64,000 nucleotides of DNA, from the NCBI GenBank assembly GCA_032622095.1, contig CP136064.1, positions 126,901,605-126,965,604 on the forward strand, given 5' to 3'. This document shows positions 1 to 64,000 of this stretch, in pieces. This DNA is from Siphonodentalium dalli. Taxonomy: Eukaryota > Mollusca > Scaphopoda > Gadilida > Siphonodentaliidae. The notes under the pieces were generated by a model. It was not told where the DNA came from. It made no database searches and saw only the letters and a program-made list of their open reading frames with translations. How positions within the stretch are numbered: the stretch's first letter is position 1; every line of letters begins with the position of its first letter. The translations under genes and the position numbers were made by a program.

Positions 1-498
1 TACATCAATACGTCGATGACTATAAAGAGCGTTAACCGGTTACATCTCCCAATATGGAAGATATAAGAAGCGTTGGTGTGTTAACCCCCACTGTGCCATT
101 TTTGTGACTGGGGAGGGAGAAGCGGTGCTCTGAGCTTATCCAAAATGCGACGTGGACGATCCCCGTGGGTTTTTACCCTTATATACGTTGAATTGACCCG
201 ATTTCAAGGTCAAGGTCACGTCGCACGGCCAAACGAATAGGCTTACGACACTCCCCATACGAAAGTATCCCCAGACACTAATTTTCATCGAAATCCAGTG
301 ATACTCGGGCGTTCGACCTTGAAATGACCCGATTCAAGGTCAAGGTCATGTCGCATGGGCAAATTAATAGGCCCATGCCAGTCCACGGCCGAAAATACCC
401 CACATACAAAGTTTCATCGAAATCGGCTTGGCCGTTTTCGAGTCCATCGCGAACAGACAGACAGACAGACACACAGATTTCCCAAAATATATAATTGA
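1..498 (-). mobile_element. Helitron-like unit, 3' part beyond window start
   Basis: On the minus strand this unit begins (5' end) at 498 with TCAATTATATATTTTGGG followed by a GACA/CTGT-rich microsatellite, and runs leftwards off the window. It carries the family's AAGGTCAAGGTCA blocks. Its 5'-TC end directly abuts the CTAG 3' end of the next unit at 499-502. The TC start, CTAG end and subterminal hairpin seen across the array are the known hallmarks of Helitrons. It has no coding capacity, so it would be non-autonomous. Confidence 0.55.
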
Positions 499-1131
499 CT
501 AGCCGATGAGCCCGACGTTGTCCGGGCTATTCAAAAACCAAATTTCAAGTCGATAGCTCCACCCGTTTCCGAGATCTGGTCTGCGCATGCGCGAAGCTTG
601 CGTCGCACGGGCTCGGCGACCCGATAAAAATCGTATCCGGGGCAAGATACATTCACATAGCAAATTTCATGTTGATAGCTCCACCCGTTTCCGAGATTTC
701 AATGCGCATGCGCTGCACGGGTGTCGCACGGGCTCGTCAGTACGACAAGGACGACCACCTGGTCAAACTACACACACGTACCAAGTTTCGTCCCGATCGG
801 TCGAGAATCGTAGACACTCAAAAGTATTGTTCCCGTATATCTCTCTGCAGATGCTAATAACGTTGAATGGCAAACAAACGCTCTTTATAGCGATGCGTAA
901 AAAACAAACGCTCATTAAATTATCACTTGATTAACCACCGCAGTGCCGTTTTTTTTCTCCTGAGGGTGGAGAATGTGTGCTCTGTGCAGTGCTTCTCCAA
1001 AATGCGACGTCGACGATTCCCGTGGGATTTTACCTTTGGATAGGAAGTTTGGTCTCGATCGGCCAACCCGTTTTCGATTCTATAAAGGACAGACAGACAA
1101 ACAAACAGAGGTCATCAAAATATATAATAGA
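499..1131 (-). mobile_element. Helitron-like unit, divergent 3' end
   Basis: Bounded by CTAG at 499-502 (3' end on the minus strand) and TC at 1130-1131 (5' end). The 3' hairpin is AGCCCG...CGGGCT around a loop ACGTTGT, a variant of the hairpin in the neighbouring units. The inner part differs from the other units and lacks most AGGTCA blocks, so this is a different subfamily or a unit with foreign filler. 633 bp, non-coding. Confidence 0.5.
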
Positions 1132-1807
1132 CTAGCAGGTGGACCCGACTTCGTCCCGGCTGTTTCCCCTCTGCTTTTCTGCGAATTGCGCGATTTGACC
1201 TTGAATTGTTCATTTTGAAGGTCAAGGTCAGATCGGATCACGATTTGACCCGTCCAAAACACTACCCTGACAAAAATACCCGACAACATTACCCGTTGAA
1301 ATCCATCCGGTTTACCCGATTTGACCTTGAATTGACCCGATTTCAAGGTCAATGTCACGTCGCACGGGCAAATGAATAGGCTTATAACACTCCCCATACG
1401 AAAGTATCCCTAGACACTAATTTTCATCGAAATCCCGTGATACTCGGACGTTTGACCTTGAAATTACCCGATTTCAACGCCAAGGTCGTGTCGCACTGGC
1501 AAATTAATAGGCCTATGCCACTCCCCGGTCGAAAGGTCAAGGTCACGTCGCACGGGCAAATGAATAGGCTTATGACACTCCCCATACGAAAGAATTTTCA
1601 TCGAAATCCCGTGATACTCGGGCGTTTGACCTTTAAATGACCCGATTTCAAGGTCAATGTCACGTCGCACGGGCAAAATAATAGGCCAATGCCACTCCCC
1701 GGCCGAAAGTACCCCCACATACCAAGTTTCATCGAAATCGGCTTGGCCGTTTTCGAGTCGATCGCGAACAGACAGACACACACATATTTCCCAAAATATA
1801 TAATAGA
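1132..1807 (-). mobile_element. Helitron-like unit
   Basis: 3' end CTAG at 1132-1135 with hairpin CCCGACTTCGTCCCGG just inside; 5' end TC at 1806-1807 preceded by the CCCAAAATATATAATA block. The body contains several TGACCTTGA/TCAAGGTCA motifs and the phrase TTTCATCGAAATC repeated. Immediately abutted on both sides by other units with no spacer. 676 bp, non-coding. Confidence 0.6.
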
Positions 1808-2414
1808 CTAGCTGGTGGACCCGACTTCGTCCGGGCTGTTTCCCCTCTGCTATTCGCGAATTGCGCGATTTGACCTTGAATTGATCATTTTGAATGTCAA
1901 GGTCAGGTCGGGGTCACAATTTGACCAGTCCAAAACACTACCCGGACAAAAGTATCCGACAAAAGTACCCGTCGAAATCCGTCCGGTTTTACCCGATTTG
2001 ACCTTGAATTTACCATTTTGAAGGTCAAGGTCATGTCGGGGTCACGATTTGACCTGTCAAAAACACTCCGTAACCCTAGGTATCAACATTCGCGATTTGA
2101 CCTTGGATTGACCATTTTGAAGATCAAGGTCTGGTCGGGGTCACGATTCGACCCGTCGAAATCACCCCCGGACACAAGTAACTCTAGGTATCAAATTTCG
2201 TCGAAATCCGTCCGTTTTACCCGATTTGACCTTGAATTGACCTTTTTGAAGGTCAAGGTCAGGTTGGGGTCACGATTTGACCCGTCCAAATCCATCCCTA
2301 GGAAAAATTACCCCTAGGTATCAAATTTCGTCAAAATCCATCGGGCAGTTTTCCCGGCCATAGCTAACACACACACACCCACACACACACAAAAGTCCCA
2401 AAATATATAGTAGA
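1808..2414 (-). mobile_element. Helitron-like unit
   Basis: CTAG at 1808-1811, hairpin GACCCGACTTCGTCCGGG, then repeated segments reading 'gatttgaccttgaattgacc', and a CACACA/GACAGA microsatellite before the TC end at 2413-2414. 607 bp. The internal segments (about 110 bp each, each with TGACCTTGA and AGGTCAAGGTCA) are tandem duplications within the unit. Confidence 0.6.
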
Positions 2415-3161
2415 CTAGCTGGTGGACCCGACTTCGTCCGGGCTGTTTCCCCTCTGCTTTTCGGCGAATTGCGATTTGACCCGTCAAAAACACTCCCCGG
2501 ACAAAAGTACCCGTCGGTTTTACCCGATGCAAATATCAAAGGCGATGAGTCAAGAGGAACGATTTAGTGCAAGTACATTATTTACGAGATGCGTCGAAAA
2601 CGGAAAAATAAGACGATCGAGGAAATCAACTAATAAGTATTGTTCCCGGGCAATAAATCTCTCCTCATAGTCCACACCCTGGGGCATAACTGGGAAGTGA
2701 AGACATAATTTTAGAAGGCCTCAAACCCGGTGGTCGTAGAATTAGATTTTTCATGGGAAAATGGACAGACTCCACGCTTGTATTGTATTAGGCAATAATC
2801 GAAGAGACATAAACGCATGTATTGACAATTTTGCCAGCCTTGGGAAGATTCGTAGAAGCGAGTTCCATGCAATGGAAATGCAAGCATATTTCCTATGTAA
2901 CGGTTTAACAGTGTCTAAACGCTCTTTACGACGACACTGTGGATACGAACGCTCTTTAACTATCAACGCGATTAACCCCACCGGTCATTTTTGTGACTGA
3001 GTGTGGAGAATGGGTGCTCTGAGCTTCTCCAAAACAGCGGTAAACACTTCATGTGGGTTTTTACCCATAGATAGCAAGTTTGGTCGAAATCCGTCCGGCA
3101 GTTTTCCCGGACATAGCTAACACACAAACAAACAGACAGAAGTCCCAAAATATATATTAGA
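2415..3161 (-). mobile_element. Helitron-like unit with unrelated filler
   Basis: CTAG at 2415-2418 with the usual hairpin; TC end at 3160-3161. The middle, about 2530-3050, is unlike the other units and contains two copies of AACGCTCTTTA (2918 and 2948), a motif that also occurs elsewhere in the window. It is either captured host DNA, as Helitrons can carry, or a nested insertion. 747 bp, no gene recognised in the filler. Confidence 0.5.
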
Positions 3162-3774
3162 CTAGCTGGTGGACCCGACTTCGTCCGGGCTGTTTTCCCT
3201 CTGCTTTTCGGCGAATTGCGCGATTTGACCTTGAATTGTCCATTCTGAAGGTCAAGTTCAGGTGGGGTCACGATTTGACCAGTCCAAAAAACTGCCCGGA
3301 CAAAAGTACCCGTGGAAATCTGTCTGGTTTTACCTGATTTGACCATTTTGAAGGTCAATGTCACATCGGGGTCACGATTTGACCCGTCCAAAACACTCCG
3401 TGGACCAAAGTAACCCTAGGTATCAAATTTCGTCGAAATCCCGTCAAAATCCGCGATTTGACCTTGAATTGACCATTTTGAAGGTCAAGGTCAAGGTCTG
3501 GTCGGGGTTACGATTTGACCCGTCCAAATCACCCCCCGGACAAAAGTAACTATATGTATCAAATTTCGTCAAAATCCGTCCGTTTTACCTGATTTGACCT
3601 TGGAAGGTCAAGGTCAGGGTCACGATTTGACCCGTCCAAAACCATCCCTGGGAAAAATTATCCCTAGGTATCAAATTTCGTCAAAATCTGTCAGGCAGTT
3701 TTCCCGGCCATAGCTAACAGACACACACACACACACAGACACACAGAAGTCCCAAAATATATAGTAGACTTAGA
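3162..3774 (-). mobile_element. Helitron-like unit
   Basis: CTAG at 3162-3165 and hairpin GACCCGACTTCGTCCGGG; TC end at 3773-3774. Holds at least four internal repeats built around TGACCTTGAATTGACC and AAGGTCAAGGTCA, plus the CACACA tail. 613 bp. Confidence 0.6.
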
Positions 3775-4128
3775 CTAGCTGTTTCCCCTCTGCTTTCCGG
3801 CGAAAGGCGCTATTTGACCTTGAATTGACCATTTTGAAGGTCAATGTCAGGTCGGGGTCACGATTTGACCCGTCCAAAACACACCAAGGACAAAAGTACC
3901 TGTCGAAATCAGTCAGGTTTTACCCGATTTGACCTTGAATTGACCATTTTGAAGGTCAAGGTCAGGTCGGGGTCATGATTTGACCCGTCCAAAACACTCC
4001 CCGGACAAAAGTATCCTAGGTATCAAATTTCGTCGAAATCCGTCAGGCAGTTTTCCCGGCCATTGCTAATAAACAGACAGAGGCAGACAAACAGACAAAC
4101 AGACATAAGTCCCCAAATATATATTAGA
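3775..4128 (-). mobile_element. Helitron-like unit, 3' hairpin deleted
   Basis: Last unit of the array. It starts with CTAG (3775-3778) but the ~20-bp hairpin that follows in its neighbours is missing, so the text goes straight to CTGTTTCCCCTCTGC. The TC end at 4127-4128 is followed by T (4129), the 3' neighbour expected for an A/T target on this strand. 354 bp. Loss of the 3' hairpin suggests the unit could not end rolling-circle transposition by itself. Confidence 0.55.
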
Positions 4129-4387
4129 TTATATGTATTACATAAAGATGTGAACATACATCTAGGGTCAGTGTGTGTTTATAAACAATCTAACATGGCA
4201 GTCAACTGATCATATCAACTGTATTCTGCAGACACATTGTTGGTGGATTGGTTGAATGCCATGTTTAATACACTGTTTATGAATGCATACTCACCCTGCT
4301 GTATGTTTGTCACATTGGTAGAGTAAATAGTAGTGTTTGTGTGGGATAGTTGTTATTAAAACACAGCAAACAAAGTTAACTTATTTT
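4129..4387. other. no feature recognised
   Basis: AT-rich DNA right of the Helitron array. No splice-bounded frame or repeat signature seen. Confidence 0.5.
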
Positions 4388-4535
4388 ATACAATTATTGC
4401 ATTGTTTCGAGGTTGACAAGAGGAATTGTCAATCCGAGGAAGTCAATATTCGCCAAGGCCATAGGCCGAGATGATTATTGACTTCCAATGGCTGACAATT
4501 CCTCGTGTTAACCAAGAAACAATGCGATAACTGTT
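4388..4535. repeat. imperfect hairpin (foldback A)
   Basis: The arms can be aligned as an imperfect inverted repeat of about 70 bp: the left contains GCATTGTTTCGAGGTTGAC and GAGGAATTGTCAATCCGAGG, the right the complement ending GAAACAATGCGATAACTGTT. The outer end AACAGTTATCGC is shared with hairpin B at 5425-5572, so both belong to one family. Confidence 0.6.
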
Positions 4536-5424
4536 TAATTTGATTTGACAAGACTTTGTGACTGGGAAAACCTGATCTATTTTCAGGTCTGATAATAAGT
4601 TTTGTTATCCTTCATCCCATTTTCCTCTCTTCTGATTGGCTGAGAGTGCGTCACATGGCGGGCGATAAATCACCATATTACCCTCGAGGGTAACATTGTC
4701 TCAGTTATTGACCGCTCAGCTGTTACCAGCAAACATAGAACTACGAAGAACTCACCACGCAGAGATTCTCTGACAGCTCTCTGATAATTTCGAAAAACAC
4801 TGTTTTTATAAACACCACTGTTTCATAACAACCGCGAATTTGCATAATTGTGTGTTTTTTATTTGCTATTAAAGCACGCTATGTATAAATTGTGTTATCA
4901 CAGACACATACGATGTACATACGTTACAACTACGTTTATGTGCTTGATCAAATAGCCACTCTTTGCTGTTTGTCAATTGACTATTTCTTTTCTTCAATAC
5001 ATTCCTCAGACTTCAGAGAATACCCGTATGTTGCGTAACAATCTGTGACATGTCAAATTATTTTTTCACCACTACAACGTGTTAGTTCCACATTTTAGCA
5101 ATCTGGAAATTAACACGTCTGTCGGCGTCTTCACGGCCATTAAAATTTAAAACGAAACCGAACATTTCGCTGCATGGCTACTCAACTTCGAACTTGCTTT
5201 GCTCCTCTTTCCGTGAACCGATTTCCACCATGCAACCAGCAAACTGACCGGAGAATAGCTGCGCGAATGACGGGTCTGTTAATTGATCCAGATTATGAAT
5301 GTTTTATTTTCTAAATAGCGATGATTCCAACATAAAATTAACTTTTCGAACTGGATTAAAGAATATATGCGCGTATTTATGCCTGCTACTAAGGATGTTC
5401 GTGTGTACTCCTTTGTCAGATACA
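4536..5424. other. possible interior of a hairpin-ended element
   Basis: Non-coding sequence between two hairpins with the same outer sequence (AACAGTTATCGC). It includes a further TGGCGGGCGATAA at about 4657. It may be the body of one element of about 1.2 kb with hairpin ends (4388-5572), or the two hairpins may be separate insertions; nothing here decides. Confidence 0.3.
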
Positions 5425-5572
5425 AAACAGTTATCACCCTTGTTTTCGTGAGACACGGGGATTTGTCGCCGCTCTCCCCCTGGAATGTCACCCTCGGGCC
5501 TGGCGGGTGACATTCCAGGTCTCGAGTGGGCGACAAATCCCCGCGTCTCACTCAATCGCGGGCGATAACTGT
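5425..5572. repeat. imperfect hairpin (foldback B)
   Basis: Arms of about 70 bp: left ACAGTTATCACCC, GGGGATTTGTCGCC and CTGGAATGTCACCC; right the complement GGGTGACATTCCAG, GGCGACAAATCCCC and GGGCGATAACTGT. Loop near 5493-5498. Same outer end as foldback A. Confidence 0.65.
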
Positions 5573-5816
5573 ATAATGTTAACCCCTGAAATATCTGACG
5601 TCACTCAGAACTGTTATTAACCTGTTGTTTCATTAATGAGGTAATATAGTCTGATGATATATGACAACAGTACTCAACATAATGTTTGTATACTGGTTGT
5701 GAAGCATCTCAGCCAATGCTGTAAATGCATGCATTTTCCAGGTTATTTTAAGGATTTATATCTGTTAAAAAGTCATAAAGCTCTAGTTTTTTTTTTCATG
5801 TGATACATCAGATCTT

Positions 5817-6543
5817 CAACGGGTTATGATGGGATATATAGAGGATATGAAATGAGTGTTTCTCTCATATGATATTTATGAAACGAGTCTAAGAATTTTC
5901 AGTTTTCTCGAGCCTCCGGCGAGAGAAAACTGAAAATTCGTGACGAGTTTCATAAATATCATATGAGAGAAACACGAATTACATATTCTATTTATCATAT
6001 GACACCTATAAATTGATTATGATGTCCAAAACGCACACAAATCACTAAATAGCTATATGACATCGGCAGCAAAAGGTTAATGTGACGTCACTTCATTGCA
6101 CCGGAAGCCCAATTACACCTGGTGAACTAGCAGAAATAATATGCACGCGAAGATATAGTGCGCAATTCTGTTCTCAGTTTGTGACATTATATCGTATGTT
6201 TATTAGATAAATGCGAATTCATATTCCATTTATCGTATAACAATGTCCAAAACTATATATTTCAAGATTATAATTGCGAGAATTTCGGCATCGCGTTGAT
6301 TGACGCGCACGAATTTGACCTGCATTTAGTTACAGATACGGCTCGGCACCGGCTGCCATTCAGCCAATCAAAACACACTTTTTGTCAACAAACCAATCAA
6401 ATTATCGGAAGGTGATATGAACTAGTAGTTCATATGAAATTGATTTATGACATACTTTCCAACGTAAATAATGATTGAGTCATATGATAAAAGATATTAT
6501 GAAACTCGTTTCATAAAATCTTATATCCCAACATAACTCGTTT
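5817..6543. mobile_element. TIR element with internal hairpin
   Basis: Imperfect terminal inverted repeats of 22 bp: left CAACGGGTTATGATGGGATA at 5817, right the complement of AAACGAGTTATGTTGGGATA ending at 6543. Inside the left end lies a strong hairpin, arms 5856-5909 and 5921-5975, containing TCTCTCATATGATATTTATG and its complement. No coding sequence. Flanking target duplication not clear. Superfamily not assignable by eye. Confidence 0.55.
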
Positions 6544-8343
6544 GAGATCCTCTATATATAACAAAACTGATGATTTTGCTTCACAAGTTCAAATTAAAAA
6601 AAATATATTCAGTAATACTTCAGACTCATTCAAAACCCTCATTCTGCGTAAGATCTTTGCACTTTGCACACAAACACGCAAGTCGGCGACGTCAAAGCAC
6701 AGCCTGCCCACATTGCCGAATCAACACATGCAGATCGCGGATAGTAACATCTATATACATACGTTGTTTTCGTAGCATCAAATATTTTACTATTAAACTT
6801 GAACCCATCATTAATATATGCTGGGACAAATAAGCAATAAATTTGCGATATATATTTAGCTCAACGTAAAATAGTGGACCGGACCGGAAAGTAACGTACC
6901 AGGAGAGAAAATCGGTCCAAAGTGGTCCAGTGGCACCCGGTGCGGAACGGAACGCGGTCGACCCCTGGACTTGATAAGTTGAACTTTTGCATGGTCCTGT
7001 TTGTACATTATAATGAATTTTAGTATTAAGGTCAAAACAAAAATACCTGTGTTTAGGGTTTCCCGACCGAATAGGCAAAATCGGCCCGACTCAAAACTTT
7101 TTATCACCTATTAAATTTTTAATTTTTTTCGGCAAATCGTCAGATCTATACATGTAGCAAAAACTGGGATCCAATGGGTTAACACACATCAGTCAAAATG
7201 AACTGTTTGGGACATGTTATGACTTATGACAAAGGGAATCGGTGCAATTGCCATGTTGTTATATCAAAACAAACAGCTTGTCGACAGATGACTTTGATCT
7301 TCACGACATACTCATGACAGCATAACTAAGATAATCTGTGCCCATTGCCCAAGCATGTGAAATTGAAGCACATGTTATGGAGGGTGCCCATGCACACAAA
7401 ATTTAAACCCCTGCAGATTATTTAATTAGATGCTGATGCAATAGCTTGATATAAATGTTTGTAGTGCGGATTACAAGTCAATCTTGTCAATTGCAAAAGC
7501 ATATCTTCTTGGCAAGTTATGCACATGTATGCCGGTGCACATGCCTGTGTATCCTACTATAATATAAATTACTTTATTAAACATATATTCCAGAATACTG
7601 GTATATTATATGTATGAACGGGCAGCTAACTCATCAGAATTCCAAACACTTCTGTTGCTGATTGACAGTTTAGTCATGCCCGTTTCTGTCTGATTGGACA
7701 GAGACGTCTGTCTGATTGCACATAGATGCACACCTGACAGCAATCTAAGGACATACCGGTAGCTTTTTCTCTTGTCACAATTAGTCCGTGTTTAAATTCA
7801 TTTCCGACATCTGATTTGGAATTTCTTTTCCAGATTAAGACAGAACGTTTATCCAAATTCCAATGTGCACGGGGGAAGTTGACTGAGTTCACTGCTTTGA
7901 TTGTCACCTAGTCATTTTAGATTAATGCCACAGAAAGATCTGAGATCCATGCCTGTGTACAATATTCTGGCAAACGAATGTTCCCACTGACTATATAATC
8001 TTAACTTTGGAAGCAAGAGCAAGCCTTAATCTTACTAATGGGAGTTTACTTGCAATGCTGTGATGAAGAATCAACTTGTATTTATCGTCCCCGATTTGTT
8101 ATTCATTTCTGGATGTTCAGCCTATGGGCTACACTATCACTGTAGTATACATGGGCTTTCATTTTACATAAACAATTAGGGACAGTACAGATATTTCTAA
8201 TATATCGATATCTGACTTATCTGTATCGGTATGTGTTGAACAATCCACTGTTCAGTGGCAAATATACACATGGCCCATCTTTGTTATTGTGTCGAACACA
8301 GGGAATGTGTCAATGCCCCCTCCCCCTGTATCCACTAATCCCA
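6544..8343. other. no gene recognised
   Basis: AT-rich sequence, short chance frames only, no splice pattern convincing enough to call an exon. Nothing repeated elsewhere in the window was noticed. Confidence 0.45.
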
Positions 8344-8450
8344 AGTAGGGCTGGGCGATATTGACCCAAAAATATATCGCGATATTATGGTGACAACATC
8401 ACGATAAACGATATTATTGCGATATTATTTTGGTATAAAACAATTGGTAA
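8344..8450 (+). mobile_element. hAT-like terminal fragment
   Basis: TAGGGCTGGGCGATATTGAC followed by clusters of ATATCGCGATAT and ACGATATTATTGCGATAT. This kind of terminal sequence is typical of hAT-type transposon ends in animals. The opposite end was not found, so this is a fragment or solo end. Confidence 0.35.
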
Positions 8451-9211
8451 GTACAAAGTATAGTATATATGCAATATTTCATGCATAAAGTTCCATCTTT
8501 GTGTCAGAGGGTTACTATGGGTCCATTTAAGTATTAATGTCCTCGAGCCTTTGACATTAAATTTATAAAGTTAGCTTTGGCAGTATGGGCTCTGTCAATG
8601 AATTCTCAGTCTTGGTGGGCAGGGTCTATAGAAAGTTCATATTACCTTTGTAAGTCTTCAATAGCATTTATTCATCTTTCATAAGAATAACACATCTCGA
8701 TTATCATCATCACCATCAACACATACAATCGAACATCATCCACAGACTGGCATAGTCTGATAATACACCTAACACACAGAGTGTTATAATACGCCAATAT
8801 ATATATTGAATAGGCCCGGCAACCAAATGCAAATATATTACCATTTGCATACATGATAAGCACGCATATGTACATACACAAATATATGTTAAAGGAACTT
8901 GAGGAGTTCCTGAAAATACAAGAGATGCCAGATATCCAATCTATCTAATTGAGATATCTACAAACTGGCATCTCAGGTTATCTGGAGATAACCTGACGAA
9001 AGTAATCACATTAAAATATAATTAAAATAGGAAATATACTCCTAACTATTGGGCCGTATATATTTTATGTCAAAATGGACAAACTCTATGCTGATTTACT
9101 TGAAGACAAAAGTATTAATAAAAACATGATTATAACGATAAAATATAGAAACTGTGAACATACCAGTTCAATGCTTGATTTTCCCCACATGTTTGCGATT
9201 AACTTGCGATT
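8451..9211. other. no gene recognised
   Basis: AT-rich, no convincing exon. An imperfect inverted pair around AGATGCCAGATATC and CTGGCATCTCAGG (8924-8990) is the only structure noticed. Confidence 0.4.
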
Positions 9212-9236
9212 TTAATCGCAGCTTCTGCGGTGGCTC
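9212..9236 (-). repeat. fragment of Harbinger-type MITE end
   Basis: GATTTTAATCGCAGCTTCTGCGGTGG matches, with few changes, the right terminus of the complete MITE at 44773-45095 (AATCGTAGCGTCTGCGGTGG). Only this terminal piece is present. Confidence 0.4.
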
Positions 9237-9270
9237 TAAGAGTAAGAAGACTAAGTTGTCAGTGGCTCCA

Positions 9271-9369
9271 CAGTTACTGGACATAAAGTCCCAAAACAAG
9301 GTTTTAATCGAATTTATAAATTGGTACTTTGATTAAAACGTTATTTTGAGACTTTATGTCCAGTAACTG
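9271..9369. mobile_element. short MITE, almost all inverted repeat
   Basis: A 99-bp unit starting CAGTTACTGGACATAAAGTC and ending with the inverse, GACTTTATGTCCAGTAACTG. Arms are about 40 bp, containing GGTTTTAATCG and its complement, around a ~20-bp centre. A second copy starts at 12119. No coding capacity. Confidence 0.65.
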
Positions 9370-9445
9370 CATGGTGGCTTGTAACCCTTATAAACACAGT
9401 CACAGGTATTTATTATTTTTTCTTTTGCCTAAATAAACTCTATTG

Positions 9446-9530
9446 AATCTTGAAATTAGGGCTACAACATTTCATCGTGAATACAATGTATCACGATACA
9501 GTTTCAAAAGATACGCATATCATATCATGT
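9446..9530 (+). mobile_element. hAT-like terminal fragment
   Basis: TTAGGGCTACAACATTTCAT followed by repeated TATCACGATACA motifs, resembling one end of a hAT-type element. No partner end found nearby. Confidence 0.3.
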
Positions 9531-9818
9531 GTATGTGTCATGTGTATCACAATACAGGAAATCAATAATTAATGTTTGAAGATGGGCTAGTGTAAAAAAG
9601 CAAAACCTGCAATTATCTCTCAAGTTGATATGTATACTAATTACTATGTATATTTGACTCATCTAGCCAACAAGTAAACTCCATTTTAGTCTAATTTAGA
9701 TTAAAATGAATTCTACCTCGAGTTATAAAATTGTTGTTTCCTATCATTCAGGCGGTATTCATTTGCTCATGTACTATAATATATTCTTCACAATCTTACC
9801 TGCTCTACCCCAATCGCT

Positions 9819-10310
9819 AAAGCTCGCCACACACGATGCGATATGTATCGTACGACAAATATCGGGCACCTGGTTACGGGTCAAATCGTAGCGTTTGCGG
9901 TGGAAAATCACACAACATTTTGTTGCATGATCATTGATTGGCCCCACAAAGAATAATAATCATTTTGATTTTCTAAAAATCTACGATCGAGTCATGCGAT
10001 TTATGGGAAGTAGCCAATCAGATTCAACTATTAATATGATCACATGATTTATTTCACAACATCCAGATATTTTGGACGTGGAAGAATGCATGCATTTATT
10101 GGGGCATATGCCATGATATGGGAGTCATCTATTTATGCATCTACAATATAACTACAATATAACTACAATTGAATACAAATAAACAAAACAAGGTGGATCA
10201 AAAATTGGACATCAGCAAATTGGTGTCTTTAAAATATCTGATTGTGAATTGGTGCATTCATGAGAAAGTAAACAACTAGATCATACGACCCGATCGCATC
10301 ATGTGCAGTG
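9819..10310. mobile_element. candidate Harbinger-type MITE
   Basis: Left end CGCCACACACGATGCGATAT after TAA; right end contains GATCGCATCATGTGCAGTGG, an imperfect inverse of the left. Inner GATCATACGACC near 10280 mirrors TCGTACGAC near 9850. The end type resembles that of the MITE at 44773, and a further end of the kind is at 12720-12777. The target duplication is not clear. Confidence 0.4.
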
Positions 10311-10315
10311 GTGTA

Positions 10316-12069
10316 GGGGAGACTGGGGAGAACTGGGACAATTTATAAATTTAACCAATTATTTTGGTAATTTTAGACAAATGCTGAAAAGCTCTATGGT
10401 ATTAACACACTGGATATACGAACACAAGGGAAGATATTATCTGTCTGATTAGCATATTACAAGGGAGATAACTCTCGATTACATGAAATGTTTTTTGGGG
10501 GGTGAACTGGGCCAGTGTGGGGAGATGTGGGTCATTTGGTGGGTCAAAGTGGGACGGCCTATTTTGAATATCAAAGATATTTGAGATGTTTGCCGAGAGA
10601 ATTAAAGGTGTAGGCAAACATACCTAATAATTTCACATGAGGCCCATGATTTGCATTCTCATTAACAATAATTTATTGTAAGACATGTCATATATGCACA
10701 CGCTGGACAGACAAAACAAGTGTCCATTGGCACCACGGTGTATTTGCCGTTCGGCCGCGGTGTCCGAGTTCGTAACTGCAGTTGAGCACCGTGGCCGAAC
10801 GGCAAGTACACCGTGCCGAACAGCAAGTACACTGCGGCAGAACGGCAAGTACACCACAGCCGAAACTCAACTACACCGCGGCCAAACGGCATGTACACCA
10901 TGGTTAGATTTCTGGTTTGTGTCATCTCTTTTCAGTTTAATGAACATACACCGCGGCAACTACACCATGGCCGAACGGCAAGTACACCACGGCCCAACTG
11001 TAGTTACCCGGTGGAGCCGCAGTGTGGTTGCATTTCAGCCGCGGTGTTAACGCTAACCGCACCGCGGTTAAGTGGACACTTGTTTTGTCTAGCAGGGTAG
11101 CTAGTACATGTATATCTAACTAATTTGCATGAATTGCATATGATGGCAATGACTTTCATTCATTAGACTAATACATTTGACTAGATACATGTATATGTAA
11201 TCAAGCATATGGCATGCTCGGCCAATATTAACAGGGGGGGATGGGGGGGGGTCCACTTTAGAATTTCCAACTGCACCCCCTCCATAACAAGACCCACAAA
11301 TGTCCACATATTACAAATTCTATCTACACCATTCTTGGGTTGGAATTTTTGGGTTGGAATTTTCCAACTGGTACCTCAAGGTTTCCAACTATTGCAAATG
11401 TTCGACCTGACTCCACCCCCTAAGGTTGGAATATTCCACTGATGATCATTTGATTCAAATATATTGGTCGCAAGTACAGGCAATACAATTTTTTTCATAA
11501 AATAACACATTTCACACTAAATACTGGTTGGAAATTATACTACCAAAATAATTCAACTTATCCGGCATTGGTTTCATATTTCCAGCTTAATATGTTGTGT
11601 CAGGCATGAAATCTCGAACTAATTAAAACTTTGACCAAAGGCGACACCCCAAAAACATGTTATCCCGGATTCACATGTTGACAAACTGACAATGACCCAG
11701 TTCTCCCCACAACCTCAAAATATATATCAATCTTAATTCCAAGAATAAACATTAGCAATTGAACTAAAGTAATTATTTTGTCACTAACTAATATACTATA
11801 TAGTTTTGCGGCGTAACTGATATGTTTAATTTATATGAATGCTTTCTACCTACAGGCCACTAAAATCAAAGTGTCTGTCTAAAAAGATGATTGTGATGTC
11901 TTATGACGCATGCACTTAAATTTGCCTCCAATAAAATCTTTGAGCAACTTGAAATATAAATTTTTTGGGAGTAAAATTTCATCGTGCGTAATTTTGCATG
12001 AAACGTCAGTGTGCATTGTCACTCCAATTTCAAGCCACGCTCCCTGTCCCAGTTCTCCCCAGTCTCCCC
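10316..12069. mobile_element. TA-target TIR transposon, non-autonomous
   Basis: Perfect inverted ends of at least 26 bp, beginning GGGGAGACTGGGGAGAACTG on the left, with the exact complement ending at 12069. Flanked by TA on both sides (10314-10315 and 12070-12071). A 920-bp relative with similar ends sits at 21519-22438, where the TA duplication is supported by the interrupted reading frame. No transposase frame is visible in the 1754 bp. It contains a nested palindromic minisatellite element (10709-11090) and a C-rich stretch near 11234-11290 related to sequence at 39615-39660. Confidence 0.65.
10709..11090. mobile_element. nested element with minisatellite core
   Basis: Inverted ends AGACAAAACAAGTGTCCA (10709-10726) and its exact complement (11073-11090). 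The core is a degenerate ~22-bp tandem repeat around GCCGAACGGCAAGTACACC, itself partly palindromic because units in both orientations occur (CACCACGGTG...CACCGCGGT). Non-coding despite short stop-free frames. Confidence 0.55.
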
Positions 12070-12118
12070 TACCAATCTACCATAAATAATTATGATAATA
12101 ACTAAATAAGCGATACAA

Positions 12119-12200
12119 CAGTTACTGGACATAAAGTCCCAAAAATACGTTTTTTATCGAGTTTATAAATCGGTATCCCTATTAAGAAGCCGTAACTGTG
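12119..12200 (+). mobile_element. MITE copy interrupted by a foldback
   Basis: Second copy of the 9271 MITE: CAGTTACTGGACATAAAGTC followed by CGTTTTTTATCG and TTTATAAATCGGTA. Its right part is cut by the foldback element inserted at 12201; sequence after 12668 no longer clearly matches. Confidence 0.5.
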
Positions 12201-12659
12201 GCTGAATAGGTCATTGTCGCATGGTTTCTGTCAAAAAGACACCCACTGTCACCCAGGATATCTTAAACTGTCAAAAAGACACCCTGGATCTCTTAAACTG
12301 TCAAAAAGACACCCACGATCTCAAAGTCTCACCAAACAACCGGGAATTTTGTTTTATATAGTCGTCTGCTATTAATATTGGTCCAATTATCAACTAAATA
12401 TCAAGTATGCGGAATTGCGCTGTCAGTCAAGACTCAAAGCCGAATTAAATTTCGTTGATATTTCACTCTGATCACATGCAAACAAATAATTATCATAATA
12501 TTAATAGCAGACAACTAAACAAAATCCCCGTTGTTTGGCAAGACTTTGAGATCCTGGGTGTCTTTTTGACAGTTTACGAGATCCTGGGTGTCTTTTTGAC
12601 AGTTTAAGATATCCTGGGTGTCTTTTTGCCAGAAACCATGTGACAATGACCTATTCAGC
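12201..12659. mobile_element. foldback element with 30-bp repeats in both arms, 9-bp TSD
   Basis: Long inverted arms (about 180 bp each) start GCTGAATAGGTCATTGTC and end with the complement. Each arm holds three tandem copies of a 30-bp unit around CTGTCAAAAAGACACCC. The arms converge on CGTCTGCTATTAATATT near 12365 and its inverse near 12505, leaving a spacer of about 105 bp. Direct 9-bp copies GTAACTGTG flank it exactly (12192-12200 and 12660-12668). Long TIRs plus a 9-bp duplication fit the Mutator-like (MULE) group; no transposase is present. It lies next to or inside the MITE at 12119. Confidence 0.75.
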
Positions 12660-12689
12660 GTAACTGTGGTGATACTGATAAAAACAGAA

Positions 12690-12777
12690 GTCGCACGACT
12701 AAAATCGGACGGTGTGCGCACACTGATTTTATAATCGCAAGGTTCTGTGACAAATATCGCATCGTGTGCGGCCCGCT
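12690..12777 (-). mobile_element. Harbinger-type MITE end
   Basis: The minus strand reads GCGGGCCGCACACGATGCGA then TATTTGTCACAG, closely matching the left end at 9819 in inverse orientation. It may be the far end of a larger element starting at 9819, with the intervening units nested, or a separate fragment. Confidence 0.35.
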
Positions 12778-13089
12778 TAATATATAACAAAGTTAGTCTA
12801 CTTGGCGGACTAGGGCTAGGCGTTGTCGGTTGATGCATTGACGACATCGTTCATTTGCGATTGCGTTGGCAATGGCATGGGTCGAAAACAGGTGATATAC
12901 ATGTAATACGATATAAACTGTATATTTTTTCAAGTAATTGCTGCTTAAGTTTAATGCCATGACTGTGTATGAATGGTGTAACTAGCTTCACAAACTTTTC
13001 GTGTTTAGTAACCAAAGAGTCTTCTCTGCCCTGTCGATTCGCCGTCGTTCGGCGTTTAGCGGGCGCGGACATTGCAATTGGTGCAATTT

Positions 13090-13275
13090 ATCTGATCTTC
13101 GATTTTGAAGATCCCCCGATTCCCACCGAAAGATATTCGGCATTAGTCGGTTTGACGTCTGGGTGTATTCTGCACATACTCCGAACAGATCCCCGATTAT
13201 TTTGTAACATACCCGAGCTACGGGACATAACTCTAATCCATACATGCCAAGTTTCATAAATACATTTCGCCGTGT
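13090..13275 (+). repeat. dispersed repeat copy 1
   Basis: Shares a block with 20352-20525: GAAGATCCCCCGA, then ACCGAAAGAT(A/G)TTCGGCATTA, GGTTTGAC, and TAACTCTAATCCATA. The open frames across it are not conserved between the copies, so I treat it as repeat and not as coding. Confidence 0.55.
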
Positions 13276-13555
13276 TGAAGTAACACCACTGATTGACATT
13301 CAATAATTAATTAATTGTTAATTCATCTTTTTTCTATATGCGGTATAATCGCAGAGTACACAAATAAATGTAAATTATAACATCAAATAAAACACACAAC
13401 TGCAGTCAACATCAACAAAAACAACAGCGAAGTACACTATTAAGTATCCTGATCGCCGATGTTGAAGATCCCCCGGAGATACCCGAATCGGCTCGGCAAT
13501 ATTCGGGGGATCTTCAGAATCGAAGATCAGCGTCCTTGCGCAATTGGTAGCAAGG

Positions 13556-14403
13556 TTTCTGCCAATTTTAATGTTCTTCCCTCGCTAAGATCCCCCGATG
13601 ATTCCCGAACATCACTCGGTGCTAAGATCCCCCGAAGATTCCCGAACATCACTACCGAACCTGCGACGGAGATTCTCGGTACAAATACATTGTGTATATA
13701 TAAGAATCCACCACGGCACCAGGCCTAGAGTTTTTTAAATACCAAAATCGTTGGATTTGTGTCCGACGATTAGTTTTCTTGAGTAATTTCTCCCAACCTG
13801 CAAGTTTATCTGTGTCACACGATTAACTCGATTTGCAAAATTCTCGTAACCTGCAATGGCACGCGCTTTTGTCTAACTGATATTCAATGGACAAAATCTC
13901 CCACACCTGCGTTTTTTTGTTTGTTTATATAATAATATAAAAAATACTCAACAAATATATATTAGTTACTTTCTGATATGTTTTACCATATTACCTACGA
14001 TGGGAGGCAATCAAATAATGATACGAACTAGGAAATATTTGTTTATAGTGCGCATGAATATACGTTGGAATGTTTGCACGCGATTCCATGTGACGTCACA
14101 GTTCATTCAAAATGTTGTTTTGAAGCGCGCACATTGCGAATTTCAATTTCAGTCACTATCACTATCAGTCTCTATTTAATACTGCAATTCGTCTCCGTTT
14201 TCTATGTGTTGGTTGATCGGATTGAGGATTACAGTTATTTTTAATGTATTGTACTGTGCAATCTCCTGTGATGTCGAGGAAATGTTCAAACACTGATTTC
14301 AAAACAACAGCGGCAATTTTTGTTATTCTTGTATTTCCGAAACATACCGAACGACTTCGGGAATAATCGGGGGATCTTAGCGAGGGAAGAACAGAAACCT
14401 TGC
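13556..14403. mobile_element. GATCCCCCGA-family TIR element, copy 1
   Basis: Near-complete unit of a family seen at least seven times between 13.5 and 20.4 kb. Ends carry TTCTTCCCTCGCTAAGATCC and its complement; one end has two tandem GATCCCCCGA-type repeats plus CCGAACCTGCGACGGAG. The body contains a cAMP-response-element palindrome TGACGTCA (14091) and no conserved reading frame. It is joined head to head to copy 2 at 14404. Confidence 0.65.
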
Positions 14404-14909
14404 AGGTTTCTGTTCTTCCCTCGCTAAGATCCCCCGATTATTCCCGAAGTCGTTCGGTATGTTTCGGAAATACAAGAATAACAAAAATTGCCGTTGAGTA
14501 TTTTTTATATTATTATATAAACAAACAAAAAAACGCAGGTGTGGGAGATTTTGTCCATTGAATATCAGTTAGACAAAAGCGCGTGCCATTGCAGGTTACG
14601 AGAATTTTGCAAATCGAGTTAATCGTGTGACACAGATAAACTTGCAGGTTGGGAGAAATTACTCAAGAAAACTAATCGTCGGACACAAATCCAACGATTT
14701 TGGTATTTAAAAAAACTCTAGGCCTGGTGCCGTGGTGGATTCTGTCACACGAATGGCAGATAAACGTATTATATACACAATGTATTTGTACCGAGAATCT
14801 CCGTCGCAGGTTCGGTAGTGATGTTCGGGAATCTTCGGGGGATCTTAGCACCGAGTGATGTTCGGGAATCATCGGGGGATCTTAGCGAGGGAAGAACATT
14901 AAAATTGGA
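14404..14909. mobile_element. GATCCCCCGA-family element, copy 2, internally deleted
   Basis: Inverse of copy 1, meeting it at a near-perfect palindrome centred at about 14403. It matches both ends of the family, but about 400 bp of the middle is missing at about 14495 (AAAAATTGCCG joined to TTGAGTATTTTTT), which removes the TGACGTCA core. With copy 1 it forms an inverted dimer of about 1.35 kb. Confidence 0.65.
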
Positions 14910-15741
14910 TCCCGTAGAGAAAATTATCCCAGTTTCAAGTTAGGTAACCCTAAACATAACAAATACTCCGCCGTATGATGTGGCGCTCTATTCTTCCCGG
15001 AGTTCGCTTGGCGGTAATTGTAAGATCGGTTTATTACATTTTTTGTCTATATTATCTGTCGCATTTTGTGATTTTGTTTCTGTTCTTCCCTCGATAAGAT
15101 CCCCGGAAACAGTCGAACGGTGCTCGATTGTAATCGGTAAATCTCCACTGGCTAAGTTCCCAGATGTACAGGAGGGATAACTCTAAATTCACGCAACACA
15201 ACTTTTACCTAACTAATTTAACCATATATATGATCATCTTGTCAATAAAAACTAGATTTTAAATATTTATTTTAACTTGTATAAATGTGAAAAAAGGAAG
15301 GATATCCTGAACAGAACATAAAAGAACACAACGTTAGAATAACATTGCGTTAGTCTCTGGGGAAAATCATTGAGAATTTATTTACGAACACCACGACATA
15401 CTAAAACTATTTTAGAGTAGTGTTCATAAAAACTGTGTGAGGTATTTGAGTTTGATGGTGTGGTGCAACTGCCGTTATATAGAGTCCGAACTTTACAAAG
15501 TTAGTAATGTCGTGACTTTAATTTATTTGTTTTAATTAAAAGTGTATTCTTTTATTAATTTCATATACCCGGTACATTTCAATTTGAACAAAAATTAAAT
15601 ACTAGCCTACAACTTATAGTTAGACTAGACTCCTGGTTCAACTCAAGCATTCACTGACCCTGAAATGGCCCTTTTCATATGGTGGCCTATATATAGACTT
15701 GAGTGATGTGTTTAGCCTGTGCCAATTAAAATTAATTCAGT
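14910..15741. other. no gene recognised
   Basis: Contains a partial GATCCCCCGA-family end (TTCTTCCCTCGATAAGATCC at about 15083) and otherwise AT-rich sequence with no exon signature. Confidence 0.45.
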
Positions 15742-15769
15742 GGGGGGGGGGGGGGGGGGGGGGGGGGGG
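15742..15769. repeat. G28 homopolymer between inverted flanks
   Basis: 28 consecutive G residues. Directly outside are ATTCAGTG on the left and CACTGAAT on the right (after one T), an exact 8-bp inverted pair. The run length may be inexact, since homopolymers of this size are error-prone in assembly. A G-quadruplex is possible. Confidence 0.7.
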
Positions 15770-15784
15770 TCACTGAATATTTAT

Positions 15785-15935
15785 TTGCGATTAAGCGCAA
15801 ATGATTTGTGTTTAAGTGCAAATGATTAACGCTTAAGCATAAATATTGACGCTTAAGCATAAATATTTGTGCTTAAGCAAAAATGATAGAAGTTATGTGC
15901 AATTAAGCGCAAATATTTGCGCTTAAGCGTAAATA
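15785..15935. repeat. cluster of TTAAGC repeats
   Basis: At least eight degenerate units built from GCTTAAGC or GATTAAGC plus (C/A)AAATAT or AAATGAT, in both orientations (GCGATTAAGCGCAAATGAT; TTTGCGCTTAAGCGTAAAT). Short palindromic minisatellite directly following the G28 tract. Confidence 0.6.
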
Positions 15936-15993
15936 AATAATAAATATGAAAAGGGCCTCCCATAACTATCACCGCCTTTCGTTCAGTTGGGTA

Positions 15994-16446
15994 TACCCAG
16001 CTTTTATAACAAATTTCAGTTGGGTACCCAACTTTTATAAAATTTACATTTGGGTATCGGTACCCAAATTTACCCAAAAGTAACCTGCAGGACCTATGTC
16101 CTGTGCCTACAATTCTTCTTTCCGCTATTGTCAAGCTACAGGAGCCTGGAATTTGGTCAAAACCCCTCTTTTATTGGCGGAACCAGCACCCGGGACTGCA
16201 GGTTCCGCCAATAAAAGAGAGTTTTTGACCAAATTCCAGGCTCCTGTGATCAAGCGTATCGTGGTGAATAAATATATCATACATAAACAATGCAAGTATT
16301 CACAAATTTAACAGGTTCATTTAAAAAAACTGATGGCAATCACTAATTAAATTACATTCTGTGTGAGATTTCATAAAGCTGGGTACCCAAATGTAAATTT
16401 TTTAAAAGCTGGGTACACAACTGAATATTTAAAAAAAAGCTGGGTA
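15994..16446. mobile_element. TIR element with imperfect 60-bp ends
   Basis: Left end TACCCAGCTTTTATAAC and TTTACATTTGGGTA; right end inverse: AAAGCTGGGTACCCAAATG and AAAGCTGGGTA at 16446. Each arm contains two or three GGGTACCC blocks. The spacer contains another, much more perfect hairpin (16138-16247). Non-coding. Similar GGGTACCC text also occurs at 63508-63545. Confidence 0.5.
16138..16247. repeat. near-perfect hairpin, 47-bp arms
   Basis: Left arm 16138-16184 from ACAGGAGCCTGGAATTTGG to TTATTGGCGGAACC, right arm 16201-16247 the complement with only a few changes; loop of 16 nt. Likely a nested MITE; no RNA function can be inferred from sequence alone. Confidence 0.65.
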
Positions 16447-16525
16447 GTGGGCAGGGGTGGCGCCAGGATTTCCCCGACGGAGGGGCTATGGTCCCCGACA
16501 GGGGGGGCTAGACCGGTGACCGAAG

Positions 16526-17185
16526 GGAGAGCGCGAGTAATAGAGACTGGTAGTGATAGTGACTGAAATTGAAATTCGCAATGTGAGCGCTTCAAAACAA
16601 CATTTATGAATGAACTGTGACGTCACATGGAATCGCGTGCAAACATTCCAACGTATATTCATGCGCACTATAACAAAATATTTCCTAGTTTGTATCATTA
16701 TTTGATTGCCTGTCATAGTAGATAATATGGTAAAACATATCAGAAAGTACCTAATATATATATATATATATGTTGAGTATTTAGTTATATAAAAAACACA
16801 GGTGTGGGAGATTTTGTCCATTGAATTTAAATTTCGTAAGACATAATTATGCGCGTGCCATTGCAGGTTAGGAGAATTTAGCAAATCGAGTTAATCGTGT
16901 GACACAAATAAACTTGCAGGTTGAGACAATTTACTCAAGAAAACTAATCGTCGGACACAAATCCAACGATTTTGGCTTTAAAAACACTCTTAAAATGAAA
17001 TTGGTATGGTGGATTCTGTCACACGAATGGTAGATAACGTGTTATAACGTGTTACATGCACAGTGTGTTTGTACCAAGAATCTCCGTCGCAGGTTCGGTA
17101 TAGTGATGTTCGGGAATCTTCGGGGGATCTTAGCACCGAGTGATGTTCGGGAATCATCGGGGGATCTTAGCGGCGGAAGAATTCT
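16526..17185. mobile_element. GATCCCCCGA-family element, copy 3 (one end missing)
   Basis: Runs from GTAATAGAGACTGG through TGACGTCA (16618-16625), the CGTCGGACACAAATCC block, and the double GATCTTAGC end at 17120-17175. The opposite terminal region is absent: it starts internally where the preceding sequence is unrelated. Confidence 0.6.
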
Positions 17186-17517
17186 ATTTATGTTTCGGAA
17201 ATACAAGAATAACAAAAATTGCCGCTGTTGTTTTGAAATCAGTGTTTTAACATTTCCTCGACATCAAAGGAGATTGCACAGTACAATACATTAAAAATAA
17301 CTGTAATCCTCAATCCGATCAACCAACACATAGAAAACGGAGACGAATTGCAGTAATAGAGACTGATAGTGATAGTGACTGAAATTGAAATTGGCAATGT
17401 CGAGAATCTCCGTCGCAGGTTCGGTAGTGATGTTCGGGAATCTTCGGGGGATCTTAGCACCGAGTGATGTTCGGGAATCGTCGGGGGATCTTAGCGAGGG
17501 AAGAACATTAAAATTGG
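17186..17517. mobile_element. GATCCCCCGA-family element, copy 4, internally deleted
   Basis: Starts in TATGTTTCGGAAATACAAG and runs to GAAATTGGCAATGT, then jumps at about 17399 straight to CGAGAATCTCCGTCGCAGG. The middle, with TGACGTCA, is lost. Ends at GAAGAACATTAAAATTGGG. Confidence 0.6.
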
Positions 17518-18336
17518 GCAAGGTTTCGTTTCTTCCCTCGCTAAGATCCCCCGATTATTCCCGAAGTCGTTCGGTATGTTTCGGAAATACAAGAATAACA
17601 AAATGGCCGTATGTTGTTTTGAAATTGTTTTAACATTTCCTCGACATCAAAGGAGATTGCACAGTACAATACATTAAAAATAACTATAATCCTCAATCCG
17701 ATCAACCAACACAGAGAAAACGGAGACGAATTGCAGTAATAGAGACTGATAGTGATAGTGACTGAAATTGAAATTCGCAATGTGCGCGCTTCAAAACAAC
17801 ATTTATGAATAAACTGTGACGTCACATGGAATCGCGTGCAAACATTCCAACGTATATTCATGCGCACTATAAAAAAAAATTCCTAGTTTGTATCATTATT
17901 TGATTGCCTCTCATCGTAGGTAATATGGTAAAACATATCAGAAAATAACTAATATATATTTGTAATATTATATAAACAAAAAAACGCAGGTGTGGGAGAT
18001 TTTGTCCATTGAATTCAATTTCCGTTAGACAAAAGCGCGTGCCATTGCAGGTTAGGAGAATTTAGCAAATCGAGTTAATCGTGTGACACAGATAAACTTG
18101 CAGGTTGGGAGAAATTACTCAAGAAAACTAATCGTCGGACACAAATCCAACGATTTTGGCATTTAAAAAAAACTCTTAAAATGAAATTGGTGTAGTGGAT
18201 TCTGTCACACGAATGGTAGATAAACGTATTATATACACAATGTGTTTGTACCGAGAATCTCCGTCGCAGGTTCGGTAGTGATGTTCGGGAATCTTCGGGG
18301 GATCTTAGCACCGAGTGACGTTCGGCAATCTTCGGG
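17518..18336. mobile_element. GATCCCCCGA-family element, copy 5, most complete
   Basis: The best reference copy in the window (about 0.82 kb). One end is CTTCCCTCGCTAAGATCC, the core has TGACGTCA at 17817-17824, the other end has GATCTTAGCACCGAGTGACG. The final GATCTTAGCGAGGGAAG is missing because a Helitron-like sequence begins at about 18337. No conserved reading frame, so non-autonomous. Confidence 0.65.
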
Positions 18337-18769
18337 TCATTTCAAGGTCAAACGCCCGAATATCACGGGATTTCGATGAAACTTGGTATGTGGGGGTACT
18401 TTCTTATGGCGAGTCTCATAAGCATATTCATTTGCCCGTGCGACGTGACATTGACCTTGAAATCGGGTAACTTCAAGGTCAAATCGCCAATTTTGATGGG
18501 ATTTCGACGAAATTTTATACGTGGGGTTAGTTTTGTCCACTGATTGTTTTGGACGGATCCAATCGTGACCCCGACCAGACCTTGACCTTCAAAATGATCA
18601 ATTCAAGGTCAAATCGGGTAAAACCGGATGGATTTCGACGGGCACGTTTGTCGGGTACTTTTGTCCGGGCAGTGTTTTTGGACTGGTCAAATCGTGACCC
18701 CACTTGATCTTGACCTTCAAAATGGACAATTCAAGGTCAAAGCCCGGACGAAGTCGGGTCACCTTCTAG
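18337..18769 (+). mobile_element. Helitron-like unit, 5'-truncated
   Basis: Contains the family phrase CACGGGATTTCGATGAAACT and AGGTCA blocks, ending with hairpin CCCGGACGAAGTCGGG and CTAG at 18766-18769. The 5' terminus is missing; it begins abruptly inside the element next to copy 5 of the GATCCCCCGA family. Confidence 0.6.
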
Positions 18770-19630
18770 TCTATTATATATTTTGGAAGATCTGTTTGTT
18801 TGTTTGTTTGTGTGTGTGTAATCGATGAACTCGAAAACGGCCGACCCGATTTCGATGAAACTTGGTATGTGGGGGTATTTTCGGGTCAGGAGTAACATAG
18901 GCCTATTGATTTTCAGATCCGAGGTCAACTTTTCACGTGCCGAGGTCAAATCCGTTTTTACGCTGTGTTACGGGACTTTCATTTGAGTTCGGTGCTTACA
19001 AATCGATTCGAAACAGCGCGAATATAATAATGACACTGTGAGAATCTTTCGTGTTTCCTCTTTCCAACGATATATAATGCGTATGTATTCGTTTTAGTTA
19101 TCTGCCTCAATCATCAAGAAGAAGTGGTACTATCTTCCATCAGGATAAAAACAATGCGTAACTTCTATGACGTCGTTAGAGGTCATAACGTTAGATCACG
19201 TTAACGCTTAACCGGCCGATGCATTTGACTGTTTCAGACGTCTTGGCGATATCTCGGGCACCGATGGTAATTTATATTTACGTTGAAACTTGATCATTAA
19301 TGAGCGTGTGTGTATGAGGCGCGTTTATATACTTGAGTGGAAATCAAATCGGGTTAAACTGGCGGATTTTTACGGACGAAATTTGATGCATAGGGTATCT
19401 CGGTATCCGCTGGGCCGATTTCCACCATTTTTGGGGTGTTGGTGTTTGACCCCACCTGACCTTCAAAATGGTCAATTCAAGGTCAAATCGGGTAAAACCG
19501 GATGGATTTCGACGGGTACTTTTGTTCGGGCACTGTGTTTTGGACGGGTCAAATCGTGACCCCACTTGACCTTGGCCTTCAAAATAGACAATTCAAGGTC
19601 AAACCCGGACGAAGTCGGGTCACCTTCTAG
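18770..19630 (+). mobile_element. Helitron-like unit, complete, abutting the previous one
   Basis: Starts TCTATTATATATTTTGG immediately after the previous unit's CTAG and ends with CCCGGACGAAGTCGGG, eleven further bases and CTAG at 19627-19630, followed by T. 861 bp. Closely related along its length to 31195-32108, including TCCAACGATATATAAT and GACGTCTTGGCGATATCTCG. Non-coding. Confidence 0.7.
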
Positions 19631-19645
19631 TATATATATATATTA

Positions 19646-20084
19646 GGTACTTTCTTATATGTTTTACCATATTATCTACTATGGCAGGCAATCAAATAAT
19701 GATACAAACTAGGAAATATTTTGTTATAGTGCGCATGAATATACGTTGGAATGTTTGCACGCGATTCCATGTGACGTCACAGTTCATTCATAAATGTTGT
19801 TTTGAAGCGCTCACATTGCGAATTTCAATTTCAGTCACTATCACTACCAGTCTCTATTACTGCACTTCGTCTCCGTTTTCTCAATGTTGGTTGATCGGAT
19901 TGATGATTATAGTTATTAATGTATTGTACTGTGCAATCTCATTTGATGTGAAACACGTGTCGAGGAAATGTTAAAACAATTTCAAAACTGCAGCGGCAAA
20001 AAATTGTGTTGTGTATTTCCGAAACATACCGAAAGGCCTCGGGAATCATCGGGGGATCTTAGCGACCGAAGAATTCTACCCTTG
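19646..20084. mobile_element. GATCCCCCGA-family element, copy 6 (partial)
   Basis: Inverse orientation to copy 5: begins TAGGTACTTTCTTATATG, contains TGACGTCA (19772-19779), and ends with CGGGGGATCTTAGCGACCG. One terminal half is missing; the Helitron pair lies just to its left. Confidence 0.55.
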
Positions 20085-20347
20085 CAATTTCAATTTCAGT
20101 CACTATCACTATCAGTCTCTGTTACTGCAATTCGTCTCCGTTTTCTATGTGTTGGTGATCGGATTGAGGATTATAGTTATTTTTAATGTATTGTACTGTG
20201 CAATCTCCTTTGATGTTGAGGAAATGTTTAATAAAACAATTTCAAAACAAAAGCGGTCATTTTTGTTGTTCTTGTATTTCCGAAACATACCGAACGACTT
20301 CGGGAATAATCGGGGGATCTTAGCGAGGGAAGAAACGAAACCTTGCC
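20085..20347. mobile_element. GATCCCCCGA-family element, copy 7 (partial)
   Basis: Begins GCAATTTCAATTTCAGTCAC and ends CTTAGCGAGGGAAG, with CGAACGACTTCGGG inside. Same orientation as copy 6; lacks the TGACGTCA region. Confidence 0.55.
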
Positions 20348-20351
20348 AATT

Positions 20352-20525
20352 CGTCTGATTCCCCCTATTGAAGATCCCCCGAGTCATACCGAAAGATGTT
20401 CGGCATTATTCGGTTTGACATTTGGCTGTATTCTACTCGGCGCTCCGAACAGAACTACGGGATATAACTCTAATCCATATATGTCAAGTTTCATGACCAT
20501 ATTTCGCCGTATTGAAGAAACAAAC
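20352..20525 (+). repeat. dispersed repeat copy 2
   Basis: Partner of 13090-13275 (GAAGATCCCCCGAG, GTTCGGCATTATTCGG, TAACTCTAATCCATA). Sits directly after copy 7, as copy 1 of this repeat sits shortly before the other GATCCCCCGA cluster, so it may be an extension of that family. Confidence 0.5.
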
Positions 20526-21085
20526 ACCACGACCGAACTGAAATGTGAAAAGTGTACCTACTTAAGCACTGTATCAGCTGCTAATATTTGATAGTGTGGT
20601 GACCAGCATATGAGATGATCAAGTAAATATTGAATTTGTTTTTTGAGTTAAAGTCTGTTTTATTATGCGTGATAAATTTTGTTTTATTACGTCTGTTTTT
20701 CGCAACGTTGGTATTGATTTATTTTAGTTTCAGCTGACCTATATTGACCTAAACTTGCTGAAGAATTTATTATAAATTAAAAAAAATTAATTCATGATTG
20801 ACATAACATAATACAAAATTAACACCCAACAATATTAAGTATTAAACAACATATAACAACAACAACAAAATGTCAAATCGAACAAATTTATTGAAGACAA
20901 AATATTAGCCTATTTTTACACTATAATCTACATATTTTATATGATTTATAATTTGTTATATTTAATTATCAATTCAATAATTAATTAATTGTTAATTCGC
21001 CGTCGATCATGCTCTTGTAAAGTAAAATAAATCACACAACAAAAACAACAGCAAAGCACATTCTAGTGCAATTCTAATCAGAAAT
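20526..21085. other. no feature recognised
   Basis: Very AT-rich DNA with a CAACAACAACAAAA run; no exon seen. Confidence 0.45.
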
Positions 21086-21518
21086 ATGGAGGACTTAAAC
21101 GCGTACAGCTATAACTAATAATTTCTTTGTTTTTGTTACACAATTGCTTACAAATGCAGCATATGTCAGAACAATGTAGGTTCTAATTCTATTTACTGTG
21201 ATTTATGTGAATGTTGGGTTCACAGAAAATGTGCAAATCTAACCAAACTAGATCTGTACAATCTATCTAAACAAACCTCGACATGGTTTTGCAAAAATTG
21301 TATTAGCAATAACTTACCATTTTCCAACCTGAATGATGAAGAATTTATGCAGTACTTGCTTGGAATAGAAGATGATCTTGTGGAATTATATACAAATTGC
21401 ACCAATCTAAATTTTGAGCCATTTACATTGTCCAATAACAAAGGTTATTACTCAGGCGATGAAATCGACCCTGATAACAACTTTTATAAAGAAGTACACA
21501 ACAAATGTCCATATTATA
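21086..21518 (+). pseudogene. LINE remnant: PHD-finger region, cut by a transposon
   Basis: A frame starting near ATG 21086 (two TAA stops at 21116-21121) becomes open at about 21122 and runs to 21518. It encodes a PHD-type zinc finger with order C-x2-C (KCSICQ), C-x2-C (YCDLCE), H-x2-C (WVHRKC) and C-x2-C (FCKNC), then an acidic linker. PHD fingers ahead of an endonuclease are known in some animal non-LTR retrotransposons. The frame resumes after the insertion as an endonuclease start, which supports a LINE over a host PHD gene. Stops and truncation make it inactive. Confidence 0.65.
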
Positions 21519-22438
21519 GGGGGAACTGGGGTGGAGTGGGACATTTTTTCTTCCAAGGCCCAGAACTCAATTTGTGCTACATATCCAACTGTTGTTTTGT
21601 GTACGATTTATACATAATTGATTACCGCAACTAATATGACTGTGTATACCATTGCCAACTTGATATATTTCCCATGCTGGCAACTTAAAACAAGGTACCC
21701 AAATGTCCCACACTTCCCCGGGTCATGGGGTACAATGGGTCACCCATTGGAATTCAATAACATACCCCATAACAACAAACGAAACAGTTATTCATTCAAA
21801 GAGGGAAATTAGTTATGTGGTAACACACATTTATATAGTTGAAACATAATGTTTTATTGATACTTCCACTCAATCGGAGAGGAGTGGGACACAGTGTCGA
21901 TCCATAGGGCCCAATTCTAATCTGACAAAATAATTAAAAAACATTCTGTTGGGTGTCTACATGCAGAAGATAAAAGCAACCAGGAATGGTATTTTCCAAA
22001 GATCTGCTCAACTATACATTGCTGTAACTAACCGTCCCAATGTACACCAAGCCAAATGTCCCACTCTACCCCGACATGGTCATGTGTCGGTTGAGTCAAT
22101 ATTCTAGCAACATGCCTATGCTAAGGTATTGAAACAGATATGCAATTTGAAGCCCAAACAGTTGTTTCAGAGCTCAGAGTCGGTAAGAAAATATCTCTCA
22201 TATGTACTTTAAATATTTCAAAATGTTGTGTTCCAAAAAAATTGCCCAGATTCCATAAAAACCCTTTTTTTCACATAAAACTTTAATATGCTTGCCACAC
22301 ATATTATTCATGTCATATGTGCTTCGGACATCTTATGAGCATCAAGTGAATCCATACAGATGAGGCAACTCATGGATGGTATTGAGTTATCTCTACTGTC
22401 CCACAGTACCCACTGTCCCACTCCACCCCAGTTTCCCC
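21519..22438. mobile_element. TA-target TIR transposon inside the LINE
   Basis: Ends begin GGGGGAACTGGGGTGGAGTG and finish with the complement of GGGGAAACTGGGGTGGAGTG. TA is present on both sides (21517-21518 and 22439-22440). If the 920 bp and one TA are left out, the LINE frame passes from the PHD region into the endonuclease region without shift or stop, which supports the boundaries and the 2-bp duplication. Related to 10316-12069. No transposase frame. TA duplication recalls Tc1/mariner-type insertion, but the GGGG ends are unusual for that group. Confidence 0.75.
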
Positions 22439-22655
22439 TACTGAAGATCAATTCAGAAGCAAATACTCTCGATACTCTGCAAATGACATGAATTTATCTA
22501 TAATTCATATCAACTGTCGTAGTATTTCAGCCAACTTCGAAAAGTTGAAAACTTTACTATCAAATGCTTGTTACAAATTTGATATAATTGCTTTGTCAGA
22601 AACTTGGATAAGTAGAGATTCCCCCTTACCAAAAACTGCTAACCTAAAACCACAT
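22439..22655 (+). pseudogene. LINE remnant: start of endonuclease domain
   Basis: In frame with the PHD part upstream of the insertion. Contains IIHINCRSI and FDIIALSETWIS, which match the first two conserved motifs of the APE-like endonuclease of non-LTR retrotransposons (N in the HxN motif, E in SETW). The frame ends about 22655; reverse transcriptase is absent, so this is a truncated copy. Confidence 0.7.
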
Positions 22656-22830
22656 TAGATCTAAGATGATTTCTAATATGATCGCTAACGTAGAACTAAT
22701 GTAGAACTAATGTCGTAATTTAACTGTTAAAAGTGAGATGGGCGGAGCTTAAAAACTAACATATTGCACATGTGGTCAGGTTAGCGGATATGCACAGTAG
22801 TTCTACGTTAGAAAATTCCCAACTAAATTT

Positions 22831-22954
22831 CTAACGTGGAACTAACGTGCAAATTTGCTAACATAAAGCATATGTGCAATTTTATAGCTCTTAATAGCTA
22901 TAAAATTGCACATATGATTTACGTTAGCAAATTAGCACGTTAGTTCTACGTTAG
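22831..22954. repeat. hairpin, ~59-bp arms
   Basis: CTAACGTGGAACTAACGTGC and the inverse GCACGTTAGTTCTACGTTAG at the outer ends, GCTATAAAATTGCACATATG near the 6-nt loop (22889-22894). It lies within a wider block (22660-22970) with more copies of CTAACGTAGAACTAA in both orientations, so probably part of a foldback or MITE. Confidence 0.65.
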
Positions 22955-23187
22955 TAAATTCCACATCAGGAATGTATAAAAATGGCATATGTGCAGGCAG
23001 GTTATCAAATTAACTTTAAAGTAATTATAAATACATCCAGCTGGGTAACAATTTGTAAAAAAAACAAACACAAACAATATATCATACGGTATTGCATGCA
23101 TGCTTTAAAAAAACTATATAAATATATAATAGATACATCACAAATCAATGACAACACCAGTCTAATCGGGAATCAGCTCGTATTAAT

Positions 23188-23189
<2 letters not shown>

Positions 23190-23239
<50 letters not shown>
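23190..23239. repeat. (TA)25 microsatellite
   Basis: About 25 uninterrupted TA units. Confidence 0.9.
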
Positions 23240-23242
<3 letters not shown>

Positions 23243-24728
23243 ATTCAATGTACGTCTTATAAGGCATTCGCGGTATGGATAAATTCCTCGGACCCAACGG
23301 AACGCTCTTTATTGTTGTGACTTACACACGCATCGTAGATTATGATTGTATCACAGATTGGACCAGCCGTTAACGTATGGTAATAGCAATCGATGGTGAA
23401 TGCTTCAGACGTACATTGAATAATGCAATATCATTTTAAGAAATAACACGATTTGATTCCCGATTAGACTGTAACAATACTACAATGATTTAATAAAGAA
23501 TTAAAGTTTCTTCTGGTTCCACAACAGTTGCTGGATCAGTTTCTGGTCGAAAATACGCTCTTTAATATGCGCCACCGCATTAATAATTATATATAACAAT
23601 AATAATGACAAGTTTTGGAAGCACCCGGCGACAATTCGTCATGAAAAATATTACTCTTGGTATCCAAATAATCATTTGATTATTAATTTTCTCAGCCAAA
23701 AATTCACCCTATAGATGGTCCTTATTTGGATCTGTATGATAATTAAATAATGGCCATTAGATTATTTTTTTATGTCCACATTTTAAATACCAATCATTGG
23801 GTCAAAAATATGGTCAAATAATCTTGGAGTTGCAGCAGTTATGGAATTCGAAGAGCAGGGTACGCTTACGCACTCTGTAATTTTGTGGGGTACACTACTG
23901 TGCACGTGCAGTCCCAGGGTACACATCGTCATTCGACTGGTAGACAATGACCGTTTCCACATAAACACGCATGTGTTTACAGATATTTAATGCCTGATAT
24001 GAAATGATTGCAAATGATTTAAACATTAATACGATAATCAGTTAAATTAATAATATGTCTCTCGAGGCTGCCGCGACTGGTAACGTTTGCAAGTATGTGT
24101 GTGTGTGACTTGTGGCAGGGAATAAATATTCCTTCTTATTAAAACAAGTGGATTTATTTATGATACGCAAAAGGTGACTTTGTAAGAAGCGGTCGTATTA
24201 TGTTTACAATCCCAATTTATGAATGTGCGCACTAGAATGCGCCATATATATAAAATCTGTACCTGTCCATTACACTTCGGTCATTGGCAATATTATCAAA
24301 ATATACCATCTTCTTAATATTAATTAGTAAACGAAAGGGGTCATATTTTTTTCAATAATTGCCATTGACTGTGGTTCAGGAGTATTATCTTTCATTCAGA
24401 GTTAAGCTCAGTAAATCCAGACCCTCTCTAATTGTCTTTAAATTTCTGTACACAAACCGATGGGTTTGTATTGAGGTAAAACCCGGTATGTATTAGTGAA
24501 AAAGCACACAACGATACGGGGTTTAACCAACAACGTGTATTGTAATTTTTCCATAATCTTAATGAGTTAGAGTTAGCACCCTTGTACCAAAAGTAGTACC
24601 GATGTTCTGCTTAATAAGTACGTTGCCAGATAAGTCAGTATATAAAAATAGAACAGCTTAAGCATAGGCCCCCGGTGCGCACATGTGTTATGGACGAGCT
24701 CTGATTGGCTCTGCACATAAAGGTGAAG
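23240..24728. other. no gene recognised
   Basis: Unique-looking AT-rich sequence. Two copies of ACGCTCTTTA (23302, 23555), a motif also present at the window start. No exon with good splice sites was seen. Confidence 0.4.
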
Positions 24729-24790
24729 ACAGACATGACAATTGGAACTTATTCCCTATTCCTTATTCCTTATTTTCAAAAATGTCGCTT

Positions 24791-27700
24791 TCAAACCGAT
24801 TTGACGGCATGGGTGGGTGGCCCGCCCCAAATACCACCTAGAAACACCCCGACCCCCTACCCATCACCCCCGGGGGGTGCCACCCCCGAGGGGGTGAAAA
24901 TGGGGTATGGACCATTTTCGAGAACGGTAAGGATTTCGACCGATTTGACGGCATGGGTGGGTGGCCCGTCCCAAAATACCACCTAGAAACACCCCGACCC
25001 CCCACCCATCACCCCCGGGGGGTGTCACCCCGAGGGGGTGAAAATGGGGTATGGACCATTTTCGAGAACGGTAAGGATTTCGACCGATTTGACGGCATGG
25101 GTGGGTGGCCTGCCCCAAATACCACCTAGAAAACACCCCGCCCCACCCATCACCCCCGGGGGGTGCCACCCGAGGGGGTGAAAATGGGGTTTGGACCATT
25201 TTCGAGCACGGTAAGGATTTCGACCGATTTGACGGCATGGGTGGGTGGCCCGCCCCAAATACCACCTAGAAACACCCGACCCCCCACCCATCACCCCGGG
25301 GGTGCCACCCCCGAGGGGGTGAAAATGGGGTATGGACCATTTTCGAGAACGGTAAGGATTTCGACCGATTTGACGGCATGGGTGGGTGGCCCGCCCCAAA
25401 TACCACCTAGAAACACCCCGACCCCCACCATCAACCCCGGGGGGTGTCACCCCGAGGGGGTGAAAATGGGGTATGGACCATTTTCGAGAACGGTAAGGAT
25501 TTCGACCGATTTGACGGCATGGGTGGGTGGCCCGCCCCAAATGCCACCTAGAAACACCCCGACCCCCACCCATCACCCCCGGGGGGTGCCACCCCGAGGG
25601 GGTGAAAATGGGGTTTGGACCATTTTCGAGAACGGTAAGGATTTCGACCGATTTGACGGCATGGGTGGGTGGCCCGCCCCAAATACCACATAGAAACACC
25701 CGACCCCCACCCATCAACCCCGGGGGGTGTCACCCCGAGGGGGTGAAAATGGGGTATGGACAATTTTCGAGAACGGTAAGGATTTCGACCGATTTGACGG
25801 CATGGGTGGGTGGCCCGCCCCAAATACCACCTAGAAACACCCCGACCCCCACCCATCACCCCCGGGGGGTGCCACCCCGAGGGGGTGAAAATGGGGTTTG
25901 GACCATTTTCGAGAACGGTAAGGATTTCGACCGATTTGACGGCATGGGTGGGTGGCCCGCCCCAAATACCACATAGAAACACCCGACCCCCACCCATCAA
26001 CCCCGGGGGGTGTCACCCCGAGGGGTGAAATGGGGTATGGACCATTTTCGAGAACGGTAAGGATTTCGGCCGATTTGACGGCATGGGTGGGTGGCCCGCC
26101 CCAAATACCACCTAGAGACACCCCGACCCCCCCACCCATCACCCCAGGGGGTACCACCCCGAGAGGGTGAAAATGGGGTTTGGACCATTTTCGAGAACGG
26201 TAAGGATTTCGACCGATTTGACGGCATGGGTGGGTGGCCCGCCCCAAATACCACCTAGAAACACCCGACCCCCCCACCCATCAACCCCGGGGGGTGTCAC
26301 CCCGAGGGGGTGAAAATGGGTATGGACCATTTTCTAGAACGGTAAGGATTTCGACCGATTTGACGGCATGGGTGGGTGGCCCGCCCCAAATACCACCTAG
26401 AAACACCCCGACCCCCCACCCATCACCCCCGGGGGGTGCCACCCCGAGGGGGTGAAAATGGGGTATGGACCATTTTCGAGAACGGTAAGGATTTCGACCG
26501 ATTTGACGGCATGGGTGGGTGGACCGCCCCAAATACCACCTAGAAACACCCCGACCCCCACCATCACCCCCGGGGGTGCCACCCCGAGGGGGTGAAAATG
26601 GGGTATGAACCATTTTCGAGAACGGTAAGTATTTCGACCGATTTGACGGCATGGTGGGTGGCCCGCCCCAAATACCATCTAGAAACACCCCGACCCCCCA
26701 CCCATCACCCCCGGGGGGTGAAAATGGGGTTTGGACCATTTTCGAGAACGGTAAGTATTTCGACCGATTTGACGGCATGGGTGGGTGGCCCGCCCCAAAT
26801 ACCACCTAGAAACAACCCGACCCCCCACCCATCACCCCCGGTGGGTGCCACCCCGAGGGGGTGAAAATGGGGTATGGACCATTTTCGAGAACGGTAAGGA
26901 TTTCGACCGATTTGACGGCATGGGTGGGTGGCCCGCCCCAAATACCACCTAGAAACACCCGACCCCCCACCCATCAACCCCGGGGGGTGTCACCCCGAGG
27001 GGGTGAAAATGGGGTATGGACCATTTTTCTAGAACGGTAAGGATTTCGACCGATTTGACGGCATGGGTGGGTGGCCCGCCCCAAATACCACCTAGAAACA
27101 CCCCGACACCCCACCCATCACCCCCGGGGGGTGTCACCCCGAGGGGGTGAAAATGGGGTATGGACCATTTTCGAGAACGGTAAGGATTTCGGCCGATTTG
27201 ACGGCATGGGTGGGTGGCCCGCCCCAAATACCACCTAGAGACACCCCGACCCCCCACCCATCACCCGAGGGGGTGAAAATGGGGTTTGGACCATTTTCGA
27301 GAACGGTAAGGATTTCGACCGATTTGACGGCATGGGTGGGTGGCCCGCCCCAAATACCACATAGAAACACCCGACCCCCCACCCATCAACCCCGGGGGGT
27401 GTCACCCCGAGGGGTGAAAATGGGGTATGGACAATTTTCGAGAACGGTAAGGATTTCGACCGATTTGACGGCATGGGTGGGTGGCCCGCCCCAAATACCA
27501 CCTAGAAACACCCCGACCCCCACCCATCACCCCCGGGGGGTGCCACCCCGAGGGGGTGAAAATGGGGTTTGGACCATTTTCGAGAACGGTAAGGATTTCG
27601 ACCGATTTGACGGCATGGGTGGGTGGCCCGCCCCAAATACCACATAGAAACACCCGACCCCCCACCCATCAACCCCGGGGGGTGTCACCCCGAGGGGGTG

Positions 27701-29480
27701 AAAATGGGGTATGGACCATTTTCGAGAACGGTAAGGATTTCGGCCGATTTGACGGCATGGGTGGGTGGCCCGCCCCAAATACCACCTAGAGACACCCCGA
27801 CCCCCCCACCCATCACCCCAGGGGGTACCACCCCGAGAGGGTGAAAATGGGGTTTGGACCATTTTCGAGAACGGTAAGGATTTCGACCGATTTGACGGCA
27901 TGGGTGGGTGGCCCGCCCCAAATACCACCTAGAAACACCCGACCCCCCACCCATCAACCCCGGGGGGTGTCACCCCGAGGGGGTGAAAATGGGGTATGGA
28001 CCATTTTCTAGAACGGTAAGGATTTCGACCGATTTGACGGCATGGGTGGGTGGCCCGCCCCAAATACCACCTAGAAACACCCCGACCCCCCACCCATCAC
28101 CCCCGGGGGGTGCCACCCCGAGGGGGTGAAAATGGGGTATGGACCATTTTCGAGAACGGTAAGGATTTCGACCGATTTGACGGCATGGGTGGGTGGACCG
28201 CCCCAAATACCACCTAGAAACACCCCGACCCCCACCATCACCCCCGGGGGTGCCACCCCGAGGGGGTGAAAATGGGGTATGAACCATTTTCGAGAACGGT
28301 AAGTATTTCGACCGATTTGACGGCATGGTGGGTGGCCCGCCCCAAATACCATCTAGAAACACCCCGACCCCCCACCCATCACCCCCGGGGGGTGAAAATG
28401 GGGTTTGGACCATTTTCGAGAACGGTAAGTATTTCGACCGATTTGACGGCATGGGTGGGTGGCCCGCCCCAAATACCACCTAGAAACAACCCGACCCCCC
28501 ACCCATCACCCCCGGTGGGTGCCACCCCGAGGGGGTGAAAATGGGGTATGGACCATTTTCGAGAACGGTAAGGATTTCGACCGATTTGACGGCATGGGTG
28601 GGTGGCCCGCCCCAAATACCACCTAGAAACACCCGACCCCCCACCCATCAACCCCGGGGGGTGTCACCCCGAGGGGGTGAAAATGGGGTATGGACCATTT
28701 TCTAGAACGGTAAGGATTTCGACCGATTTGACGGCATGGGTGGGTGGCCCGCCCCAAATACCACCTAGAAACACCCCGACCCCCCACCCATCACCCCCGG
28801 GGGGTGCCACCCCGAGGGGGTGAAAATGGGGTATGGACCATTTTCGAGAACGGTAAGGATTTCGACCGATTTGACGGCATGGGTGGGTGGACCGCCCCAA
28901 ATACCACCTAGAAACACCCCGACCCCCACCATCACCCCCGGGGGTGCCACCCCGAGGGGGTGAAAATGGGGTATGAACCATTTTCGAGAACGGTAAGTAT
29001 TTCGACCGATTTGACGGCATGGTGGGTGGCCCGCCCCAAATACCATCTAGAAACACCCCGACCCCCCACCCATCACCCCCGGGGGGTGAAAATGGGGTTT
29101 GGACCATTTTCGAGAACGGTAAGTATTTCGACCGATTTGACGGCATGGGTGGGTGGCCCGCCCCAAATACCACCTAGAAACAACCCGACCCCCCACCCAT
29201 CACCCCCGGTGGGTGCCACCCCGAGGGGGTGAAAATGGGGTATGGACCATTTTCGAGAACTGTAAGGATTTCGACCGATTTGACGGCATGGGTGGGTGGC
29301 CCGCCCCAAATACCACATAGAAACACCCCGACCCCCCACCCATCACCCCCGGGGTGTGCCACCCCGAGGTGGTGAAAATGGGGTATGGACCATTTTCGAG
29401 AACGGTAAGAATTTCGACCGATTTGACGGCATGGATGGGTGGCCCGCCCCAAATACCACCTAGAAACACTCCAACCCCCG
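24791..29480. repeat. ~141-bp GC-rich satellite, 34 copies, higher-order structure
   Basis: Counting the anchor GACGGCAT gives 34 copies from 24803 to 29424, spaced mostly 139-144 bp, with some shorter 126-131-bp units. Each unit has GGGTGGGTGGCCCGCCCC, CACCTAGAAACACCCCGA, a palindromic CACCCCCGGGGGGTG, GAGGGGGTGAAAATGGGG and ATTTTCGAGAACGGTAAGGA. Variant units recur in the same order at a distance of about 1674 bp (26361 onward against 28035 onward), and a five-unit block repeats again 694 bp later. The long stop-free frames on both strands are by-products of the repeat, not proteins. Confidence 0.9.
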
Positions 29481-29576
29481 TTTAATTTGTCTGAAAAAAC
29501 TGCCAGATCACATGATAACCCACTTCATGACACAGTAGTTGCAAGTTTTAGTTGAATCGCTAAATATCATATATAG

Positions 29577-30480
29577 CACACTCGTATGGACGATGGCCGG
29601 TCTATGTCCTATTATGCTTTGCCAGACTCCGTATATGACTGAATTCTTTCTGATACACGTCACACTCGTATGGACGATCGCCGGTGTTCGTCCTCTTATG
29701 CATTGTCAGACTCCATATATGACTGAATTCTTTATGACACACGTCACGCTCGTGTGGTCGATCGCCGGTGTTCGTCTTCTTATACATTGCCAGACTCTCG
29801 TATGACTGAATTCATTATGATACACGTCACGCTCGTATGGTCGATCGCCGGTGTTCGTCCTCTTATGCATTGCCAGACTCCACATATAACTGAATTCCTT
29901 ATGATACACGTCACGCTCGTATGGTCGATCGCCGGTGTTCGTCCTCTTATGCATTGTCAGACTCCATATATAACTGAATTCCTTCTGATACACGTCACAC
30001 TCGTATGGACGATCGCCGGTTTTCGTCCTTTTATGCATTGCCAGACTCCATATATGACTGAATTCCTTATGATACACGTTACGCTCGTATGGTCGATCGC
30101 CAGTGTTCGTCCTCTTATGCATTGTCAGACTACATATATGACTAAATTCCTTGTCATACACGTCACTCTCGTGTGGACGATCGGCAGTGTTCGTCCTCTT
30201 ATGCATTGTCAGACTCCATATATGACTGAATTCCTTATGATACACGTCACGCTCGTATGGTCGATCGCCGGTGTTCGTCCTCATATGCTTTGCAAGACTC
30301 CATACATAACTGAATTCCTTCTGATACACATCACACTCGTATTGACGATCACCGGTGTTCGTTCTCTTATGCATTGTCTGACTCCATATATGACTGAATT
30401 CCTTATGATACACGTCACGCTCGTATGGTCGATCTCCGGTTTTCGTCCTCTTATGCATTGCCAGACTTCATATATGCTTA
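29577..30480 (-). pseudogene. decayed C2H2 zinc-finger repeat array, left arm
   Basis: About eleven tandem 84-bp units (28 codons). The minus strand reads a long open frame (30458 to 29706) with unit TGDRPYECDVYQKEFSHIW then SLTMHKRTN. This is the C2H2 framework with linker TGEKPY, but the second Cys is Tyr, the last His is Asn, and the first Cys is often Arg, so no unit keeps a full metal site. A 1-nt deletion near 29790 shifts the last two units out of frame. It reads outward, toward the satellite. It behaves as a minisatellite; a translated product cannot be excluded. Confidence 0.7.
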
Positions 30481-30841
30481 TAAGTCTTAATAATTCTCCT
30501 TAGTAAATGCAGCCCAAACATACTCCAAAACTTGTTATTGAGAAAATTGACCGTTGCATATTCATTCATATCCATTTATATCCACACAACTGAAACATAT
30601 TTGTTTATTCACTGGAATCCATATCAATATTTAAATCCAATTTATATATTAATCTAATCTGAAAATTATAGTGAAATATTTAAATTCTTTATGTAGCCAT
30701 TATTGGTTGTATTTTGTCATCCAGGGGTGCCGGGTAGAATGCCATCATAGGCCACGACACTCCACACAATACACATATAAATTGACTTATATTATAACGT
30801 ATTAATGTATAATGTATTGTGAAATAAAATATTATCCTAAA
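30481..30841. other. spacer within the giant inverted repeat
   Basis: AT-rich, no repeat unit or gene recognised; separates two blocks of the 84-bp repeat. Confidence 0.4.
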
Positions 30842-31108
30842 ACTATATGCCTGAATTCTTTCTCATACACGTCACTCTCGTATGGTCGATCACCAGTGTT
30901 CGTTCTCTTATGCATTGTCAGACTCCATATATGACTGAATTCCTTATAATACACGTCACGCTCGTATGGTCGATCGCCGGTGTTCGTCCTCTTATGCTTT
31001 GCCAGACTCCATATATAACTTAATTCCTTCTGATACAGGTCACACTGGTATGGACGATCGCCGGTGTTCGTCCTTTAATGCATTACCAGACTCCATCTAT
31101 AACTGAAA
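30842..31108 (-). pseudogene. decayed zinc-finger repeats, detached block
   Basis: Three to four more units of the same 84-bp repeat, same orientation as 29577-30480 (TATGACTGAATTCCTTATAA, TCGATCGCCGGTGTTCGTCC), with small length changes that break the frame. Confidence 0.65.
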
Positions 31109-31194
31109 TCATCTAAAGTTTTAAGACAAGCGACCAGTTTATTGATATCCGACATTTTCACACTAAGTTGCACACACCTGTTTTTTCCTTGTTA

Positions 31195-32108
31195 TCTATT
31201 ATATATTTTGGAAGATCTGTTTGTTTGTTTGTTTGTTTGTGTGTTTGTAATCGATGGACTCGAAAATGGCCCAGCCGATTTCGATGAAACTTGGTATGTG
31301 GGGGTATTTTCGGGTCAGGACCAACATAGGCCTATTAATTTGTCCGTGCGAGGTCAACTTTTCACGTGCCGAGGTCAAATCTGTTTTTACGCCGTTTTGC
31401 GCTAATATATTTCAGTTCGGTGCTTACAAATCGATTCGAAACAGCGCGAATAATAACATGCTAGTCATAATAATGACACTATGAGAATCTTTCGTGTTTC
31501 CTCTTTCCAACGATATATAATATGTATGTATCCGTTTTAGTTATCTGCCTCAATTATTAAGAAGAAGTGGTACGATCTTCTATCAGGGTAAAAACAATGC
31601 GTAACTTCTATGACGTCGTTAGAGGTCATAAGGTTAGATCACGTTAACTCTTCTCCGGCCGATGCATTTGACTGTTTCAGACGTCTTGGCGATATCTCGG
31701 GCACCGATGGTAATTTATCTTTACGTTGAAACTTGATAATTAATGAGCGTGTGTATATGAGGCGCGTTTATATACTTCAGTGGAAATCAAATCGGGTTAA
31801 ACTGGCGGATTTTTACGGACGAAATTTGATGCATAGGGTATCTCGGTATCCGATGGGCCGATTTCCCGGTATCCGCTGGGCCGATTTCCACCATTTTTGG
31901 GGTGTTGGTCCACCTGACCTTGACCTTCAAAATGGTCAATTCAAGGTCAAATCGGGTAAAACCGGATGGATTTCGACGGGTACTTTTGTCGGGTACTTTT
32001 GTTCGGGCACTGTGTTTTGGACGGGTCAAATCGTGACCCCACTTGACCTTGGCCTTCAATATAGACAATTCAAGGTCAAAGCCCGGACGAAGTCGGGTCA
32101 CCTTCTAG
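31195..32108 (+). mobile_element. complete Helitron-like element
   Basis: 5' TCTATTATATATTTTGG at 31195 after A (31194); 3' hairpin CCCGGACGAAGTCGGG, TCACCTT, CTAG at 32105-32108 before T (32109). This is the expected Helitron end structure and A/T target. 914 bp, no helicase or Rep frame. Homologous to 18770-19630; it has an extra partial duplication (GGTATCCGATGGGCCGATTT) near 31845-31880. It sits near the centre of the giant inverted repeat. Confidence 0.75.
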
Positions 32109-32185
32109 TTATATATATGCTCGCATGCTGCAATGCATATAGACTTCCTCCTCTTTCTGTGAAATGCGCACAGGGTATTTATTAT

Positions 32186-32806
32186 ACACCGGCGATCGTC
32201 CATACGAGTGTGACGTGTATCAGAAGGCATTCAGTTATGTATGGAGTCTTGCAAAGCATAAAAGGACGTACACTGGCGATCGACCATACGAGCGTGACGT
32301 GTATCATAAGGAATTCAGTCATATATGGTGTCTGACAATGCATAAAAGGACGAACACTGGCGATCGTCCATATGAGAGTGACGTGTATGACAAGGAATTC
32401 AGTCATATATGGAGTCTGACAATGCATAAGAGGACGAAAACCGGCGATCGTCCATACGAGTGTGACGTGTATCAGAAGGAATTCAGTTATATATGGAGTC
32501 TGACAATGCATAAGAGGACGAACACCGGCGATCGACCATACGAGCGTGACGTGTATCATAAGGAATTCAGTTATATGTGGAGTCTGGCAATGCATAAGAG
32601 GACGAACACCGGCGATCGACCATACGAGCGTGACGTGTGTCATAAAGAATTCAGTCATATATGGAGTCTGACAATGCATAAGAGGACGAACACCGGCGAT
32701 CGTCCATACGAGTGTGACGTGTATCAGAAAGAATTCAGTCATATACGGAGTCTGGCAAAGCATAATAGGACATAGACCGACCATCGTCCATACGAGTGTG
32801 CTATAT
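32186..32806 (+). pseudogene. decayed C2H2 zinc-finger repeat array, right arm
   Basis: About seven 84-bp units in the opposite orientation to the left arm, with an open frame from 32164 to 32775. Units read TGDRPYERDVYHKEFSHIW or TGDRPYECDVYQKEFSYIW, then SLTMHKRTN. The same ligands are replaced as in the left arm (Tyr for the second Cys, Asn for the last His). Identity with the left arm is high, so both arms were copied or converted after the decay of the zinc site. Confidence 0.7.
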
Positions 32807-32884
32807 ATGATATTTAGCGATTCAACTAAAACTTGCAACTACTATGTCATGAAGTGGGTTATCATGTGATCTGGCAGTTTTTTT

Positions 32885-33060
32885 CAGATTAATTAAACGG
32901 GGGGTCGGGGTGTTTCTAGGTGGTATTTGGGGCGGGCCACCCACCCATGTCGTCAAATCGGTCGAAATCCTTGGGTGATGGGTGGGGGGTCGGGGTGTTT
33001 CTAGGTGGTATTTGGGGCGGGCCACCCACCCATGCCGTCAAATCGGTCGAAAGCGACATT
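32885..33060. repeat. satellite remnant in the right arm
   Basis: Inverse of the 24791-29480 satellite: one shortened unit with a deletion (TCGAAATCC joined to TTGGGTGATGGGTGG) and one partial unit ending GGTCGAAAGCGACATT, mirroring the left start at about 24785. Only about two copies against 34 on the left. Confidence 0.8.
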
Positions 33061-33329
33061 TTTGAAAATAAGGAATAGGGAATAAGTTCCAATTGTCATG
33101 TCTGTAGGTAAAGGTCATACTTCGTGTCGGGATAATACATTTTGCCAAAATTGTTATTTTGCTGTCACTCAAGATTCTGTGTTCTTTGAGAATCAGGTGT
33201 CTTGCGGATACCAAAGGTCCAAACTCTAATTGACGCGGGCAAATTTCACTGACTTTCATTTCAACCTGAATAGAAGATAGATCTAAGAAGATTTACAAGA
33301 CTTTCGTCCTCTTATAACTAGTTGAAGCT

Positions 33330-33459
33330 TTCCTATGAAACAATAAGGACAAACAGTATAAAAACTCATTCTTTGTCAAAACAATCATTGAATGGAACCA
33401 CCTGGAGGCTGAAGGACACGGCCAGCGCATATGATTTAACATCAACAACAACATTAACA
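33330..33459 (+). pseudogene. LINE C-terminal fragment
   Basis: One frame reads YKNSFFVKTIIEWNHLE, which fits the C-terminal motif of many animal non-LTR retrotransposon polyproteins (NSFFxRTIxxWNxL). A neighbouring frame then gives AYDLTSTTTLTA and a TAA at about 33457, implying a 1-nt frameshift near 33415. Only this tail is recognisable. Confidence 0.5.
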
Positions 33460-35686
33460 GCGTAAGTCGTCCAACGGTGAACCTACAGCCAAATCAAGGC
33501 TCATACACCCGCCCGACCAACATACAGATGCAGATCGAACTTGAAACAAGATAATCACAAAGTGAGTATTTACTAAATTACTGTATTATATATTATAATA
33601 TAAGTGTTTTCCACGTAAAAACATTCAATTAATTCTATTCAATATAATTCATTGTCATTGAGTGATTGACGCGAAATTAGGTTACTTAGTACAACTGACC
33701 TCCTCGATACAATCATTATGATTAAACGCTGAAATGCATACAGCTAAAAGGCCATGCGTTGAAATTATTCAGATTCAGGGGTCATTGATATTGTTGCCAC
33801 ATTTTGGTGTGTTGGCTGGTTGGAAACGGGCCAGCTCGTCTCACTCCCAGATCTACTCGGGGCCATATACTATAGCGACGAGGTCGCCGAGTCACTATGT
33901 GGCCATGGAAACGACGATTAGCTTTCTTGAGTAAATTCTCCCAGCCTGCAAAGGTATCTGTGTCAACGGCGTCACGGGTGCATTGTATCGCAACTACCGT
34001 ACCGTAACGGTGCATATATTTATTATCGCCAATTCGTTATCGCTAATTTTATCAGGGAATTTCATAGGAAATGGTAGATAAAGAGTGATACCATGCAAAA
34101 AAAATCACTCAACCATGCAGGGTAGATATGCCTACGGCTACATGTATACTGAAATGGAGCCTATACAAGTTGGTAGAGGCATATCAGGAGACATCGGGTC
34201 GTCATCTTTGTATCCCGTCCCATATGGAATCCATATCCCCCTCAGGGTTCCCATATGGGGTCGATGTCTGCCATTTTGTTTTTCATGGAACTCTGCCACC
34301 TCGGGTATATTTTCGGTGTATTTTGGCGCCAAGAAAAGGGATATCTGTCGCAAATCAAGTTCTGTTAATTTAAAGACATCAACACTGATAATTAGGAAAA
34401 ATGTCCTTAGTATGCAAAAAAAAGGCCTAGGAGAAATATTTCTCCTAGGCAAAAACAGCATTCTTTTTAATAGGCTTTTTTTTTAATTGTCCAAAACAAG
34501 CTCGAATTGTTCAATTATGTTACTGAATGTGTTAGATCTTGTTAGAAATCAATTGTCATCTAAATAATTTGATCATTACTGATATTTAAAACTTCAACTA
34601 TATGTAACCATATTTGTTTTTATTTCAAAATACTTTCTGAGTATTAATTATATAATAATATAAGCCAACACACAACAACAACATAAATGGTACTGTTTTG
34701 AAAGTTCATGTTTCTTGCAATAGGAAATTTGTATGGGCCAATTCCTTTGAATTCTGGGCATATAATATTGATATTGGTAATTACGTGGACCCTTCTGTAT
34801 CTGTTCATGACTCGTATTGACTGACTTAGGTTTTCTCCGCACGGACTCCAATTCTGTAACACATGTGTTGGGAATATGTGTTTTGGGTACCCAGTACTAG
34901 TACATTACCAGTCGATTTGCAAAATCCTACCTGTCAAAAAGTTTGTTGTGAGCAAACCCGCCCTGTCGCCCAGCTTGAAATCACAACTGGCTATAATATC
35001 TACGGGTCAGGCAAAGAATTCACAAAAAAAACAAATGCTGAAATGAGTTTTATGGCTTTTCATTTCATAATGAGGGATGTGAATACCATACAGAGAAGAA
35101 TAATCATTCGAACCGGATGAAAATTATTAATTGGCTTCTTTATCTATAAATTTGTATAAAACATTACTTTTACTGATAGGCGAGTCTGATCAAAGAGAAA
35201 CTATTACACAACATACCTATATTTTAACATTGTTGATATACATGTATATATAGAGGATCTACATCGGCTCCTATAAGACATGCAATAACGTTTCACGTAA
35301 CTGCCCTCATAAAGAAATAGTCCAAGATAAATAAAGACTCTTTGTCGTATTTAATGGCGTATATTTAATGACATAATTTTACAAACTTCTTCATTCATTT
35401 ATAGCTTGTGGGAAAAATATTGGAAGCCAAAGTATTTTGAGACGTAGTGTACGGAATGTAAACAGACGACAGACCGATTTCAAGAGTGACCTGGCACTAT
35501 TTCCTATTATTAAACGAACGTTTAATATCACAATTTATAGAATGGGTTTATTGAATGGAATAAGGGTAGGACCATGTAATAAATATATTTTATAACATTT
35601 TTTCGTACATTTTTGTTTACTGTTACATGTATTTGACAAAACTTGCTGCATAAAAAATTCTGAACAATCCTTCTGTTTGGTTTCAG
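33460..35686. other. no gene resolved; possible upstream exons
   Basis: Contains a short GATCCCCCGA-family fragment (TTTCTTGAGTAAATTCTCCC near 33920) and a 26-bp palindrome at 34425. A frame at 34863-35120 (ending RRIIIRTG) has uneven composition and no clear splice sites, so I do not call it. Exons leading to the terminal exon at 35687 should lie here or further left, but I could not identify them. Confidence 0.35.
34425..34450. repeat. perfect 26-bp palindrome
   Basis: GCCTAGGAGAAAT followed directly by its exact complement, with A-rich and T-rich runs on either side (AAAAAAAAG before; CTTTTTTTTTAA about 25 bp after). It resembles a simple stem terminator by shape, but in an animal genome it is more likely a repeat remnant. 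Confidence 0.6.
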
Positions 35687-35747
35687 ACCAAGTCAATATG
35701 ATACAAGTCGCTACAATCCAGTTTGGGAACACGAACGAACATACTGA
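35687..35747 (+). CDS. candidate terminal coding exon (copy 1)
   Basis: A good acceptor (CTTCTGTTTGGTTTCAG) precedes an open phase-1 frame: after one base it reads PSQYDTSRYNPVWEHERTY and stops at TGA 35745-35747. A second copy lies at 37259-37319. The two differ by three bases in the 61 coding bases: two are silent third positions and one changes E to K. The flanking intron has diverged about twice as much. This is the pattern of constrained protein sequence. Product unknown; the peptide would be the C-terminus of a protein whose other exons are not located. Confidence 0.5.
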
Positions 35748-35840
35748 CATCCAGGGGACACAGAGGCAACCTATTGAAAGCATGAGGGACATCTTCAAGT
35801 GATGGGTGAGTATTTGTAGAGGCAGCTAGATATTTCTCTC

Positions 35841-37100
35841 GAGTGTTCGCGCTGGACCGAAAAATATTTTAGCCAAATGAAAATTTTATTAGCCAAATGA
35901 GAAAAACTTTAGCCAAATGTTTTTTGGCCAAATTAAATCCTCATTTTCTGGGCGGTTCACAATTAATGACTAAAATATTCGCTTTAAACTTTATTTGTTA
36001 TTCAGTATTAAAACATAATTAAAACAACACAAAAACAACTTTAAAAACAATATTATACGAACATATGTATGTATTACATGTATATCACACAAGCAGATCA
36101 ATTCATAAAACATTACTATAGAATATGGCGGGATTTCACATCGCAAAAGCCCGCATAAATTCGCTAAGCTAATTAATTGTAATAACTCTATGTCGTTGAC
36201 ACTTTTATGACGAGAAGCCAGTTTATTAAACGGGATGCAGATTACGCAACCATTGATTAACTGGTTCGCTGCTAAATATCCTACATAAACGTAATAAAAT
36301 GCGTATATATATTTCAACAAACAGAAAATTATTAAATTTTATGCTCGGAGTTGATTATGAGTCTGGATGTATCATTAGGCAATGGTTATGGGCCTGGATG
36401 TCTCATTAGGCTATGGTTATGAGCCTGGTTGTCTGTTTGTCAAAGTAGGTTATCAATATGAGCCTGGATGTCTGATTAGGTTATGGTTATGAGCTTGGTT
36501 GTCGGCCGCCCTTAGGGCAAAACATTTGTAATTTTCTCAAACTTTTCGCGATATAAGTACCTTTTCTGACAATTTTATTGGTCGGCATCCGTTCAAACTT
36601 CACAATGTCCAAATTTAATTATATATATAACAATATTTCTTAAATATTACCTGACAAATGCTATTTAAATGATTAAACTAAACAAAAGTTGACTAAACAA
36701 GACAGTGTCATTGCCAAAGCCCATATCTGGGCTTCCAGCACTCTTACATAGGGTCCAAATATGGGCTTTCAGCACTGAACCAGTTAAGAACTGCTCTTCT
36801 GAACAAAGCATTTAGGTATTTTATCTTACAGACGGCTTAATCAGTTACATAACCAGTATACAGCTTAAGCGTTTTGACGATTAGGCTGGTTAAATGTCAT
36901 CGACGGCGTATTAACATAAGTACGAAATACTTTCGTCACATAACTTCGATCTATTCAGCGCTTTTATTAATTAGCTTTACGACTCCATGCTTTCCGTCTC
37001 CATTTGGGGTAAAAAAAGTTTAGCCAAATGAAATTTTTATTAGCCAAATTCGATTAATATTAGCCATTGGCTAATTTGGCTACCGACAGCGCGAACACTG
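35841..37100. mobile_element. hAT-like non-autonomous element, 8-bp TSD
   Basis: Ends share (C/G)AGTGTTCGCGCTG in inverse orientation (35841 and up to 37100). 8-bp flanking copies TTTCTCTC (35833-35840) and TTTCTCTA (37101-37108) match at seven of eight bases. Repeated TTAGCCAAATGA motifs lie inside both ends. CAGTG ends with an 8-bp duplication are usual for hAT elements. Contains a 36-bp minisatellite (36357-36503). No transposase. It separates the duplicated exons. Confidence 0.65.
36357..36503. repeat. degenerate ~36-bp minisatellite
   Basis: Four units around GAGCCTGGATGTCTCATTAG and GTTATG, the third with an insertion. Inside the hAT-like element. Confidence 0.65.
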
Positions 37101-37258
37101 TTTCTCTCTAAATCACGGATATGAAAATGGAATAAGGGTAGGACCATGTAATAAATATATTATATAACATTTTTTCGTACATTATAGTTTACTGTTACAT
37201 GTATGTGATAAAACTTGCTGCATCAAAAATTCTGAGCAATTCTTCTGTTTGGTTTCAG

Positions 37259-37319
37259 ACCAAGTCAATATGATACTAGTCGCTACAATCCAGTTTGGGA
37301 ACATAAACGAACATACTGA
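37259..37319 (+). CDS. candidate terminal coding exon (copy 2)
   Basis: Same acceptor (GTTTGGTTTCAG) and frame as 35687-35747, reading PSQYDTSRYNPVWEHKRTY then TGA 37317-37319. Homology begins at least 130 bp upstream (GGAATAAGGGTAGGACCATG at 37130) and ends near GGGGATACAGAG. Without the hAT-like insertion the two copies would be about 300 bp apart, so this was a short tandem duplication of a last exon. Which copy is used, or whether both are mutually exclusive, cannot be told here. Confidence 0.45.
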
Positions 37320-37872
37320 CATCCAGGGGATACAGAGCCACTTGTTTTATGATTGACAGGTACAAAATCTATTCTAGCCATGGTTATCCGATCTGAATGT
37401 AATTTGGTATGGAGGTTTGCCATCACAAATACTTTCAAAAGAGTGCCCATTTGCGTTATTTGTGTTTTTATTTTGTCTGATTAATCGACTTTCATAAAAT
37501 TTTCTCAGTTTTTTGTCTGTCAGGCTTTGAACCAAGTTCAACAAACAAAGTTTTGGTATTCACTCGTGCAGGTGTTATTCAGTCATCACGGGTCGGATTA
37601 AGACATCTTTCAAAATAAGCCAGATAAGAAAATTAATAAACCTCATCAGAAAGATACCTTGGTGGGGGTATTACATGTATATATTATATATATATATTAT
37701 ATATTATACCAAGCTCTTTCCTAAGTAAAATAAAATAGAAAAATTGGCCATGCAAGTACTTGGCCCATGTATCTACTATCTAGCTACTAACTATAGCAAG
37801 GGCGATTTTTATCTCACAGATTTTTGGTAATGGGCAGGTGGTGGGTGGGTGGTCATTTTCAGATGAGTGATT

Positions 37873-38110
37873 TAACATCATAACTTGAACAAATATCAAC
37901 TGATTTGTTGATATTTGATATATGAAACTTGCTCATTAATGCCCAACAATGTCTTGATCGAGTTTGAAAACCGGTCAGGTATGTGAAGCACAGCCCTTAA
38001 TTAGTTAATTTTTAATAGTGCCATAACTTGAAAAACATTAATCAACTGATTTTGTTATATTCGGTATATGAGACTCGATTAATAATGTCTTGTTCGAATT
38101 CAAAGTCTAC
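37873..38110. repeat. ~145-160-bp tandem repeat, two units
   Basis: CATAACTTGAACAAATATCA and CATAACTTGAAAAACATTAA start two diverged units, each followed by a GATATATGA or GGTATATGA block and a TTCGA or TCGAG block. Same family type as 45299-46010. Confidence 0.5.
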
Positions 38111-38393
38111 TAATATGGTTTATAAGCATTCTTTCTCTATTTCTATAGATTACATGTATCTCATCCTGTTTTTTTGAAGATATCCTACAAGCTATCCAAC
38201 AGTGAACAGAATTTAGATCCTACTCAGGCTACTGGTAACTCTTAAGAAGAATTAGGATAGATGAAACAGTAACTATTAAGGTTATGGATCTACCACAGGT
38301 AACTTGAATTTTTAGCTGCATTAATTTTAGACTTATTTTAGTTCAACTGAGAAATTGTTATGACTGCTTGTCCAGGCAACATAACTTGAAAGA

Positions 38394-38508
38394 GTTGTGT
38401 GGTATAGCATGATACAAGGTGATTTCAACTGATTTGGGACCAATACCAACACGAACCGATGGGTGGTATTGGTCCTGTTGAGTCTTGTATCATGCTATAA
38501 CACACAAC
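38394..38508. repeat. imperfect hairpin
   Basis: GTTGTGTGGTATAGCATGAT and inverse ATCATGCTATAACACACAAC at the outer ends; GGGACCAATACCA and TGGTATTGGTCC near the loop. Probably a small foldback or MITE. Confidence 0.6.
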
Positions 38509-40032
38509 CCAAGACACTGTAACATTTTTACCATGTTGACAATTCTAACCAATTGGGAAAAAATGCTCCATCTGTGAGTTTGCATGCCAAAAGTTACATT
38601 TTGAACGAATCTGATAACATTACTCTCACATGCCTTTAGAATAATCATGATGGCCCAATGATGAATTTTGTTTACATGATTCCAAATGATAACAACCAAG
38701 ATCAGAATAATAATTGAGGTCTGTTGGATTGGGAAGAAGATGTTAAAGCTTTCAGAGGGGTAGTTGTGGAAAATGTTTTCTGTATAATTCCAAGTGATGT
38801 CCACCAAGATGACTTGGATAAGAAAAAAATCTATATTTTTTTGCCAACTCTTTCCATGATGGGAGGTGGAAGTGGGTTGAGATATTTAGACCTGAGTATC
38901 CCCTCTCCACCATGAATGAGCATAAGAAAAACAAGTTTAAGTTTGTTACAAACCTATGTAACACAGTCATTTATTGATGAATTGTGACAATTTTTGGTAC
39001 ATGACTTTAATCTCACATTTGACAGAAAGTCAGGCCAGCCCCGTCTTTTAACCAGAGTTATCCCACTTATTTATATGTAATTGTAATAATTGTATGTCCA
39101 TTAGTGTGGTAACTTTATAACAAATGTCAGCTAATTAAATTCATATTTGGTTTATCGATCTTTCACAACAATAGCAAGTTTGCGATACACATCCGACGGG
39201 AACGGGTACGGGTAAATCGGTGAACATCGTCACGGTCTTTTTTGTACTTTCAATGCAGCTCATAAAGCGATGGCGATTTGGAACGGGTAGATGTGTCCTG
39301 TTGACCGGTAACCTTTCACTACGATTTTCTCACTCAAAGGTTCACGAATTACATGAAATTCCAGTCAGCTATGCGTTAATCTATTTATTGCAAGATGTCA
39401 TGAGCAAACATCATTGATAAAGTTGTAATTTTAAGCCAGGTTTTATGTTCAAATTCTCGAGGCGGCTTCTAGCACTTAGATAAATACGGAAGGTCGATCA
39501 TTTCACTGACAACTTTTTTCACGCTTTAATGACAGGTTGTCGTTAATAGAGTGAGTAGATAGCGCTATAGACACAGTCTCGACCCATTGCAGGGACGTGA
39601 CTATATATGGTATCTGCGTAAGGAGGGGTGTCCACCTTCGAATTTCTAACTACACCCCATGAACCATATCAAATTCACAAGTTTGCGCGTAATTCACACT
39701 AAATACACGGGGGTCAATGTTGGAAGGTTGAGAATTCCGTAGGTTGAATTGGTCTCTCACGGGGAACAAATTGCCTATCCTGGGGTGCACACTAAACATT
39801 GCGGGTTTAAGATTCGAGGGGTAAGTTAATTGGAGGCTTGATTCCATAGTTTTGCGTGGCCACGAGGGGTCGTTTTAAATCTCACTGAGACTCATTTGAA
39901 CCCTCCCGGGAGATATTACTTAATTGGAGGAACGAGAAGTGGAAATTGGGGGGTTCCGCAAAAAACGTGCTAATCTCATTGGTGCACGTGATATATTTGG
40001 AGACTCGCTTTCAGATTCACATTTTATAGATC
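38509..40032. other. region upstream of the 40033 exon
   Basis: No exon recognised. 39615-39660 (GGGGTGTCCACCTTCGAATT, AACTACACCCC) is related to 11240-11290. The last 200 bp before the ATG should hold the promoter and 5' UTR of the gene starting at 40033; no TATA box at the usual distance is obvious. Confidence 0.4.
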
Positions 40033-40114
40033 ATGGCGGACGATTTTGTCTCCGGAAAATTGGTTGAATGGGGCCTCTCCGCCCTCTCGGCGGACCTGCA
40101 ACAACGATTTAGTG
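40033..40114 (+). CDS. first coding exon of an unidentified gene
   Basis: ATG at 40033 in a strong context (ATCATGG: A at -3, G at +4) opens a frame beginning MADDFVSGKLVEWGL and continuing SALSADLQQRFS. The exon ends at AGTG with a consensus donor GTAAGT at 40115, leaving phase 1. Codon third positions are GC-rich against an AT-rich background, as expected for real coding sequence. The KLxEWGL start recalls the first helices of a SAM-type domain in some animal proteins, but one exon is too short to be sure. Possible downstream exons are at 53022 and beyond; at least one more exon must lie between, because the phases do not match. Confidence 0.6.
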
Positions 40115-41222
40115 GTAAGTATTTTTTGTATCCATGTAGGTAACACAGATAACGAAACTTGAACTGTGTTTGTTATTGCATGATGGCCATGCAAATGTTT
40201 CAAAAATCAAATTGAGAGCATGTGTGTAGTTAACAGTCTAAAAATAGAATGTGTCGATCGAACACATTTGTGATCGAGGTGAGACGACTTAAAATAACTC
40301 GGAATTAGGAAAATGTTGCATTCCACAATGACAATGTCATGTTGCAATATTGCCTTGACACATTTCTGGGACTGCACCATATTCATAATTCATATAAAAT
40401 TCAAGACAATAAACTATAAATTATCTCTAGAATCTTCACAATCAAATCGTTTCGTTTTTTCCTCGTTTTGCATCTGTCGCCGTGGAAACGCAATACTTCA
40501 CTTTTCACCACAACAAAACAAAAACGCAAATTTCTACTATATACACGATAAGAAGAAGAATAGACTATATATATATCGATAATGTATTGGAACATGTATC
40601 AATAACACTTTATAGCAGGCAGCTAATTTTGGCTTGACATTTTCTTGTTCAGGTGATTTAGATCTACTGATCAGCTGATTATTATTACCACTTTATAGGG
40701 CGTTCTCTAGTCTAGGCCATTGATAATGTTTTTCGGGGCGTTCCAAATAGCGTATTGATACCAAAACAGCGGGCCGCGGGCCGATAATGAGAAGCCTAGT
40801 TCAATATCGGCCCGCCGCCCGGAAACTATAGATCTCGTTTATTATCGTGAGAGTTACGTCCCTTCAACTTCCGATTATTATGGCGTGTTTATTTCAAGAA
40901 AATAATGGGAAGATGTATCCGATTTCCTCGACACAAAAGTGGTTTTATGATTGGAATTCTCGCCATACGATTGAATTATTGTATCAAGCGTAAGTATGCA
41001 TTGATACTTTTAGCTGTCAACCTCTCATTGGTTGTTACGCGTCTTCAATGCTGGGTTTTCCCCTGTCCTATTTTCGAGACTCCGTCAGTCCGTGTCAGCT
41101 GACAAGTCAAATGATATCAAACTTAAATGTTCTTGAAAATATTTCTCTCTTAACCTACCGGTACTTCATTATTCCACTAAATCCTCAAATGGGTCAAATG
41201 TCCAAAACTGTGGTAATAATAG
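40115..41222. other. probable intron 1, proximal part
   Basis: No second exon with a phase-1 acceptor was recognised. Contains a short GC-rich hairpin at 40769-40820 (GGGCCGATA...TATCGGCCC). Confidence 0.35.
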
Positions 41223-41399
41223 TAATAACATGATTTCATCGGGCATTATGGTTTATTAACGGCCCTCTGGAATGATTAACAGCCCTCGGGCCTATTATCG
41301 TCCCTCGACTTCGTCTCGGGCCGCTAATAGGCCCTTGGGCTGTTAATCATTCCAGCCGGGCCGTTAATAAACCATAACGCCCTCAAAAATCATGTTATT
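41223..41399. repeat. imperfect hairpin element, ~80-bp arms
   Basis: Outer AATAACATGAT and inverse ATCATGTTATT; inside GTTTATTAACGGCCC, GGAATGATTAACAGCCC and their complements, loop near CTCGACTTCGTC (41304-41315). Looks like a MITE with full-length dyad symmetry. Confidence 0.65.
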
Positions 41400-42282
41400 G
41401 TTATATTATTTTGTCATGTACACTGTACAGTACAGGTCGGGCAAACATCCAAAACGGTCTAGTACGTAGCTCGTTTTGTCTACTGTCGCCCGATAGAGCT
41501 ACGTTTTTAATGTGATTTACACACCTTTTTGCGGATAGTCAGCTCAAGCAGTGAATGGAACTCGCCCCATTAATCTCTTGCTCGAGATGTTCCCTTTTGA
41601 CCTATTTTAACTCACCAAACAAACAACGTTTTAGCAGCAACCTATTGATCATACTTCCGGGAATAGTTCCATCTTCGGTGATGAATATTGTATTACATTT
41701 CAAGGTATTCCTCATTGCACAAGAGTGTTATTAAACCATTATGACCAACATTGACCGCTGTAGAAAATTTTCACACAAAATTAGCGTCGCCGTGTCGACA
41801 AAAGGCATTGCAGTTGAGAGTGGCAGAGAATATGGTAGCCTATTTTCGATGCGCAAATTAGCGATTATAGTTTATATCGAAAAACAGTTGGTTTGAGGGT
41901 ATAATATATACTGTAACTGAATACGGTTTGGTTAGCTGAATTCAGCTATTGTAGCTGTATTCTCACATTTGCCAGAGTACCTGCTTATTGCTTGTAGAAA
42001 ATTTAGCAAACAATCTTTACATGTACATATCGAAAGGCCAGACATCTTCGGGTTTCCGATTCTGAAATTTTGTTGTATTTGTGACTTACTGCATCATTAT
42101 GCGCATAAAAGGCATTAATTGTCACTTGTTTTTCTTCTTCCATTCCAAAATATGACAGACCTGATATTGCACTGTCAATTGAATGTAGCAGAATGTCCAT
42201 AAAAGCAATATTTGGTATTAAATACAACGTGATTGTTTTGGGCTGACTTTTGTAGTACATGTCCATCCGCGCGCTATAAGCT
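41400..42282. other. no feature recognised
   Basis: Probable intron sequence; no exon or repeat signature noticed. Confidence 0.35.
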
Positions 42283-43226
42283 AGGGCTCTGCGAATATTC
42301 GAGATTCGATTCAATGTCGATATCGGGCACCCGAATCGGTCTGCTGATTCGGATATTTTCGAATCGATGTTACTTTGGTGTAGTGTCGTTTTTTTGCATC
42401 TAGAAATACATGTTCAGAATACACGTGCATTATGCAAATTATGTGCTTCGATTGCAACCCGTGACGGTGATCAATCGCCGCATGTATTTGTAATCTGTAT
42501 CGACACTGTATAAATTGTCTACACAGTGCTTGAACGTTAGATGCGGAATTTAACTCAATTGATTTCGGTTGTAATTTATGTGTGCTTTCTAGGACCCCCT
42601 CCATGAAGACAAACTATATTGTGAATATGGGATGTTGGTGTGTGATCTATTGTGGGTTGAAAAGTTTAACAGATAACCATCATTGCAATTACATGTATAT
42701 AGCCGAACGGTGTACCCATGTCCAAGTGTGTCAAATCTGTATTATCTTTAATGTAGACAAGTGACTTCCATTTCATGGGGTTTGTGATACGTTTATTGAA
42801 CTGTCTTTATGTGTCTTACTTACAGTCACTCTTTGACTTCCATTTCATGGGGTTTGTGATACATTTATTGAACTGTCTTTATGTGTCTTACTGTCACTTT
42901 TTGGTGTCACGTTCGCCGGACACAGCTAGATAGAAATTCAATGCAACATATCCCGTGAGAATGACTTGCCTATGTCATGATTATCCTAAATAAAAAACAC
43001 AAGATCCCTACTAGCACGGATGTTTATGGAGATTAACATTGTTACACAGTATCTACTATCTAGTGACTTTTGCAGTTTTTTTCATGATACAAGAAAATAA
43101 ACACACAAATAAACAATGTCAATGACTAGATGATTCAATTCGAGATTCGATTCGATATCGATATTGGGAAGAAGATTCGATATCGAGATTTGATTCGATG
43201 CAAATTCCTCGATTCGCAGATCCCTA
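42283..43226. mobile_element. hAT-like element with CGAAT-rich ends
   Basis: Inverted ends TAGGGCTCTGCGAATATTCG and the complement of TAGGGATCTGCGAATCGAGG, followed by several ATTCGATTCGATATCGAT motifs on both sides. Flanks CTATAAGC (left) and CCCCAAGC (right) agree at five of eight bases, possibly an old 8-bp duplication. 944 bp, no transposase. Contains a 72-bp tandem duplication (42763-42902). Confidence 0.55.
42763..42902. repeat. 72-bp tandem duplication
   Basis: GACTTCCATTTCATGGGGTT starts at 42763 and again at 42835; both copies continue to GTGTCTTACT with very few differences. Confidence 0.85.
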
Positions 43227-44278
43227 CCCCAAGCACACCTACCCTGGGTTTAGCATTTCTTATACGTTTTGCGAAGGTTGTGTTTTTGTGGTGTAAATCT
43301 ATAGACTTGACCGTTATTTCATAAAAGTAATAATTTACGAAAATAATGGGCATCTTAGAGTTCTCTCTCATTTGAAAACATAAACATTGGGCGCTGTCGC
43401 ATCTAATCCCATACTATGCCCCATAAAAATATTTTGTATATCGTACATTACTTTGCTATGATGTAATTAAGCGAGCTGTTAACTAGGTTACGGGTCGGTT
43501 CTTACTGTGGAGATACCACCATAATACCACTGTTATCATCTTGCATCGCAGGTCACCGTGCTATTGGTGCTCGTTACCGCCATACACTGAGTTATTTTTT
43601 TCGTGACCACGTTCAATTTACTACAAACTGCCCTCCACCGTGTAGTGAAAACATGCGTGAAACAAACTACATGTAGGTGGCCTGCAGGAAATTGAATCCA
43701 ATTTGTGATCTCGGGAAGTTAAAAAAATACATTATTGTAACTACAGAACACAATCCTACTCAAGATATTAAAATTTTCGTATTGCGATAATCGGCAACCG
43801 AAAAAGTTATATTGATCTTCTGTGCTAAGTTTTGTCGTGTTTTTTATTATAATTTATATTCAGCTGATATACAATTAAATTGTTATCTGGATAAACCTGT
43901 CAAGGAGTGTATGCAGTCTGTAAGTTATAACTAGACCAAGGTTTCCTTAGTTAATTCTCAGTCGAGAGATACAGCGGTACTTAAATAACTTTTTGAGATG
44001 GACAGAATTCCCAGCTTGTGACAGCTAGCCTAGCTCATTAATATTCAAGCCTAATGGAGTTGTTAGTGAGGTAATAACGCTTAAGAGTAATTAGCTATTA
44101 AATATGAATTTGGCCTCCCATAGAAAACACTGTCTGATCTACACACAATTGTAAATATTTACATCTCGATTCGGGACGCAACAATCTTCGATAAGCTAAT
44201 GCAGATGATTTTGCCATTAATATACGCATTGCATTTAATAAATATATAAGACTGTCGGTGTGTTGTAAATTTGGATTA
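43227..44278. other. no feature recognised
   Basis: Probable intron sequence without recognised exon or repeat. Confidence 0.35.
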
Positions 44279-45230
44279 ATATTCATAAAAATAACTAGTT
44301 TGAGCAAGATTATTCTCCATTTCTTTTTATCACCCAACAAAATGTTTCATATCACTTTAATACTGGCGCCATCAGTTTGTTCCAGACAGACATCCCATAT
44401 AAACTAAACTTTCGGTTAATTACACACATAATATTATAAAAGACTATTATGTACTTGTTCGTCGTGTAAAACTAACTTTATAGATCATGCCACAAATCTA
44501 TACTCTGGCTAACGCCTATAAAATTCATATATTCCATGCACCTGTCCATAATCTTGGAACTTTTTGAAGTTTTGACGGGAACCTTAATGTAAAGTCGAAA
44601 ATATAACTTGAGGAGAAATTGCATAAATTATTGTAAGCAAAGCAAAATCGCTCACAAAATCACTTACATCATCAAATTTCGGGTTGGGTCCTTCAGTCAA
44701 GTAATAATGAAGAACTATTTTTCCTGTGTTATTTTTAGTCGAGTTTTTGAAGTTTTTCAAAAACTCGACTTAGTGCCACCGCACACGCTGCGATTAAAAT
44801 CGTAAGTGGGGAAAATCGCAGGAGGAAGCATCCAATGCGCATGCCCACGACAATATCGTAGCCAAATCGTAGCAATCAAGCACTGTTTGATTTTACCAGG
44901 AAAATCGTGGCGTGACTTTGGCAACGCGCGCGATCGTAGCTGTCACATGACCACTGTCGCACTGGTCATGTTGTAAATACCACGAAAATCGTAGCTGCAA
45001 AGATCGCAGCACCGTAGCGTCTGCGGGCAAGCTACGATTTCTCCACCTACGATTTTCCCCACTTACGATTTTAATCGTAGCGTCTGCGGTGGCACTTATG
45101 GTTTGACGAGGGACGGTTGGCTGGCGGGCGGCGGCAGGCGGACCTAAAGAATGCCTTATAACTTTGACATTTGTGAACGGATTAAAAAAAAATTTGGTAT
45201 GGCAGTTGCTCCCAATGACTATTTACTGCC
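44279..45230 (+). repeat. direct repeat, copy A (with MITE)
   Basis: From ATTCATAAAAATAACTAG to GCTCCCAATGAC, almost identical by eye to 47624-48231, apart from the 323-bp MITE. Both copies hold a 14-bp-arm hairpin GTCGAGTTTTTGAA...TTCAAAAACTCGAC, and the GC-rich text GGACGGTTGGCTGGCGGGCG. The similarity means a recent duplication, with the MITE inserted only in this copy. Confidence 0.85.
44773..45095. mobile_element. PIF/Harbinger-type MITE, TTA target, empty site known
   Basis: 323 bp. Terminal inverted repeats of about 50 bp starting GTGCCACCGCA(C/G)ACGCT. Flanked by TTA on both sides (44770-44772, 45096-45098). The paralogous copy B shows the uninterrupted site ACTCGACTTATGGTTTGACG with one TTA at 48109-48111. 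A 3-bp TTA duplication is the known signature of PIF/Harbinger insertion. Inside are many AAATCGTAG motifs. Ends related to fragments at 9212, 9819 and 12777. Confidence 0.85.
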
Positions 45231-45298
45231 TGTAAAAATGGGTCACGTCCGAACTTTTTTACAAGAGTTATCCATCTTAGATGGTTTTTAGTTAAGTT

Positions 45299-46010
45299 TT
45301 TCACCGATAGCGCGATAACTCACGCAAATATTAACCGATTTCAACAATATTTGGTATATGAGACTCTTGCAACAATATCTCGGACGAGTTCGAAAACCAG
45401 GTTTGTCCGAATTATTTTCGCGGAGTTATGGGCCTTAGTTTGTCTATTTTTAGCAATTTTATCACCGATAGCGCGATAACTCGATGAAATATTAACCGAT
45501 TTCAACCATATTTGGTATATGAGTCTCCTGCAACAATATCTCGGACGAGTTCGAAAACCAGGTTTGTCCAAATTTTTATTCGCGGAGTTATGGGTCTTAG
45601 TTTGTCTATTTTTAGCAATGTTATCACCGTTAGCGCGATAACTCAATGAAATATTAACCGATTTAAACAATATTTGGTATATGAGTCTCTTGCAACAATA
45701 TCTCGGACGAGTTCGAAAACTTGGTTTGTCCGAATTTTTTTCGCGGAGTTATGGGTCTTAGTTTGTCTATTTTTAGCAATGTTATCACCGTTAGCGCGAT
45801 AACTCAATGAAATATTAACCGATTTAAACAATATTTGGTATATGAGACTCTTGCAACAATATCTCGGACGAGTTCAAAAACCTGGTTTGTCCGAATTTTT
45901 AGTTTACAAGTCTATTTTAAAAACAATTTTATCACTGTTAGTGCGATAACTCAATGAAATATTAACAGATTCAATTGATATTTGGTATATAGGTCTATTG
46001 CAATAATATA
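45299..46010. repeat. ~160-bp tandem repeat, four to five units
   Basis: Units begin at TTAGCGCGATAACTC-like text (45306, 45468, 45631, 45790, 45930) and share GATTTCAACAATATTTGGTA, CAACAATATCTCGGACGAG and CGCGGAGTTATGG. Units are roughly 90% alike, the last being more diverged. Similar repeats at 37873 and 57292. Frames across it are repeat by-products. Confidence 0.8.
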
Positions 46011-46339
46011 CCACCGTCCGACTTTTTCCCCGAAGTTGTGCACCTTATTGGCAGAAGTTTGGTTGGACGGGTGTGACTAATTACCACCCGGGACCGCCCG
46101 GGTGGCCACACAAGCCTGTGGACACAATATATCGACGTTATAATGTAGCCACATGCCACCTGGGGGCAACATAGGAAAATTTACTCGCTCGCTCGTCTCC
46201 GGCCAGTCATATTAACCCCACAAATGCCGATATTGGCTAAAAGAGTGATTACTGGTGTCTTCGTGTGTTTTCAGACAGATTATTTTGGTGATTATCGGTA
46301 GTGCAATACACATAAGTGTTAATTCCATATATTAACTCG

Positions 46340-47330
46340 TTGAGGCGTCCACGGCCGATGTTATTAACCCCTCAAATTCCAGTAAAACTGGTAAAATGGT
46401 CTATAAACAAAAAAAACCTTGGGACTGCCCGGGACACTATATCTCGAACAATAGCGACATACCCCACGAGGTCAACCTAGAAAATGTTACTCACTCGCTC
46501 GACTTCGGCCGGTGTTATTAACCCCTCAAAATCCGATAAAATGGTATATAATCAAAAAGAACATTGGGACCGCCGGGCGGCCCCCTGGGCACGTGGACAC
46601 TATATCTCGACGTTATAACGTAGCGACATACCCCACAAGGTCAACCTAGAAAATGTTACTCGCTCGACTCCGGCCGGTGTTATTAACCCCTCAAGATCCG
46701 ATAAAATGGTATATAAACAAAATGAACACTGGGACCGCCCGGGCGGCCCCACGGGCCCGAGGACACTATATCTCGACGTTATAACATAGCGACATACCCC
46801 ACGAGGTTAACCTAGAAAATGTTACTCGCTCGCTCGACTTCGGACGGTGTTATTAACCCCTCAAAATCCTATAAAATGGTATATAAACAAAAAGAACATT
46901 GGGACCGCCCGTGGACACTATATCTCGACGTTATAACGTAGCGACATACCCCACGTGGTCAACATAGAAAATGGTACTCGCTCGCTAGACTCCGGCCGGT
47001 GTTATTAACCCCTCAAAATCCGATAAAATGGTATATAATCAAAAAGAACATTGGGACCGCCCGGGTGGCCCCTGGGCCCGTGGACACTACATCTCGACGT
47101 TATAACGTAGCGACATATCCCACGTGGTCAACATAGAAAATGGTACTCGCTCGCTCGACTCCGGCCTGTGTTATTAACCCCTCAAAATCCGATAAAATGG
47201 TATATAAACAAAAAGAACATTGGGACCGCCCGGGCGGCCCCCTGGGCCCGTGGACACTATATCTCGACGTTATAACGTAGTGACATTCTCCACGAGGTCA
47301 ACCTAGAAAATGTTACTCGCTCACTCGACT
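46340..47330 (+). repeat. ~170-bp tandem repeat, left arm
   Basis: About six units with GTTATTAACCCCTCAAAATC, AAATGGTATATAA, GGGACCGCCCGGG, GGACACTATATCTCGACG and TCAACCTAGAAAATG. Spacing is 148-175 bp. One unit is shorter by loss of the GGGCGGCCCC segment. A second terminal-type unit follows at 47330-47480. Confidence 0.8.
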
Positions 47331-47623
47331 CCGGCCGGTATTATTAACCCCATAAAAATCCGATATTGGCTAAGAGGGCACGGAGAGCTCGGTGTCTTCT
47401 TTTGATTTCGGACAGCATATTTTGATGATGCATGGTAGTGCAATACCACCTGATAGTGACTTCCAGATATTGACTCGCTGACGCGTCAACACAAAATCCC
47501 GCAAAATACCGTATCACCATAAATATTCGGCCCTACATGATCGTAAATACCGCAATTTTCTTGAATGTTTTCAATAAAAATTAATAACGTTACACCTACA
47601 TGTATAATTTTTATATTTTATTC

Positions 47624-48231
47624 ATAAAAATAACTAGTTTGAGCAAGATTATTCTCCATTTCTTTTGATCACCCAACAAAATGTTTCATATCACTTTAAT
47701 ACTGGCGCCATCAGTTTGTTCCAGACAGACATCCCATATAAACTAAACTTTCGGTTAATTACACACATAATATTATAAAAGACTATTATGTACTTGTTCG
47801 TCGTGTAAAACTAACTTTATAGATCATGCCACAAATCTATACTCTGGCTAACGCCTATAAAATTCATATATTCCATGCACCTGTCCATAATCTTGGAACT
47901 TTTTGAAGTTTTGACGGGAACCTTAATGTAAAGTCGAAAATATAACTTGAGGAGAAATTGCATAAATTATTGTAAGCAAAGCAAAATCGCTCACAAAATC
48001 ACTTACATCATCAAATTTCGGGTTGGGTCCTTCAGTCAAGTAATAATGAAGAACTATTTTTCCTGTGTTATTTTTAGTCGAGTTTTTGAAGTTTTTCAAA
48101 AACTCGACTTATGGTTTGACGAGGGACGGTTGGCTGGCGGGCGGCGGCAGGCGGACCTAAAGAATGCCTTATAACTTTGATATTTGTGAACGGATTAAAA
48201 AAAAATTTGGTATGGCAGTTGCTCCCAATGA
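47624..48231 (+). repeat. direct repeat, copy B (empty site)
   Basis: Counterpart of 44279-45230 without the MITE. It lies inside the foldback element while copy A lies outside. One noticed difference is TTTTTATCACCC in A against TTTTGATCACCC here. Ends at GCTCCCAATGAC, where the two copies diverge. Confidence 0.85.
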
Positions 48232-48807
48232 CACGAGCGGGTGTAATTGTGTTGAAATCGACAGCAACTGCTTGTCTGAAGAGAGCCGCGGCAGATGTTT
48301 GAATGTGTTGATATCAATTAGCAGTAAAACGGTATCGCAATTGTTATATTGTATACATTAACCCGTTCACAATAATCAGAAGACATATTGGCGGATTTAA
48401 AACGAAACTGTGTTTTCATAACACTTGGGGAAGACGAACAGGTAATCTCGTGACAACAGTGGAGATTTGCGATGAGGTTTCCGTGTTTTTATTGCAATCG
48501 AAAATGGTCGTAATCCCAAAATCTTCTTGGTGCTAGACAATAACGATCAATATGACGAAGAGAGTATTTGTGATACTGGAAACCCGTGTACTTAATTTGC
48601 TTACCGACCAATCACACGATATTTCGTTATGGGGTAGATTATATATAATCGTGTGTGAATTAAAAATAAAATTTAATTCTAAATATCTTAAAATCATGCG
48701 ACCACGTATTCGGTTCACGCTTCCATCCATGGTGCTGTATCCGTGTTCCGTCTGCTCTACTGACGCTGAAGACGAGTCAATATATTTCATATGGAAAATA
48801 CGGCGTC

Positions 48808-49353
48808 GATATTTCAGACCGCCGGAAATTCCAAGGGATACAAGAGCGCGCCTTGGTGGATAAACTGAAATCTGAAAATTTGATGCGATTCTATAATGTA
48901 AATCATGCCGAAAAGAAAACGATCAGTGGAAATAAAATACGAACGTATAGATTATTCAAGTCAAAGTATGAAATTGAACCATACATTGTCAATGCGCGAT
49001 CTGCCAAAGCGAGAATTCTATTCACAAGATTGAGAATCAGTAATCATCGACTGGAAATCGAAAAAGGGAGACACAAACAGCCCCCAAAACCAGTGAGAGA
49101 AAGATTGTGTTCTGCGTGTAATTCAAAACAAATTGAGTCAGAATATCATTTCATCTTAGAATGTCGGGCCTATGAAAGTATTCGCGAAGCTTATGTAAAG
49201 GACATAATTGCAACGTGCCCTCATTTCTTAGAAATGACAAATTATGAGAAGTTAAGATTTATTATGCAGAATGAACAAATTGCAACCGTTAACGTTATAT
49301 GCGACATGATCCGGTCTTTCTTCACCATTCGAGACAATATACATAATGTCTAA
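48808..49353 (+). pseudogene. LINE reverse-transcriptase C-terminal region
   Basis: An open frame runs from about 48808 (DISDRRKFQGIQ) to the stop TAA at 49351-49353. It contains FRxxxHRL-type text (TRLRISNHRLEIEKGRH), PVRERLCSACNSKQIESE then YHFILECRAY. The C-x2-C...H-x4-C arrangement with 'E-x-HF-x2-EC' is the C-terminal zinc-knuckle motif of many non-LTR retrotransposon ORF2 proteins. The reverse transcriptase itself is absent, so this is a 5'-truncated copy. The frame is intact over about 180 codons, so the insertion is fairly young. Confidence 0.65.
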
Positions 49354-49533
49354 TAAAAGCAAGTATACCCTGAGTATACCTAAGATTTTATGACAGTAAA
49401 TTCACGAGCGTATATGCATATCGTATGTGATTACTCATGTTAAATTATTCCATATGTTGATATATGTATTTATTATATGTGCAACTGCCCATTGGGTGTA
49501 TTTTGCATTAAAATCTTATCTTATCTTATGGGG
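49354..49533 (+). mobile_element. LINE 3' UTR and (TTATC)n tail
   Basis: Follows the stop codon and ends in ATTAAAATC TTATC TTATC TTAT at about 49512-49533. A short-unit 3' tail without poly(A) is usual in several LINE clades. This fixes the orientation and the 3' boundary of the truncated LINE. Confidence 0.55.
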
Positions 49534-49718
49534 GGGATGACCATATTACATATTATATATTTTCTTTATTAGCTCCACATATGGAGAGTATGATGACCTC
49601 CATCACCGGGAATAATGTTTTCAGTCCTTGCCCAAAAGGTCGTGGGTTGGGTTGCAATATGGGGAGGTACTTTGACCAGGAAAATCCTATTATACATGTC
49701 CAGTTGACATCAGAGGTC

Positions 49719-49951
49719 TTAAAAGGGCACTAATTATTAATAAAATAAAATCATTAATTATATAACCAAAATTGTTGAAATCTGATCGGTGAAAATTGAA
49801 ACATGTGGGTGAAATTGGCCCATGGCGTGTCAAGAGAAAAGGGCACTAAGTATTGGTAAAATCAAATAATTAATTTTATAACCAAAATTGTTGCAATCTG
49901 ATCGGTGAGAATTGAAACATGTGGGTAAAATTAGCCCACAGCGTGTCAAGA
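49719..49951. repeat. ~115-bp tandem duplication
   Basis: Two units, each from AAAGGGCACTAA to GCGTGTCAAGAG, sharing ATAACCAAAATTGTTG and TCTGATCGGTGA. About 90% alike. Confidence 0.8.
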
Positions 49952-50159
49952 GTTATAGATGCTGTTGACTTCAGACGACTTAAATGGGCAAATACGAGCA
50001 ATTGTTGGCTGATTTTACAATAAACGCTCTTTATTTGTCATAATATGATAATATTCCAGGCATGTATAAATTGGTGCGTTAGATTAGACTAGTCGATCCT
50101 TAAATAGTGACTTTTCAATTTCTATAAGTGGAGATAGAGCTGTGAACAAATATATGTGA

Positions 50160-51010
50160 TCTGATTTGGTTGGGGGGGATAACGTTTCTAGGTTGACCTC
50201 GTGGGGTATGGCCTACGTTATAATGTCGAGATATAGTGTCCATGGGGCCTCCCGGGCGGTGCCGGGCGGTCCCAGTGTTCTTTATGTTTATATACCATTT
50301 TATCGGATTTTGAGGGGTTAATGACACCGGCCAGAGTCGAGCGAGCGAGTACCATTTTCTAGGTTGACTTCGTGGGGTGTGGCGCTACGATATAACGTCG
50401 AGATATAGTGTCCACGGGCCCATGGGGCCTCCCGGGCGGTCCCAGTGTTCATTATGTTTATATACCATTTTATCGGATTTTGAGGGGTTAATAACACTGA
50501 CCGGAGTCGAGCAAGCGAGTAACATTTTCTAGGTTGACCTCGTGGGGTATGTCGCTATGTTATAACGTCGAGATATAGTGTCCACGGGCCCATGGGGCCA
50601 CCCGGGCGTTCCCGGGCGGTCCCAGCACCACTTGTCCTTTTTGTTTATATACCATTTTATCAGATTTTGAGGGGTTAATAGCACCGGCCGGAGTCGAGCG
50701 AGCGAGTACCATTTTCTAATTTGACCTCGTGGGGTATATCGCTACGTTATAACGTCGCGATATAGTGTCCACGTGCCCATGGGGCGGTCCCGGTCGGTCT
50801 CAGTGTTCTTTTTGTTTATATACCATTTTATCGGATTTTGAGGGGTTAATAACACCGGCCGGAGTCGAGCGAGCGAGTAACATTTTCTAGGTTGACCTCG
50901 TGGGGTATGTCGCTATGTTATAACGTCGAGTTATAGAGTCCACGGGCCCATGGGGCCGCCCGGTCGGTCCCAATGTTCTTTTTGTTTATACACTATTTTA
51001 CCGGAGATTG
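50160..51010 (-). repeat. ~170-bp tandem repeat, right arm
   Basis: Inverse of the left-arm array: TCTAGGTTGACCTCGTGGGG, CGTCGAGATATAGTGTCCAC, TTTTATCGGATTTTGAGGGG. About five to six units. The terminal unit follows at 51010-51295 and mirrors 46069-46330. Confidence 0.8.
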
Positions 51011-51666
51011 AGGGGTTAATAACATCGGCCGTGGACGCGTCAACGAGTCAATATATGTATTGCACTACCGAGAATCACCAAAATAATCTGTCTGAAAACA
51101 CACGAAGACATCGGTAATCACACGGGCTCTTTTAGCCAATATCGGCATTTGTGGGGTTAATATGACCGGCCGGAGATGAGTAAATTTTTCTATGTTGCCC
51201 TCAGGTGGCATGTCGCTACGTTATAACGTCGAAATATTGTGTCCACGGGTACGTGGGGCCACCCGGGCGGTCCCGGGCGGTAATTAGTCACACCGGGTTG
51301 GACTGCCAAAAGCATCTTATATGCGTACCCCTTGTTTGGACTTTGTAATGCTCCCTGTCAAAACGATGTGCATTGTCAATTTGGTTTATAAATTTGTAAA
51401 AATAACTACCTGTACTTTGATCAAGATTTTATTCCATTTCTATGTGATCACCCCACTGGTGTGTTCTACATAACTTTAATATAATAAACCAGAAATAATT
51501 AAATTTTAACGTGTGTCTAGTATTTTATTTAGTCATCAAAAGTAAACAAAACAACATAAGTATATTTTAACCTAATTCCGAGCATGTTGAATGTAACCAA
51601 ATTAATGTTTAAACCAAGTACAGGATGCAAACATTTATACACTTATATGCCATATACGGAATAATT

Positions 51667-51813
51667 AAGAAATAAATACACGGTGTAGAGGTGTGTATGG
51701 TCAAGTTGTACCACAAAAAACTGATTGTAGGACGACGCGTAGCGGAGTCCTACAATCAGTTTTTTGTGGTACAACTTGACCATACACACCTCTACACCGT
51801 GTATTTATTTCTT
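51667..51813. repeat. perfect hairpin, 67-bp arms, 13-nt loop
   Basis: AAGAAATAAATACACGGTGT to CTGATTGTAGGAC (51667-51733), loop GACGCGTAGCGGA, then the exact complement (51747-51813). No mismatch seen. Directly after it TTTTGTAATACGAC mirrors GTCGTATTACAAAA at 52681-52694, so the hairpin may be one end of an element reaching to about 52700. Confidence 0.8.
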
Positions 51814-53021
51814 TTGTAATACGACTGAAAGTTTATGGTCACAATTCGACTGAATAGTCAACGAAATACTGCGCTTTTTCGGTCTCAGGTGAGAAAACAT
51901 TTCGTGGTGTAATTCGTATTGGGCGTACTCGATTTATTTGCATGGAATACTCCGGTAATCTTGTCTTGTTATGAAATTCCCCCATTGACTTTTCGAGGCA
52001 CCTCTTCTAGAAAATAATCGTTGTGATTGGCTAAAAAACGATGTGTTTTCAGCGGCGCCCGTGCCTTTCATTTAAATTGTACAGGAAATAAGAATTGCGG
52101 TCATTTCTGTGTTGAACGTTGTTGGGACAACATGAATATGATCATCGACTATGGACCATTTTCCTTACACAAAGCGATCTAAATGATCTTATCCCCCTTC
52201 TGTACTGGTGAACAAACGCTTTCATTTTCAACTTGATTCCGAAATATCGAATCGACGAATATGATCGAGATTCGAATCGACGAATGCACAGCCCGGCCCC
52301 ATGGATTTATTTTGTCATTTAATATACTTATTAAGTAACTTTCTTTGGTCGTAACATATATCAATATACCATAACATCATTTGGACCATATTCATTGGCA
52401 ACCAAACTGGTTTCAAGCGACAAATCGCTAGAAAATTCGCAAGATTGTCAAGATGTAGCAAAATTCAAAGGGTTACGGGTGCGGGTGTACTCCGTTGATG
52501 CCCCGTTTGCGCGGAGTTAGAAAAGACGGTAAAAGTCGCGTGCGTCGATCTGAATAAACCGATTTTTTTCGTGGTACAATTGGAAAAAGTAGAATTGTAC
52601 CACAAAACTGGAACGAGATAGCCATGGTAACTCGGGCCACTGGCCAATCAGGACATGGCTTTTAAGCATAGTTAGGCAGGGTCGTATTACAAAATAAAGA
52701 CAAACAGTGAAGATTGGGGTGTTTATTTATTTTTTTATACTGAATTGTATCATCCTATCGTGTTGGATTTAGTTTGCGTCGGCATTTTGTCCCAGTTGTT
52801 TACCTCAAAATTTGGCTAAAAATGTGCTCCTCATTGACTTACCGGTCTATAAGTCACAGGTGGATTTTAATATGGGAAATTGGGTTAGAAAGATGTGACT
52901 TATCCACCGAAATTTACGGTATATTGATGCGATGTTTGACATATATATGAGCTACAAATATTTGTCACATGTGATGAGAAAATAAATTTATCCATTTGCT
53001 TTTGGTAAACTTTTGTTTCAG
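51814..53021. other. possible element body, then intron
   Basis: Inverted pair TTTTGTAATACGAC (51811) and GTCGTATTACAAAA (52681) may bound an element. A small hairpin GTGGTACAATT...AATTGTACCAC (52571-52602) resembles the core of the 51667 hairpin. No exon found before 53022. Confidence 0.35.
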
Positions 53022-53095
53022 GATGATTTTCGTAGTGTATCAAGTTTAAGTGAAGTCAGTGATGTCAGTGACATGGGTGAAGCAATTGATGTACA
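53022..53095 (+). CDS. candidate internal exon
   Basis: Acceptor CTTTTGTTTCAG, then an open frame DDFRSVSSLSEVSDVSDMGE followed by AIDV, then donor GTGAGT at 53096. Only phase 0 is open, so the exon adds 24 codons and leaves two bases (CA). The S/D/E-rich peptide is low-complexity and fits a disordered region. It joins in phase to 53613. It cannot be the direct successor of the 40033 exon (phase 1), so a missing exon is required if both belong to one gene. Confidence 0.5.
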
Positions 53096-53612
53096 GTGAG
53101 TATACATTGCTTGCCTTGTATCAATTGAAACTGAATTGTGTGTGACATACTGATGCATATGATTCCTCTAATAGGGAATGGAAAATCTAAAAGACTAAAA
53201 GAGTTAAATTCAGGTTTGTGCTGTTTTTACTTCAACTTGAGAAAGTCAAGTTTGAGCTGTTCCCATGGTTTGTGCTCATTAGTGATTACCGGTGGTTTAT
53301 GGTGCACATTATTAACGTAAAAATTACACCAGCCGAGTTGTTTAACCAACACCCAGCCAATAGGCCATATTATGGAATACTTCCACTGTTATTGATAATA
53401 GGCACGATTCATCGATTATAATTGATTATTGACGACCGATTTTCGATTATCGTAGACTGCTGCTTGCTAAGACCAACAAATATGTCTTAATAATTGACTC
53501 ATTGAGGCCTATCAAGATCTACAAAATAAAAGATAAAAGAAACAAATGTCATATGAAAGCCACTTTTTTCAGGACAACAATAGGGTAATACAGATTTATT
53601 ATTTAATTTCAG

Positions 53613-53640
53613 GCAGCAATTGACTGAGGATGCTATCTGA
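53613..53640 (+). CDS. candidate terminal exon
   Basis: Acceptor TTATTTAATTTCAG; in the phase left by 53022-53095 it completes Q, then reads QQLTEDAI and stops at TGA 53638-53640. The match of phases between two short, independently recognised exons is the main support. Short length keeps confidence modest. Confidence 0.42.
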
Positions 53641-54853
53641 GGTGCCAAACCGAAAACACAAGCTGTGAGTAGCTGCATTGACTATCTACTAGTACTGTGT
53701 AAGCCCAGGGCGATGGTGATTGTTTTGACAAAAAATCTTGGGACTAGTGGGCTTACATTAGAGGACCCCCTGGGCACCTTCGCAAAGATACGTTCATTTA
53801 TCAAAACTGCATGGTCGGGTTTGATTCTGTTTAAACATGGTTTTGTAGCTTGGTAAGTTGACTATACATGTGCTACATATAGACACAATAAATAGGCCCA
53901 TCGATCTCCAGATAAGAAGGCACACACATGTTCCACACATAGCACATTGCGATCATATGTGTATGGATGTGTCGGGTTAACATAGAATCGTTACAATATT
54001 ATCTGATGACTCTTTAAAAAGCCATAATTGTATAGTTTGTAGCTATACGATATATGCGTATTCGATAAGATGATTCATTGTCGCGTAACAGTCTACTCGA
54101 GTGGTAACGAGTCATAAAGTCTGTAAAATAAACATAATTATAAAAAATCATCCTATCGTCCTGCATGTGTGGTCTATATACAAACTCCAAGCATGTTAAT
54201 ACTAAACGAATATCCGGTTAGCTGCATGCATACGAACGATAGTATTCACTGTGTGTGATCAAGGCATCGCAAATCTGAATGCTTGATGGATGTTCAATTA
54301 ATTTCAATTGAATTACATTCATAATAGATATGCACACAATATTTCGCCTATGTTATGGATTCATATTTCAGATGACATTCACAGTCCAATTGATCAGCCT
54401 CAGATACACATAAAAACACTTTAAAACTCATCAGAACTCCTAAGTGATACAAATTTTACTGCACAGAAGCTCAGCGTTTGGTGACATCTTCATCTGCGAT
54501 GTTAACATCTTTCTGGACCGACAGTGGTCCCTGCATATTGCGCGGATTTTGAGAACGAAACTGATTTTTAAAATTCTGTTCTATCCTACGCTTCATTGAC
54601 AGATACAACTATATACCGGCATATGTTTTGGAAGTGTGGAAGTCCAGGAACTATACTAGTGGGTGGATGTTCTCGAAAATTTGAGTGAGCAAAAACACTA
54701 TTGAAAAAAGTTTCGCCAAAAGATATATTAAATGGTTTGATCTGGGAAAACTGATTTGGAAAACTGGTGGATAAAGACTCCTGCTTTGTGTGGACAGACA
54801 ATGTTCATTGTCTGTTTTATGATCAGAAACAAACATATCCCCATATCATATAT

Positions 54854-55250
54854 ACACAGAACGACACGATGTGTAAATGGGTTTGTCGATACGGTACGAG
54901 TATCAGTGCTGTCACGGAAGGATAGAATCGCCATTCTATCCTTCCGCGACAGCACGAGTGCCGTATCAACAAACCCATTTACACATCATGTCGTTCTGTG
55001 TTTATTACTCGCTTTGCGTCCTAGAATTCATGCATTAAAAATACAGGATTAGAAGGCTTATTTAGGTTCATACAAGGCGTGTTTGTCATGTGTGATGATT
55101 CTTTTATTTAAATATTTCCAGTTTCATGGTTGATGCGAATGTCGTGTACATCATTTTATGTCAAAGAGATATGTATGGAACGTACGTTCCATACGGATTT
55201 GAAATATGGAACAGCAATAACACTGTACTTCTAGGAACAAGCGTGTAATA
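54854..55250 (+). mobile_element. hairpin-headed element, copy 1
   Basis: Begins with a long hairpin 54854-55001 (ACACAGAACGACACGATGTG and complement; GGAAGGATAGAAT and ATTCTATCCTTCC around a 4-nt loop). The tail runs through a perfect palindrome ATGGAACGTACGTTCCAT (55176-55193) to AACAAGCGTGTAATAA. An inverse copy lies at 58252-58630. Non-coding. Confidence 0.65.
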
Positions 55251-56002
55251 AACTTGAAAATGAGTTTCCCATTTTCTCGGCTTTGGTGATACCCTCAGCT
55301 TTGTTGATACCACGTACACAGGGGTGATACTGACATTCACTTGTCATGAAGTGAGCATAATATTGATATAGGTATGGCCACTCAGCCAAGTGATAACAAT
55401 GCACAGGTGTGTCTCCCTTTGACAACGTGTCAGGCATTTAATTAAGGTGGTGATGCTGGTACTATTATGTTGTTGATTCTCTGTCATGTCTGGGCATTCC
55501 AATGCTTCCTCATAAATATTTATTTATTATCAACTCGGAATGATATGTTTCTTGAAGGGCTCATTTATTGTGCCGTCTTTGATATTTTTCCAACATCATT
55601 TTGAACTCTGTCACAACCGAGACTAGGAGTTTGCAAATAACACAAAATTATTCAAATGTCAACGTAAATAAATGTAAATGATAAGATACTACAAAATAGG
55701 CTAATGCAACTCAGCACTGACATTATGCGAAACTTGATTTACTGAAAATGATCGATCAATAAATTGCTCTAGTTGTCAAATTTGAAACTTTCCACATTGC
55801 AAATGGTAATTATATGCCTATTTTAGCCGCATTACATATTTTCTTGAAAACCTACAACACTATTTCAGATCCCCACCCATTGGAAACTTTTTTTTCGTTC
55901 ATCTTTTCGTTTTATTTTCATTAAATTGTTTAAATTTTGTTATTCAATTTATTTTCAAGTTATGAAACATGGATAATATGGTTTGATTATATGTAAAGAT
56001 TA
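55251..56002. other. no feature recognised
   Basis: AT-rich sequence between the hairpin-headed element and the Helitron; no exon seen. Confidence 0.4.
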
Positions 56003-56731
56003 TCTATTATATATTTTGGAAGATCTGTCTGTGTGTGTGTCGACCCGATTTCGATGAAACTTGGTGTGTGGGGGTATTTTCTGCGGGGAAGTGACATAGG
56101 CCTATTAATTTGCCCGTGCGACGTGACCTTGACCTTGAAATCGGGTAATTTCAACGTAAAACGCCCGAATATCACGGGATTTCGATGAAACTTTGTATGT
56201 GGGGATACTTTCGGTTGTGGAGTGGCATAGGCCTATTAATGTGCCTGTGCAATGTGACCTTGAAATGGGTCATTTCAAGGTCAAACACCCGAATATCACG
56301 GGATTTCGATGAAACTTGGTATGTCGGGGTACTTTCGGCCGTGGAGTGGTATGGGCCTATTAATTTGCCAGTGCGACGTGACCTTGAAATTGGGTCATTT
56401 CAAGGTCAAATCGCGAATTTTGACGGGATTTCCACGAAATTTGATACATGGGGTTACGTTTGTCGACTGAGTTTTGGATGGGTCAAATCGTGACCCCGAC
56501 CTGACCTTGACCTTCAAAATCATCAATTCAAGGTCAAATCGGGTAAAACCGGATTGATTTTGACGGGTACTTTTGTCGGGTTCTTTTGTCCGGGCAGTGT
56601 TTTGGGCGGGTCAAATCGTGACCCCACCTGACCTTGACCTTCAAAATGGACAATTCAATGTCAAATCGCGCAATTCGCCAAAAAGCAGAGGGGAAACAGC
56701 CCGGACGAAGTCGGGTCGATCCACCTGCTAG
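56003..56731 (+). mobile_element. complete Helitron-like element
   Basis: 5' TCTATTATATATTTTGG at 56003 after A (56002); 3' hairpin CCCGGACGAAGTCGGG ending 56715, then CTAG at 56728-56731 before T (56732). The 12-bp distance from hairpin to CTAG and the A/T target are as known for Helitrons. The body has repeated CACGGGATTTCGATGAAACT and at least eight TCAAGGTCA or TGACCTTGA motifs. 729 bp, no Rep/helicase. The clearest single copy to define the family. Confidence 0.78.
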
Positions 56732-56813
56732 TTGTATATATAAAGAAGAAAACAATAATTTGGTAGTAAACTACATGTATATACATCAACATGAACATTT
56801 ATTTCCTTTTTAG

Positions 56814-56885
56814 GCTGACTTCGGCTTAAGGAATGAAGAATTGGAGTTTGCTCCTAATGTGCCAGATATGGCTTGCAGCTGTTAA
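56814..56885 (+). CDS. candidate alternative terminal exon
   Basis: Acceptor ATTTATTTCCTTTTTAG precedes a phase-0 frame ADFGLRNEELEFAPNVPDMA ending CSC and TAA at 56883-56885. Starting phase equals that of 53022, so both could follow the same upstream exon and give different C-termini. If instead joined to 53095 (phase 2) it would stop after five codons. The composition is protein-like, but there is no second line of evidence. Confidence 0.38.
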   Translation, partial: ADFGLRNEELEFAPNVPDMACSC

Positions 56886-57291
56886 CTGTTAACCTAAGGT
56901 ATATTCCATTCTGCAACCGATATATCGGAAAAGACATTCTTAATCGCTAAAATTAATTCCAATTAAATAAAGCATTCTTGTTTATATTAATAACATCCAT
57001 TGACTGTATTAAACACATGATATTATACCAAATCCAAATTTAGCAAAAGTGTCAGTGTCATTGACACTTTCATTTGGCTTAGAAATCATAATATTCATGT
57101 TGTATAAATGCTAAATGGAGCAATCTTCAAAAGAATCTTTTGATATTTGGTTCACCTTTTAAATAAAAACATACAGGTCATCATTAAGTTGGAGTCAAAT
57201 ATTTATATAATTGTGTTCAGTTCGTCCCAAAATGATGTCCATGAGTTTGATTGAACAATTATCCAGATTTTATTTTTTTATTACCGGTATT
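56886..57291. other. no feature recognised
   Basis: AT-rich sequence after the candidate last exon; no clear polyadenylation cluster beyond AATAAA at 56965. Confidence 0.35.
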
Positions 57292-57870
57292 TGAGTTCAC
57301 AAGGTGAATATTTGAAATGAGTTTGCAAACTAGGCTTGGATTGACATTTTCACTGGTTACGACCTTTTAATTTACATTTTTTGGCATTGAGCACCTTCGA
57401 AAAGGTGTCCGGGTGTTATTTTGAAAAATTATTTACAGATTTTTGATCTTTGTCACAAGAGGAATATCTTAAATGAGCTTACAAACTAGGTCTGGCCAGA
57501 CATTTTTGCCATAGTTATGGCCCTTTGAGTCATTTTTTGGTGTATAGCATCCAGGGAAAAATTGTGTGGGGTTTATGTTGAACAGTTATCAAAGAATTTG
57601 AAAGATTTTCGGTATTTTAGTTTACGAGCAAGACCAGATCTGGAGTTTGCAATCTAGGCCTGGCCAGACATTTTCACAAGAGTTATGTTCCTTTGATCAT
57701 CATTTTTCGACAAGCAGCACCAAGAAACAAGACCGTGAACCATCCCAGCCACACACTTTTCACTGGAGTTATTGCCATTTGATTTTCATTTTGTTTTGGG
57801 AGAAGCAACTTGAAATGGATCTTAGGATATCTCAAACAAATATTAACTGATTTCAATTATTTTTCAGCAT
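57292..57870. repeat. ~160-bp tandem repeat, three to four diverged units
   Basis: GAAATGAGTTTGCAAACTAGG (57317), AAATGAGCTTACAAACTAGG (57473) and GGAGTTTGCAATCTAGGC (57640) mark successive units with GACATTTTCAC or GACATTTTTGCC and a GTTATGG or GTTATGTTCC block. Same general design as 45299-46010. Confidence 0.55.
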
Positions 57871-58251
57871 ATTTTGAAAATGCTCTTCCTCAACCTTGCC
57901 CATCTAGGCTGGGGCCACCACTGCTTGTTTTATTTGGTGAAACAACCACAGCCTGTGCAGAATAACAACACTTTAGCTAGATAGAGGGCCATGCATGCCA
58001 GAGAGTAGCTTTATTGGCCAGACATATGTGGTAGGTGATTTATCGTCTAACCTTGATATTTATTTACTTTCATCGACGAATCGAATCGCCAAAGCGCGGG
58101 ACAGGTATGGTGTGTATGTAATCAGTACTATGCCCCGATGTCATGCCTATAAGTAACCACTAGTTAACAGTGTATGCAGTGCAATGTAGACCAATGGGTC
58201 AATGTAATCGTTTTAATTTGGATACAATTTTGCATTACTGGGTAGATTATT

Positions 58252-58630
58252 TATTACAAGCTTGTTCCCAGAAGTACAGTGTTATTGCTGTTCCATATTT
58301 ACAGATACGTATGGAATGTATGTTCCATATGCATTATTGAACGTACGTTCCATATGCATCTCGTTGACGTAAAATAACGTAAATGACATTCGCCTCAAAC
58401 ATGGAACCGGAACTATAAAATAAAAGCATCATCACACATGACAAAACACGCCCTCTATGTGCCTAAATAAACCTTTCTAAGTCTGTTTGTTTACTGCACA
58501 GATTCTAGGACGCAAAGCATGTAATAAACACAGAATGACACGATATGTAAATGGGTTTCTTGATACAGTGTCACAGAAGGATAGAACTCGAGGCGCTAGC
58601 TATCCTTCCGCGTATCGTGTCGTTCTGTGT
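58252..58630 (-). mobile_element. hairpin-headed element, copy 2
   Basis: Inverse of 54854-55250: starts TTATTACAAGCTTGTTCCCAG, contains GAACGTACGTTCCAT, and ends with hairpin ACACAGAATGACACGATATG...CGTTCTGTGT. The right arm lacks the CAAACCCATTTACA part, so the hairpin is asymmetric. Confidence 0.65.
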
Positions 58631-60057
58631 ATGTATAGTATTCCCTACTAATGCATGTTTTTTCATTGTAAATTGGTTGCAAAAATTGGAAATTGCATCA
58701 CAAATTGTGATGCGAATCTTGTTAAATTGAGCCCTGCCATCTGTCAGCCTGTTCTCTCATCAGACGGTACTCTCCACTTCTGATGTGGCTTCCTTTGCCT
58801 TTGGTGTCATGCCGAGATTTGATTTACTTGATGCAATAAAATTTGAACACTAACTTTTCATCGAGAATATTATTGTACAATTTTCAGGAAAATGTATCGC
58901 ATATAATAAATAAAATGCTACATTATATGCATACAGAAGTACTTGTCCCAGAAATTTGTAAATTTTATTGTAGTCACTTTCAGTGGGTGTCATAAATTTG
59001 TATTCGGTCTGTGCAAAATGTTGTTAAATTGACTGTCCAATTAATTTGCATGATTACATCGTTACAGGGCAATTCTAAACTTACATGTGTATTTTATGGA
59101 GTGATTCATAAACTATGGTAAATATAAGTTAAATTATAAAAATTAATTTTATGATAACCTGTTAAAGAGATGTGAAACACTCCAGTAGGGTGATCCAATA
59201 GAAATGGAGAATATTCTTACTCAAAGTTGTTCTTTTTACGAATATTAATCCAAATTGTCAACACCTACCATCATTCTGATATATTAATTAAATGCACTGA
59301 CTCTGGATGGCAAAATCATTTTTGTTTGTTTGTCGCCGATTGTTGCATCTCGAATCCAGATGTAAATATTTACAATTGAGCTTAGTTTTGATGTTTTCTA
59401 TTGAGTGGTATGGTCGATTTCTTTGAAATTTTCAGCGCTGTTAGTAGAATACTACATTCTCCAGGTTGGCATAACACCTGAATACTAACTTTTCATAAAC
59501 TCGAACAAATCCATAATATGTCTTTAACCTGAACATTTACAGTAAACATCTTCGACACAAATTCATTATTTTTCTATTTCTTGTCGAAAGTAGATCTGTG
59601 TTGTTGATCTGTAATTTATTGAAATTGGCATACAGTCTCCCTTTATAGTCCAGGCACATAAGACATGAAAGTGGAAAAGTAAGGAAATAAATCGGGGGGG
59701 GATCTGAGTTTTTTTATATTTAGCCATAACATCACAGATGTCTCACGTAAAGTTCCCTAAAATCCGATTTGAACTTTCTGAGTTATATAATGTTTTCACA
59801 ACAGTTATATAGATATTTCACAATCATGGAAATAATTGAATGCTGTAACAATATTTCAGCCGAAACAAAATGCACTCAATATTGTTTGATTCACAATTCT
59901 CGAACCGAAGACACCAATTAAAAGGGAAACTTCAAATTAATTTTGCAGAAATGGATATGAAATAAAAGACTGAGCCAAAACAATGACGATTTTGAAGGCA
60001 AACTGTTGTATTCGATATCGGTTTTCTCGGGCTTCTCAAAACATGAACGCAAGCTTA
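58631..60057. other. no gene recognised
   Basis: AT-rich sequence with no convincing exon or repeat. Confidence 0.4.
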
Positions 60058-60131
60058 GAGGTGCCACGATTAATCGTATAATTGACGAACCGTTGATAAA
60101 GCCGATACTTGATTACCATTTCCGTCGTCGA
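60058..60131 (+). mobile_element. hAT-like end interrupted by a MITE
   Basis: GAGGTGCCACGATTAATCG, GATACTTGATTACC and GTCGTCGATT resemble a hAT-type terminal region, ending exactly where the TTAA-target MITE is inserted. Confidence 0.3.
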
Positions 60132-60135
60132 TTAA

Positions 60136-60380
60136 CCCTTTACCCAACAAAACGGTCAAAACCGGCCAAATAAAGCTTCAACAGCCTAAAATATCTTCGG
60201 TCTGTCTCAATAGAACCATACAAATATGGATATCATTGGAACCGGCTCCTTGACCACATTGTGGTAGTTACAGTTATGCCCAGTGCCAATGCATTCTCTT
60301 ATATATGCGAGTCGACCATAGGTCGACTCGCATATATAAGAGAATGCATTGGCACAGGGCCGTTCTGTTGGGTAAAGGGT
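60136..60380. mobile_element. piggyBac-type MITE with perfect internal palindrome
   Basis: TTAA on both sides (60132-60135 and 60381-60384) and inverted ends CCCTTTACCCAACA(A/G)AACGG. TTAA targets and CCC starts are typical of piggyBac-type elements. Inside, 60283-60317 and 60321-60355 are exact complements (GTGCCAATGCATTCTCTTAT to GTCGACC) with a 3-nt loop. 245 bp, non-coding. Related to 62850-63024. Confidence 0.7.
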
Positions 60381-60384
60381 TAAT

Positions 60385-62506
60385 CTCCTTTATTTATTTT
60401 GGATGTAGGAAATTGCCAGGTATTATTGAATACCGTGTTTTTTTTACACAGTTTAATCGACAACCAAAGGTTAAACAACCTTTGATTGTGCATCATAGAG
60501 ATTCTGACAACATGAGTATACTTAGATGTTACTAGTACAGGCTATCACTTATCGTGTGGTGACTGCAGAATGAAACTCACTATTACTATTACAATTATTT
60601 AATTTGTTCTGAGTCCTGAAATTTCTGGGTGGGGGGTAGAGATGGGCGGTATTGAAATTTCAATCTCGGTATCAGTAAATTTTCGTTGATTTACCTCTGT
60701 ATCGGTACAGTAATCGGTATTGCTATTAAATAATAAGATCAAAGCAGATATTCCCAGTAAATTATTGTAATTCAAGTTTTTAGCTGAACAATATACATGT
60801 ATATATGACCACGGTCCACGGATCTACTACATTCATGACAATACCTAAATTAGTCAACAAAATTACCTACGTAATTAAGTAATATTCACAAATCTCTTTG
60901 ATGATTTACACGCATGTCGTCGCACTGATTTGAAAAGAGTAAGAGCATGACTACAATATTTTTTCGTGTCAATTGATTTTCGTAACATTTCCATGAGTGA
61001 ATAGAATTGTGAGTAGTAATCAGTGATCACAATTCACAAATTTATGAACGTTGGCGCGATGTCATGAAATAGGCAAACCGGCCATGACAATTTCCGAACT
61101 GCAGATGCCCAAACCCGCGGGTTCATATTCTCCTCCTTGCAGCGTGATATACCATTCATGTATACAATTTAAGAGTCCCTCTTATTTGCAGCAGGCAAGC
61201 TACCTGTTACACACGATGCCCAAGTGTTAATTTAAAGTTAACACGTGATCTTTTTTGTCTGATATAGGCACATATGTATAATAAACCGGTAAGTATATAT
61301 ATGTTTAATAAAGTAATTTATAGTAGGATATAAACATATTTGTGCACAACTTTCCAAGATATGCTATTTGCAATTGGCAAGATCAGGTTGTATAAAAATC
61401 TGCAATGCGTATATCAATCGCTATTGCATCACCGTCTAATTATAAAGTAACCTGTGGGGTTTTCAATTTGTTGTGAACGGGGAGCCCCCCCATAACACGT
61501 GCTTCGATTCCACATGCTTCGATCCAACTTGGGACACAGATACCGAGTTGCCCACGCATTTTCCATTTGGACGGATACCGAAATTGACACATAATGCTCC
61601 AGCTGTGAGTAGTCATATCTCATGATGTTAGTTACATTGTCATTAATATGTTGTGAAGATCAAAGATGCCGTCGGGCAGCTGTGCCCTTGATGTAACAAT
61701 GTTGATATTATAGACTAACACATGCAGTACCGACTTGTTACACCGAGTTATCATAATTATCCGATTCTTGTTGCTTACGTTTGAAATGGTCATACAATTC
61801 ATGCTAATTTTTTGATTGTTATCCACACTCTGGAAGTTTGCTGAAACTTAGTTTCTGTAACATTAGAATTCCTTCTTTTTAGGAACCGCCGGCGGTCCAT
61901 CATGCATTCCTATTTTTATATTGTTTGTATGTTTGGCTATTCATAACACTGAAGTTAATGGCTACGTTCGTTCTAATGAACTCACAATTATTATAACCTT
62001 GACATCGCCGAGTGCTAATCGCCGATTCCGATTATCGGAAAATCACTATATCACTATATATATTAGAGAGAATTTCGTAAATCCCCGATATAATGTTTCT
62101 CTTATACTTCACATCAATTGTTCCTCACACATTTTGAGCGTGTTGTCACTCTTATGGGACTAGCTATTCGATTTTTGACAAAATTTTATTTCCATTCTAT
62201 TTTGGCCATTTTGGGACATACATTCTACTAATATGTTTCACGACTAAGCATTGTTTGTGTATATCTCAAGGTTGTAAGAATTTGGAACTATTTGATCTAT
62301 ATATGACTGCATTCGCATACGGCCTGATGGAAATGCTTCAGAATTTGAACCACTCAGAAAAATCAAGATATTTCAAAAAAGCTCAACTTGGATTTTAGGG
62401 GACTTTCGCCATGTTGTCCATGAAAAACTTAGCTTTCCCCGATTTTCTTTTCCCTAGTGAAACCTAAATTTGGCCTTATTATCAACACATAGCCTCTTGA
62501 TTTTAG
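60385..62506. other. no gene recognised
   Basis: Contains a hAT-like fragment near 60640 (GAGATGGGCGGTATTGAAAT, TCTCGGTATCAG). Otherwise AT-rich, no exon with convincing splice sites. Confidence 0.4.
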
Positions 62507-62735
62507 AGTTATCCATCTTCATCTGCCATTTGGTCCAATTCTGTCGCTCATCGACTGTTTACTGGGCCACTGATAATTTTAAGTCTCGATGGTAAAAATT
62601 AATAGTTTTCAAAAATTAATATCTAATAACTCTGAGCTATGATAGGTGGGTTCCTTGACTCGAATCAAATAGTTTTTACCCCAAATTCAAATAAATAGTG
62701 AACGAGGGGGCGCTTAATCAGATTATGCATCTTTA
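62507..62735 (+). repeat. diverged direct repeat, copy 1
   Basis: AGAGTTATCCATCTTCATCTG, CTCATCGACTGTTTAC, GGGCCACTGAT, TTCCTTGACTCGAAT and TTTTTACCCC occur in the same order at 63752-63978. The AGTTATCCATCTT block also occurs at 45268 next to the ~160-bp repeats. Confidence 0.6.
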
Positions 62736-62849
62736 AAATGCACAGAAAAGTTCAAAACAGACATGGAAAGAGCCATTAGCAGTCATACCAGCCTAAAGGC
62801 AAATACATTAAACACAATCATGGTTTCTAGTTCTTTACTTCCCACTTAA

Positions 62850-63024
62850 CCCTTTCATGACTGGAGTTTCTTGAAATTTTGTGAAAACCCTGTGCGAGTG
62901 CATTCTTTTATACATGTACATAACTTGAGCCAATAAATTATATGATATATGCGAGGCTCCCCATGAAACTGCACTGGCACAGGGTTTTTCATACCGTTCC
63001 AGCGCAGCTCCTGTCATGAAAGGG
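62850..63024. mobile_element. piggyBac-type MITE, second copy
   Basis: Left TTAA (62846-62849) then CCCTTTCATGACTGGAG; right the complement CTCCTGTCATGAAAGGG then TTAT (one change from TTAA). Contains ACCCTGTGCGAGTGCATTC and inverse ACTGCACTGGCACAGGGT, related to the inner part of the 60136 element. 175 bp. Confidence 0.62.
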
Positions 63025-63751
63025 TTATTCATTATGATAGCATGTATTCTTATCGATCAAGGCATATAACAAATTTAATTTTTTTTAGTCATGACATCAG
63101 TATTAAATACCTTTGATTCACACTTGATCAAGTAGAGATGATTTCACAAGTTGTTTAGCATCTGGTAGGTCCCCCCCCAGCGAAAAAAAACTAAAGAAAT
63201 AATTTAATAAAAGTATCACCGCCTCTCCTCTGTTTTTTGCCTATCATTGCCTTAAACACAGGTATATATTTTGTGGTCGTGTTAGATTTTGGTGTTGGTT
63301 ACCCAATTTTACAAAAATGTATTTTGTGCACCCATACTGGCCTTTTGTGAGTTATAGAATTTATCCCATTTCTTTGAATTATGTTGCCAATAAACACGCA
63401 TTTATGATAACGAGGCAGGAATAATAGTTTTAAAGATCATGCACCATGTGGTCAGTTGAAAGATTTTGTTATCAAATGTGTGCTGAATACACAGAGAAGG
63501 TAAGGTGGGTACCCAAAACACTTGTAAGCTGGGTACCCATCGCACCAAAATGTAGTGACAATTAATGACACCTTCAGCTTTATTAAAGGTACTCAATCCA
63601 TTTCGATGGTCCCCATATTCGACAACAACAACATTTTTTGAAATGCCACTTCAGTTATCAGAATTGATTAAATGCCCAAAAATAATGCTGACCATTTTGT
63701 TCAACAAAATTTGGCCAGTTTGTCAAATATCTGACACACAAAAGCCACTTG
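63025..63751. other. no gene recognised
   Basis: Includes GGTGGGTACCCAAAACA and GCTGGGTACCCA (63506-63540), similar to the ends of 15994-16446. No exon seen. Confidence 0.4.
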
Positions 63752-63978
63752 GATGTTAGAGTTATCCATCTTCATCCGCAGTTTGGTTCGGGGCCGTCTT
63801 CTCATCGACTTTTTACCAGGCCACTAAAAAGTACTGATGGTGAAATATAATAGATTTCAAATATTGATATCTGATCACTCTGACTCTGGGTTGGTTCCTG
63901 GACTCGAATAAAATATTTTTTACCCTGAAGCCTAAGAAATATTAATTTGCGAACGTTTGTTCTGATTAAGCATCTTTT
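63752..63978 (+). repeat. diverged direct repeat, copy 2
   Basis: Same ordered blocks as 62507-62735 (GTTATCCATCTTCATCCG, CTCATCGACTTTTTAC, GGTTCCTGGACTCGAAT, TTTTTACCC, GATTAAGCATCTTT). Confidence 0.6.
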
Positions 63979-64000
63979 AATGTTATTATGAGAGCCAGCA

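Follow-up and report, generated by a model that had tools for sequence, protein, structure and literature searches.

Foldback transposons include the TU elements of sea urchin. Published examples come from nematodes, mosquito, midge, sea urchin, rye and Arabidopsis (PMC3169594, PMC5225508, PMC4079207; here and below, statements refer to the accessible parts of the cited papers). Tetris, a foldback of Drosophila virilis, is described with a flanking domain, an outer domain of ~220-bp tandem units, an inner domain, a variable middle without apparent coding content, and target duplications of 8–10 bp; in the accessible text, no transposase is known for it (PMC4079207). Muta1, an active Mutator-like element of Aedes aegypti that has been called a type 2 foldback, makes 8–9-bp duplications, has arms consisting of a terminal motif and tandem repeats, and has non-autonomous relatives with varied middles (PMC5225508). 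The Mutator/foldback family Tm1 of Meloidogyne possesses composite arms with a variable number of repeats, non-autonomous forms and 8–10-bp duplications (PMC3169594). Duplications of the Mutator superfamily measure 8–11 bp (PMC6446971); Rehavkus has a row in a table of the same paper and is also named in PMC4298943. Galileo of Drosophila, a member of the P superfamily, has long arms that in some cases contain tandem repeats (PMC3573991, PMC3688188). Its transposase was footprinted at a site ~70 bp from the end, and more sites lie in the tandem repeats (PMC3688188).

In oyster, the Helentron-derived Cg_HINE is a mobile carrier of satellite-like tandem arrays (PMC7492417). Foldbacks with satellite arms are not described in the available portions of three oyster papers (PMC8268682, PMC7492417, PMC11136912). 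A literature search on foldbacks of molluscs or bivalves and of sea urchin yielded reviews, work on Drosophila and oyster satellites. The end and core strings of the element presented below were absent from the literature searched. Tandem-repeat MITEs in a clam are reportedly the subject of a published study.

The window analysed here, a stretch of 64,000 nucleotides, contains an element that is very probably a non-autonomous foldback DNA transposon, as the original prediction had proposed. It combines long inverted arms that contain internal tandem repeats, a target-site duplication and a middle without a recognised transposase. Its ends and arms are composed as follows.

46069–51295: whole element, between exact 8-bp direct repeats
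46061–46068, plus strand: left target-site duplication GGTTGGAC, exact match to 51296–51303
51296–51303, plus strand: right target-site duplication GGTTGGAC, exact match to the left copy
46069–46085, plus strand: left 17-bp end GGGTGTGACTAATTACC, 16/17 match to the right end
51279–51295, minus strand: right 17-bp end CGGTGTGACTAATTACC, 16/17 match to the left end
46069–46361, plus strand: left terminal unit (flanking domain), 293 bp
46362–47341, plus strand: left array, six units of 152–170 bp
47342–47490 (inner limit approximate), plus strand: left-arm inner domain, repeating the terminal unit's second half
47491–50184: composite middle region, no transposase recognised in the frames scanned
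50185–51021, minus strand: right array, five units, of which four measure 170–187 bp and the innermost is cut short near 50185
51022–51295, minus strand: right terminal unit, 274 bp

In the whole window, GGTTGGAC occurs on the plus strand at 46061 and 51296 only, and is absent from the other strand. The 16 bp shared by the ends, GGTGTGACTAATTACC, are likewise found only at 46070 (plus) and 51279 (minus), and no further copy of the end was detected in the window at up to three mismatches. The single mismatch of the 17-bp ends is the outermost base, which is G on the left (GGG) and C on the right (CGG). That the 64-kb window holds one copy of the element, its ends unconfirmed by any second insertion, counts against the foldback reading. 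Random 8-mer pairs drawn from the window, two million in all, agreed at a frequency of 7.4e-5; among 99,867 random end pairs with a slip of 0–3 bases allowed on either side, 84 reached at least 8 bp. Furthermore, the window contains 702 outer-maximal 13-bp inverted pairs, of which the 445 touching arrays were set aside because array-internal inverted pairs carry chance direct repeats of 7–9 bp. Direct repeats of at least 8 bp flank three of the remaining 257 pairs, this element included (10/702 overall). Decoys at 20 other offsets gave a mean of 0.6; the counts rose to 6 and 5 at two offsets that overlap, and nine of these 11 pairs come from a repeat tangle at 13.6 kb. The predicted 8-bp duplication at matching inverted ends is confirmed.

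The arms are 1.4 kb (left) and 1.1 kb (right) long, and alignment of the left arm with the inverse of the right one yielded 83% likeness over 1145 columns, gaps counted. In both arms, an array of one ~170-bp repeat stands behind a distinct terminal unit, as expected; the terminal units are, however, somewhat longer than the ~250 bp originally assigned to them. They are identical in 249 of 299 alignment columns, and their first part reaches 89.5% identity, gaps excluded. The inner domain of the left arm, which had not been part of the earlier description, was deduced from a 76.7% match between 47222–47446 and the inverted segment 51057–51274; it is missing from the right arm. The array units do not group by arm (90.3% within arms, 25 pairs; 90.1% between arms, 30 pairs; permutation p 0.35), nor clearly by position (90.6% for five position-matched pairs). 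No arm-like sequence was found outside the element in the window at E values up to 1e-4, and the folding of one array unit does not surpass that of its shuffles (z 0.04).

The proposed FB/Galileo architecture holds with respect to the foldback plan; Galileo itself differs in its 7-bp flanks, compared to 8 bp here, and in its P-type transposase (PMC3573991, PMC3688188). Closer is Tetris, whose three arm domains are all present in the left arm, with the inner one missing on the right, and whose duplications include the 8 bp seen here; its units are ~220 bp compared to ~170 bp, and the two elements are likened by description and not by sequence (PMC4079207). The statement that such an architecture is known in Drosophila holds for Tetris as well, and is to be widened to the other organisms listed above. 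Muta1 differs by its 12-bp repeats, its 145-bp arms and its own coded transposase (PMC5225508). In Tm1, 9 bp is the commonest duplication length, and the repeats are short motifs instead of ~170-bp units (PMC3169594). The array of Cg_HINE lies between two modules and does not form inverted arms, and target duplications are not made by Helitrons (PMC7492417).

Each terminal unit contains a palindrome close to the outer end of the element:

46135–46146: palindrome ACGTTATAACGT with one mismatch, a candidate site of protein binding 67–78 bp in from the left end
51218–51229: perfect palindrome ACGTTATAACGT, a candidate site of protein binding 67–78 bp in from the right end

This 12-bp palindrome is present in 12 of the 13 monomer-type units. 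In the whole window it has 12 matches at up to one mismatch (six of them perfect), all within the arms; 100 simulated sequences gave a mean of 0.15 and a maximum of 2. Its distances from the left and right ends agree at 67/67 and 542/541 bp and then diverge (708/728, 860/898 and 1029/1070), and a right-arm palindrome at 370 has no left partner. Compared to the monomer consensus, the terminal units match in 33/37 and 35/37 positions of a 37-bp core that includes the palindrome, and in 68/104 and 64/96 positions outside it (Fisher p 0.006 and 0.0007, the core having been picked after the alignment was viewed). Within the array monomers the core is barely better conserved than the rest (95.2% versus 94.2%), and the argument for constraint is therefore drawn from the terminal units. 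Because the palindrome lies near both ends, recurs in nearly all units and is confined to the arms within the window, these arms may form binding-site arrays, with ACGTTATAACGT as the best candidate site. The likeness to the Galileo sites is confined to the position of a repeated motif.

The middle region and the left flank contain the following features.

44281–45219, plus strand: probable parental copy, now MITE-interrupted
44773–45095: 323-bp palindromic MITE with TTA duplication; empty site in the interior copy at 48107–48111
47620–48232, plus strand: probable captured copy of left-flank DNA, two differences in 613 bp
48670–49350, plus strand: 227-aa open frame, no family match
49721–49952, plus strand: 116-bp tandem duplication

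Inside 47491–50184 there are 23 stop-to-stop frames of at least 45 aa, 18 of which were scanned against Pfam. None of these 18 reached the curated cut-off, the matches below it being DUF1972 (0.072), Crp (0.28), Tet_C_40 (0.059), WG_beta_rep (0.083) and BRI3BP (0.12). This agrees with the predicted lack of a transposase in the interior; a decayed remnant is possible. The 227-aa frame matched no Pfam or NCBIfam family, has no relative in viral_contigs and gave one weak PDB match (E 0.19); by eye, it looks similar to the cysteine/histidine end of LINE polymerases. At gathering scores, Rfam had no match anywhere in the window. A 28-base pattern of the monomer, the end pattern, a 20-base core and a 26-base pattern of the flank repeat had no exact match in viral_contigs, and the 20-base core had none in genome_contigs; these collections hold viruses and prokaryotes, and such zero counts say little about a eukaryotic element.

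Part of the middle is probably a recent local capture from the left flank. The interior piece and the flank copy are identical in 611 of 613 bases (99.7%), with the source ~2.4 kb to the left, and they form the only direct-orientation pair of at least 98% in the window (at least 120 bp, outside satellites). Left of the breakpoint, the flank copy is still homologous to another family member and the interior copy is not, which makes the flank copy the fuller one. The MITE is present in the flank copy and its site is empty in the interior copy; the capture therefore came first and the MITE inserted into the flank copy later. Diverged relatives at 51368–51528 and 59108–59401 indicate that the piece is one member of a larger repeat family, and its true source may lie elsewhere. 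It is conceivable, though the less favoured reading, that an active repeat recently gave rise to both pieces, or that both derive from a third copy elsewhere. However, compared to the flank copy the interior one is truncated on both sides; it shows by eye no flanking duplication, and its 99.7% match lies 2.4 kb away, whereas the other copies in the window are 70–79% similar. Near-identical inverted pairs (99–100%) also occur in the tangle at 13.5–20 kb, and recent local copying is thus not peculiar to this element.

Local capture resembles Pack-TIRs, in which nearby DNA is copied into a transposon: 59.8% of the sources lie on the same chromosome and 56.9% within 15 kb, most of the latter within 5 kb (PMC8277862). 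Here, the source at 44281–45219 is nearby and is not surrounded by the arms, which occur nowhere else in the window. In contrast, the captured DNA is repetitive in its own right and accounts for just part of the middle. The middle of 2.7 kb lies outside 80–120% of the 939-bp source (MITE included), the range given for Pack-TIRs in the accessible text (PMC8277862); with the MITE left out, the source does agree in length with the captured piece taken by itself.

For the moving transposase, the Mutator class is mildly favoured on the basis of duplication length, which falls in the superfamily range, and of arm type. Palindromes at 67–78 bp from the ends would also suit a P-type (Galileo-like) transposase with THAP DNA-binding domains, and the P element makes 8-bp duplications; the ends, however, seem unlike those of Galileo or P. 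Galileo flanks, moreover, comprise 7 bp and not 8 (PMC3573991), and a P-type mover is improbable; membership in Galileo is not supported by a single copy with an 8-bp duplication. Slightly less probable still is a foldback derived from a transposon of the Merlin type. Merlin combines 8–9-bp duplications with 5'-GG ends (PMC8101967), and the 16-bp matching part of the ends begins with GG, but a G borders the duplication on the left and a C on the right, and only one end therefore starts with 5'-GG; Merlin inverted repeats of 24–462 bp also contrast with arms of more than 1.1 kb (PMC8101967). That two separate, oppositely oriented arrays of one satellite were joined by chance or assembly, with no transposon involved, is very improbable: the arms are satellite-like and assembly is difficult for long inverted arrays, but the exact 8-bp duplication stands directly at matching ends, terminal units mark both outer ends, and the arms differ by 10–17%, which speaks against a single array doubled during assembly. 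Two further candidates were rejected. The ends of hAT elements begin like CAGNG, unlike GGGTG and CGGTG here. Helitrons, and with them Helentrons/HINEs, make no target duplication according to the available text (PMC7492417).

As a foldback of probable Mutator affinity, the element would be moved by a transposase made elsewhere that cleaves at the 17-bp ends and integrates the element through an 8-bp staggered cut; as predicted, it is reasonable to infer an autonomous partner elsewhere in the genome. The satellite-like arms would serve the transposase as arrays of binding sites, and their unit number may shift by unequal exchange. The middle would at least partly be rebuilt at the locus by break repair that copies nearby DNA, in this case the 613-bp piece.

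The same window contains a second foldback with tandem-repeat arms at 12201–12659, flanked by a 9-bp duplication, and a probable third at 24725–33108. Satellite-armed foldbacks might tentatively be regarded as common and varied in this genome, with several unrelated families within one stretch of 64 kb that spread satellites, rebuild their middles from adjacent DNA and use their arms as binding arrays with many sites centred on a palindromic core. The element provides an ordered example of two open links, namely satellites riding on transposons and foldbacks gaining foreign middles, and its symmetric palindrome array turns the question of why foldbacks have repetitive arms into one of binding. 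If the host is a mollusc, it would add a carrier of dispersed satellites besides the Helentrons.

The element at 46069-51295 is bordered on both sides by exact copies of GGTTGGAC, an 8-mer that occurs nowhere else in the window, and its inverted ends are identical in 16 of 17 bases. The target duplication and the inverted ends of the original prediction were thus both upheld. The element is known from one copy, and its ends and duplication are read at this single insertion. Its features are listed below.

46069 onward, plus strand: left end, GGGTGTGACTAATTACC
up to 51295, minus strand: right end, CGGTGTGACTAATTACC
outermost part of each arm: terminal units (left 293 bp, right 274 bp)
46362-47341: left array, 6 units
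51021 to about 50185: right array, 5 units, the last one truncated
47342 to about 47490: left inner domain, similar to the terminal unit's second part
48670-49350: 227-aa open frame in the middle region

Of 99,867 random end pairs, 84 shared at least 8 bases when a slip of up to 3 bases was allowed at each end. A survey of inverted pairs yielded 702, of which 445 touched arrays and were set aside; direct repeats of at least 8 bases accompanied three of the other 257, the element being one of the three. A decoy control with 20 offsets gave a mean of 0.6 such pairs; two of the offsets, which overlap, reached 6 and 5, and 9 of these 11 pairs came from a repeat tangle at 13.6 kb. Because of the duplication and the matching ends taken together, a genuine insertion is by far the likeliest reading of the sequence.

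The proposed arm-against-arm alignment gave 83% identity over 1145 columns. A distinct unit does precede each array, but it is longer than the predicted ~250 bp. Behind the 17-bp end it opens with a diverged monomer; its second part is peculiar to the terminal unit. The right arm has no inner domain. Identity among array units is 90.3% within an arm (25 pairs), 90.1% across the two arms (30 pairs; permutation p 0.35), and 90.6% for five pairs matched by position. Since these values are so close, the array-unit identities give no sign of a recent separate expansion of either arm.

With at most one mismatch, the palindrome ACGTTATAACGT matches 12 times in the window, always inside the arms; simulated sequences (n = 100) gave a mean of 0.15 matches. 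It is carried by 12 of the 13 monomer-type units, the left-arm unit L3 being the exception. The palindrome lies 67 bp from the end on both sides and next at 542 and 541 bp; later pairs diverge in spacing (708/728, 860/898 and 1029/1070), and the right-arm copy at 370 bp is unpaired on the left. Within a 37-bp core holding the palindrome, the terminal units match the array consensus at 33/37 and 35/37 positions, compared to 68/104 and 64/96 outside it (Fisher p 0.006 and 0.0007, which are optimistic because the core was picked with the alignment already seen). Among the array monomers alone, conservation barely differs (95.2% in the core, 94.2% elsewhere). For Galileo, PMC3688188 describes a transposase site, mapped by footprinting, some 70 bp inside the end and others in tandem repeats; the comparable position of the palindrome suggests a similar way of working, not shared descent.

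The interior contains 23 open frames of at least 45 aa. None of the 18 scanned against Pfam reached the curated cut-off, and to this extent the predicted lack of an interior transposase holds. By eye, the 227-aa frame resembles the end of a LINE polymerase, a likeness unconfirmed by searches of Pfam, NCBIfam, PDB and viral_contigs.

Positions 47620-48232 of the interior are a copy of the flank at 44281-45219; over 613 bp the two show 2 differences. The flank copy is split by a MITE, a short inverted-repeat element (44773-45095; 323 bp, palindromic, TTA duplication). In the interior, the site of this insertion is empty and intact (48107-48111). Judging from this intact site, the interior piece was made before the MITE insertion or copied from a MITE-free allele. 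Homology to another family member extends leftward in the flank copy alone (44120-44360 versus 59401-59162), which marks the interior piece as the truncated one. Interior piece and flank copy form the window's only direct-orientation pair with at least 98% identity (at least 120 bp, satellites excluded); inverted pairs at 99-100% also occur in the 13.5-20 kb tangle. Arm monomers and terminal units differ by ~10% between arms, the captured piece by 0.3% from its source. The capture is therefore probably much younger than the arms, which may have differed already before insertion. In a survey of animal genomes (PMC8277862), 59.8% of capturing transposons shared a chromosome with their source and 56.9% lay within 15 kb of it, mostly within 5 kb; single-copy captures were ascribed to gap filling without transposition. 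The captured piece fits this picture of gap filling from a nearby source, although the element falls outside the survey's strict length rule.

A transposase acting in trans would cut at the 17-bp ends and may be held by the repeated core sites, which are candidate binding sites. Its insertion would leave the 8-bp duplication, and a later break inside the element would have been mended by copying nearby DNA. The closest structural plan appears to be that of Tetris. A transposase of the Mutator class is somewhat favoured, because duplications of 8-11 bp and long or repetitive arms are described as typical there (PMC6446971, PMC5225508, PMC3169594) and Tetris was placed in this class on similar grounds (PMC4079207). 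Transposases of other classes share the remaining probability. Helentrons, as described in PMC7492417, make no target duplication, in contrast to the element. A P-type enzyme is unlikely: Galileo, of the P superfamily, has flanks given as 7 bp (PMC3573991) and not 8 bp, and Galileo membership is unsupported. Slightly less likely still is a Merlin-type enzyme; this reading is weakened by the right end, which lacks the GG start reported for Merlin (PMC8101967).

Two stretches of the neighbourhood are listed here.

12201-12659: second foldback, small, arms 84% identical over 190 columns
29577-31107 and 32186-32800: 84-bp satellite, reading as degenerate C2H2 zinc fingers

The small foldback has ~30-bp tandem repeats in its inverted arms and a 9-bp duplication, GTAACTGTG. 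The sequence at 24725-33108 is probably a third, large foldback. Its outer ends match in inverted orientation (24729-24869 versus 33105-32973, 93%). Its arms hold a 143-bp satellite, which spans 4.7 kb in the left arm and, by eye, about two units in the right, and inverted arrays of the 84-bp repeat; TAAAGGT, a candidate duplication of 7 bp, is weak by itself. In the 84-bp units inspected by eye, other residues stand in place of the second cysteine and the second histidine, and in many the first cysteine is replaced too. Elsewhere, 13560-17517 holds inverted and direct repeats nested in a tangle, with GCAAGGTTTC as a candidate duplication of 10 bp; relatives of these repeats, some 99-100% identical, extend to about 20.4 kb. 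An open frame at 21122-21634 contains a PHD finger (Pfam E 1.7e-6), and a 147-bp palindrome (51667-51813, 95%) lies a short way to the right of the main element. With these foldbacks as neighbours, the main element is less singular and the locus gains in interest.
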